DNA of 64,000 bases from Rhodobacterales bacterium. Its GTDB lineage: Bacteria > Pseudomonadota > Alphaproteobacteria > Caulobacterales > Hyphomonadaceae. Made by a program: the position numbers and the translations under genes. Positions within the stretch are counted from its first letter, which is position 1; each line of letters begins with the position of its first letter. The notes beneath the pieces were generated by a model. The model worked only from the letters and a program-made list of their open reading frames with translations, was not told the origin of the DNA and made no database searches. Below are positions 1 to 64,000 of this stretch, one piece after another. Where the stretch lies: contig JACXUV010000010.1 in the NCBI GenBank assembly GCA_014763715.1, forward strand, positions 23,367 through 87,366, written 5' to 3'.

Positions 1-348
1 ATCCGGGAGGCCCAGCGTGATGCAGAACGGGACCTGGCACGCGGACGTGAAGGCGCCGCATCGGAGGATCAGGCGCGTGCCACGCAGGGCCTGTCAGAGC
101 TGAACCGGAACCTGGCCGCGATGCTGGACGAGATGCAGCGCGAACGCACCAATGAGGGCCAGGCCCGAAACGACCCGTTCGGCCGTGAAACGGGTGGCAT
201 GGGCAATAATGGCGACAATGTCCGTATTCCCGAAGAAGCGGAACGCCAGCGCGCCAAGGACATTCTGGAAGAACTGCGTCGGCGCTACAATGAAAGCGAC
301 GATGAAGAAGAACGCGAATATCTTCGGCGTCTGCTCGATCGCTTCTAG
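1..348 (+). CDS. DUF4175 (TIGR02302) family protein, C-terminal fragment (starts before window)
   Basis: Frame 1 is open from base 1; the C-terminus ...RQRAKDILEELRRRYNESDDEEEREYLRRLLDRF is typical of the family. Confidence 0.75.
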   Translation: MREAQRDAERDLARGREGAASEDQARATQGLSELNRNLAAMLDEMQRERTNEGQARNDPFGRETGGMGNNGDNVRIPEEAERQRAKDILEELRRRYNESDDEEEREYLRRLLDRF

Positions 349-359
349 GAGCTGGCAGT

Positions 360-2906
360 ATGGGAACTGAGGCAGACAAGCCGCAGGCGGAAAAGCAGCG
401 GGCCAACCCGGTGCCGCTGATGTTCGCCCTGCTTGCCTTTGCCCTCGCGATCTATGCAATCCATACGCGGCTCGATCATGTTTCCATGCATCTCGTCTAT
501 GCCCGGTTCTCCGGGCTGGCCCTGCCGGCTGTGCTGATCGCGCTGGCCGGCATGCTGGCGAGTTATGGGGCCGCCACGTTGCGCGACAGTCTCACTTTGC
601 GCCATCTGGGCCTGCTGCGTCCGTGGCGTGATACGGCGTTCGTGTCGTTCACGGCGCAGGCCGTTGGCAACTCCCTCGGTGAGGCGGAATTGACGGGCGC
701 AAGCGTCCGTTCACGGATCTATGGCGGGCTCGGCCTGTCGGAGGATGAGAGTCAGGCAGTGTCACGCCTCACGCGGATCAGCCTGACGGTCGGGGCCCTG
801 CTGCTCAGCGGTCTTGGCCTTGTTTTTGAGGCATCTGCCTTCCCGGTGCATTTCGGCATGCCGGACAGGGTCGCGATTGCACTTGGCTGCGTGTTGCTGG
901 CGCTGGTGGTCTGGCATGTCTGGAATGCCAGCCTGTTGCTGCCGGGCGGCCTGTCTGGCGTGCTGGGGCGTGTCGCAGTCAGTCTTGCCGACTGGACGGC
1001 GGCCGGGCTCGTCCTGTTCGCCCTGCTGCCGGACGAGACGGCAATCGGCTTTGCCGCTTTCGTGCCGGTCTTCGCGCTCGCCTGTCTTGCCGGTGCGATG
1101 AGCGGCCTGCCGGGCGGCATCGGCGTGTTTGAGGCGGTCATCCTCCTGCTCGTGCCGGCCAGCCCTGTTGAGGGCCTTGTCGCCAGCCTCATTGCGTTCC
1201 GGGCCATCTATTTCCTTGTGCCGCTGGTGATTGCCGGGGCCGGGATGAGCCGCAGCATCCTGCGCCGGCATGTTCCGGCCTTGCAGGGTGTCGGGCGCGG
1301 GGCAGGGGATGTCGCGGCCCTGTTTGCGCCGGTCGTCTTCGGCCTGCTGGCCTTCGCCAGCGGCGCCTACATGCTGATCGCCGCGATGACGCCTGCGCTG
1401 CCCGCGCCGCTCAAGGCGGCGGCGCATTATCTGCCGCTGCCCGTGATCGAGCTGTCGCACTTCCTGGCATCGGTCGTCGGCCTGTTCCTGCTGATCGTCG
1501 CGAACGGCCTCGCGCGGCGGCTCAGCCATGCGTGGATGGTTGCCATGGGGCTGCTGACGGTCGGGATCGGCCTGACGCTGACCAAAGGGGCAAGCCCCGG
1601 TGAGGCCCTGCCGCTGGTCATTGTCCTGATCATTCTGGGTCTGTCGCGTGCCGCGTTCTACCGGGCGACACCGCTTGCCGCGACGCGGCTGACCCCGGTC
1701 ATGACGCTCGCCATCCTTGCTACGCTGGGCGCGGTGATCTGGCTGGGCCTGTTCTCCTATGAACATGTCGAATACCGGAACGAGCTGTGGTGGCAGGTGG
1801 CGCTGCATGGGGGCACGTCGCGCTTCCTGCGGGCGGCGGGCGGGGTCAGCGTGCTGGCCTTCCTGTACCTGGCCTGGAACTGGCTGCGCCCGCTGCACAC
1901 GCCGCCGGAAGACGCGCCGCCATTGGAAGAGGTGCGCAGCATCCTTGCCGGGGCCGACGCGGCCAGGCCGGATGCAGCGCTTGCCCTGTGCGGCGACAAG
2001 CGGTTCCATTTCAGCCCCTCGCGGCGTTCCTTCATCATGTTCGCCGTGCGCGGCGGCAACTGGATCGCCATGGGCGAGCCTGTGGGCCTTGCGGAGGAAA
2101 TCCCGTCGCTTGTCTGGTCCTTCCGTGAAGCCGCTGACGCCGCAGGCGCGGGCATCGTGTTCTATGCCATGGGGCGGGACTTCCTGCCGCTGGCCGTGGA
2201 CCTTGGTCTGTCCGTACAGAAGATCGGCGAGACGGCGATTGTTCCGTTGGCGGAGTTATCTTTGGAAGGATCGGACCGCGCGCGCCTGCGCCAGGTCTAC
2301 AACCGTGCAGGGCGCGACGGGCTCAGCTTCGACGTGCTGGCACCGCAGGATGTGTCCGCGCACATGGAGCGGCTGCAGGCAATTTCCGACGAATGGCTGG
2401 ATGCGCATGGCGGGGCAGAAAAGGGCTTCTCCCTCGGCCGGTTCGATCCGGACTATATCGCCAGCTTCCCCATCGCCATTGCGCGCTTTGAAGGGGAAAT
2501 CGTCGCCTTCGCCAATCTCTGGCCGGGCGCGGGCAAGCGGGAGATCGCCATCGACCTGATGCGCTTTTCCGCAGCGGCCCCGCGCGCGGTGATGGATTAC
2601 CTCTTCGTCTCCGGCATGCTGTGGGCGAAGGGGGAGGGGTATCAGCGCTTTGACCTCGGCATGGCGCCACTGTCCGGGCTGGAGGCGCACCGCCTCGCCC
2701 CCGCGATGAGCCGGATCGGCGCCTTCCTGTTCGAGCATGCCAATGCCGTCTACGGCTTTGAGGGCCTGCGTGCCTACAAGGACAAGTTCCACCCGGTCTG
2801 GGAGCCGCTCTATCTCGCAGCGCCGAATGCGCGGGCGCTGCCCGGCGCGCTCGCTGATGTCGGCATCCTGACGAGCGGTGGCCTCACCCAGATGTTCCGC
2901 AAATAG
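360..2906 (+). CDS. mprF: Bifunctional lysylphosphatidylglycerol flippase/synthetase MprF
   Basis: 848 aa; multi-TM N-terminus with GGIGVFEA motif and C-terminal DUF2156-type domain (FMLA/GLRAYKDKFHPVWEPLYL). Confidence 0.9.
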   Translation: MGTEADKPQAEKQRANPVPLMFALLAFALAIYAIHTRLDHVSMHLVYARFSGLALPAVLIALAGMLASYGAATLRDSLTLRHLGLLRPWRDTAFVSFTAQAVGNSLGEAELTGASVRSRIYGGLGLSEDESQAVSRLTRISLTVGALLLSGLGLVFEASAFPVHFGMPDRVAIALGCVLLALVVWHVWNASLLLPGGLSGVLGRVAVSLADWTAAGLVLFALLPDETAIGFAAFVPVFALACLAGAMSGLPGGIGVFEAVILLLVPASPVEGLVASLIAFRAIYFLVPLVIAGAGMSRSILRRHVPALQGVGRGAGDVAALFAPVVFGLLAFASGAYMLIAAMTPALPAPLKAAAHYLPLPVIELSHFLASVVGLFLLIVANGLARRLSHAWMVAMGLLTVGIGLTLTKGASPGEALPLVIVLIILGLSRAAFYRATPLAATRLTPVMTLAILATLGAVIWLGLFSYEHVEYRNELWWQVALHGGTSRFLRAAGGVSVLAFLYLAWNWLRPLHTPPEDAPPLEEVRSILAGADAARPDAALALCGDKRFHFSPSRRSFIMFAVRGGNWIAMGEPVGLAEEIPSLVWSFREAADAAGAGIVFYAMGRDFLPLAVDLGLSVQKIGETAIVPLAELSLEGSDRARLRQVYNRAGRDGLSFDVLAPQDVSAHMERLQAISDEWLDAHGGAEKGFSLGRFDPDYIASFPIAIARFEGEIVAFANLWPGAGKREIAIDLMRFSAAAPRAVMDYLFVSGMLWAKGEGYQRFDLGMAPLSGLEAHRLAPAMSRIGAFLFEHANAVYGFEGLRAYKDKFHPVWEPLYLAAPNARALPGALADVGILTSGGLTQMFRK

Positions 2907-2965
2907 GCACTCTTGCGCCCGGGCCCGGCCTCTGCCTTGATGGAAAGAAAACCGGGAGGATACGC

Positions 2966-3925
2966 ATGGCGCGCTGGGAATACACGCACGGACTGAAGGA
3001 TATCGGCAATGGCCTCTATGCCTGGCTGCAACCGGATGGCGGCTGGGGCTGGTCGAATGCCGGCCTGATCGTCGATGGCGACCAGTCGCTGTTGGTCGAT
3101 ACGCTGTTCGACATGCATCTGACACGCGACATGCTGAACGCGATGGCGGATGCCTCCGGGGTCAGCGCGGACAGGATCGGCACGATCGTCAACACGCATG
3201 CGAACGGGGATCATTGCCACGGCAATGGCTGCTGTCCGCAGGCGGAAATCATCGCTTCAGAGGCCAGCGCGAAGGAAATGGCGGAGATCCCGCCCGATGC
3301 GCTGGCCATGTTCAAGAAGATGGGCGGCCAACTCGGCCCCGGCGGCGCCTATTTCGCTGACATCTTCTCGCCGTTCGATTTTGCAGCCGTGGAAGAACGC
3401 CTGCCGACGCAGACTTTTACGGGCCGGATGGACCTGACAGTCGGTGACAAGGCGGTGGAGCTGCACGAGGTCGGCCCTGCGCATACGGGCGGTGACGTCA
3501 TCGTCCATGTGCCGGCCGACAGGACGGTGTTCACCGGCGACATCCTCTTCATCGACGGCACGCCCTTGATGTGGGCGGGGCCGGTGCAGAACTGGATCAA
3601 TGCCTGCGAGAAGATCATCGCCATGGAGGCGGATGTGATCGTTCCGGGCCATGGTCCGATTACGGACAAGGCAGGCGTGCAGCGCGTGGCCGACTATCTC
3701 GCTTATGTCGACGTCGAGGCGCGCAAGCGCTTCGATGCCGGGCTCAGCGTGCGGGACGCGGCCCATGACATCGCCCTCGGCGACTATGCCCGCTGGGGCG
3801 ATGCCGAGCGGATCGCCGTCAATGTCGACAGCCTCTACCGCGAATATCGCGGCGACGGGCAGGTAACCCCGGTGATGGAACTCTTCACCCTGATGGCGGA
3901 AATGCGCGACGCGCAGCGAAAATAG
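2966..3925 (+). CDS. MBL-fold metallo-hydrolase
   Basis: 319 aa; THANGDHCHGN, GPAHTGGD, FTGDILFIDGTP and PGHGP metallo-beta-lactamase motifs. Confidence 0.88.
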   Translation: MARWEYTHGLKDIGNGLYAWLQPDGGWGWSNAGLIVDGDQSLLVDTLFDMHLTRDMLNAMADASGVSADRIGTIVNTHANGDHCHGNGCCPQAEIIASEASAKEMAEIPPDALAMFKKMGGQLGPGGAYFADIFSPFDFAAVEERLPTQTFTGRMDLTVGDKAVELHEVGPAHTGGDVIVHVPADRTVFTGDILFIDGTPLMWAGPVQNWINACEKIIAMEADVIVPGHGPITDKAGVQRVADYLAYVDVEARKRFDAGLSVRDAAHDIALGDYARWGDAERIAVNVDSLYREYRGDGQVTPVMELFTLMAEMRDAQRK

Positions 3926-3970
3926 GGGGCGCTGGTAGATCTGTCAGCATGCCTGCCTGTGCGCCGTGGA

Positions 3971-4669
3971 TCAGATTGGTTTGAAAGTCAGTTCCACGCC
4001 GGCGCCTCGGCACACTGTATTGAGTGTGCAATGAAGTGTCCCTATCCGTTCAGCGGTAGACTGGTTTGACCGCATTGCTGGATCCCATTCAAGGATATTG
4101 ATGTCGAATGATGCTTGCTTGATCAGTTCGCCGGTTATCAGGCATGCATACTTGTCAATGCACGGATAATTGCTGAGGTCCCGTGCCGCTCCACCCCATG
4201 GGTGAATCAGCCAATCCTCTTGATAGTTCGGCCCCAGCAGAAGGTCTGACGTGCCGTCATCATACACAATTTGGAGAATGACATCGGGCGCGGTGGATGC
4301 ATCCAGAAGGGTCGTTCCCGTGTCCCAAGGTGTCTTGTCCGGTTTCAGCTCATCAACAGAGACGGTAATGATGACCGGCCAGCCTGCGCGTGACGGAGCG
4401 GGTATGATTGCGGGTTGGGGATTTTCAGCATCTGGCGGAGGGGCAGGGCGACTGGCTTCCGGTTGATCGGCAATGGAATCGCTCGATGCTGGGTCTTCGA
4501 GTTTGGTCGGCTCAACAGCTGTGTTGTCAGAAGGTGCGGACGCTTTCTCAGTGGATCCGAACCGGTCAGCGAGTTGCAGGCCACCGAGGAGGAGAGACAT
4601 GACGGCTGCAAGAGACCCAAGGATGATGTGTGGGCGTCTGAACAGGCGAGGCTGTCTCGCTTTCGGCAT
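3971..4669 (-). CDS. Hypothetical single-TM protein with Pro-rich linker and exported C-terminal domain
   Basis: 232 aa ORF; N-terminal TM segment followed by a P/A/E-rich linker; no family recognised. Confidence 0.6.
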   Translation of the reverse strand: MPKARQPRLFRRPHIILGSLAAVMSLLLGGLQLADRFGSTEKASAPSDNTAVEPTKLEDPASSDSIADQPEASRPAPPPDAENPQPAIIPAPSRAGWPVIITVSVDELKPDKTPWDTGTTLLDASTAPDVILQIVYDDGTSDLLLGPNYQEDWLIHPWGGAARDLSNYPCIDKYACLITGELIKQASFDINILEWDPAMRSNQSTAERIGTLHCTLNTVCRGAGVELTFKPI

Positions 4670-4704
4670 CTTCGGAATCCTTCATAAGTTGAAGGACCTT
4701 ACAT

Positions 4705-5277
4705 CTAGCGATTCGCTCCGGGAACCCATTTGATATCGTCCACGCCATTCCCGTTCGCGGCGCGGGCGGCGACGAACAGCCAGTCGGAGAGGCGGTTGAT
4801 GAAGGCGAGGGCCTCGGCGCTGACGGGTTCATCCTCCATGGCGGAAAGCTCTGCCACTTTCCGCTCCGCCGTGCGGCAGAGGGTGCGGGCGACGTGAAGC
4901 TGCGCCGCGAGCGGCGTGCCGCCCGGCAGGATGAAACTGTCCAGCGGTGCGATGCTGGCATTCATCTCGTCGATTTCCTTTTCCAGCCGCTGCACCTGCG
5001 ATTCGATGATACGCAGCGGGGTCCACTCCAGCACGCGGCCGCGTTCCGGCGTGGCAAGGTCTGCTCCCAGGTCGAACAGATCATTCTGTATGCGGCGGAT
5101 CGCGCTCAGCATTTCGCCATCGGCATGCAGGGCCGCAACGCCAAGGGCGGCATTCACCTCGTCCACGCTGCCATAGGAGGCAACACGCGGATGCCACTTC
5201 GCCACTTCCTCGCCAGTCGAGAGGCGCGTGCGGCCCTTGTCTCCGGTGCGGGTGTAGATCTTGTCGAGTTTGACCAT
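4705..5277 (-). CDS. Cob(I)yrinic acid a,c-diamide adenosyltransferase (PduO type)
   Basis: MVKLDKIYTRTGDKGRTRLSTGEEVAKWHPRVASYGSVDEVNAALG and RTLCRTAERKV motifs. Confidence 0.93.
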   Translation of the reverse strand: MVKLDKIYTRTGDKGRTRLSTGEEVAKWHPRVASYGSVDEVNAALGVAALHADGEMLSAIRRIQNDLFDLGADLATPERGRVLEWTPLRIIESQVQRLEKEIDEMNASIAPLDSFILPGGTPLAAQLHVARTLCRTAERKVAELSAMEDEPVSAEALAFINRLSDWLFVAARAANGNGVDDIKWVPGANR

Positions 5278-5315
5278 GGGGTCTCCTCAGGAATGTCAGA
5301 AGTGCCTCAGGAAAG

Positions 5316-5522
5316 TCAGAAATGAATGGCGCCGGCCATGAAGCCGATGATCACCAGAAGGGCGATCACGATGGCCTGCAGGAAGATGCGCATCCGCATC
5401 AGCTTGTTGGAACGGCTCGGCTGGTTGTCATCGGTGCGCGCCAGGTTGGCGATGCCGAGGCCCAGCACGACCAGCAGGGCAGCCAGCGAGCCATAGAAGA
5501 GAATGGAAATCAGCAATTGCAT
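5316..5522 (-). CDS. Twin-TM small membrane protein (HIG1-like)
   Basis: 68 aa from the internal ATG at 5522: MQLLISILFYGSLAALLVVLGLG...RMRIFLQAIVIALLVIIGFMAG. Confidence 0.75.
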   Translation of the reverse strand: MQLLISILFYGSLAALLVVLGLGIANLARTDDNQPSRSNKLMRMRIFLQAIVIALLVIIGFMAGAIHF

Positions 5523-5616
5523 GTCATGTCGCCTTTCCGGCCTTGAACTCATTCTAACATAGGCGCGTGCGCCGCCGGGGACAGGCGCGAAAGCGTCGCG
5601 CCCGGCTTTCGTTGGC

Positions 5617-5925
5617 TCAGCCGCCTGATTCGAGCCGGGCCGCCAAAGCCTCGATCCGCTCGGAAACAGCTGCCATTGCGTCTGCGGCTTTTTGTTCCGC
5701 CGCGGGGGAGGTGCCACCTGTCCGCCGCGCTGCATCCAGTTCGTCCAGCAGGGCGAGCGCCGTGATCAGCAGCAGGCGTTCCTCGCCAATGTCGCCTACG
5801 GCGCTGGCAATGTGCTTCACCCGTGCGTCCAGCTGCTGGGACAGTGCCACGATGCGGGCTTCCTGTCCGGGGGCGCAGGCGATGGAATAGTTCCGGCCAC
5901 GCAGGGTGATATCGGCCTTGGCCAT
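5617..5925 (-). CDS. zapA: Cell division protein ZapA
   Basis: MAKADITLRGRNYSIACAPGQEARIVALSQQLDARV...ERLLLITALALLDEL. Confidence 0.85.
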   Translation of the reverse strand: MAKADITLRGRNYSIACAPGQEARIVALSQQLDARVKHIASAVGDIGEERLLLITALALLDELDAARRTGGTSPAAEQKAADAMAAVSERIEALAARLESGG

Positions 5926-5929
5926 ATCC

Positions 5930-6199
5930 CTATGCCTCCTTGCCAAGGGCCGCGCGCACTTCCTCGATGGCGGCGCCAAGGGCCGTGCTGGCTTCGTCTG
6001 CCAGGGCCTGTAATTCGGTTTCCCGGCCTAGCGAAGCGTCCAGCTCTTCGGCCAGTCTCTCCCGGTCGGTGATCAGGGCGGACATCTCGGCCGCGACCAC
6101 GTCCGGATCGCCCGCCCGTGCCAGCAGGGCGTCGACGGCCCCCTCCAGGCGCCGGATGGCCGCATCGAGGCGGCGGGATTCACGGTCGATGTCGCTCAT
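5930..6199 (-). CDS. DUF4164-type coiled-coil protein
   Basis: 89 aa coiled coil immediately upstream of zapA, the usual alphaproteobacterial context. Confidence 0.7.
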
Positions 6200-6303
6200 G
6201 TTTCAAAGGCTTAAACTCAATACGCAGCCGCGCCAAGCGGCTTGACGTAGCTGCAGCTATCTGGCCTAGCACACTTCCGGAGCGACTGAGGGAGATCAGC
6301 AGA

Positions 6304-8271
6304 ATGGCTGTAACCAACCGGGACATGGCTAATGCCGTACGTGCCCTATCCATGGATGCGGTGGAAGCCGCGAAATCGGGCCATGTCGGCCTGCCGCTGG
6401 GCATGGCGGATGCAGCCACGGTGCTGTTCCGCAAATTCCTGAAATTCGACCCCGCAGACCCGGCCTGGGCTGACCGCGACCGGTTCGTCCTGTCGGCGGG
6501 CCACGGCTCGATGCTGATCTATTCGCTGCTGCATCTGACGGGCTACAAGTCCGTCTCGCGCGACGATATCCGCAATTTCCGCCAGCTGGGCGCGAAGACG
6601 CCGGGCCACCCGGAAAACTTTCACACGCCAGGCGTCGAAACCACGACCGGCCCGCTGGGGCAGGGCATCGCCACGGCTGTCGGCATGGCCATTGCCGAAC
6701 GTCACCTCAACGCCCGCTTCGGCAATGATCTGGTCGACCACCACACCTGGGTCATCGCTGGCGACGGCTGCCTGATGGAAGGCATCAGCCAGGAAGCCAT
6801 CACGCTGGCCGGGCACCTCAAGCTCAACAAGCTGATCGTTCTGTTCGACGACAACTCCGTCACCATTGATGGCGGCACGGACCTGTCGGACAACACAGAC
6901 CAGTGCGCCCGCTTCGAAGCCTCCGGCTGGATCACGAAGAAAGTGGATGGCCATGACGAGAAAGACGTTGAGGCCGCGCTGACCTGGGCGAAAAAGCAGA
7001 AGAAGCCGGTCATGCTCGCCGTGAAGACGATCATCGGCTACGGCGCCCCGAAACTCGCCGGCACGGGCAAGGCCCATGGCGGCCCGTACGGCGCTGAGGA
7101 AATCGCAGGCATCCGCGAAAACATCGGCTGGAAATACCCGCCCTTCGAAGTGCCTGCCGCGATCGAGAAAGCCTGGGCGAAAGCCGGGGAGCGTTCGAAG
7201 AAAGACCACGAGGCCTGGAAGAAGCGCCTCGCCGCGTCTGCCCATAAGGGCGAGTTCAACGCAGCCATGGCGGGTCGCCTGCCGAAGAACATCGCCAAGG
7301 CGATCAACAAGCACAAGAAGGCCGTCGCCGAGGGCGGTGCCAAGAAGGCCACCCGCCAGTGGAGCGGTGAGGCCCTCGAAGTGCTGACCGGCCTGATCCC
7401 GGAAATGGTCGGCGGTTCGGCTGACCTGACGGGCTCCAACAACACCAAGACCAGCCATACCGACCCGATGACCCCGAAAAGCTGGGGCGGGCGCTATATC
7501 CATTATGGCGTGCGCGAGCATGCCATGGCGGCTGCGATGAACGGCATGGCGCTGCATGGCGGCATCCTGCCTTATTCCGGCACCTTCCTGGTCTTTGCGG
7601 ACTATTCCCGTGCTGCCATCCGCCTCGGCGCCCTGATGGGCACGCGCGTCGTGCACGTCATGACGCACGATTCCATCGGCCTTGGCGAAGACGGCCCGAC
7701 GCACCAGCCGGTCGAGCATGTCGCCTCTCTGCGGGCCATGCCGAACATGCTGGTCTTCCGTCCGGCAGACGGCGTGGAAACGGCCGAGTGCTGGGAAATC
7801 GCCATCGCCAACGAGACCGGCCCGTCCACCATGGCGCTGACGCGTCAGGGCGTTGGTCCGGCGCGCACAACGCACACGGATGAAAACCTGTCCGCCAAGG
7901 GTGCCTATGTCCTTTCCGACGTGAAAGGCGCGCAGGCCACCATCCTGGCGACGGGCTCCGAAGTCGAGATCGCGCTTGCTGCGCAGGCCCTGCTGGCCGA
8001 AGACGGCATCAAGGCGCGTGTCGTGTCCTGCCCATGCCTCGAACTGTTCGAGAAGCAGCACGGCAATTACCGTAAATCCGTCCTCGGCACCGCTCCGCGC
8101 GTCGCCGTGGAGGCGGGCGTCCGCTTCGGCTGGGACCGCTGGATCGGTGAAGATGGCGGCTTTGTCGGCATGGACAGCTTCGGCGCCTCGGCCCCGTACC
8201 AGGAGCTCTACAAGAAGTTTGGCATCACGGCCCAGGCCGTCGCGGCCGAAGTGAAGAAGCGTATCGCCTGA
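6304..8271 (+). CDS. tkt: Transketolase
   Basis: [57 protein letters not shown]; probable ATG at 6304, inside the longer track ORF starting at 6118. Confidence 0.96.
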
Positions 8272-8276
8272 GCGGC

Positions 8277-9410
8277 TTACCGGCCGGTATAATTCGCCCT
8301 CGGACGGATTAGCCGGCCGCTTGCCTGCTGCTCGATCGCGTGTGCGATCCAGCCCGCCATGCGCCCGCTGGCGAAGATCAGGAAAGGCGCATCTTCCGGC
8401 AGGGAGAGCTGCACTGACAAGGCGGCGAGGGCCATGTCCACATTGGATGCCTCACCGCTTGCCTGTTCGGCGGCCTTGATGGCGCGCTTCAGGGCAGGGG
8501 CGGGTTTCATCCAGCGGAGCAAAGCCGCCGCCCGCGGATCGCCCGCCGGATAGAGCGCATGGCCCACCGCCGGAATACGCTCGCCCCGCGCGGCCAGTGC
8601 GGCGAGTGCCGCCTGCGGCCCATCCTCCACAGCCCGGTTCAGATAGGCCAGCGCCCGCGCTGAGGCTTCGCCATGCAGCGGCCCGGTCAGCGTGGCACAG
8701 CCTGCCAGCGCGCAGGCAGCCAGCGGCGCCCCGGTCGAGGCCGCCACCCGCGCCGCAAAGGTGGAGGGGTTCAGCTCATGATCCGCCACCAGAACAAGCG
8801 CCCGGCGCAACAGGTCCGTCCCGCCGGGGGAGAGGCCCCAGTGCCGGCCGAGGCGCTGGTGATAGAAGCCGCGCCCGCTCGTGCCCGTGACCGCCGTACA
8901 CCCGCTCGCCATCAGCAGCGCGCCTTCCTCCGCCAGCGCCGCGCTGCCGCGTCCGAAACTTGGCGGATCGCTTGCCGCTTGCATGGCGAGGCAAGTGAGC
9001 AGGCGGGCCTTGCCGGTCTCGCCTGCGGGTGCAACGGCGCCTGCCGCCCGGCTGGGAAAAGGAGCAGGTGCCTGCCAGAGCAGGGCGGCAACTTCTTCCA
9101 GCGTGGCATCGGCGGCGAGTTTCACGGCATCTTTTCCGCGATAGATCAGCTTGCCGTCCCGCACGGTCGTGATGGCGGTTTCCATCACCGGGTCGCCCCA
9201 GGAAATGGCAGCGCTGGCGATGGCCTGCCGCCCCCGTCCGCTACGGCGGCGCTGTACCAGGCCTGCAATATCTGCAGCGGAATAGACGCTGGCCCGCGGA
9301 TCGTTTTCGTCCGGATGGGAGGCAATCAGCCCCCGGCTGACATAGGCGTACAGCGTCTGCGGTTTCACCCCCAGCGCGTCCAGTGCTTCATCACGTCCGA
9401 TCCAGCTCAT
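8277..9410 (-). CDS. Citrate synthase family protein with N-terminal helix-turn-helix domain
   Basis: MSWIGRDEALDALGVKPQTLYAYVSRGLI (MerR/excisionase-like HTH) followed by a citrate synthase domain (LTGPLHGEA). Confidence 0.85.
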   Translation of the reverse strand: MSWIGRDEALDALGVKPQTLYAYVSRGLIASHPDENDPRASVYSAADIAGLVQRRRSGRGRQAIASAAISWGDPVMETAITTVRDGKLIYRGKDAVKLAADATLEEVAALLWQAPAPFPSRAAGAVAPAGETGKARLLTCLAMQAASDPPSFGRGSAALAEEGALLMASGCTAVTGTSGRGFYHQRLGRHWGLSPGGTDLLRRALVLVADHELNPSTFAARVAASTGAPLAACALAGCATLTGPLHGEASARALAYLNRAVEDGPQAALAALAARGERIPAVGHALYPAGDPRAAALLRWMKPAPALKRAIKAAEQASGEASNVDMALAALSVQLSLPEDAPFLIFASGRMAGWIAHAIEQQASGRLIRPRANYTGR

Positions 9411-9490
9411 ATATTGATTATATTGATCAAGATTGACGAAGGCCAGCCCCCGCGCGACATGAACGGCGAAATAATTGAAGGAGATCTCTC

Positions 9491-10558
<1,068 letters not shown>

Positions 10559-10598
10559 TGGTCAGACTGGCAGGATGCGGGGACAGACCAGGACCAAT

Positions 10599-10636
10599 CC
10601 CCCTCTCCCCTGGGAGAGGGGTCAGGGGTGAGGGGG
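10599..10636. repeat. CCCCTCTCCC-type intergenic palindromic repeat, copy 1
   Basis: cccctctcccctgggagaggggtcaggggtgaggggg. Confidence 0.75.
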
Positions 10637-10722
10637 TGCGGAGCATCTATTCAGAAATGAAGGTGACGGCGGCTGGATGAGTTGTTGGCACTGCAGGTTA
10701 CAGCGCATGGGGACAATACGTT

Positions 10723-10761
10723 GCCCCTCACCCCCAGCCCCTCTCCCGAGGGAGAGGGGGC
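10723..10761. repeat. CCCCTCTCCC-type intergenic palindromic repeat, copy 2 (inverted)
   Basis: gcccctcacccccagcccctctcccgagggagaggggg; reverse-complement arrangement of copy 1. Confidence 0.75.
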
Positions 10762-10815
10762 GCGTGCCGGAAGTCTCTATCCTCCCCTGAAGCGTCCGCC
10801 CTCATCCTTCGGACC

Positions 10816-11184
10816 ATGCATCCGCAACTCCGTATCTATTTTGACTTTGTCTGGCCGCTGTTCTGGCCATGGCTGGTCTGGAACCTGCTCCGTGTCGCCA
10901 GGTGGCACACGGAGACGGGACGCGATGCGCTGATGGCGGTGGATAAATTTGGCAACATCCGTTTCGTCCGGATGTCAGATCCGCCGCCGCCCGATGATCT
11001 CTACACTTATGAAGCGCCGCGCGTGCCGCGATGGGAACGTCCTGCTGTCTGCAGTGACGTGCTGGACGCCGTGCGCGTGATGTCCGCGCTAGTCCGCCAT
11101 GATCCGCCGAAGTCCGGTATAGTCATCCATAGTCATGCCATAGTCCGGATTGATCATGCGCTGAACGTGCGTGGTCCGCCCTAG
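10816..11184 (+). CDS. Hypothetical Trp-rich protein; paralogous to the ORF at 53394-53681
   Basis: MHPQLRIYFDFVWPLFWPWLVWNLLRVARWHTETGRDALMAVD is nearly identical in both copies. Confidence 0.6.
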   Translation: MHPQLRIYFDFVWPLFWPWLVWNLLRVARWHTETGRDALMAVDKFGNIRFVRMSDPPPPDDLYTYEAPRVPRWERPAVCSDVLDAVRVMSALVRHDPPKSGIVIHSHAIVRIDHALNVRGPP

Positions 11185-11252
11185 GGCGGACCCAATCCGA
11201 ATTCAGCTAACTGCACCGGACGGCACCCGCCGCGCCGGGCAAATGTGCTGGA

Positions 11253-19991: not shown

Positions 19992-21473
19992 ATCAGACAG
20001 AAAAGACTGCCCCCTCGTGCCGCCTCGCTGATCGAGTCGCTCAGGGATCTCGGATACTCTCTCGAGACGGCCATCGCGGACATCATAGACAACAGTATTT
20101 CGGCCGCCGCGACCCACGTGGACATCTGGTGCGCGGTGGATGTCGAGCCGCTGGCGCTGGCTGTTGTCGACGATGGTCATGGGATGACCGAGGATGAGCT
20201 GATTGCCGCCATGCGTCCGGGCTCAACGAGTCCGATGGAAACGCGCGACGCCGGGGACCTTGGACGGTTCGGCCTCGGCCTGAAGACAGCATCGTTCTCC
20301 CAAGGGCGCCGGCTGACGGTCGTGACGCGCAAGGATGGTACAACAAGCGCCGCAATATGGGATCTCGACGAACTGGCCGAGCAGGACGACTGGGTCCTCT
20401 CGCTGCCGGAGCCCGACGATATCCGGCACCTGCCCTGGCTGGAAATGCTTGGTGAAACCGGGACCCTGGTACTCCTCGAAAAGCTGGACCGTCTTGCCGA
20501 GGATACCGATGGCGAAGCCCGGTCCGATCTGCTGAGTGCAAAGCTGGTCGGGCTCCAGCGACACCTGTCCCTTGTCTTTCATCGGTTCATCGATGGCGAC
20601 ACAGCGGACCGAAGAAAGCTCAAGCTGCGCGTGAACGGGATCGCCGTAGAGGCATTCGATCCCTTCTGCAGAGGGCAGGCCGCAACGCAGGAATTGCCGG
20701 TCGAACGCATGTCCATAGGAGGGGAGACGATCGAGATCCGCCCCTACATCCTGCCACACCATTCCAAGCTCTCGCCTCAGACGTGGCGGTACTACAAGGA
20801 CAGAAGCGATTTTCTCTCGAACCAGGGGGCGTATGTCTATCGGAACGGGCGGCTGATGGCATGGGGTGACTGGTTCCGGATGATCCCGAAAGGTGAAGCC
20901 ACGAAACTGGCGCGCGTCCGCATCGACTTTCCTTCCGCCCTGGACGCCCTGTGGACGATCGACATCAAGAAGTCGCGCGCTCATCCACCCCCAGCCGTTC
21001 GCGCCAGATTCAAGAGGATCATCGAGAGGATCGCTGGCAGAAGCGTGCGGGTCCACCGGGGAAGGGGAGAGCGTATGCTCCAGGCGGATGCATCCCCGGT
21101 CTGGATACGCACCGTGGGGCGTGACGGGATTATCTCCTATGCGCCAGATTTCGATCATCCCCTTCTGCAAGCAGCGATCGCAGGCGCGGATCCGGAGAAT
21201 GAGGGCGCAGTACGCGCTGCATTGTCAGCGCTTGGGGCCGCTCTGCCCGTCGACGCCCTCTATGCGGACTTCGCCGACGATCCGAAGCGGGTGTCCCTGA
21301 CGCCCGACAGCGCCGACAAGCAACGTGAAGTTATCGCCGAGCTGAAATCGGTGCTCGATCCAGACAGCGAAATGGAGCCGCGGGAATTCGCCAGACTTGT
21401 CCTGTCGACTGGACTCGCAGGCCGAAATATCGAAGTGATCGAGGCCGTCGCCCTTGAGTTGTATGCGGCCTGA
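19992..21473 (+). CDS. GHKL ATPase (MORC/MutL-like ATP-binding protein); start codon uncertain
   Basis: The frame encodes PPRAASLIESLRDLGYSLETAIADIIDNSISAA (N box) upstream of the track start, then VVDDGHGM and GDLGRFGLGLKTASFSQGRRLTV. Track GTG start (20118) would lose the N box. Confidence 0.85.
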   Translation: MRQKRLPPRAASLIESLRDLGYSLETAIADIIDNSISAAATHVDIWCAVDVEPLALAVVDDGHGMTEDELIAAMRPGSTSPMETRDAGDLGRFGLGLKTASFSQGRRLTVVTRKDGTTSAAIWDLDELAEQDDWVLSLPEPDDIRHLPWLEMLGETGTLVLLEKLDRLAEDTDGEARSDLLSAKLVGLQRHLSLVFHRFIDGDTADRRKLKLRVNGIAVEAFDPFCRGQAATQELPVERMSIGGETIEIRPYILPHHSKLSPQTWRYYKDRSDFLSNQGAYVYRNGRLMAWGDWFRMIPKGEATKLARVRIDFPSALDALWTIDIKKSRAHPPPAVRARFKRIIERIAGRSVRVHRGRGERMLQADASPVWIRTVGRDGIISYAPDFDHPLLQAAIAGADPENEGAVRAALSALGAALPVDALYADFADDPKRVSLTPDSADKQREVIAELKSVLDPDSEMEPREFARLVLSTGLAGRNIEVIEAVALELYAA

Positions 21474-21487
21474 GCAGGAGTTGGATC

Positions 21488-24277
21488 ATGTTCGATGATG
21501 GTGAAGCGCAACAGGTGCTCAGAACGCTTGTGGGCAGGTATGGAAGTCAGCCGGAAGCGCCAACTGTCGAGGAGCTTGAAAGGACTGCCAGGGGACTGGC
21601 AGATCTTCTCGGTTTCAACGTGGATATCAAGTCCATCGTCCTCCAGGCCCGGGAGCAGATATCGCATCGAATGGGCGAAGGCGTCTCTCTCGTCGGACCG
21701 GATGCTGCGCATGACCCCAACTGGTTGTCGCATCGGTCGATCGAATGGAAATACTCCGATGCCTATCTGGAGTTTCTCCGGGAGGACGGATGGTCTCCGA
21801 GAATTGCCGACACCCTCGGGGGCGTAACCCGACGCCTTGTCGGTTACCTTCAGGATCCGGATGTCGAAGGCAGCTGGGATCGCAGAGGGCTTGTCATTGG
21901 TCACGTGCAGTCCGGCAAGACGGCCAACTATCTGGGACTGGTCGCTCGCGCCGCCGACGCGGGCTACAAGTTCATCGTGGTGGTTGCCGGGATTCACAAC
22001 AATCTGCGGCGTCAGACGCAGGAGCGCGTGGACGAAGGGTTCGTCGGAGAGGTCAGTGACCCCGCACGAAAGGAAAAGCTCAAGGCACAGACTGGCACCT
22101 CGAAGATCGGCGTGGGCCTGGTCGATCCCGACCACCGGCGCCCGGTTTCGCTGACGTCTACCGCCGATGATTTCAAGAAGGCTGTTGCCACCTCCCTGCG
22201 CAGCGGGCTCGAGGACTGGAGCAAGCCAGTCATCGTCGTGATCAAGAAGAACCGTTCGACGCTGAAGGCCCTGAACGACTGGCTCGTGGACTTCAATCGG
22301 GACCCGGGACAGAAGCAGATTGCCAATATTCCAATGCTGTTCATCGATGACGAGGCTGACAATGCGTCGATAAACACGAACAAGCCCGAACTGAAGCCGA
22401 CGACAACCAACAGGCTCATTCGCAATCTGCTCGGACTGTTCCGGAAGAGCTGCTATGTCGGTTATACGGCAACGCCTTTTGCGAACATCTTCATCAACCC
22501 GGAGGCCTATGACGAGGAGTCCCGCAAGGATCTCTTTCCGGAGCACTTCATCCACTGCCTCGATGCGCCGGACAATTATTTCGGAGCGGAGCGCCTGTTT
22601 CTGGATGATGGTTCGAAGGCCCGCCACATCAAGGCCATTGAGGACTGTGAGCAGATCATTCCTCTCAAGCATGCGAAGACGCACGAATTTTCCGAACTGC
22701 CAAAGTCGCTGAAGGAGGCCATTCGATCCTTCCTGCTGGTTCGCGCCATTCGAACGGCTCGGGGCCAGCAGAAGAAACACTGCTCGATGCTGATCAATGT
22801 CTCGCGTTTCGTGGATGTACAGCGCGAAGTCGACCGGCAAGTCACGGAATATCTGGAGGAGCTGCGCAACGCGATTCTCGCCTGTGCGGGCATGCCCGAG
22901 GAGATCGCGGACAGGAACGCTCATCTGGTCGCGATCAGATCGACATTCGAAATGCTGAAGTTCAACGAGGCCGGACTCGACTGGAAGGAGGTTCTGACCT
23001 TCCTGCCCGATGCCAGCCGCTCGGTCGTGACGGCGGTCGTCAACAGCAAGTCTCCTGATGGCTTGAACTATGCGGAATTCTCCGATCGTGGCGAGGCGCT
23101 CAACGTGATTGCCATTGGCGGCCTCAGCCTTTCTCGAGGTCTTACCATCGAGGGGCTGACGATCAGCTACATGTATCGAAACACGAAGATGTACGACACG
23201 CTGCTGCAGATGGGGAGGTGGTTCGGTTATCGCCCCGGCTACGAGGATCTGTGCCGCGTCTGGCTGGCGCCGGATTCTATCGGTTGGTACACGCACATTT
23301 CGGAAGCTTCCGAGGAGTTACGTGATCGCATCAAGGAAATGAACCGGGTGAATGCAACTCCCCGCACCTTCGGGTTGATGGTGGAATCCCACCCGGACAG
23401 TCTGACAGTTACCGCCATGAACAAGATGCGCGCCGCCGAAACACGAACCGTCAGCGTCAGCTATGATGGCAAGCTCGTCGAGACATATGTTCTGTCCAGG
23501 GAAGCAAGACCGCACGAGAAAAACAGGGCGCTGTTCGAAAGACTTCATTCCCTGCTTGTCGACGAGCATGCCGACCAGCTGGTCAGGGGAGGTGAGCGAC
23601 CGGCATCTCGGGTCTGGCGCGGAGTTCCGGCCGACGTGGTCAATGATTTCCTCGCAGATTTTCGGGTGCATGCCCACAGTGCCGAGAGGCTGATGAGTGC
23701 CCGCAAGTATCTTTCCCTCATCAAGGAACGCTTTCCGGTATGGGACATCGCCTTTGTCTCCTTGATCAATGCGGGAGGAAAGAGCGATTCCACCAGCTTT
23801 GGTGACTTCCACATGGTCCACCAGTCACGAAATGCGGGAACGAGCGAGAACAGGCTCAAGGAAATCGAAGGCGGTCTCTTCATCACCAACAATCAACGCG
23901 TCGCCGGCACAGGTGACGAGAGCGCCGGCCTGAAGTCGGAGGAGATGGATGCCGCAATGAAGGTCGCCGCCTCCCGTGATCGAGAAAAATGGACCGACAG
24001 GGATACCCGTCATTTCAGTGTCAGAGGCGCGCCGCTGCTTATGCTTCACCTGATCGACCTCGAGAATCCGCTGGTGGAGTCCGATGAAAGCAAGCTCCTC
24101 AAGGGCGCTCCTGCCATCGGTCTGAGCTTTCCAGCGACCGGAGACTTCTCCACGGTCGAGTATGTTCTGAACCAGGTGATGATCAGGCAGCTGGAAAGCG
24201 AACAGTTCGATGCTGCCGACGATGAGGACGATTACGATCGGGATGATGCAGCGATCGACTCGGGGGAGGCGACATGA
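21488..24277 (+). CDS. Z1 domain-containing protein (helicase/endonuclease-like)
   Basis: 929 aa; GHVQSGKTANYLGLVARAADAGYK, MLFIDDEADNASIN, GYTATPFANIFI, GGLSLSRGLTIEGL. Confidence 0.92.
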   Translation: MFDDGEAQQVLRTLVGRYGSQPEAPTVEELERTARGLADLLGFNVDIKSIVLQAREQISHRMGEGVSLVGPDAAHDPNWLSHRSIEWKYSDAYLEFLREDGWSPRIADTLGGVTRRLVGYLQDPDVEGSWDRRGLVIGHVQSGKTANYLGLVARAADAGYKFIVVVAGIHNNLRRQTQERVDEGFVGEVSDPARKEKLKAQTGTSKIGVGLVDPDHRRPVSLTSTADDFKKAVATSLRSGLEDWSKPVIVVIKKNRSTLKALNDWLVDFNRDPGQKQIANIPMLFIDDEADNASINTNKPELKPTTTNRLIRNLLGLFRKSCYVGYTATPFANIFINPEAYDEESRKDLFPEHFIHCLDAPDNYFGAERLFLDDGSKARHIKAIEDCEQIIPLKHAKTHEFSELPKSLKEAIRSFLLVRAIRTARGQQKKHCSMLINVSRFVDVQREVDRQVTEYLEELRNAILACAGMPEEIADRNAHLVAIRSTFEMLKFNEAGLDWKEVLTFLPDASRSVVTAVVNSKSPDGLNYAEFSDRGEALNVIAIGGLSLSRGLTIEGLTISYMYRNTKMYDTLLQMGRWFGYRPGYEDLCRVWLAPDSIGWYTHISEASEELRDRIKEMNRVNATPRTFGLMVESHPDSLTVTAMNKMRAAETRTVSVSYDGKLVETYVLSREARPHEKNRALFERLHSLLVDEHADQLVRGGERPASRVWRGVPADVVNDFLADFRVHAHSAERLMSARKYLSLIKERFPVWDIAFVSLINAGGKSDSTSFGDFHMVHQSRNAGTSENRLKEIEGGLFITNNQRVAGTGDESAGLKSEEMDAAMKVAASRDREKWTDRDTRHFSVRGAPLLMLHLIDLENPLVESDESKLLKGAPAIGLSFPATGDFSTVEYVLNQVMIRQLESEQFDAADDEDDYDRDDAAIDSGEAT

Positions 24278-25236
24278 AGGGTCACTGGGACCAGCTTCAT
24301 CCGCCAGCTGCCGGTTATACATGGAAGCTGAAGCGTTCCGATTCGCCGATCCGGACATTGTTCGGTCGACACGCGGATGGGCACGTGGCGTTCATGCTGG
24401 AAATGGAGCGCGACTATCCCGACCTGCTGAGACGACTGCCTGAAATCCAGGGATTGTCCCTCGATCATCAGATGTTTTCTGAAAGCGCTTCCTACGGATT
24501 GCTCGTGGCGCTTCGCGAGGCAAAGGACGAGGAATTGTTTGCAAGTCTTTGCGACGATCTCGCAGACTGTATCGAGGACCTGACAGATGAACGTCAGGCC
24601 GTACTGTCCTTTCTTGGAAGACTGGAGCGTTGGCAGCGCTTCCTTGCACGAGACGGGCGCCGACTTCTATCGACGGACAGTATTCGAGGACTGGTCGCAG
24701 AGCTCGAGATCGTTCGATATCTCGTCGCCGATCGAAAGCGTTCGGCGACAGAGGTGGTGAAGGGTTGGGAAGGGCCATTGAGGGCTCCCCAAGATTTTAG
24801 CTTTCCGGACCAGCTGATCGAGGTGAAGTCATGGGGTGGGGCAGTAGGCGCAAAGGTCAGGATCTCGTCCGAAATCCAGCTGCAGGTGGTCGATCGTCCC
24901 ATCTATCTGGCCGCGGTCCATCTGGTCGAGGACAATGAATCAACGAATGGCCGGTCACTGAACGACATTGTGAAGACAATAAGATCGATCCTGCCAGCGG
25001 AAGTCATCGACCTCTTCGAGGACCGGCTGAATGCTGCCCGCTATATCGAACTGCCGTACTACGACGCGCCGAGATTCCGGATAGATGCGACCGATTTCTT
25101 CGAGGTCGCAGGAGAGTTTCCAGCGCTTGCGCCGGATCGTCTGCCTCCAGCGGCAACTGACGTCCAGTACACACTGGATCTTGCACAGCTTTCAGCGTTC
25201 AGAATCTCGGAAATACCGGAGCCATCCGATGAGTGA
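24274..25236 (+). CDS. PD-(D/E)XK motif protein (DUF4420-like)
   Basis: 4-bp overlap with the Z1 gene; GLVAELEIVRYL...FPDQLIEVKSWGG nuclease-like motif. Confidence 0.83.
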   Translation: MKGHWDQLHPPAAGYTWKLKRSDSPIRTLFGRHADGHVAFMLEMERDYPDLLRRLPEIQGLSLDHQMFSESASYGLLVALREAKDEELFASLCDDLADCIEDLTDERQAVLSFLGRLERWQRFLARDGRRLLSTDSIRGLVAELEIVRYLVADRKRSATEVVKGWEGPLRAPQDFSFPDQLIEVKSWGGAVGAKVRISSEIQLQVVDRPIYLAAVHLVEDNESTNGRSLNDIVKTIRSILPAEVIDLFEDRLNAARYIELPYYDAPRFRIDATDFFEVAGEFPALAPDRLPPAATDVQYTLDLAQLSAFRISEIPEPSDE

Positions 25237-27061
25237 AGTAAAGGTCGAAGATACGTTCGAGGAATTTCGGCAGGAAGTCCTCGCGTCCGCCGCGGCGAAC
25301 AAGGACTTCGAGAAGATCGAGTTCCTGAACGCTTTCGGCCGTGAACTGGAGGAATGCGACGAGATCGAGGAGCTGCAGACCTGCATCTCCCCGAATATTC
25401 GCGGCGTCCAGGTTGATGGGTTCGGGTTCAATTCCGATGAAGGCCTCGACCTCTTCATCGCTGATTTCAATCAGCGCCCCGTACTGGAGACACTTACACG
25501 GACCGAGGTGACGACGTTCGTGAAACGCCTGACATCCTTCTTTTCGCGATCCCTTTCGGGTGAATTGCATCGTTCACTGGAAGAGACATCGGAAGTCTAT
25601 GCGGTATCAAGAGCAATCCACGAGCGAGGCGGCAAGTTCGGGCGGGTTCGCTTGTACGTCCTTTCGGAAAGGCAATTGAGCGATCGTTTCGAATCGATCG
25701 ATCTGTCGATGCATGAGGACGCAACGCCCGTTGCGCTTCATATCTGGGATATGAGCCGCCTGCACCGGCTCCGGACCTCCCGGAATCAGAAGGAAGCCAT
25801 CGAGATCGACTTCGGGACTTTTGCGGCGGGACCAATCCCATGCCTGTCCGCGCACCTCGAGAGCGATGTCTACAAATCCTATCTTCTGGCGCTTCCGGGC
25901 TCCGTCCTGGCTGATCTCTATGCGCGCTACGGCGCAAGACTGCTCGAACAGAATGTTCGTGCCTTCCTTCAGGCGACCAACAAGGCCAATCGCGGAATTC
26001 GGGATACGATCCTGGAAGACCCTGGCATGTTCTTCGCCTATAATAACGGAATTACCGCAACGGCCTCTGCCGTAGATGTCGAAGCCGATGGTGACACGAC
26101 CAGAGTGCACGCCATACGGGACCTGCAGATCGTGAATGGTGGTCAGACAACCGCGTCCCTGTTTCATGCCCGCAGGAAGGACAAGGCCGATCTGTCCAAG
26201 GTCTTTGTCCAGATGAAGCTGACGGTGATCGACGAAAGCAGGTTCGAGGAGGTCGTACCCAGGATCTCGCAATATGCGAACACGCAGAACACGGTCAACG
26301 CCGCGGACTTCTTTGCAAACCACCCGTTCCACATTCGGATGGAGTCCTTTTCGAGAAGACTTTGGGCTCCGGCACCACCCGGGCAGCAGACCGAGACCAG
26401 ATGGTATTACGAGCGAGTTCGAGGGCAGTATGCAGAAGAACAGACACGGCTCGACGCGCGCGGCAAGCGGGTGTTCCTTCAGCAGAATCCCAAGAGCCAG
26501 CTTCTCCGAAAGACCGATCTGGCGAAGTACGACAATATCTGGGACGATGACCCTGTGCGCGTAAACCTCGGAGCCCAGAAGAACTTTGCCCGCTACGCCG
26601 TTCGTATCGGTGAGGAATGGAAGAAGGACGCCGAACGGTTCGACGAGCAGTACTTCAAGCAGGCCGTTGCAAGGGCGATCATCTTCAAGTCCAGCGAGCG
26701 AATCGTATCGGCGCAAACCTGGTACGAAGGCGGCTATCGCGCCAACATCGTCAACTATGCCAATGCGCTGCTCTCCCATGTCCTCGGCGCAGAAGATCTG
26801 CAGCTCGATGTGGGAGCTCTCTGGCAGGCACAACGCATTCCGGATTCGCTCTCGTCCGTCATAGCGAGCCTTGCGGAAGTCGTGAACGACGAGCTCACAA
26901 GTTCAAGTCGCGGTTTGTCCAATGTAAGCGAGTGGGCAAAGAAGACAGATTGCTGGACAGCTATCCTGAAGCATCTTCCAAATGCGCGATCGATTGTCCA
27001 GAGATCCTGCAGCGATTGGGCCGTGTCCTCGGCGTCACGCCGCCTTGCTTCGGGAACCTGA
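25229..27061 (+). CDS. AIPR family protein (abortive phage infection-related)
   Basis: ATGAGTGA overlap with the preceding gene; FFAYNNGITATASAVDVE...IRDLQIVNGGQTTASLFHARRKDKADLSKVFVQMKLTVI. Confidence 0.9.
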   Translation: MSEVKVEDTFEEFRQEVLASAAANKDFEKIEFLNAFGRELEECDEIEELQTCISPNIRGVQVDGFGFNSDEGLDLFIADFNQRPVLETLTRTEVTTFVKRLTSFFSRSLSGELHRSLEETSEVYAVSRAIHERGGKFGRVRLYVLSERQLSDRFESIDLSMHEDATPVALHIWDMSRLHRLRTSRNQKEAIEIDFGTFAAGPIPCLSAHLESDVYKSYLLALPGSVLADLYARYGARLLEQNVRAFLQATNKANRGIRDTILEDPGMFFAYNNGITATASAVDVEADGDTTRVHAIRDLQIVNGGQTTASLFHARRKDKADLSKVFVQMKLTVIDESRFEEVVPRISQYANTQNTVNAADFFANHPFHIRMESFSRRLWAPAPPGQQTETRWYYERVRGQYAEEQTRLDARGKRVFLQQNPKSQLLRKTDLAKYDNIWDDDPVRVNLGAQKNFARYAVRIGEEWKKDAERFDEQYFKQAVARAIIFKSSERIVSAQTWYEGGYRANIVNYANALLSHVLGAEDLQLDVGALWQAQRIPDSLSSVIASLAEVVNDELTSSSRGLSNVSEWAKKTDCWTAILKHLPNARSIVQRSCSDWAVSSASRRLASGT

Positions 27062-28756
27062 AGACACCCGCTCGGTCAGGTTTTCCTCTCCCAGGTAAGC
27101 TGCTTGCAGAAGGTCCCAGACCACGTCGGCGATGTTGCGCGCGAGGAAAGGGGGGACTGCATTGCCGACCTGTACATATTGCTGAGTTCGATTCCCGAGG
27201 AACACGTAATTGTCCGGAAAGGTCTGAAGCCGTGCGGCTTCCCTGACGGTCAGACTTCTGCACTGAAGCGGGTCCGGGTGTATGAAATAGTGCCCATCCT
27301 TGGAGATGTGGCTCGTGACAGTGGTCGAGGGACGCGACCAGAGCTGAACGCGAAACCGGTCGGAGAAATTTCCGGACGTCCAGTTTCCGTGATTGGGCGA
27401 AAGAGACTTCGGAAACTCGTGCGCCTTGGGAGAGCGCATGTAAGCGAGCGCAAAGACCGAGGCGAAGAGATATCTGCTGAGGTCGGAGCGAATATGTGTT
27501 CTGGCCTCATGATTGTGGGTGCGCTTCAACCGAGGGTCCAGTATCCAGTTTGCGAGTGCTTCCGGACACCGCTTCGACACGCCGGGGACGCCTTGTTCGG
27601 TGCGATCAAGCTCCGCATTCCTGACCCTGAATGCCTCCAGACGATCCGCCGCCTTGTCATGCACCTTCGGATCGGTCTTGCCCGTCTCCCGAATTATCAC
27701 CTGGTAGGCGGCCTCGACCGCCCCGCGCCAATTCTCGAGACTGTCCGGTTCCTTGCTGAGGCCCGATCTCAGATGCGGAAGCCCCTTCAGGACAGATTGG
27801 GAGCTTGCCGAAGGGTATTGTCGGAGACCGATACCGGAGTCGACTTTCCACAGATCCTTCCTGATACCGATAATGATGACGCGGTGTCTCGCCTGCGGGA
27901 GCCCCCAATCCTCAGCCCGCACAAGGAAGTCCCTCATGGCCAGGTCATCGGACTGGTCGAACAGCCTGTCTCCGGCACCCAGAGCTACCAGGCGATAGCC
28001 TGTTCCTCTCGATCCGGCATTCCGAAGGTCCTCGAGAATCTGAGAGGCGATCACCTGTCCATTGACACTGGACGAGACGATTCCTTTGACGTTCTCCATG
28101 ACGAACAAGGCCGGATTCACGCGTTCGAGGATCCGGATGTACTCTCGATACAGGAAATGGCGTTGGTCCTTCTCGGGCTTGTATTCCTTGTTGCCCCCAT
28201 TTCGGGAGCGTCCGGCCAGCGAATAGGCCTGGCAGGGTGGTCCGCCAATCACGATGCAGCGGTCGTTTGCTTCTGCAACAATCGCATCGAGCCGCTCGTC
28301 GATGATGCGATCAGCGGTCTTCTTTCCGAGTTCGAGGCACTGCGCTTCCTCTCGCGCCTTTTCCCACTCGGCTGGATACAGGGTTGCCCAGTCGGGCTGG
28401 TCGTCATCGCCATTCAGCCAGTCATAGTATTCATCCGGAAAGGCGTCGGAAAACTGGCGGAGAAAGGCTCTCAGCAATAGCGTCTTGTGGGCTGCCTCAT
28501 CCTTCTCGACCGAAAGCGAAATCCTGAATCTCCGAGAGCCATCCTCGGCGCGAGATGCGCAGAACCCTTCAGCGAGGCCTCCCGGCCCTGCAAACAGATC
28601 GATGACGTGATATGATTCGGACAAGTCTTGAGGCCTCCGGCGTTTTGCCGAGTCTATACAATTTGGCGTCTCTCGCCAGGATGGAAATTCGGTGGTTGAT
28701 GTAGTTTCTTCGAAAGTACGGTCCCGAATGATGGCCGGAATCGGGGGGAAGGACAC
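27035..28756 (-). CDS. DNA (cytosine-5) methyltransferase (longest ORF; true start probably near 28624)
   Basis: VIDLFAGPGGLAEGF, GGPPCQAYSLAGRSRNGG, ENVKGIVSS, RSLTVREAARLQTFPDNYVF, QVGNAVPP. Confidence 0.95.
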   Translation of the reverse strand: MSFPPIPAIIRDRTFEETTSTTEFPSWRETPNCIDSAKRRRPQDLSESYHVIDLFAGPGGLAEGFCASRAEDGSRRFRISLSVEKDEAAHKTLLLRAFLRQFSDAFPDEYYDWLNGDDDQPDWATLYPAEWEKAREEAQCLELGKKTADRIIDERLDAIVAEANDRCIVIGGPPCQAYSLAGRSRNGGNKEYKPEKDQRHFLYREYIRILERVNPALFVMENVKGIVSSSVNGQVIASQILEDLRNAGSRGTGYRLVALGAGDRLFDQSDDLAMRDFLVRAEDWGLPQARHRVIIIGIRKDLWKVDSGIGLRQYPSASSQSVLKGLPHLRSGLSKEPDSLENWRGAVEAAYQVIIRETGKTDPKVHDKAADRLEAFRVRNAELDRTEQGVPGVSKRCPEALANWILDPRLKRTHNHEARTHIRSDLSRYLFASVFALAYMRSPKAHEFPKSLSPNHGNWTSGNFSDRFRVQLWSRPSTTVTSHISKDGHYFIHPDPLQCRSLTVREAARLQTFPDNYVFLGNRTQQYVQVGNAVPPFLARNIADVVWDLLQAAYLGEENLTERVSSGSRSKAA

Positions 28757-29123
28757 AAAGCCGGAGTTGGTCCTTCGGAAAGGGCTCTTTGCCCTCGGCT
28801 TGCGCTATCGACTGCACGATCGGAAATTGCCTGGTCGACCCGATATAGTCCTTCCCAAGTGGAACGCTGTTGTCTTTGTGAATGGCTGCTTCTGGCATCG
28901 CCATCCTGGCTGCAGGTTTGCCACTACGCCGTCGACACGAACCGAATTCTGGCTCGACAAGTTTGAGAAGAATGTTGCGCGCGATCGGCGAAACGTCGCT
29001 GCGCTGCGGACGCTGGGCTGGAGAATCCTTGTCGTCTGGGAGTGCGACATCAAGGCTGATCCGGGCGGCACTGTCGCGCTTGTCGATCAGTGGATACGTG
29101 ACGGTGATCCTCGAAATGAATGA
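28692..29123 (+). CDS. vsr: Very short patch repair endonuclease Vsr
   Basis: GTG start; KVRSRMMAGIGGKDTKPELVLRKGLFALGLRYRLHDRKLPGRPDIVLPKWNAVVFVNGCFWHRHPGC. Confidence 0.93.
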   Translation: MVDVVSSKVRSRMMAGIGGKDTKPELVLRKGLFALGLRYRLHDRKLPGRPDIVLPKWNAVVFVNGCFWHRHPGCRFATTPSTRTEFWLDKFEKNVARDRRNVAALRTLGWRILVVWECDIKADPGGTVALVDQWIRDGDPRNE

Positions 29124-29369
29124 GGGATGCTAGGGGGCTGGATCACCCCCTCCCTGGGGGGGGGCGGAATGCAAACGTCTTCCGGTTTTCCGTCATGAGC
29201 GCCCCGGTCCGGATCGTCTCCTGTGACACCATCTTATGGCGCGCTGCGGGGATGGTTTCGCTTCGTCAGCGCATCCCGCTGCCGGGGAGGGGGCTTGAGG
29301 ATTTTACATATCGAGCGCACGCATAATAATGCTCAATGAAAAGGTGGGTACGAAAGGAGGTGGAAATCA

Positions 29370-30038
29370 ATGGCGAGCCAGGCTCGAAAAGCGTTTGATG
29401 AAAACGCCAGCGACATAAAACGTCTGATAGACCTTCACTTGAAGGCTGGTGGCGACGCTCGCGGCCGAAGGTATGGGCTGGAGGTTCTGAATAAATCGGC
29501 AATCGTGTTGATAACTGCGTTCTGGGAGGCTTATTGCGAAGATATCGCTGAGGAGGCGTTGAGGCATATCGTCGAGCACTCAAAGGATTCCGCTTCCTTG
29601 CCCGAAGAGTTGAAGAAGCAGATTGCCAAAGAAATCAAATCCAAGCAGCATGATTTGGCCGTGTGGGAATTGTCCGGAGACGGTTGGCGGACATATCTGC
29701 TTGATCGGTTTGATCAACTTACAGAGAACCGAAACCGCAAGCTAAATACGCCAAAGACCGCTCAGATCGATAGCCTTTTTCTGGAAACCATAGGCATTAG
29801 GCAAATGTCTAGGCATTGGAAGTGGCCAAGGAAAATGACCGTGCCGCGTGCTACCGAAAAACTGGACAAGTACGTAACACTTCGTGGGGCCATTGCACAT
29901 CGAGGGTCTGACTCGAAAAGTGTTACGAAAGCTCAGGTAACGGATTACTTTGAATTTATCAGATCAGTTGTGGCCAAGACCGGTGGCGCGGTGAATGCGC
30001 ATGTCAGGGCGGCGACTGGCAAGCCGCTTTGGGAATAG
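29370..30038 (+). CDS. HEPN domain protein (RiboL-PSP / MAE_28990-like)
   Basis: 222 aa; LLNKSAIVLITAFWEAYCEDIAEEAL-type N-terminus and C-terminal LRGAIAHRG (RxxxxH HEPN RNase motif). Confidence 0.75.
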   Translation: MASQARKAFDENASDIKRLIDLHLKAGGDARGRRYGLEVLNKSAIVLITAFWEAYCEDIAEEALRHIVEHSKDSASLPEELKKQIAKEIKSKQHDLAVWELSGDGWRTYLLDRFDQLTENRNRKLNTPKTAQIDSLFLETIGIRQMSRHWKWPRKMTVPRATEKLDKYVTLRGAIAHRGSDSKSVTKAQVTDYFEFIRSVVAKTGGAVNAHVRAATGKPLWE

Positions 30039-30046
30039 TTCACTCT

Positions 30047-31783
30047 ATGAAGCACGTCGCTCGAAATTTTCTGGGTTGTCTCGACCGCGAGCAAGATCAG
30101 TTCGAGCAGAAGCTTGCTCAAGACACCACTGGTATCACCCTAATCGCAGCGGTGAGAGAATTCGACTTCTACTACTATAACTATGTTCGACGCGAACAAA
30201 GCGATGATGCCGATTTTCAGTTTTATATCCTTAGGTTGGGACTTCCGCGGCTCGTTGCCGGGGCACTAGGGCGGACAAAACGTTTCGATTTTCCCGTTGT
30301 GCTTTTTCGAACAGCGCCACGCTTGGTAATAGCCACCTTGGAATTGGTCTCTGCTTTTGGATTTGTTGAGCATGGTCGGCGAATGGCGCTTGCTGCGATG
30401 GCTGGTGAATGCAATCTCTATCAGCAGAGCGACGACCAGTTCGAATTTGTGCTAGCTGATGACATGCTCAACATGGAACATCACGAATCTTCCGTAGCCG
30501 GTCACTATACTCTTCAACATAGAGCTCGTGTGGATTCTGGAATAAAGGAATCATTTGAGCGAAAGGGTACCTTTGAGCATATCCAAAATCTGCTCGACGA
30601 AAACGTCTATGTCTTCAGGGACCATTTTATTGGGTACAATGCACATCCGGACTTGGATGACTATTTCTTCGGGCTGGCATATCTTCGTGCACAGAGTTTG
30701 GATGGATTCGACGCGTTCCATTGGAGCGCTGAATTTGGAGGAGTGACGTTTCAGAAGTATGTTCTTGCGTCAATCTATTTTCTTTCGCTCGCGATGAAGC
30801 ATGAGCGGTTCTGCGAAGCGCTTTTAGCCGCTAACAGTGACCACCAGTTGCGGGACGTGCTCACTATTACCGCAGAAAAATCAGAATTTCTTGCTTCGAC
30901 GATAGAAGCTGTGAATCTGTACGGTACAGACATCGAGGGTTTTCAGCCTCTCACTTCGGAGGAAGCGGCGATTGTCATCGACGCGCTCTCTGTTAGGCGG
31001 GATAATCTACAAGTCATTGCACCCACTATGTCACCTCTGCCCTACCTTATTGAGTATTCAGATAGTGCTTGGATCAAATCGATAGCTGGGGCTCATCTTG
31101 ACCCGTTCAATTTCATGCTGACCTCGCTGAAGCAAAGCTATCCCAAAGATTATGATCGCAACCAGCAGCACCGCGAAGGCTCCATGCAAAAGGCTCTGCG
31201 TCGCCTGATCAAGGCCGCGATTCCAAATGCTTCTTTCTTGGACAACATAACTCTTCGAAATTGCGGCAAAACAGTAACTGATATCGATTTTGTCGCGATA
31301 GATGAAGAAACGGGATTCACGATGTTGTTTCAACTCAAGCACCAGGATCATTACGGGGGTGACTTTCGCAAGCGGTCATCGCAGGCCAAACGACTGCAGG
31401 AGCAGTCGAGCAGCTGGCTTGAGAAGGTCCGGTCTTGGATTCGATCCAGTTCCCATGAAGAAATTTGTTCGACCCTTCGCAGAAAATCGAACAGCGCTTC
31501 ACTCGATTTTCGATTGATCATAGTAACGAAAAACTTTGCGCACTTTTTGGCGACGGTAGATTTGAACGAGGACGCTGCGTACGCTACTTGGGTTCAATTT
31601 TACGATTCACTTGTCCGAGTAGAAAATGCACCTGAAAAAGTGGGCTCCCTTCGGTATCTGTTTGACGAACTGAGCGCGCACATGACCCACAAAATAGCAT
31701 CGAAAGTCTGGCTGGAAACCGTCGACAACTTTCATTTGGACACGCTATCATTTCGAATACGCCAAGAGCGTCAAGAGATTTAG
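30047..31783 (+). CDS. Uncharacterised protein with C-terminal PD-(D/E)xK nuclease-like motif
   Basis: About 578 aa from ATG 30047; TVTDIDFVAIDEETGFTMLFQLKHQD (D...QxK pattern); starts 8 bp after the HEPN stop codon. Confidence 0.7.
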   Translation: MKHVARNFLGCLDREQDQFEQKLAQDTTGITLIAAVREFDFYYYNYVRREQSDDADFQFYILRLGLPRLVAGALGRTKRFDFPVVLFRTAPRLVIATLELVSAFGFVEHGRRMALAAMAGECNLYQQSDDQFEFVLADDMLNMEHHESSVAGHYTLQHRARVDSGIKESFERKGTFEHIQNLLDENVYVFRDHFIGYNAHPDLDDYFFGLAYLRAQSLDGFDAFHWSAEFGGVTFQKYVLASIYFLSLAMKHERFCEALLAANSDHQLRDVLTITAEKSEFLASTIEAVNLYGTDIEGFQPLTSEEAAIVIDALSVRRDNLQVIAPTMSPLPYLIEYSDSAWIKSIAGAHLDPFNFMLTSLKQSYPKDYDRNQQHREGSMQKALRRLIKAAIPNASFLDNITLRNCGKTVTDIDFVAIDEETGFTMLFQLKHQDHYGGDFRKRSSQAKRLQEQSSSWLEKVRSWIRSSSHEEICSTLRRKSNSASLDFRLIIVTKNFAHFLATVDLNEDAAYATWVQFYDSLVRVENAPEKVGSLRYLFDELSAHMTHKIASKVWLETVDNFHLDTLSFRIRQERQEI

Positions 31784-32059
31784 CAATTAGGGAAATTGTG
31801 CAGACAGAAACGCAAGCAACGCAGATAGTATGTCACACGCCTGCATCTTTCAGTCGGGCAATCAGCTAGGTGTGATTTCTCGCCATTTCGAACAGGCCGC
31901 CTGTCGCAAAGGCGTAGAGAGTAAGGAAGAGCGGTTGATGTCATGCTCGTACTCTCAGGTCGAATAGGGCCATCTACGGCCGTGCAATGTTCAATCGAGT
32001 GCGGTCATTGTTTGCAGGGGCCCGCGCCCTTGGCGGATTGCTGGTTGTTGAAAGCAGTT

Positions 32060-33325
32060 TCATGACGATGAATATTCCTCGACGTCTTCGCTGCGGATGA
32101 GCGTTTCCGGTCCAGGACGCCGGCGAAAAATTGATTGGGCAATGGCTTCGATTCGACCACGATTGCGGCGCGCGGCGGACAACAAATCGGTGCTGTTCCA
32201 ACTCTCAGCTGAGAAGTGATCTTCGAGCGCTTCGGCGCTGATTGAGCAAAGATGTGTCCCCTGAAAGGCGCGCCCCTCGAAGGAGATGATATCGCGTCGG
32301 GGATCGTGCCGAAGTTCAGGCGCGTGGAAACTCAGCGCAAGCGCCTGATCGAGTGCCGCGCGCCAGCTCTGGCCTTCAGAATCTGCCTCGCTTAAGGCGT
32401 CATACATGACTTGAGGCCGCGTTTCTGCCAGTGCGTGAATGAGCACGCGCGCCTGCGCCAGATCCTTGTTGGCTTTTGCTGCTCCGGGGCGCCGCTTTTG
32501 CGAGATAATGAGTTTGTGAACGGCAAACCGTTCAGGAGAAGGGATCTGGACGAGCAGGCCCTCCATGTAGAGAACGACCGCCGGGATCGGATCCCGCAGC
32601 AGGAAATTGAGATAATGGAGGCGCTGTGCCCAGATGCCCATCGAATCAAGATGAGCCGGCGTCACGTCATCTGAAAAGGCAGGCGTCAGAAAATCAATGG
32701 AATAAGATCCGTCCGGAAGTGTCCAGCTAGTCGGCTTTTTGGGATCGAGGGCGTTGCGTGGCGAGAAGCCGAGGGCCTTCAATGTTTCGGCAACGTCAGG
32801 GTCTGCAACATCTTCGATTGCGACTGACAGCTTTTCGAAGCTTGCGATATCAAGGTCTTCTGTTTGAGCAAGCCAACCAGGGTCTGCGGATTGAGACATC
32901 AGATCCATGCCAAGTATGGATGGGTAGCAGCGAAAGGCATGGGTGCCGACCAAGGTGCCCCCCAGTCGGAAGACGCCGGATGCGCTGAGCGCCCGAAGGA
33001 TTGACCCCGTCTGACGATCTAGTGTCGGCAATCCCGCTGCCCGCAATTGTGCAACCTGTCTTGACGCGTTGGCTTTGAAATCTGCCTGATCACTGGAGCT
33101 CGCGCGCCAGTCTTCTATGCGCGCGCGCAAACTGTCTGAATCTGGGCCAAGATAGCGTTGCCGGGGAGGTGCTCCGGGCGCAACACGCTGATTGACATAC
33201 CAATATGTCTTCCCGGTTCGTTCCCGGGTAAAGGGGGCACCCGAGAAGTCAAAGGCTGGCCGGTTCAGGTGTGACTGGACCAGGTTCGCATAGGTTGACT
33301 GGACTGTGGCCGGATAGAGAAGCAT
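32060..33325 (-). CDS. GSU2403-family nucleotidyltransferase-fold protein (NTP_transf_8-like)
   Basis: 421 aa; VGTHAFRCYPSILG...TEDLDIASFEKLSVAIED...LYMEGLLVQIPSPERFAVHKLIISQKR. Confidence 0.8.
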   Translation of the reverse strand: MLLYPATVQSTYANLVQSHLNRPAFDFSGAPFTRERTGKTYWYVNQRVAPGAPPRQRYLGPDSDSLRARIEDWRASSSDQADFKANASRQVAQLRAAGLPTLDRQTGSILRALSASGVFRLGGTLVGTHAFRCYPSILGMDLMSQSADPGWLAQTEDLDIASFEKLSVAIEDVADPDVAETLKALGFSPRNALDPKKPTSWTLPDGSYSIDFLTPAFSDDVTPAHLDSMGIWAQRLHYLNFLLRDPIPAVVLYMEGLLVQIPSPERFAVHKLIISQKRRPGAAKANKDLAQARVLIHALAETRPQVMYDALSEADSEGQSWRAALDQALALSFHAPELRHDPRRDIISFEGRAFQGTHLCSISAEALEDHFSAESWNSTDLLSAARRNRGRIEAIAQSIFRRRPGPETLIRSEDVEEYSSS

Positions 33326-33332
33326 TCCTGTA

Positions 33333-33357
33333 CACTACATGAATAATTCGTGTAGTG
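33333..33357. promoter_or_regulatory. Palindromic candidate operator upstream of the nucleotidyltransferase gene
   Basis: Perfect inverted repeat CACTACA (33333-33339) / TGTAGTG (33351-33357), 7 bp upstream of the start codon. Confidence 0.5.
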
Positions 33358-33924
33358 CAACACACAACAATACGTCCGATGCGCGTCTGGGCTGCCGCAT
33401 TGAACTAAGTCAAATCGTCGGCGGCGTCGCGGAGAGTTGGACTGCCGCCGAGTCCGTGGCGAGTCTTCCAGACAAGCCATTCATCACGCGAACGCCCCTC
33501 TGACGAGGGGTCTGTTCGGAGGCAGTGAGCAAATCGTCTCGATGTTCCGAAAATCGTGGGCCGCCTCCTGCCCGGCTCGTCTCCGGTCACGCCGCATTGC
33601 GGCGCGCTGCGGGGGCTCGCCGGCGTCTCGCCGCGCCTGCGCTTCCTCGCTGCGGGGCAGAGGGGGTCGTAGGCGCGGTCAGATAGTCGGTCGCGTCGTG
33701 TCACGGACATCGGAGTGCTTTCCCGGAAAGCCGGTCGGGGGCGGACGGCGCGTGTGCCGGCGCGCGGCCTGACTGCAAGGAGGCGGGCTTTACAAGTCGT
33801 TGGGATGGGTGGGGCGTCTTACCTGATCCCCTTGCAGCCAGTCCTTGTGCGCGCCGCTTTCCGCGACCTCCGCCGCCCCCTCCCGTCTTGCCGGGAAAAG
33901 CGACAGGGCGGGAAGGAGGATGAG

Positions 33925-34476
33925 ATGACGACCCGCACGACACAAGAGATGGCAGCGCCCAACCGGCCGGAACGCCCCCGGATCTATGTGGCATGCCTTG
34001 CCGCCTATAATGCCGGACACCTGCATGGGCGGTGGATCGAGGCGAGCGAACCGGAAGAGGTGAGGGAAGAGGTGCGCGCGATGCTTGCCGCGTCGCCGGA
34101 ACCGGACGCGGAAGAGTACGCGATTCATGATTACGAGGGGTTCGAAGGGTGCCGGATTTCGGAATGGGCGAGCTTCGACCTGGTGTGTGCGCTTGCCGAC
34201 TTCATCGAGCAATATGGGTGCCTTGGTGCAAAGCTCTACTGCCATTTCGGTGAAGATCTGGACGAGGCCTGCGCGGCGCTCGACAACTATGTCGGTGAAT
34301 ATCGCTGCCTTGCGGACTTTGCCGAGGAACTCACCCGCGAGACCGGAACGGAAATTCCGAAGGCGCTTGAATACTATATCGACTGGGCCGCGATGGGTCG
34401 CGATCTCGAACTGAACGGCGACGTGTTCGCTATCACGCTCGGCTTCGACGAAGTGCATGTGTTCTGGAGCAGCTGA
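33925..34476 (+). CDS. ardA: Antirestriction protein ArdA
   Basis: PRIYVACLAAYNAGHLHGRWIEA...EEYAIHDYEGFEGCRISEWASFDLVCALADFIEQYG; SD aggagg before ATG 33925. Confidence 0.95.
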   Translation: MTTRTTQEMAAPNRPERPRIYVACLAAYNAGHLHGRWIEASEPEEVREEVRAMLAASPEPDAEEYAIHDYEGFEGCRISEWASFDLVCALADFIEQYGCLGAKLYCHFGEDLDEACAALDNYVGEYRCLADFAEELTRETGTEIPKALEYYIDWAAMGRDLELNGDVFAITLGFDEVHVFWSS

Positions 34477-34584
34477 CGGGGCGGCAATGGGCTTTCCGGT
34501 GTTCCCTTTCGGCAGGGTAGCCTGTCGGTCTTGTTCGTCCCTGTCTCTTGCCTTCTGACCTGGACGGCGCGGTCCGGCCCTGAA

Positions 34585-34660
34585 ACCGGTAGGTGTCCAC
34601 GAATTTCCTCTGCACGTGCCGCGCATTCATCGCGAGGCAAATTCGTGGGCACCTACCGGT
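34585..34660. repeat. Long inverted repeat (22-bp arms, 21/22 match) between ardA and the DUF736 gene
   Basis: accggtaggtgtccacgaattt (34585-34606) versus aaattcgtgggcacctaccggt (34639-34660). Confidence 0.85.
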
Positions 34661-34781
34661 GCGCCGCTTCGCTTTGCCCCTGCGGGTTCTGGGCCTGTCC
34701 GGGCCGTCCCTTCGGTCAGGCGTCGACAGGGACGTGCAAGGTCCCGCTCGGCATCCACGCAAACGAAAAGGAGAACACCCC

Positions 34782-35105
34782 ATGGCAAACGCACTCGGCT
34801 ACGTCCGCGAAACCGCAACCGGCTTCGAAGGCAATCTCGCAATGATAAATCTTACCGCGCCCATCCAGATCGAGAGGAATGCCGACAAGACGGTGGACGC
34901 CCAACCGGACTATCGCATTTTCGCAGGCGAGATCCGGACCGAGATTGGCGGCGGCTGGATCGTCAAGGCAAAGTCTAGCGGCAGGGAATACGTATCCCTT
35001 ACCCTTGCCGACCCGAACATCGGGCCTCGCAAGGTCTATGCGAACCTCGCGCCAGTAAAGGGCAAGAAGGGGCGCTACGTCCTCCTCTGGAATCCGAAGG
35101 ATTGA
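34782..35105 (+). CDS. DUF736 domain-containing protein
   Basis: MANALGYVRETATGFEGNLAMINLTAPIQIERN...KVYANLAPVKGKKGRYVLLWNPKD. Confidence 0.88.
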   Translation: MANALGYVRETATGFEGNLAMINLTAPIQIERNADKTVDAQPDYRIFAGEIRTEIGGGWIVKAKSSGREYVSLTLADPNIGPRKVYANLAPVKGKKGRYVLLWNPKD

Positions 35106-35133
35106 CCTGCGTCGACGGCGCTGAAAGGCGCCG

Positions 35134-36324
35134 TCACCTCCCGTTCGTGTGCTTGAGGACTTCGCCTGCCCACCAGTTCATCATCTCCACCCGCTCGGCC
35201 CAGTAGCGGGCGCGATTGTAGATCGACCGTACGCCCTTCGTGTCCACATGGGCGAGCTCGGCTTCGATTGCGTCCGGATTCCAGAGACCGCTTTCATTAA
35301 GAAGGGTCGAGGCCGTGGCACGGAACCCGTGCGGCGTCATCCGCTCCCCGGGAAAACCGAGGCGCTCCAGCGCGCCATTCATCGTGTTCTCGCTCATGGG
35401 GCGCTCGGGATTCGCCATGGCCGGAAAGACATAGTCTTCCGGTCCGTTCGTGCCGCGCAGATCCAGGAGGATGTGAAGTGCAGCCGGTGGGAGCGGCTTC
35501 CGATGCTCCCGGCGCATTTTCATGCGCTCGGCCGGTATGATCCACACGGCCTTGTTGAAATCGAACTCCGCCCATCTGGCATGCCGGAGCTCTCCTGGGC
35601 GCGGGAACAGGAACGCCATGAGTTTCAGGGCGCTTGCGGTGCCGCCGCGACCTTCATATCTCCAGATCGCTCGCACCAGGCGACCGAACTCGTCCTCTTC
35701 TGTGATAGCCGGCATGTGCCGGACCTTCGGCGAAATGAGCGCACCGCGCAGGACAGGGGTTGGATCGCTCTCCGCCCGAAGCGTCGCAACTGCAAATCGA
35801 AACACCTCACCGATAGTCGTGCGGAGCCGCTTGGCCGTTTCATAGTTCCCGCGAGCTTCGATGGAGCGAAGCACAGCCAGGACATCGCCAGGCTTGATGT
35901 CAGTGATTGGCATCGGCCCCAGGTGTTCGCGGGCAAAGTCAAGCAGCCAAGCCTTCTTGCCGAGCGTCGTCTCGGCGAGACCGTCCAGCCTGCGCTTGTG
36001 GAGGAATTCATCGGCAATCGCGTTGAAGCTTTCCGGATCCGTCTTCTTCCGACCGGGTCGGATCGATTTGCGGACACCGCCTGGGTCTATGTCCTGCTTC
36101 AGGAGGCGCTTTGCCTTGATGCACTTCTCCCGGGCCTCTTCGATCGTGACAATTGGCCAGGCACCGAAGGACAGTGTCTTCTGCCTGCCTTCGAACCGGT
36201 AGTTCATCCGCCATAGTTTCGAGCCGGTCGGGACCACGAGGATGTAAAGTCCGCGTCCGTCCGCCCGCTTGTAGGACCTCGCCTCAGGCAACAGGGCGTC
36301 GATATCTGTGTCGGTGAGTTTCAT
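35134..36324 (-). CDS. Second tyrosine recombinase/integrase (DUF4102 type)
   Basis: MKLTDTDIDALLPEARSYKRADGRGLYILVVPTGSKLWRMNYRFEGRQKTLSFGAWP; TPHGFRATASTLLNESG...AHVDTKGVRSIYNRARY; abuts the tRNA-Leu 3' end. Confidence 0.95.
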   Translation of the reverse strand: MKLTDTDIDALLPEARSYKRADGRGLYILVVPTGSKLWRMNYRFEGRQKTLSFGAWPIVTIEEAREKCIKAKRLLKQDIDPGGVRKSIRPGRKKTDPESFNAIADEFLHKRRLDGLAETTLGKKAWLLDFAREHLGPMPITDIKPGDVLAVLRSIEARGNYETAKRLRTTIGEVFRFAVATLRAESDPTPVLRGALISPKVRHMPAITEEDEFGRLVRAIWRYEGRGGTASALKLMAFLFPRPGELRHARWAEFDFNKAVWIIPAERMKMRREHRKPLPPAALHILLDLRGTNGPEDYVFPAMANPERPMSENTMNGALERLGFPGERMTPHGFRATASTLLNESGLWNPDAIEAELAHVDTKGVRSIYNRARYWAERVEMMNWWAGEVLKHTNGR

Positions 36325-36434
36325 GAACCTCTTCACAGTCAACAAGCGAAGAAGCGAAAAGGGTACCAAATTCCATCAACCCGATACAGGCCACATGGTA
36401 TCGATAATAAATAATATCAATTAAATCAAGGAAT

Positions 36435-36519
36435 TGGTGCCCAGAAGAGGACTCGAACCTCCACGCCTTGCGGCACACGGACCTGAACCGTGCGCGTCTA
36501 CCAATTCCGCCATCTGGGC
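36435..36519 (-). tRNA. tRNA-Leu(CAG)
   Basis: Reverse complement GCCCAGATGGCGGAATTGGTAGACGCGCACGGTTCAGGTCCGTG...GGTTCGAGTCCTCTTCTGGGCACCA. Confidence 0.95.
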
Positions 36520-36584
36520 ACGGGGTAGGGAGGCGGTCGAATACTGGCTGAGCGGGCGCCCGTCAACGGGCAAATCGCTGTGGA

Positions 36585-37517
36585 GTGCAAGAATATGATG
36601 GACGCATTTGCGACAAATGTCTTTTGATCCTCATCAACAAGGATCCAGGTTCAATGCCTCAAATTTTGAGAAAAGCGGTGTTGCCGCAGTACGTCGCCAA
36701 TCCAGAAATTCACAATCGCTTTCTCGTTGGTGCAAATACACCAGACCTGCCCATGCCGGTGACCGCGCGGAAGAGTGGACGCATCGTGCCTGATAAAGCA
36801 GGCATGCCTTTGAGCCAATTGAACTGGTTCATCGAACACAAGAGCGAACACGCCGCGGAATTCTATGAGCGGTTGGCATCAGATATTGGTGCCGACAAAG
36901 CAGACACTTTCGTTTCTCTGATTTCGTCGTGCTGGGCGGACGGACATAAGCGGTACAAAGGCGAGATCCTAAAACTGAAGCGAAGCGTGAAAAGTTTCGT
37001 CGACAACAACTGCGCTATCGGAACTTTGCCCGTGTACGACGCAAAATACGACACTGGTGAAGCCGCTTTTTCTGACGGGGATATACAAAAGATCCTCGTC
37101 CTCAATGAAAGCATGCTTCGCTGTGCGATAGACGACTGGATAGCGGAGCGTCGGGATGGTCAGGAAATTGGTCGTTCGGACGTCTATGTTTGCCGGGGAA
37201 TTGGGATCGATCAGTCGATGTCGGCCGCTCGAACCTATAGAGAAAGGGACTATATCTGTTCCTACTCAATGTCAGTTTCTGTCGCCGAACAATTCTGTCA
37301 GCAAGTCAGCAACGAAAAATCTGCACTCATTCACACGGAAGTCGACACGTTTGCCCGACGGACCTTGTTCTTCAGCCCATTCATACCAGGTATGCGATCG
37401 CATCAATTCGAATTGGGCATCATTCCGGGCCGGAAACCAGATAGTCTTACCTACCATGGCAAATTTGGTCCGCGAGGGATGGAGATTGAGGAGTATACGC
37501 TTGATCCAGGTGACTAG
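36585..37517 (+). CDS. Hypothetical protein; weak ADP-ribosyltransferase-like motifs (start 36585 or 36654)
   Basis: VYVCRGIG ... YICSYSMSVSVAEQFC ... QFELGIIPGRKP resembles ART R / STS / E motif order. Confidence 0.5.
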   Translation: MQEYDGRICDKCLLILINKDPGSMPQILRKAVLPQYVANPEIHNRFLVGANTPDLPMPVTARKSGRIVPDKAGMPLSQLNWFIEHKSEHAAEFYERLASDIGADKADTFVSLISSCWADGHKRYKGEILKLKRSVKSFVDNNCAIGTLPVYDAKYDTGEAAFSDGDIQKILVLNESMLRCAIDDWIAERRDGQEIGRSDVYVCRGIGIDQSMSAARTYRERDYICSYSMSVSVAEQFCQQVSNEKSALIHTEVDTFARRTLFFSPFIPGMRSHQFELGIIPGRKPDSLTYHGKFGPRGMEIEEYTLDPGD

Positions 37518-37709
37518 TGGGTGTTCACACCCCATGCACCTTCGATGCTGACAGACCGCCGAGCGATCCAGTCCCAAACACCCACAACTAAAGGAAATCT
37601 CGTCCGGAAAAGCCGTGTACAGAGACCGCATCCGGCGATTACACAGTTTTCGGAGATCGGCTTGCAGTCCAACGATTACGGGCGGATATGCCCAAGAAAT
37701 GCGTACACG

Positions 37710-38801
37710 TCAGCGTTCGTGTTCAGTGTCGCGCTCGCTCGGTCTCTGACGCAGGTTGATCCGCACGCCTTGCATGCTGGATGAAGTTCGCGACGCCTGC
37801 GCGATGGCGCTGATCATTTGCTGCACCGAGGGCAAAAGGCGGGCTGGCGATCGTGCGCGTGCTTCGCGACCAGGTATCGGACCGAGGCGGGTTGGAGTGC
37901 TGATCCGCGCTTGTTGTTGGCGTGCTCTGGCGAGATCGAAGCCAAGCGTTCTGGCCTCTGCTTGCCAGGCCTGGAACAGTGCCGTGCGCTCTCTTGGCCG
38001 TTTGGCCTGCCGAGTGCGCAGGGCTGCCAGTTCCATCCCCTTGGCCGTACGGTAGCCATAGGCGTCGGCCGCGCTTTCGATCGCCTGCCTGCGCTTCGAA
38101 AAAGCACGTTCGATGTCGCGGGGGATCGCGGTCAGGCGGAAGCTCGTGCCATGGCGCTCGACGGCATGGCCATCGCGCTCGAGTCCATTGGCGAGGTGCG
38201 CGCGGTAGATGGCGCCCGCTTCCTTCTGGGCCTTGTAGAGATCGCGGCTGACGAGACTGCCCCAGCTCCCGTCACGCCGGGGCGCCAGATTGAAGATGAA
38301 GGCATGGGTGTGGAGCTGGGGGTCGAGATCACGGCTCGTGTGATGGTGGAAGCGGGCAATTGTCAGGCCGGCGACGGGCTCGCGGATTGCGCCGCCCTTG
38401 CCACGCCTTGTGAATGCGTGATGGTCTTCGAGATGGGCGGTGGCGGCATGAACAGCCTGGCGGTGGGCGGCTTCGATTCTGGTGCGTTCGGCAGGAGTAG
38501 AAAGTGCCCACATGACCGAGACCGATTTCGGGGCCGAGAACGTCATGTCCCAACCGGGGGCGTGCGACTTTCCAATCTGGGTAAGGCGCGTGCCAGTTCT
38601 CGGATCGTGTCCATTCAGAGCGGCTTCGAATTCAGCTTTCGAAACCGGACCCTCAAGCGCGAGCCGTTCAGCGCCTCTCCCGTCCCATTCCCCATCTGCT
38701 TCGGCTTCACCCTGGCCTGTATAGTATTCATCTTCAGCCATATGCTTGAAATAATTCACCGCGGCGGCAACGGACTTCCGGGCGGAGATCGATGCGACCA
38801 T
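37710..38801 (-). CDS. MobF-family relaxase, short form
   Basis: FSAPKSVSVMWAL, TIARFHHHTSRDLDPQLHTHAFIFNLA (3H motif), DLYKAQKEAGAIYRAHLA; only 363 aa. Confidence 0.92.
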   Translation of the reverse strand: MVASISARKSVAAAVNYFKHMAEDEYYTGQGEAEADGEWDGRGAERLALEGPVSKAEFEAALNGHDPRTGTRLTQIGKSHAPGWDMTFSAPKSVSVMWALSTPAERTRIEAAHRQAVHAATAHLEDHHAFTRRGKGGAIREPVAGLTIARFHHHTSRDLDPQLHTHAFIFNLAPRRDGSWGSLVSRDLYKAQKEAGAIYRAHLANGLERDGHAVERHGTSFRLTAIPRDIERAFSKRRQAIESAADAYGYRTAKGMELAALRTRQAKRPRERTALFQAWQAEARTLGFDLARARQQQARISTPTRLGPIPGREARARSPARLLPSVQQMISAIAQASRTSSSMQGVRINLRQRPSERDTEHER

Positions 38802-40606
38802 CAGGCGTCGTGTTCCCGGGAGAGAGAATTCCGGATGCGTTGAGCGACTTCCGGCGACAGGATTGAGGTGAGGATGCTACCTGCCGCATCGGGATGCGGC
38901 GCAAGCTCCCTTGCAGGTCTTGTCGTCCAGTCAGCGAGCACACTGGCGGGGCGTAATTCGCTGAGCTGCGGATAGGGGAGGGTGATTTCGTAGGCATGTT
39001 CGCCGGGGCCGATAAGGAGTGCGCGGATGCCTTGCTTGAATGCGCCCAACCTGTCCGACAGTTCCGATGGCGTTATGACGGGACGAACTTCCCGCTCCTT
39101 AGTCCAGCTTGTCGAAATTTGGCCGCCTGATCGTGTCTCGCTCTTGCGGTAGAACTCGACGGTCTGCTGGCCGATCAACCGACTCGTCGTTTCGGCGCTC
39201 TGCCCCAAGTTCATGCGGGTGATGATGTGCGTGCCGATCATGCCGATCCAGGCATCGGCCTGGTCATGACCATATGTGTTGCGGATCTGGGAAAGGTCCT
39301 GTGCGCCGAGCACGACGCTGATGCCTTTGGACCTGCCGACATCCAGCAGGGTCGAGAAATGGGGCAGGCGTTCTAGCTGAGGGAACTCATCGAGGAAGAG
39401 CCAGGTACGCCGTCCCGGGTTCTCCTGCATGGCCGGTGAAGCAGCGTGGGAGGCGAGAAGGCCAACGATGCCGGACAGCCAGGCCTTGGTCAGCTGTGGA
39501 AAGCGTCCGTCATGCTGCAGCACGATCGGATGACACGCCGGATGGCCCAGCCATTCGCGGACAGAGAAGGAGCGCTCGCGCGAACTTTTCGGCCAGGCTT
39601 CGGCGAGGACGCTCACCACGTTCATGTGGGCCTTGAAGGTCGAGAGAATGCTTTGCGTCGTCTTGCTGCTCGGCTCTTTCAGGAACTGGATCGCTTCGGG
39701 GTGGTAGCGCTCTGCAATGCCCAGAAGCACATCTGCATCCGCGACCACTAGCTTTCGGAGGTCTGTCCAACCCCAGCCACGTACTTGTCTCACCTGGAGG
39801 GAGATGACGCAGGCCGTCAGAATCTCGCGCGCTGCGTCTGACCAGATACGGTCGGACCGGCTTTCAGGGATGAGCCGCGCCGCGAGTTCGCGTGCTTCCT
39901 GTTGTGTCTGGCAGTCGGTTGCGATGTCCCATTGCAGGGAGCGAGCATCATGGGGTGCAATGATATTGCCGATCCTTGGCAGCTTCGAGGTCATGTCGCC
40001 TTTGACATCAAGAACCAGCACCTTGTCGCCGCGCTCAATGGCCTGAAGCATGAGGTGCAGCATGGCGGTGGTCTTGCCTGCGCCGGTACTGCCCCAGATC
40101 AGGAAATGACGGCTTTCTCGGTCACGGCTGATGGGAATGCCGGAAGGAAACTCAAGCCCGGATCCAGACCGGCGGCACTCGCGTTTTGACAGGGATTGGA
40201 GCGTTCGTCGTGCGGTTTTGCCCGCAAGGTGCTTCCGCCCACGAATGACTTTGGGAGGTGGGCGGGCGGTCATCGTCTGACGGACGAAGCCGATCAGCGC
40301 GAGGAGCGACAGACCCGTCAGAACCGCGACAGCATTGTGCCGAAGCATGAATTGCCCGGTCGTTCCATAGTGATCGAGGATGCGTCGGCATCTCGGCCAG
40401 TCAGCAGATCCGATAGGATCTCCAATGAGTGAGGTGATCCGGGCTTTGCCGCATCTCGCCATGAACGCAGTGTCGTGGCGAGCGTAGACGTCCGCCTCGG
40501 TATAGGTGCCAGGTGGGTATAATTCGAACCCGAGCTTGTAGGTTGCGATAGAAGCTGCGCCACACAGGACAGCGAAGGTGAAGAGGGCGGGCTTGAGGTG
40601 TCTCAT
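38801..40606 (-). CDS. Type IV secretion coupling protein (TraD/TrwB-like DNA-binding ATPase)
   Basis: ISRDRESRHFLIWGSTGAGKTTAMLHLMLQAIERGDKVLVLDVKGDM; RTWLFLDEFPQLERLPHFSTLLDVGRSKG. Confidence 0.93.
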   Translation of the reverse strand: MRHLKPALFTFAVLCGAASIATYKLGFELYPPGTYTEADVYARHDTAFMARCGKARITSLIGDPIGSADWPRCRRILDHYGTTGQFMLRHNAVAVLTGLSLLALIGFVRQTMTARPPPKVIRGRKHLAGKTARRTLQSLSKRECRRSGSGLEFPSGIPISRDRESRHFLIWGSTGAGKTTAMLHLMLQAIERGDKVLVLDVKGDMTSKLPRIGNIIAPHDARSLQWDIATDCQTQQEARELAARLIPESRSDRIWSDAAREILTACVISLQVRQVRGWGWTDLRKLVVADADVLLGIAERYHPEAIQFLKEPSSKTTQSILSTFKAHMNVVSVLAEAWPKSSRERSFSVREWLGHPACHPIVLQHDGRFPQLTKAWLSGIVGLLASHAASPAMQENPGRRTWLFLDEFPQLERLPHFSTLLDVGRSKGISVVLGAQDLSQIRNTYGHDQADAWIGMIGTHIITRMNLGQSAETTSRLIGQQTVEFYRKSETRSGGQISTSWTKEREVRPVITPSELSDRLGAFKQGIRALLIGPGEHAYEITLPYPQLSELRPASVLADWTTRPARELAPHPDAAGSILTSILSPEVAQRIRNSLSREHDA

Positions 40607-40617
40607 GGAACGGGTCC

Positions 40618-40929
40618 TCAACCGGCGGTCCGGCCGCTGAGAGCAAGGAGCAACTGCTCGAACATGGATTCAATGCGTCCAAGCGAGCTGGACTGCTTGT
40701 CGACTGTGGTCGAAGCTGCAGTCAGGTCTTGGGACAGAGCTGCGAGCCTTCGCTCGATCTTCAGGAGGCGTTCGGCCTGCGTGTACGGATCACCGTCTGT
40801 CAGGCCCGACAGGATGAGCTCTCGCGCGACGCCGGTCGGGGTTCCGGACATGCGGCGAGCCCGTACGGTCAGCTGTTCGATATCCGACTCGGCGAGACGG
40901 ATCGAAAGTGGGCGTGTCTTGTCGGTCAT
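40618..40929 (-). CDS. MobC-like/relaxosome accessory protein
   Basis: MTDKTRPLSIRLAESDIEQLTVRARRMSGTPTGVARELILSGL (RHH-like) plus coiled coil; in operon with T4CP and relaxase. Confidence 0.65.
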   Translation of the reverse strand: MTDKTRPLSIRLAESDIEQLTVRARRMSGTPTGVARELILSGLTDGDPYTQAERLLKIERRLAALSQDLTAASTTVDKQSSSLGRIESMFEQLLLALSGRTAG

Positions 40930-41189
40930 TGGGGGGGGTGCTTCCGCTGGTTCTGGGCTTTCTCGCACTCGGCGAGCCAGCGGAGCACGGTGCGACGGCG
41001 GTAGCGGACCGCCGTGCCCAGTTTCAGGAAGGGCGGGCCGCCACCTCGGCAACGCCAGGTGGCAAGAGTACAGACCGGAACGCCGGTCAGCCGGGACACC
41101 GAGGGTGTGTCTATGGCTTCATCGAGCCAGCCGGGATTGTGCTGGAGGATGTCCTCGATTTCAGGAAAGTGGTCACGGCGGTCGGGCAT
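40926..41189 (-). CDS. Excisionase-like HTH DNA-binding protein
   Basis: VSRLTGVPVCTLATWRCRGGGPPFLKLGTAVRYRRRTVLRWLAE. Confidence 0.8.
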   Translation of the reverse strand: MPDRRDHFPEIEDILQHNPGWLDEAIDTPSVSRLTGVPVCTLATWRCRGGGPPFLKLGTAVRYRRRTVLRWLAECEKAQNQRKHPPQ

Positions 41190-41325
41190 GCACTCTACTC
41201 CTCATACTGTGAGTAGGGGCCAGCCCAGCACAACTTAGCTGATCAGAAAAGAGGAATGAAATCCTTGAGTTACCTTAAGATGCCCGGTAATTCACGCGGC
41301 CTCACGATACACCACAAAAAACCAC

Positions 41326-41409
41326 TTATTTCCTCTTTCGCGCATCCGAGGAAATTTGTGGCTCCAGGATCGCGATGATTTTTTCTTCGCTGAATTTACT
41401 CGTCCGCAT
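41326..41409 (-). pseudogene. Fragment resembling IS3-family transposase OrfA
   Basis: MRTSKFSEEKIIAILE resembles an IS3 OrfA N-terminus, then ends after 27 codons. Confidence 0.6.
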
Positions 41410-41556
41410 TGCCGGATCGGCGCCTTGTGTAGCCAATCCGTGCCAGGCTGACATGAATTCGACAGACCTGTAATGTTCACGCCGTTCGGCCGCGGCAAGC
41501 AGATTTGGAAAGCCGAAGGCGCCGTGTAAGCCTGACCTCTTGAATGGTGTTTTGAC

Positions 41557-42153
41557 TTGTCCCTGTCCCTTCTTTCCGCACTGTTTTTTGGCGCGTTTTT
41601 TGATGCGACGCTTGGGACATGCTTTTTCGTGTTCGGTGAGGCCTACTTTCTGCTGGCTGGTGGCCTGGCTTACAGCGAGCATGCGTGGCAGGCCGTGGCG
41701 GTTGTATTTGCCGGAGCCTATGCTGCGGATCAGACGGGCTACCTGATCGGACACAGGTTGCGGCCTTGGTTCCGGCGTTTTGCGCTGGCGACCCATCAGC
41801 GGCGCGCCAATTATCGCAAGGCGCTCGTCCTGCTGAACCGTCATGGGATCAAGGCGGTCGCCGTGTCGAGGCTGCTGGGTCCCGTGGCCTGGTTCATGCC
41901 GGCGATCTGCGGCAGCGTGGGCCTGCCATGGCCCCGGTTTGCGGCCGGATCCGCGCTGGGGGTGCTGCTGGGTGTCGGCGGCTTTGTCTGCCTTGGTTAT
42001 GCGAGCGCGTGGGGGGCGGAGCACGGAGACATCGATGTCCGGGCCATGATCTCGGCCCACAAGTGGACGATCCTGCTGGTGGGTCAGGCCGTATTCCTAG
42101 TGGCGGCGCTCATTTCACGGAGTGTCGGAAACGCTCTGTTTCAGAAATTGTAA
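41557..42153 (+). CDS. DedA-family (VTT domain) membrane protein
   Basis: LGEAYFLLAGGLAY...AYAADQTGYLIGHRLRP...HGIKAVAVSRLLGPVAWFMPAICG; TTG start uncertain. Confidence 0.75.
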   Translation: MSLSLLSALFFGAFFDATLGTCFFVFGEAYFLLAGGLAYSEHAWQAVAVVFAGAYAADQTGYLIGHRLRPWFRRFALATHQRRANYRKALVLLNRHGIKAVAVSRLLGPVAWFMPAICGSVGLPWPRFAAGSALGVLLGVGGFVCLGYASAWGAEHGDIDVRAMISAHKWTILLVGQAVFLVAALISRSVGNALFQKL

Positions 42154-43378
42154 GCTCGGCCAGTTCGCGTGCACCATCGCGTTCGCGCAACGGCTGGACG
42201 AGTTCCCGGGCGCGCAATTGCACCTCGGGACCGAGCGCGAAATCGAATGCACCGCCGACGGTTTCGGCGTCGACAGATCCGGAGACGAGCGGCGCTGGTG
42301 CCACGCCGATCTCCTGCAGCCGCTTTGCGTGCCAGAACTGGTCCAGGCGCTGGGGAAGGATGACCTGAGGGGTGCCGGCGCGCAGGGCTGTGTCCAGCGT
42401 GCCTGCGCCGCCGTGGTGGAGGATCGCGCCGCAGAGTGGAAACAGCGCGGCGTGGGAGATATGGCCTATGATGTGATGCTTTGCTGTCTGTCGTGGCGAC
42501 AGGCGATCTGCGAGCCCAGCCGAGACGAAGGCGCGGAAGCCGCGGCTGTCGAGGGCGGAGAATACGGCATCGATCAGGGCGTCCGGGGTTTCGGCTTCGA
42601 GGGAGCCGAGGCCGATATAGAGGGGCGGCGAGCCGGCAGCCGCGAACGTGCGCGCATCAGCAGGCAGGACTGCAGGATCGGCAAGATCGAGCGAGGGGTA
42701 GGGCAGGAGGTGGTCGTTCGCTCTCCAGTCAGCTGGCCTGTGCGGAAGCAGAGCCGGCGAGACGCTGGTGATGCGAGGTAACGCGTGATTCAGATGCGTG
42801 CGTGTGTGATCCAAAGGCGGCATGTCGCGCAGGCCAAGCCGCGTCCGGTGCGGTTTCAGTGCCTGTTCCATCATCTTTTGTGCTGCCCAGACTGTGCCAT
42901 AGCCGACACGATTGAAAAGTTTCCCCTGCCAAGGCCGCCAGACCATGGCGCAGGGGATTTCACTGGTCGGGGCGATGACTGGCTGGAGGGCATGGAGCAG
43001 GTAGGGAATGCGGTATAATTCGGCAGCGAGTTTTGCCGGGGCGCAAATGCCGTTGGCGAGGATTGCATCGGCCCCTTCCGCCGCCTGGAGCGAGCGCTCA
43101 GTGATGTCGTCGACATAGGGGACCACCATTTCCTTCCAGTCGCGGAGGAAGTTAAACGGGCCGGCTAGGGTGCCGCGCTGTTCGGCTTCGTGGTTCCAGC
43201 CGGCAAGGGAGAAGGCCGGCGGTGGTGCGGCCGCAACCCCGTGATCCAGAATGATCGTGGTATAGTCCTGTGGCGCGAGGATGCTGACATCTGCGCCGAG
43301 CGCCTTGAAACGTTGCGCCGCGGTGATGAAGGGCATCACGTCGCCGAGGCTGCCGAGAACCTGGATCGAGACCTTCAT
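42110..43378 (-). CDS. UGT-like glycosyltransferase (GT1 family)
   Basis: MKVSIQVLGSLGDVMPFITAAQRFKALGADVSILAP...LYIGLGSL...FPLCGAILHHGGAGTLDTALRAGTPQVILPQRLDQFWHAKRL. Confidence 0.9.
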   Translation of the reverse strand: MKVSIQVLGSLGDVMPFITAAQRFKALGADVSILAPQDYTTIILDHGVAAAPPPAFSLAGWNHEAEQRGTLAGPFNFLRDWKEMVVPYVDDITERSLQAAEGADAILANGICAPAKLAAELYRIPYLLHALQPVIAPTSEIPCAMVWRPWQGKLFNRVGYGTVWAAQKMMEQALKPHRTRLGLRDMPPLDHTRTHLNHALPRITSVSPALLPHRPADWRANDHLLPYPSLDLADPAVLPADARTFAAAGSPPLYIGLGSLEAETPDALIDAVFSALDSRGFRAFVSAGLADRLSPRQTAKHHIIGHISHAALFPLCGAILHHGGAGTLDTALRAGTPQVILPQRLDQFWHAKRLQEIGVAPAPLVSGSVDAETVGGAFDFALGPEVQLRARELVQPLRERDGARELAELTISETERFRHSVK

Positions 43379-44652
43379 GGTCGGGGCGCCTCCGCCAGAA
43401 CCCTGACACGCCTCAGCTTCCGCCCGGCTTCCGGTGTCAGGCGCTCTGCCCGCGCCTCGATCCCGGGATGGGTGCCGCATTTTTCGAAGAGTGCCTGCAA
43501 GCCCGCGCGGGCGGCATCCAGAGCCTGAGCCGCCTCAGGTGGCAGCAGCAGCGTGACGGCGTTCGGTCCTGTCTGCAGGACCCGGAAATCCCGGATCGAG
43601 GGATCGGACCGGACGACGGCGTTGCGGATGACGTCGGGCGTGATGCTGGCGATGGCACCGTGAGGTCCGGGGAGGTGAAACACGTCGTCCTGCCGGCCAT
43701 GGATCTGCTCGATCGCCTGATGCGGAAGGCCGCAGCCGCAGGCGGATTCCGCCAGCTCCAGAATGTCGTTCATCCGATAGCGGACCATGACTTGCCTCGT
43801 GCGAGAGAAGTCCGTGATGAGCGGATTGACGAGGTGGCTGCTTCCGTCGACGGGTTGGAATTCAAACGCGATATGGTCCTCGATCAGGTGCAGGGTCCCG
43901 AGCGGACAGGAGACGCCGAAAAGGCCCTCTGTTGCCATGTAGATTTCCCGCATGGTGAGACCGAAGCGCTCCTCGATCACTTGCCGGTCGGCGGGGTCCA
44001 GCACTTCAGCGCCGGAGAATATCTGTTCGGGGTGAACCGGGACGTCTGCTCCGGCAAGGGCGCGCAGGAATTTCGGCGGGCCCACGATAACGGTGGGCCG
44101 GAACGCCGCGAGGGGCGCGAATTGCTGTTCGATCCCGGCGGTGAGGTCAAAGAAGCGAAGTTTGAGGCGGCCGCTTTCATTAGCGGTGTCATAGAGCTGG
44201 GAGTTCGCCGGAAGGACGATGGCGACGCGGTGAGCGCGTGTTAGCACATCCGGCAGGGCCCAGGCGAGCATGACGCCAAGCCAGCGGCAACGTTCCGCTT
44301 CTGACACGATGTAGAGGCCCCGGTTGCCGGACGTGCCCGTACTTGCGCCAATTGCGTAGCCTTTCGGAGTAGTGCCCGCTCGCTCATGTGCCCAACCTTC
44401 TTCTGCAGTGAGCCCCAGCCGGTTGTAGGCGGCGAAGTTGCCCATCAGGGTCGCCTTGTCCATGACCGGCCAGCTTGAAAGCGGCTGTCCTCTGTATGCA
44501 GCAAATGCGGGAACTTGCGCGGCATCGCGGTCGAGAAAGGCGTTGAGGTGGCGCTGTTGCGCGGAGATGAGTTGATCGCGGGTCGCTGCGTGTAAGCGGC
44601 GGCGTGCGCGCCAGAAAGCACGCAGCGTCAGCAGGGTTGTTTTCAGGCTCAC
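43375..44652 (-). CDS. F390 synthetase-related / PaaK-like adenylate-forming enzyme
   Basis: WPVMDKATLMGNFAAYN, IGASTGTSGNRGLYIVSE, YMATEGLFGVSC, MVRYRMNDI...GCGLPHQAIEQIHGRQDDVFHLP. Confidence 0.88.
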   Translation of the reverse strand: MSLKTTLLTLRAFWRARRRLHAATRDQLISAQQRHLNAFLDRDAAQVPAFAAYRGQPLSSWPVMDKATLMGNFAAYNRLGLTAEEGWAHERAGTTPKGYAIGASTGTSGNRGLYIVSEAERCRWLGVMLAWALPDVLTRAHRVAIVLPANSQLYDTANESGRLKLRFFDLTAGIEQQFAPLAAFRPTVIVGPPKFLRALAGADVPVHPEQIFSGAEVLDPADRQVIEERFGLTMREIYMATEGLFGVSCPLGTLHLIEDHIAFEFQPVDGSSHLVNPLITDFSRTRQVMVRYRMNDILELAESACGCGLPHQAIEQIHGRQDDVFHLPGPHGAIASITPDVIRNAVVRSDPSIRDFRVLQTGPNAVTLLLPPEAAQALDAARAGLQALFEKCGTHPGIEARAERLTPEAGRKLRRVRVLAEAPRP

Positions 44653-45425
44653 GCCACCGGCTCCGGGTCGTGGCAGAGGACCAACTCGCCGCCGGCATGG
44701 ACAAAATTACGGATGCGATTGGCGGTGTCTTCGGCTTCTCGCGTACTGTCGAGCACGAACCGCGCCGGGTAGCCGGGCGAGCGGCGTTCCAGGATTGCGC
44801 GGCGCAGCCAGTCGGCATCGGCGGCGTAGAGCAGCGGGCGTTCGCGTTTCGGGAACAGGAAGCCTGTATGCCCGCGCATGTGACCGGGCAGCGGCACGGC
44901 CAGAATGCTGCCGTCCGAGAAGAGGTCATGGGCATGCCCAAGACCGAGTGGAGCTTCAGTTTCCGGAAACGTCTGGAAGGGCTCGGCGCGTTCGGCGAGG
45001 TTTTCCGGGAGGAGTTCCGCGAAGCAGCCCTTGTGCGTGCGGCCGAGCCATCCGGCGGTGAGGAAGTGCGACAGTGAAGGACCGTCAACGAGAATGCGTG
45101 CGCTCGGGTAATCCTTCAGGGCACTGACATGATCGGCGTGAAGGTGCGAGACGAGGATGACGGAGACATCGGGTGCGCGGCTGGGAAGTGCGTTTTCTGT
45201 CAGTGCCGGACGCAGGATGCTGGCATAGAGCGAGAGAGGCGGACTGCGGAAGCCTTCGGTGACTCGGGCCGTGTAGCCTGTATCGATCAGGCATGTGCCG
45301 GCGGCAGGATGCTCGAACAGACCATAGCGGACAGGGATCGGAACCTGCTTCCAGCGCCCCCCCTTTAGCACGAGGCGTTCGGGCGCGCGAACATGGGCGC
45401 TGATGGGGAAGACAGGCTCGATCAT
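44649..45425 (-). CDS. MBL-fold metallo-hydrolase
   Basis: CLIDTGYT, VSHLHADHVSALKDYP, LPGHMRGHTGFLF, YAADADWLRRAI. Confidence 0.9.
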   Translation of the reverse strand: MIEPVFPISAHVRAPERLVLKGGRWKQVPIPVRYGLFEHPAAGTCLIDTGYTARVTEGFRSPPLSLYASILRPALTENALPSRAPDVSVILVSHLHADHVSALKDYPSARILVDGPSLSHFLTAGWLGRTHKGCFAELLPENLAERAEPFQTFPETEAPLGLGHAHDLFSDGSILAVPLPGHMRGHTGFLFPKRERPLLYAADADWLRRAILERRSPGYPARFVLDSTREAEDTANRIRNFVHAGGELVLCHDPEPVA

Positions 45426-46393
45426 GCGTCTTGCTCCGCAAAGGTGCGTTCGAGCCCGTCTTCGAACGTGATGCGCGGTTGCCAGCCAAGCTGGTCGCAC
45501 GCCCGAGAGATATCGAGAGTCTGACGGAACGCGAACAGGCCTGCGCTGTAAGCAGTCACGGCGGGTTCCGGGCGGCCGGGCAGGGCGGCGTGGAGGGCTT
45601 CGTTCAGGCGAGTGACAGCCTGGACCGCGCTCCATGGCAGGCTGCGCCAGCGGACTTCGATCCCGGCCTTTGCCGCAGCCTGTTCGGCGACGCTTCGAAT
45701 ACTGAGGGCTTGCCCGCCGGAAATGTTGAAGACGCGTGCGGCTGGGGAGAGCGCGTCCATGGCGGCGAGGACGGCGTTCACAACATCGTCGATATAGGTG
45801 AGGTCGGTTGCGGCATTGCCGCCCCGCATTAGCGGCAGGGGGCGTTGCCGGGCGGCACGCAAGAGGCGCGGGAGCAGTGCCGTGTCGCCGGGACCGTAAA
45901 GGCCGCGCGGGCGGAGGATGACGGGATCGAGTGACGGTTCGGCCAGAACGAGTGTCTCGCTTGCTGCCTTGGTTGCGGCATAGGCGTTTACCGGTGGAGG
46001 TAGGATCGTGTCTTCCGGAATCTCTTCTTGATCGGCGAAACGAAAATAGACGCTTGGCGAGGAGATGTGCACGAAGCGACCAACACCAGCAGCGCGGGCG
46101 AGGTCCATGGCGCGTTGCGTGCCATGAACATTGGCGGCCTCAAAGGCGCAGCGTGCGCCCCATGGAGACGACAGGGCCGCGCAGTGCACGAGGTGGGAGG
46201 CAGACGGAAGGGTTTGTGGAATTTCACCATGGACGAGGTCCAGCTCGAGCGGTGTCGCGCCGAGCTTTGCCAGATCGGCGAGCTTTTTCCGATTGCGGCC
46301 CACGGCAATCACAGGCTCGCCAGCGGCCAGCAGACGCCTGGTTACAGCGCCGCCAAGGAAGCCTGTCGCGCCGGTGACGATGGTGGCGGTCAT
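45422..46393 (-). CDS. NAD(P)-dependent epimerase/dehydratase (3-beta-HSD/SDR family)
   Basis: MTATIVTGATGFLGGAVTRRLL; NAYAATKAASE (YxxxK). Confidence 0.92.
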   Translation of the reverse strand: MTATIVTGATGFLGGAVTRRLLAAGEPVIAVGRNRKKLADLAKLGATPLELDLVHGEIPQTLPSASHLVHCAALSSPWGARCAFEAANVHGTQRAMDLARAAGVGRFVHISSPSVYFRFADQEEIPEDTILPPPVNAYAATKAASETLVLAEPSLDPVILRPRGLYGPGDTALLPRLLRAARQRPLPLMRGGNAATDLTYIDDVVNAVLAAMDALSPAARVFNISGGQALSIRSVAEQAAAKAGIEVRWRSLPWSAVQAVTRLNEALHAALPGRPEPAVTAYSAGLFAFRQTLDISRACDQLGWQPRITFEDGLERTFAEQDA

Positions 46394-47391
46394 GCCTGCA
46401 GCGTTGCTCCGCCCAGCGATACGCCAGCCGATGTGCCGATCAGGAGGACCTTGTCTCCTCTGCGGATGCGCCCCTGCCGGCGGGCAAGGTCCAGCGTGGC
46501 AGGGATCGAGGCGGCGATGAGGTTGCCGGTCTCCTTGACCGTGGCGACGACCTTTTCCCGCGCGAAGCCGCACTTGCGGATCATGTGTTCCAGCGCGAGG
46601 GGGCTCGCCTGGTGGGGAATGACGATGTTGACGTCCTTCTGTTGCCAACCGGAAAGCTGCAGCAGCCGGTCGATGAAGCGGGGCAGGTTGGTGCGGGTTA
46701 GCTTGAATAGGGCGTGACCGTCCATGCGGAAGAAGGAATTCGCGTCGAAGGCGTCGGGCTCTTCATGATAGTCGTAGCGCGTGCCGCCGGCGGCGAGTGC
46801 GCACATGTCATAGCCCTGCGCCCAGGTTTCGATCAGTACACGGTTTGTATTCAATGGAGAGGAGGAGGGGTCCGATTGCCCCATGACGATGGCTGCGGCA
46901 CCGTCGCCGAAAAGACCGGCCGTTGCCGGGTCGTCCTGCCAGGGCAGGGCGCGGCTGGCGATCTCGCTTGCTACGATCAGGACCCGTGCGGCGCGGCCGG
47001 TCGAGATGTACATGTCTGCAACGTCCATTGCGGCAACGGCGCTGAGGCAGGTGGCGTTGATGTCGAAAGCCGGGACCGGCGATTTGTTGAGGCCGAGTTC
47101 GCGCTTTATCAGGGCAGCCGTTGCCGGGATGGGCTGGCGGCCGACAGCGGCGGCAAAGAGGATGAGGTCAATATCGTCTGGGGTGAGACCGGCATCGTCC
47201 AGCGCGCTGTGTGCGGCAATGGCGCCGAGGCTTTCCTGCGTTTCGCCCGAGGCGATCATGGAGCGCGATTTCACGCCGCATGTGTCTTCGAGCCAGCCGG
47301 CGCGTTTGTTCAGGCGGGCATCGAGTTCCGTCGACAGAACCTGCTTTCCCCCGGCCTGCGACCCTGTTCCCAATATCGCCGATTGCTGCAT
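46390..47391 (-). CDS. 3-oxoacyl-ACP synthase III (KASIII / OleA-like)
   Basis: INATCLSAVAAMDVA (Cys), IPHQASPLALEHMI (His), KETGNLIAASIPATLD (Asn) triad. Confidence 0.92.
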   Translation of the reverse strand: MQQSAILGTGSQAGGKQVLSTELDARLNKRAGWLEDTCGVKSRSMIASGETQESLGAIAAHSALDDAGLTPDDIDLILFAAAVGRQPIPATAALIKRELGLNKSPVPAFDINATCLSAVAAMDVADMYISTGRAARVLIVASEIASRALPWQDDPATAGLFGDGAAAIVMGQSDPSSSPLNTNRVLIETWAQGYDMCALAAGGTRYDYHEEPDAFDANSFFRMDGHALFKLTRTNLPRFIDRLLQLSGWQQKDVNIVIPHQASPLALEHMIRKCGFAREKVVATVKETGNLIAASIPATLDLARRQGRIRRGDKVLLIGTSAGVSLGGATLQA

Positions 47392-47808
47392 GACTGGTCA
47401 TTTTCTCCCGACTTGCCCTCACCAGCAGTGATTAAATGCTCACAACTATGAAGGCCTGTCAAATCCAAATTGTGGACGCCGGAAGTCGGGGCCGTTGGCA
47501 GAGATTTTGTGGCTGCGTGACGCAGTTGCTCACACGGCTCCCTTGTAGTCTTTCTGCCGTCACTGGTCTGCACCCGAAAAAGTGGCCCGCTATTTGAGCT
47601 AGTCCCAGCTTCGATTGGGACGCTTGGGATCGGTGGTCTCAAGACGGAATGTTGGAGACGTTCCTAAGGTCTGGTGGATAGCGATCTGTGGTAACCTTGG
47701 TAACTTTTTCCAACTTGACCCATCAAAGTATATCAATTCGAGGCAATACGTTTGCTGTTTTTATTGAATTATTTCAATCCCCAGCAACGCCCAACACCCC
47801 ATGATTCC

Positions 47809-47855
47809 GATTCCTAATCTGTAGGTCGTGAGTTCGAATCTCGCCGGGATCGCCA
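47809..47855 (+). repeat. attR (duplicated tRNA-Arg 3' fragment)
   Basis: 47-bp direct repeat; preceding bases do not continue the tRNA. Confidence 0.93.
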
Positions 47856-47960
47856 CTTTTTCCGACAGCTGGTCCCCTTGCGTCAGTCTTGAATGCGCGG
47901 GCGTTGGCCTTAGTGCTGGGCCGGTACAAGTAGATAATCGGCATATATCGGGGGAAGATC

Positions 47961-48725
47961 TTGGATCCTTATTTCTATCTGAAGGGCGACAGGGCGACGG
48001 CAACACCCAATGGCTCGGGGCCATGGGATCCATCCATGCTGCATGGCGGCGCGCCGACCGGACTGATCATGAGCATTGTGGAGGCTCTGCCGTCCGAGGT
48101 GCCGATGTCTGTGACACGCCTGACGGTGGACCTGCAGCGGCCGGTGCCGGTGGGGGAGCTGGACATCCGCACCACCGTGACGCGGGAGGGGCGGAATATT
48201 CAGACGGCGGAGATCAAACTCCTGGCCAATGGCAAGGAAGTTGTCCGAGCGAGTGCCCTGAAGATCCGCAAGGATGATCTGGAGCTGCCGCCGGAAGCGG
48301 CCATGCCGATGATCGCGCATGAGGTTCCGGAGACCCGTTTCGAATTCCCGCGCGCTGTGGGGTTCAATGAGGCGGTCGACCTGCGGCTTGACCCGTCGGG
48401 CGGGCCGGACTGGGCGGCAAGAGCGGTCTGGTTCCGGATTGAGCGTCCATTCTTCGGCGACCGTGCGACGACATCCCTGATGCGCGCCGCAGCGACGGGC
48501 GACTATTGCAACGGGTTCGGCTCCACGCTCGATTTTCAGCACTGGACCTATATCAATGCCGACCTGACGCTGCACTTCGCGCGCGAGCCGGTCGGGGAGT
48601 GGATCCGGCTGGCTGCAAATTCCTGGATCAGCCCGGATGGACGCGGGCTGGCGTTCGGCGAATTGTCGGATACGCGCGGGCCGTTCGGGCGCGCCGTGCA
48701 GTCGCTGGTGATCGCGAAACGCTGA
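47961..48725 (+). CDS. Thioesterase family protein
   Basis: GPWDPSMLHGGAPTGLIMSIVEAL (hotdog fold); second half DFQHWTYINADLTLHFAREPVGEWI. Confidence 0.85.
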   Translation: MDPYFYLKGDRATATPNGSGPWDPSMLHGGAPTGLIMSIVEALPSEVPMSVTRLTVDLQRPVPVGELDIRTTVTREGRNIQTAEIKLLANGKEVVRASALKIRKDDLELPPEAAMPMIAHEVPETRFEFPRAVGFNEAVDLRLDPSGGPDWAARAVWFRIERPFFGDRATTSLMRAAATGDYCNGFGSTLDFQHWTYINADLTLHFAREPVGEWIRLAANSWISPDGRGLAFGELSDTRGPFGRAVQSLVIAKR

Positions 48726-48756
48726 GCGGCCTCAGCGCTTCGGCCCCTGTTCCGGC

Positions 48757-49635
48757 TTAGCGCGTCGGAACGGGGTGCTCGCCGGAATAGTCGTAGAAGC
48801 CCTTGCCGACCTTGCGGCCGACCCAGCCTGCCTCGACATATTTCACGAGCAGGGGGCAGGGGCGGTATTTCGTGTCGGCGAGGCCGTCATGCAGGACCTG
48901 CATGATCGACAGGCAGGTGTCCAGGCCGATGAAGTCTGCGAGGGTCAGCGGGCCCATCGGGTGGTTCGCGCCGAGGCGCATGGCCGTGTCGATGCTCTCC
49001 ACATTGCCGACGCCTTCATAGAGGGCATAGACGGCCTCGTTGATCATCGGGACCAGGATACGGTTCACGATGAAGGCCGGATAGTCTTCGGCATTGGTGA
49101 CCGTCTTGCCGAGGCGGCGGGTGAACTCCATGGCGACGTCATATGTGCCCTGGGCCGTGGCGAGGCCGCGGATCACTTCCACCAGTTTCATCACCGGCAC
49201 AGGGTTCATGAAGTGCATGCCGATGAACATTTCCGGCCGGTCGGTAACCGAGGCTAGGCGCGTGATGGAAATGGACGAGGTGTTGGTAGCCAGATAGGTC
49301 CTGGCCGGGACGATCTCGCAGATGGAGCGGAAGATCTGTTCCTTCACTTCGCGCTTTTCGGTGGCCGCCTCGATCACGAGGTCATCGTTTTCGTGCGTCT
49401 TGATCGAGGTCGATGTCGTGATCCGCTTCATCGCGACCTGCATCTCGTCCGGGGTGAACTGTTCGCGGGCGACCTGGCGGGCCATGTTCTTTTCGATCGC
49501 GTCGAGGCCGTGCTTGAGCGCGTCCTCGGAAATGTCCGTCATCACGACATCATAGCCGGCAAGGGCGCAGACATGGGCGATGCCGTTGCCCATCTGGCCT
49601 GCGCCGATCACGCCAATGGTCTGAAGATTCGTCAT
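48757..49635 (-). CDS. 3-hydroxybutyryl-CoA dehydrogenase
   Basis: [49 protein letters not shown]-like; [15 protein letters not shown]. Confidence 0.95.
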
Positions 49636-49770
49636 CCGGTCTCACCCTGCGTCTTTTTCTGAACTGTGTGACATATCCTGTTTGTGCAGTGCGTCAAAGA
49701 TCAAGTGCGCACCTCAGGCGAGGTGCTGGCTGAGCAGCGAACCGGGCGGAGATGTTGTTTCCGGACAACA

Positions 49771-49796
49771 AAAAGCCCGGCACAGGCCGGGCTTTT
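49771..49796 (-). terminator. Rho-independent terminator downstream of etfA
   Basis: aaaagcccgg..ccgggctttt hairpin with A/T tracts. Confidence 0.8.
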
Positions 49797-49821
49797 CACG
49801 TTCAGGATGATCCGGTTTCGC

Positions 49822-50751
49822 CTAGAGGGCGCCGGTCAGTTCCGGCACAGCAACGAAGAGGTCTGCGACCAGGCCGTAATCGGCAACCTGGAAGATCGGA
49901 GCTTCTTCATCCTTGTTGATGGCGACGATGACTTTGGAGTCCTTCATGCCGGCAAGGTGCTGGATGGCGCCGGAGATGCCGATGGCGACATAGAGTTCCG
50001 GTGCGACGATCTTGCCGGTCTGGCCGACCTGATAGTCGTTCGGGGCATAGCCTGCGTCCACAGCGGCGCGCGACGCACCGACAGCGGCGCCGAGCTTGTC
50101 TGCCAGCGGGAAGATGACTTCCTGGAACTTCTCGGCGGAGCCAAGGGCACGGCCGCCGGAGACGACACGCTTGGCGCCTGCCAGTTCCGGACGATCGGAC
50201 TTCACCATTTCTTCCGAAACGAATTCCGATTTGAACGGGCCAGCCGGAGCAGCGACCGTCTCGACCGAAGCCGAACCGTCATTGCCGGCAGCTTCGAAAG
50301 CGGTGCCGCGAACGGTGACGACTTTCTTCGCATCGGAAGATTTGACCGTCATGATGGCGTTACCGGCATAGATCGGACGCTCGAACGTGTCGGCATCGAT
50401 CACATCGGTGATTTCGGAGATCTGCATGACGTCGAGCTTGGCGGCGACACGCGGCGCCATGTTCTTGCCAGCCGTCGTTGCCGCGAAAAGCACGGCGTCG
50501 TAGCCGCCCATCAGCGGGACGATCAGGGCTTCCATCGGCTCAGCGAGCTGTTTGGCAACGCTGGCGCCGTCGGCATGAAGCACTTTGCGCACACCAGCCA
50601 CTTTTGCAGCCGCAGCGGCCACGTCGCCAGCGCCTTCACCAGCGACCAGGATATCCACATCGCCGCCGAATTTGGCAGCAGCGGTCACGACCTTGTTCGT
50701 AGCGTCCGAGAGGGCCGCATTGTCGTGTTCAGCAATTACAAGCACAGCCAT
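49822..50751 (-). CDS. etfA: Electron transfer flavoprotein subunit alpha
   Basis: [38 protein letters not shown]...[38 protein letters not shown]. Confidence 0.96.
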
Positions 50752-50752
50752 A

Positions 50753-51499
50753 TCAGATGACTCCTGCGGTTTTCAGTTTCGACACGAGGGTGGCGACATC
50801 CTCGACCTTCTCACCAGCCTGGCGCACCGGCGGTTCGGTGACCTGGACGACGGTCAGGCGCGGCGCGATGTCGACGCCATAGTCGGCCGGGGCCTTCTCG
50901 ACGATCTCTTTCTTCTTCGCCTTCATGATGTTCGGCAGCGAGGCGTAGCGCGGCTCGTTGAGGCGCAGGTCGACCGTCACGATGGCCGGCAGGGCCAGCT
51001 TCACGGTCTGCAGACCGCCGTCGACTTCGCGGGTCACGGTCAGCGCGTCGCCGTCCTTCTCCAGCTTGTAGGCGAAGGTGCCTTGCGGCCAGTCGAGCAG
51101 GGCAGCCAGCATCTGGCCGGTCTGGTTGGAGTCGTCGTCGATGGCCTGTTTGCCGACGATGACGAGGTCCGGCTTCTCTTCCTCGACCACTTTGGCCAGC
51201 AGCTTGGCAACGCCCAGCGGCTCAACCGTTTCGTCGGTCTTGATCAGGATGCCGCGGTCGCCGCCCATGGCCAGCGCCGTGCGGATGGTTTCCTGTGCCT
51301 GTTGCGGACCGATGGAAACGATGACGATTTCCGTGGCGGTTCCGGCTTCTTTCAGGCGGACAGCCTCTTCGACGGAAATTTCGTCGAACGGGTTCATCGA
51401 CATCTTCACATTGGCGAGATCGACCCCGGTCTTGTCCGGCTTGACGCGGACTTTCACGTTGTAATCGATCACGCGTTTGACGGGCACGAGGACCTTCAT
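50753..51499 (-). CDS. etfB: Electron transfer flavoprotein subunit beta
   Basis: [51 protein letters not shown]. Confidence 0.96.
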
Positions 51500-51633
51500 G
51501 AGCAGCGCTCCACACGTTTCGAGGGATTGGACTTATAAGATGGGCGTTGCCTACAGGCACTGAAAAAGTTTCGCAAGGTTGACGTTGACGTAAGTGTCAA
51601 ATTGGCGCGCTAATTTCTGGTGTTTTCTGGCCT

Positions 51634-52167
51634 GTGAAGGTGCGATTTCTGCAATATGCTACCTCGATGATACGATCTGGACTGCTCTTCAGCATAGTTT
51701 TTGCCGTAACTCCGTTCCTTCCGGCGGCTGCGGAGGGTGTCGGTCTGGTCGATCCGGGCCTCTATTCAGTGACCACCACGATCGAGACCGACATGCAGGA
51801 TCCGGGCACCGGCACGCTCGTCGAGACCTGGGCCGAGCCTTTTGCCGGGGCGGCCTGCCTGGAGGGGGAGGCGGCCCGGCGGGTTTACCCTGACACTTTC
51901 ATCGATCCGCGCTGCCAGGTCTTCAATCTGCGGGCCGATCCCTATGGCGAGGCATTTGACTTGGTCTGCCTATTTCCGGAGGGCCTGCTGAGCGGGACTG
52001 GCACGCTGGCCGTGGACCCGGCCCGGCCGACAGAGTTCAACCAGCGCTTCACCTTGCGCGGTGACGGCTATGTCGCAGCCCAGCGGGTCAGCATAAAGGG
52101 CCGCCTGGTTGGCGCGTGCCTGCCGGACAGCCTCGCGGCCGTGCCCTCAGATGCAGTGACTAAGTAG
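51634..52167 (+). CDS. Hypothetical secreted protein (DUF3617-like)
   Basis: Signal peptide-like N-terminus; LVDPGLYSVTTTIETD. Confidence 0.6.
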   Translation: MKVRFLQYATSMIRSGLLFSIVFAVTPFLPAAAEGVGLVDPGLYSVTTTIETDMQDPGTGTLVETWAEPFAGAACLEGEAARRVYPDTFIDPRCQVFNLRADPYGEAFDLVCLFPEGLLSGTGTLAVDPARPTEFNQRFTLRGDGYVAAQRVSIKGRLVGACLPDSLAAVPSDAVTK

Positions 52168-52239
52168 AAACCGCAATTGGCAATTCCTCCCGGCGCTCTG
52201 ACATGCCATAGAGACGCCGCAACTTACCGGAGGACATTC

Positions 52240-52476
52240 ATGTCGCACACGCCCCACGAACTCACCGAGGAATTCCCGGAACTGGCCGAGAAGTACCACG
52301 AGCTGAAAACCAATGATGCGCACTTCGCCAAGCTCGCCGATGAGTATCATGAGCTGAACCGCCAGATTCACCGCATCGAGACCGATGTGGAACCGGCAAG
52401 CGACGAACATCAGACCGAGCTGCGCAAGCAGCGCATGGCTCTGAAAGACGAAATCTACGCGCTCCTGAAAGCGTAA
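52240..52476 (+). CDS. YdcH-family (DUF465) protein
   Basis: PELAEKYHELKTNDAHFAKLADEYHELNRQIHRIETDVEPASD. Confidence 0.88.
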   Translation: MSHTPHELTEEFPELAEKYHELKTNDAHFAKLADEYHELNRQIHRIETDVEPASDEHQTELRKQRMALKDEIYALLKA

Positions 52477-52595
52477 GTCCTTACCCGGCAAGGCCGGGGC
52501 AAATGGGCTGCCTAGGTAGAATCCCGAATGGGCCGGGGTGTTTCTGTCTGTCAGAAAGTTCTGGGAGACAGAAACACCGGATCCGGGAGGATGCC

Positions 52596-52832
52596 ATGTC
52601 CCATTTGCCACTTGGCCTGGTCGGAGATTATCCCGAAGCGATCGGACGTATTCTGGAACTGGACAGCGAAGAGGGCGACTTCCTCCTGCTGGCAGAGGCC
52701 TATGAGGCGATCACGGCGGAACTTCAGGAAATCGAATGCGGCATTGAGCCCGCCTGTCAGGCCTATATGGCCCAGCTGCGCCGCCAGCGTGATGTCCTTC
52801 GCGAAACCCTGTTTGCCCGGCTGAACGCCTGA
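52596..52832 (+). CDS. DUF465-like paralogue
   Basis: LGLVGDYPEAIGRILELDSEEGDFLLLAEAYEAITAELQEIECGIEPA; tandem to the preceding gene. Confidence 0.75.
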   Translation: MSHLPLGLVGDYPEAIGRILELDSEEGDFLLLAEAYEAITAELQEIECGIEPACQAYMAQLRRQRDVLRETLFARLNA

Positions 52833-52834
52833 CT

Positions 52835-53314
52835 TCAGCGCCAGAGCTGGGGCTGGGCTTCCTTCACATGTTCCCGGCAGCCTGCGTCCCATGGATAGAG
52901 GCCGTCGATCAGGCCGGGCCAGACGATCTGGATCAGGGCCGGATGACCGCCATGCCCGTTCCGCGTCCATAGCCAGTCGGCCAGCACGGCATATTTTTCG
53001 AATGCCTCGTCATGCGACACCTTGCGGGCGGTGCAGTCGAAATCCTCGTGCAGCCCCTTCCAGACCTGACCGTCTTCCAGCTTCCGGCCCGCCTTGATCT
53101 GGGCGTAGACGCTGGCCAGCATGTCGTACATCACATCCCGGTGCAGGCCGAAGACAATGAATTCCGGCGCGTTCAGCGTCTGCGAAAAGCCGACCGTATA
53201 CGTGTAGTTCGGCATTTCCAGTTCCGGATCGAACCGGTGCGCAGCATACCAGCCATGGGCCTCGACACTGTCCAGGATGCGCTTTTCTTCATCGGTCACG
53301 ATACAGCCCGCCAT
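52835..53314 (-). CDS. DUF4262 domain-containing protein
   Basis: YTYTVGFSQTLNAPEFIVFGLHRDVMYDMLASV...DWLWTRNGHGGHPALIQIVWP. Confidence 0.85.
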   Translation of the reverse strand: MAGCIVTDEEKRILDSVEAHGWYAAHRFDPELEMPNYTYTVGFSQTLNAPEFIVFGLHRDVMYDMLASVYAQIKAGRKLEDGQVWKGLHEDFDCTARKVSHDEAFEKYAVLADWLWTRNGHGGHPALIQIVWPGLIDGLYPWDAGCREHVKEAQPQLWR

Positions 53315-53393
53315 AGGGGAATGACGCGCTGTGCCGCCGCCTGGGTCAAGCTGAAACCCTTCAGGTGACGGAGATTTAAGCATGACGGGAAAT

Positions 53394-53681
53394 TCATGCG
53401 AGGCCACGCCCAGCACACTTGCCCGGCACGGCGGGTGCCGTCCGGTGCAGGAAGCTGAATTCGGATTGAACGAAGCGGATGTTCCCGAACCGGTCCACCG
53501 CCATCAGCGCATCGCGCCCCGTTTCCGTGTGCCAGCGGGCGACACGGAGCAGGTTCCAGACCAGCCATGGCCAGAACAGTGGCCAGACAAAGTCGAAATA
53601 GATGCGGAGTTGCGGATGCATGGCCCGAAGGATGAGGGCGCGGCCTGTGCGGTTGGATAGAGACCCACCCACATGTGTCAT
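53394..53681 (-). CDS. Hypothetical Trp-rich protein, second copy of the 10816 ORF (shortened)
   Basis: MHPQLRIYFDFVWPLFWPWLVWNLLRVARWHTETGRDALMAVDRFGNIRFV, then diverges. Confidence 0.5.
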   Translation of the reverse strand: MTHVGGSLSNRTGRALILRAMHPQLRIYFDFVWPLFWPWLVWNLLRVARWHTETGRDALMAVDRFGNIRFVQSEFSFLHRTAPAVPGKCAGRGLA

Positions 53682-53778
53682 CCCGGAATTTGCGCAGCAA
53701 ATATCCGGGAGCCAGATGCAGTGTGGCGGCTGCAGAACCAGGTCCCGGATAAGCGCTTTGCGCTTTCCGGGATGACAC
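53675..53778. repeat. REPIN-like palindromic element (two hairpins within a 14-bp terminal inverted repeat)
   Basis: gtgtcatcccggaa (53675-53688) / ttccgggatgacac (53765-53778), with two internal hairpins. Confidence 0.8.
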
Positions 53779-53825
53779 TACGGCGGTGGAGGATTGAGCC
53801 GGAACTCTCCTCAGAACACCGGGCG

Positions 53826-54452
53826 TTATTCAGCGCCCCAGGGGGCGGGGGGCGGGTCGACAGGTCTGGATGTGTCGAATTCCACGCGGAAGAAGCGGCC
53901 GGGGCGTTCCAGTTCATAGGCGAACAGGCTGTGCGAGGGGCGCACTTCCACGGCCCAGACATTCTCCTTCGACTGAGGAATGCCGGAGGCATCGAACAGG
54001 GCCTTGGTGGCCTCGTCGGCCGGGAAGTTCAGGCGGCTGCCGCTGAACCGGTCGTCGCGCACGCCGCCATAGCCGGTCAGTGCGTCGAAGCTGCCGTCTT
54101 CATGGCGGTGCTCGTGATGCAGGGCGAGGCGGTCGCCCTCACGGTGGATCACCCAGATGCGCGAACGGTCCTCGCCGACATGCAGCGGGATGCGCACCTC
54201 ATCCTTCGTGCAGGAGCGGACATGCATGACGATGCGCTGGGCGCGCCAGGCATCGTCCTGCAGGTCATCGCTGACGATCCGGCCTTCGAAGGCCTTGCCG
54301 CACAGGGCGGAGAGCCGGTGCATGAATTCCGATTCCTGCAGGGTCGGCTGGCTGCACGCAGTCACGAACAGCGTGGCGGCCAGGAGGAAGAGCGCGCGCA
54401 CCGGGCCGGTCCTAGTGGCGGAAGTGGCGCATGCCGGTGAACACCATGGCAA
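53826..54452 (-). CDS. Hypothetical lipoprotein (start uncertain)
   Basis: [19 protein letters not shown] signal/lipobox. Confidence 0.6.
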
Positions 54453-56013
54453 GGCCCGCTTCGTCTGCGGCGGCGATCACGTCTTCGTCGCGGATGGAAC
54501 CGCCCGGCTGGATCACGGCGGTGGCCCCGGCAGAGGCAGCCTGCAGCAGGCCGTCCGGGAAGGGGAAGAAGGCGTCGGAGGCGGCCACGCAGCCCTTGGT
54601 CTTCGGCTCTGCCCAGCCTGCGACTTCGGCGGCGTCTTCCGCCTTGCGGGCGGCGATGCGGGCGCTGTCGATGCGGCTCATCTGGCCTGCGCCGATGCCG
54701 ACGGTGGCGCCGTCTTTCGCATAGACGATCGTGTTCGACTTGACGTGTTTGGCAACGCGCCAGGCGAACAGCATGTCTTCCAGTTCCTGCTCGGTCGGGG
54801 CTTTCTTGGTCACGACTTTCAGGTCCGCCTTGGTGATGCGGCCGAAATCGCGGTCCTGCATCAGGAAGCCGCCGGCGACGGTCTTGATGAAGCGGCCGGA
54901 GGCGGCCGGATCGGGCAGGCCGTCCGTGATCAGGAGGCGGAGGTTCTTCTTCTTGGCGAAGATCGCCTCGGCGGCCTCATCGGCGCCGGGGGCGATGACG
55001 ACTTCGGTGAAGATCTGCGAGATCTCTTTCGCGGTCTCTTCGTCGAGGGCGCGGTTGAGGGCGACGATGCCGCCGAAGGCAGAGGTCGAGTCGCAGGCCA
55101 GCGCGGCGCGGTAGGCCTCGATGATGCTGGACCCTTGCGCCACACCGCAGGGGTTCGCGTGCTTGATGATGGCGACGGCGGGCGTTTCCGCGCCCAGTTC
55201 GCCGATCAGCTCATAGGCCGCGTCGGTGTCGTTGATGTTGTTGTAGGAGAGTTCCTTGCCCTGCAGCTGTTTCGCGGTGGCGACGCCGGGGCGCTTCTCG
55301 CCGGTGACGTAGAAGGCGGCTTTCTGGTGCGGGTTTTCGCCATAGCGGAGGGATTGTTGCAGCTTGCCGCCGAGGGCGGCCCAGTCCGGTGCGGTCTCGC
55401 CCAGCTGTTCGGCATACCAGGATGAAATGGCGGCATCGTAGGCGGCGGTGCGGGCATAGGTTTTCGCGGCGAGCTTGCGGCAGAGGGCGACGGAGACTTC
55501 GCCGTCATGGGCGTCCATCTCGGCAAGGACGGCATCGACATCGCCGCCATCGGTGCAGACGGCGACGAAGGCGCCGTTCTTGGCCGCTGCGCGCAGCATG
55601 GCCGGACCGCCAATGTCGATATTCTCGATACAGGTCTCAAAGTCCGCGCCAGAGGCGACGGTCGCCTCGAACGGGTAGAGGTTCACATAGATCAGGTCGA
55701 TGGCGCCGATGCCGTGGGTCTCGGCGTCCTTCACATGGCTCGGATTGTCGCGCAGGTAGAGGAGGCCGCCATGCACTGCCGGGTGCAGCGTCTTCACGCG
55801 GCCATCCATCATTTCCGGGAAGCCGGTCAGGTCTGCGACATCCTTCACGGCGAGGCCGGCCTCTTTCAGCAGTTTCGACGTGCCGCCGGTGGAGACGAGT
55901 TCCACGCCTTTTTCAGCGAGCTTTTTCGCCTGTTCCACAAGGCCGGTCTTGTCGGAAACGGACAGGAGGGCACGGCGAATACGGACGGGGGCTCCGCTGG
56001 CGGCGTCAGACAT
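54412..56013 (-). CDS. purH: Bifunctional AICAR formyltransferase/IMP cyclohydrolase
   Basis: [65 protein letters not shown]. Confidence 0.97.
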
Positions 56014-56067
56014 GGGAAATTCTCCAGGATTTCGTTGCCGCGCGGGGTAGCACGGCAGGGCAGCGCG

Positions 56068-57960
56068 TCAAGCGATGTCCTTGAAGGCTTTTGCAGCCCG
56101 TTCCTCACCGTATTCCGGCACCATCATGCCCAGCATGCGCAGGGCGTCGGAGCGTTCACGGCGGCTGGCCGCTTCGATCAGCGTGGCGAGCTGCTTGTCG
56201 AACAGTTCCGAGGTGGGGGTGCGGCTGGCGACGCGCAGGACGCCATCGACCGTCGTGTCGGTGACGGTCTCATGCTCATAGGTGAGGGCTTCGTGCATCT
56301 TTTCACCGGCGCGCAGGCCCGTCTGGGTGATCTGGATGTCGACGCCGGGGATCAGGCCCTTCAGGCGGATCAGCGTCTCGGCCAGCTGCAGGATCGGCAT
56401 CGGCTCGCCCATGTCGAGGACGTAGATGTCGGAGGCGCCGCCCTCATGCTGCAGTGCCCCGGCCTGGAGCACGAGCGCGGAGGCTTCCTCCACGGTCATG
56501 AAATAGCGGGTCACGCCCATGTCGGTGACGGTGACGGGACCGCCCGCTGCGATCTGTTTCTCGAACAGCGGCACGACGGAGCCGGACGAGCCGAGCACAT
56601 TGCCGAACCGGACCATGGCGGCAGCCATGCCGGATTCCTCTGCGATGCGGGCAATGGCCACTTCAGCGAGGCGCTTGGTGGCGCCCATGACATTGTCCGG
56701 GTCCACGGCCTTGTCGGTGGAGATGAAGACGAAGCGTTTCGCGCCCACGGCAGCGGCCGCGCGGGCACAGTTCACGGCGCCGGACACATTGGTCAGGATC
56801 GCTTCGCAGGCATTGCGTTCCATCAGCGGGACATGTTTCAGCGCGGCGGCATGGATCACGATGTCGGGCTGGGCGTTCTGGAAGATGTCGCGCATGCGCT
56901 GAGGATCGCGGACATCGCCAAGGCGCGGGAAGATCTTCAGGTCCGGGAACCGGTTCGTCAGTTCCATGTCGATGCTGTAGAGATTGTACTCACAGGAATC
57001 GATGATGGTCAGCTGTTGCGGTTTCAGCGAGGCGACCTGACGGGCAAGTTCCGAGCCGATCGTGCCGCCGCCGCCGGTCACCAGCACGCGGGCGCCTTCG
57101 ATGGCCGCGCGCACAGGGGCGATGTCCAGCCGGCGTTCCGGACGGGCCAGCAGGTCTGCCGGGCGGACCGGCTCCATCACCTGGGCCGCTTCGTCGCCGG
57201 ACAGGGCCATGATTTCCGCGCCATGGGCAGATGTGGTTTCCAGGATCCGCATCATCCTGTTGCGGTCGCGCGCAGCACCCGTCACCGCGACCCAGGGCGT
57301 ATGTCCGTAGCGCACGGACAGGATGTCGATCACATTGGCCAGGTCTTCCAGCCCGCCCATGATCGGCACGCCGCGGATGGCGCGTCCGGGATCGTTGCCC
57401 TCGGTGTCGATCAGGCCGAGCAGGCGGAAGTTCTGGGTTTCGGTCGGCGTCTGCAGGCGGCGGATGACGCCGATACAGCTGGCCACGTCGCCGATCAGCA
57501 GGATCGGCTTGGCATTGCGGGCCACCGGGCTGAAGATCTGCAGCGGTTTGTGGGTGGACCGGGACAGCGCCACCATCCGGCCGGAGAACAGGACGATCGT
57601 CCAGATCAGCAGGGCCGTCAGCAGGGTGCCCCATGGCTGTGACAGGGTGCCGTTCAGAAGGCCGGCTACTGGCAGGTAGAGCAGGCCGGAGAGGGCAATG
57701 CCCTGAATGATCCGCACGGCATCCGGCCAGCCGATATGGCGCCAGACCTGCGTGTGGATGCGCAGGATGAGAAAGCCCACGGCCACAGCCGCGGTAAACA
57801 GGATCGTGCTGCTGGCCGAGGACACAATTGGGAAGGTGCCGCGCGGCTCGCCCGTCCACCAGAACAGGAAATTGGTGAGCGCCATGGAGAAGGCGGCCGC
57901 GCTGAGGTCAAACCCCAGGGTCAGGAACATGGCTCTGCGGGCAGCACGTTGAGGCGTCAT
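56068..57960 (-). CDS. Nucleoside-diphosphate sugar epimerase/dehydratase (CapD/WbpM/FlaA1-like)
   Basis: Four-TM N-terminus; VLVTGGGGTIGSELARQVASLKPQQLTIIDSCEYNLYSIDMEL; FVFISTDKAVDPDNVMGATKRLAEV. Confidence 0.93.
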   Translation of the reverse strand: MTPQRAARRAMFLTLGFDLSAAAFSMALTNFLFWWTGEPRGTFPIVSSASSTILFTAAVAVGFLILRIHTQVWRHIGWPDAVRIIQGIALSGLLYLPVAGLLNGTLSQPWGTLLTALLIWTIVLFSGRMVALSRSTHKPLQIFSPVARNAKPILLIGDVASCIGVIRRLQTPTETQNFRLLGLIDTEGNDPGRAIRGVPIMGGLEDLANVIDILSVRYGHTPWVAVTGAARDRNRMMRILETTSAHGAEIMALSGDEAAQVMEPVRPADLLARPERRLDIAPVRAAIEGARVLVTGGGGTIGSELARQVASLKPQQLTIIDSCEYNLYSIDMELTNRFPDLKIFPRLGDVRDPQRMRDIFQNAQPDIVIHAAALKHVPLMERNACEAILTNVSGAVNCARAAAAVGAKRFVFISTDKAVDPDNVMGATKRLAEVAIARIAEESGMAAAMVRFGNVLGSSGSVVPLFEKQIAAGGPVTVTDMGVTRYFMTVEEASALVLQAGALQHEGGASDIYVLDMGEPMPILQLAETLIRLKGLIPGVDIQITQTGLRAGEKMHEALTYEHETVTDTTVDGVLRVASRTPTSELFDKQLATLIEAASRRERSDALRMLGMMVPEYGEERAAKAFKDIA

Positions 57961-64000: not shown

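Follow-up and report, generated by a model that had tools for sequence, protein, structure and literature searches.

Two genes that lie 8 bp apart on the same strand of a bacterial defense island, one with the motif of a HEPN RNase and the other with a PD-(D/E)xK-like pattern, raise the question of whether an RNase and a DNase form a single effector module or whether each belongs to a different system. The genes are carried by a 64,000-nucleotide stretch of DNA from a Rhodobacterales bacterium (the window, meaning the whole stretch that was analyzed). The initial annotation had read them as a candidate for such a module, and the coordinates and lengths that it gave for both genes (222 and about 578 aa), as well as the 8-bp gap, are correct:

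29370..30038, + strand: gene 1, putative RNase of the RiboL-PSP HEPN family, 222 aa (PF18735, E 4.9e-21)
30047..31783, + strand: gene 2, uncharacterized, 578 aa, with a mostly helical N-terminal region and a C-terminal PD-(D/E)xK domain (AlphaFold)

Gene 1 belongs to the RiboL-PSP HEPN family

The coding region of gene 1 begins with the ATG at 29370 and ends with the stop codon at 30036-30038. The following sites were located in or ahead of the gene:

29303..29330, + strand: promoter-like site ahead of the HEPN gene, TTTACA-16-AATAAT (10/12, a consensus match only)
29353..29361, + strand: strong, near-perfect Shine-Dalgarno sequence of gene 1, AAAGGAGGT
29883..29900, + strand: HEPN R-x4-H motif RGAIAH, residues 172-177 (R172-G-A-I-A-H177)

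Promoter-like matches number five in the region compared with a mean of 2.6 in shuffled sequences, which is a small excess. A Pfam profile search gave gene 1 a score of 75.9 bits against PF18735 (HEPN_RiboL-PSP), for which the curated cut-off is 28.4. Furthermore, the R, G, I, A and H of the motif are invariant in a five-sequence alignment of gene 1 with four relatives at 40-56% identity, and so the assignment to the RiboL-PSP HEPN family by way of RGAIAH holds. The analysis suggests that gene 1 is probably an abortive-infection RNase.

Gene 2 has a predicted PD-(D/E)xK nuclease fold

The first ATG of gene 2 (30047) lies 8 bp past the gene 1 stop codon; an in-frame TTG at 30029 would give a protein of 584 aa that overlaps gene 1, and this start is less likely. 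Gene 2 has no match in Pfam, NCBIfam or PHROGs and no meaningful match in PADLOC, and scanning 33 of its relatives against family profiles added just scattered weak matches. A single-sequence query found no relatives on viral contigs, and searching the literature under the names of gene 2 and the Mza system was of no help. Four features of the C-terminal part are of importance for its assignment:

31094..31690, + strand: C-terminal nuclease domain, residues 350-548 (modeled alone with AlphaFold, pLDDT 88.9, pTM 0.85)
31175..31177, + strand: E377, active-site candidate in the first helix, invariant in 33 sequences
31280..31288, + strand: D412-x-D414, active-site candidates, invariant in 33 sequences
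31331..31339, + strand: Q429-L-K431, QxK active-site candidates, invariant in 33 sequences

In the alignment of 33 homologues, E377, D412, D414, Q429, L430, K431 and Q433 are retained in every sequence, down to 18-20% identity. R376, next to E377, and three tryptophans are invariant as well; the invariant positions are few, and apart from the tryptophans they are those expected of a PD-(D/E)xK active site. The AlphaFold model of the full-length protein (pLDDT 89, pTM 0.88) contains a core with alpha-beta-beta-beta-alpha-beta topology, the usual order for this fold, composed of helix 376-391, strands 395-405, 408-419 and 424-431, helix 440-467 and strand 487-494. The invariant residues sit on helix 376-391 and on strands 408-419 and 424-431. 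The D...QxK pattern that had been read as a QxK variant of PD-(D/E)xK is therefore not a product of chance, being both invariant among the homologues and in the expected order in the model.

Structural comparison of the C-terminal domain with the PDB by Foldseek gave a best E value of 3.9e-3, with nothing reaching 0.001, and the top matches are mostly PD-(D/E)xK enzymes. The matches include R2 retrotransposon endonuclease domains, Bax1, Cdn1, MunI, BspD6I, BstEII, Card1, Can2, NucC and Upx, the last over 153 aligned columns at 3.4 Å rmsd. By sequence profile, a PD-(D/E)xK enzyme was reached solely as NucC (E 1.5). The prediction that the C-terminal third of gene 2 adopts a PD-(D/E)xK-type nuclease fold is well supported by these sequence and model data, and by its conserved residues the domain would be catalytic. 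Its mostly helical N-terminal portion of about 350 residues matches no known fold, with full-length Foldseek searches of the PDB and BFVD returning noise.

Gene 2 ends a Mza-like operon on a tRNA-Arg island

To the left of the two genes, the window contains the following features:

13107..13183, + strand: tRNA-Arg (CCT), likely integration site of the island (ARAGORN)
13283..14548, + strand: tyrosine integrase, left edge of the low-GC island (PF00589, E 1.8e-15; PF13356)
20118..21473, + strand: GHKL (paraMORC/MutL-like) ATPase, MzaB-like (PADLOC MzaB, E 2.9e-61; PF13589)
21488..24277, + strand: Z1-domain SF2 helicase, MzaC-like (PF10593, E 2.2e-75; PADLOC MzaC, E 1.9e-142)
24274..25236, + strand: DUF4420 PD-(D/E)xK protein, MzaD-like (PF14390, E 4.2e-55; PADLOC MzaD, E 1.3e-16)
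25229..27061, + strand: AIPR protein, MzaE-like (PF10592, E 4.6e-98; PF22879; PADLOC MzaE, E 6.5e-84)
27035..28756, - strand: Dcm-type DNA cytosine-5 methyltransferase (PF00145, E 9.7e-45; best PADLOC model DrmMII, E 1.3e-89)
28692..29123, + strand: Vsr mismatch endonuclease (TIGR00632, E 5.1e-42, above cut-off; PF03852)

Homologues of MzaB, MzaC, MzaD and MzaE are thus present in order according to PADLOC. The AIPR reading frame opens at 25085, and the start was placed at 25229 because AIPR_N begins at residue 80 of that frame. The NCBIfam equivalog cut-offs exceed the scores of all four proteins (255 versus 850 bits for MzaB, 554 versus 1500 for MzaC, 117 versus 420 for MzaD and 361 versus 1050 for MzaE; for MzaB the E value is 7.8e-76), and for this reason we call the operon Mza-like rather than Mza. 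PADLOC was run on nine proteins of this part of the window (20118-33325), and none matched MzaA, DrmA, DrmB or DrmC. Gene 2 ends this divergent Mza-like operon (GHKL-Z1-DUF4420-AIPR, Dcm, Vsr), which is located on the tRNA-Arg island, and the defense-island setting first proposed for the two genes stands.

The integrase begins 100 bp downstream of tRNA-Arg, and past 14 kb the GC content drops from about 0.64 to 0.55, with gene 2 in the part where it is lowest. No attachment-site repeat of the tRNA-Arg end was found. An imperfect 48-bp direct repeat (77%; 29204-29251 and 33567-33614) brackets the HEPN gene, gene 2 and the gene that follows; no third clear copy exists in the genome, and the repeat is possibly a trace of cassette insertion or may be due to chance. 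Several other genes of the region were also noted. A 1426-aa reading frame (14640-18920, + strand) matches MqsA antitoxin and HTH families in its N-terminal part, the remainder being without a Pfam match. The next gene after gene 2, on the opposite strand, encodes an NTP_transf_8 nucleotidyltransferase with a DUF1488 domain (32060-33325, - strand), and the reading frame at 33715-34476 (+ strand) may encode a protein resembling ArdA-type antirestriction proteins. A second integrase by tRNA-Leu, followed by a TrwC relaxase and a TrwB-like coupling protein (35134-40621), is the edge of a separate conjugative element.

Gene 2 accompanies unlike Dcm, Vsr and GHKL systems

Plasmids, phage records and sampled genomes supplied relatives of gene 2, together with a single GTDB species-set scan, which picks up just those relatives that have short conserved peptides in common. 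Genes in the surrounding DNA were called by a simple longest-ORF rule. Vsr is encoded within 20 kb of gene 2 in 23 of 41 places, whereas its genome-wide count would predict 0.71. For the Z1 helicase at the same distance, the figures are 18 of 41 observed and 0.31 expected. When the neighbors at 43 loci were clustered, Dcm was found at 23, Vsr at 18, Z1 at 17 and a GHKL ATPase of the MzaB kind at 13, where the share of Dcm and Vsr may be overstated since the search alignment was seeded partly from Rhizobiaceae plasmid copies beside Vsr. The genes to the left of gene 2 in the window, namely those for Vsr, Dcm, the GHKL ATPase, the Z1 helicase, DUF4420 and AIPR, are its conserved partners.

These partners come in different arrangements. 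Gene 2 follows AIPR in Mza-like operons (GHKL, Z1, DUF4420, AIPR) after a gap of 9 bp (locus L069) or 66 bp (L073), and it is directly downstream of DrmA-DrmB-DrmC in DISARM loci (L072, L082, L083). A third setting consists of a DndH-like ATPase, then Vsr and then gene 2 (L005, L006, L008), with 45-85 bp between the last two. The fourth is marked by a long GHKL protein of the double-ATPase type (L056, L070, L086), and at L086 gene 2 follows Vsr after 24 bp. Of three extra loci from an evenly drawn phylum sample, one has a DndH-like gene by gene 2, one has Dcm at a distance of about 5 kb, and one has Vsr and a Mza-like set by gene 2.

Two further arrangements were observed. Related HNH-like proteins with a CxxC...H pattern are encoded before gene 2 in one Cytophaga genome (L058, 10602-11300), where the gene overlaps gene 2 by 4 bp, and in one Chloroflexi genome (L085, 8095-8802). 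In three sphingomonad genomes (L075, L076, L077), two gene 2 paralogues stand head to head, 32-59 bp apart, by a Mza-like set. Because the two copies of these pairs fall in different clades of the gene 2 tree, the arrangement suggests a heteromeric pair.

The tree of 40 gene 2 proteins requires at least 14 changes of context compared with a minimum of five, which indicates that gene 2 moves between systems. The DISARM setting occurs in two separate clades, and some forks are weak and several branches long, such that exact histories are not readable. One tentative explanation is that Mza-like systems, DISARM, DndH-like plus Vsr loci and HEF_HK paraMORC systems would each recruit gene 2 as a plug-in effector via a common signal read by the N-terminal fold of gene 2, with the HEPN protein of the window wired to the same signal. 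Such a signal would probably be a DNA intermediate or the state of the GHKL ATPase.

For between a quarter and a third of the relatives, mainly from Bacteroidota, the DNA fetched around gene 2 contains no partner gene, and so gene 2 may act alone. We consider it doubtful that gene 2 is a self-contained defense nuclease that merely gathers in defense islands and has no functional tie to the Dcm, Vsr or Mza genes, its N-terminal region sensing phage directly and its C-terminal domain cutting DNA. Several Bacteroidota copies and two proteobacterial ones without a Dcm, Vsr, Z1 or GHKL gene nearby are consistent with such independence, as are the frequent changes of host system on the tree and the fact that the clustering of defense genes in islands inflates co-occurrence anyway. 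In contrast, the enrichment is specific to systems that contain Dcm, Vsr and GHKL proteins, the spacing of gene 2 to AIPR, Vsr or DrmC is operon-like, and the PF18735 HEPN, although it is also of a defense type, shows no such enrichment by gene 2.

The HEPN gene is adjacent to gene 2 in a single genome of the sample

Co-occurrence in other genomes, which had been named as the check on the proposed pair, proved negative in both directions. A PF18735 HEPN lies within 50 kb of gene 2 in none of 41 places elsewhere, and gene 2 is absent from the neighborhoods of all 18 HEPN relatives. By profile search, PF18735 HEPN proteins are present in four of 39 genomes or records that carry gene 2, never on the same contig, and the three loci of the evenly drawn phylum sample also lack one. 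Because HEPN is found by gene 2 nowhere else and gene 2 by none of the HEPN relatives, the adjacency is limited to this genome within the sample searched. Specifically, a Firmicutes metagenome-assembled genome (L065) has the order GHKL-Z1-DUF4420-AIPR-Dcm-Vsr-gene 2, which is that of the window without HEPN, suggesting that HEPN entered the space between Vsr and gene 2 in the lineage of the window.

We also considered that a distant HEPN might occupy the slot before gene 2 at other loci. Genes of about 230 aa occur there, and by eye these are HNH-like proteins (few loci) or unrelated reading frames; none matches the HEPN profile built here.

A true two-gene effector module of HEPN RNase and gene 2 DNase, as originally envisaged, was not borne out in the sample searched and is now quite improbable. 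The 8-bp spacing on one strand in this genome, which leaves no intergenic room for a separate gene 2 promoter, would fit such a module; against it are the 0 of 41 gene 2 places with a PF18735 HEPN, the lack of gene 2 near HEPN relatives and, on Pseudomonas plasmids, a gene on the opposite strand after the HEPN relatives. Least probable of all is that the two genes resemble a toxin-antitoxin pair, with gene 2 holding the HEPN RNase in check. The toxin-first order and the tight spacing would fit this reading, and HEPN toxins are often neutralized by a neighboring partner, as in HEPN-MNT pairs. Against it are the occurrence of each gene without the other elsewhere and the invariant nuclease residues that gene 2, unlike a typical HEPN antitoxin, has kept. 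The pair in the window is an example of a two-gene module that is plausible in one genome and dissolves on comparison.

A proposed role for gene 2

Gene 2 is probably an accessory DNA endonuclease of restriction-like defense systems based on 5-methylcytosine, rather than half of a HEPN/PD-(D/E)xK pair. This reading builds on the computed domains and the predicted fold, the invariance of the active-site residues, the order of the genes, the enrichment of Vsr and Z1 by gene 2, and the absence of HEPN beside it elsewhere. Dcm would mark host DNA at a cytosine motif, Vsr would repair the T:G mismatches that arise from these marks by deamination, and the GHKL/Z1/DUF4420/AIPR machinery would recognize and attack unmarked phage DNA. 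We propose this scheme on the basis of established knowledge of the families and the proposal of Iyer et al. (2008; PMC2292703), who described this gene content for paraMORC-type restriction systems.

A second metal-dependent DNase would come from gene 2, and the helical N-terminal region of this protein (up to about residue 350) may dock on the machinery or sense its activation. In our scheme, HEPN entered the locus in this lineage, between Vsr and gene 2, and is probably cotranscribed with gene 2. HEPN genes in restriction operons have been proposed to encode back-up RNases (PMC3710099), and the most likely role of gene 1 would similarly be to halt translation if the attack on DNA fails. Catalysis, docking, the sequence in which these steps occur, cotranscription and an abortive function for HEPN are what we infer.

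Relation to known systems

Likeness to the defense PD-(D/E)xK nucleases Upx, Card1, Can2, Cdn1 and NucC consists of their rank among the Foldseek matches of the gene 2 domain, beside classical restriction enzymes; these proteins have no significant sequence similarity to gene 2, and no shared sensor domain was found. Restriction systems with Dcm, Vsr and GHKL ATPases are widespread and poorly understood. The nameless nuclease family of gene 2 recurs by no fewer than four dissimilar forms of these systems and is a direct candidate for the enzyme that inflicts the damage in them, and its unplaced N-terminal fold may hold their common trigger.

Gene 1 resembles the RiboL-PSP HEPN family in exceeding the family cut-off and keeping the R-x4-H motif, but differs in lacking a fusion to an endoRNase L-PSP domain. 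ParB, which has been reported as an operon partner of this family (Anantharaman et al., 2013; PMC3710099), is not seen at the window locus. Loci L056, L070 and L086 are similar to restriction loci of the GHKL/response-regulator kind, for which a description is given in PMC8011034. With regard to DISARM (DrmA, DrmB, DrmC, DrmMII), gene 2 matches no DISARM model in PADLOC, whereas its relatives stand directly downstream of DrmC at the three loci given above and the window Dcm scores best against the DrmMII model. The window proteins differ from those of the Mza system (MutL/Z1/DUF4420/AIPR) in scoring below NCBI's equivalog cut-offs. Relative to the Mza and paraMORC systems, the HEPN RNase and the nuclease encoded by gene 2 are additions, and the passages of Iyer et al. 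(2008; PMC2292703) considered here do not mention them. With both kinds of system the window shares the GHKL ATPase, the Z1 SF2 helicase, DUF4420, AIPR, Dcm and Vsr.
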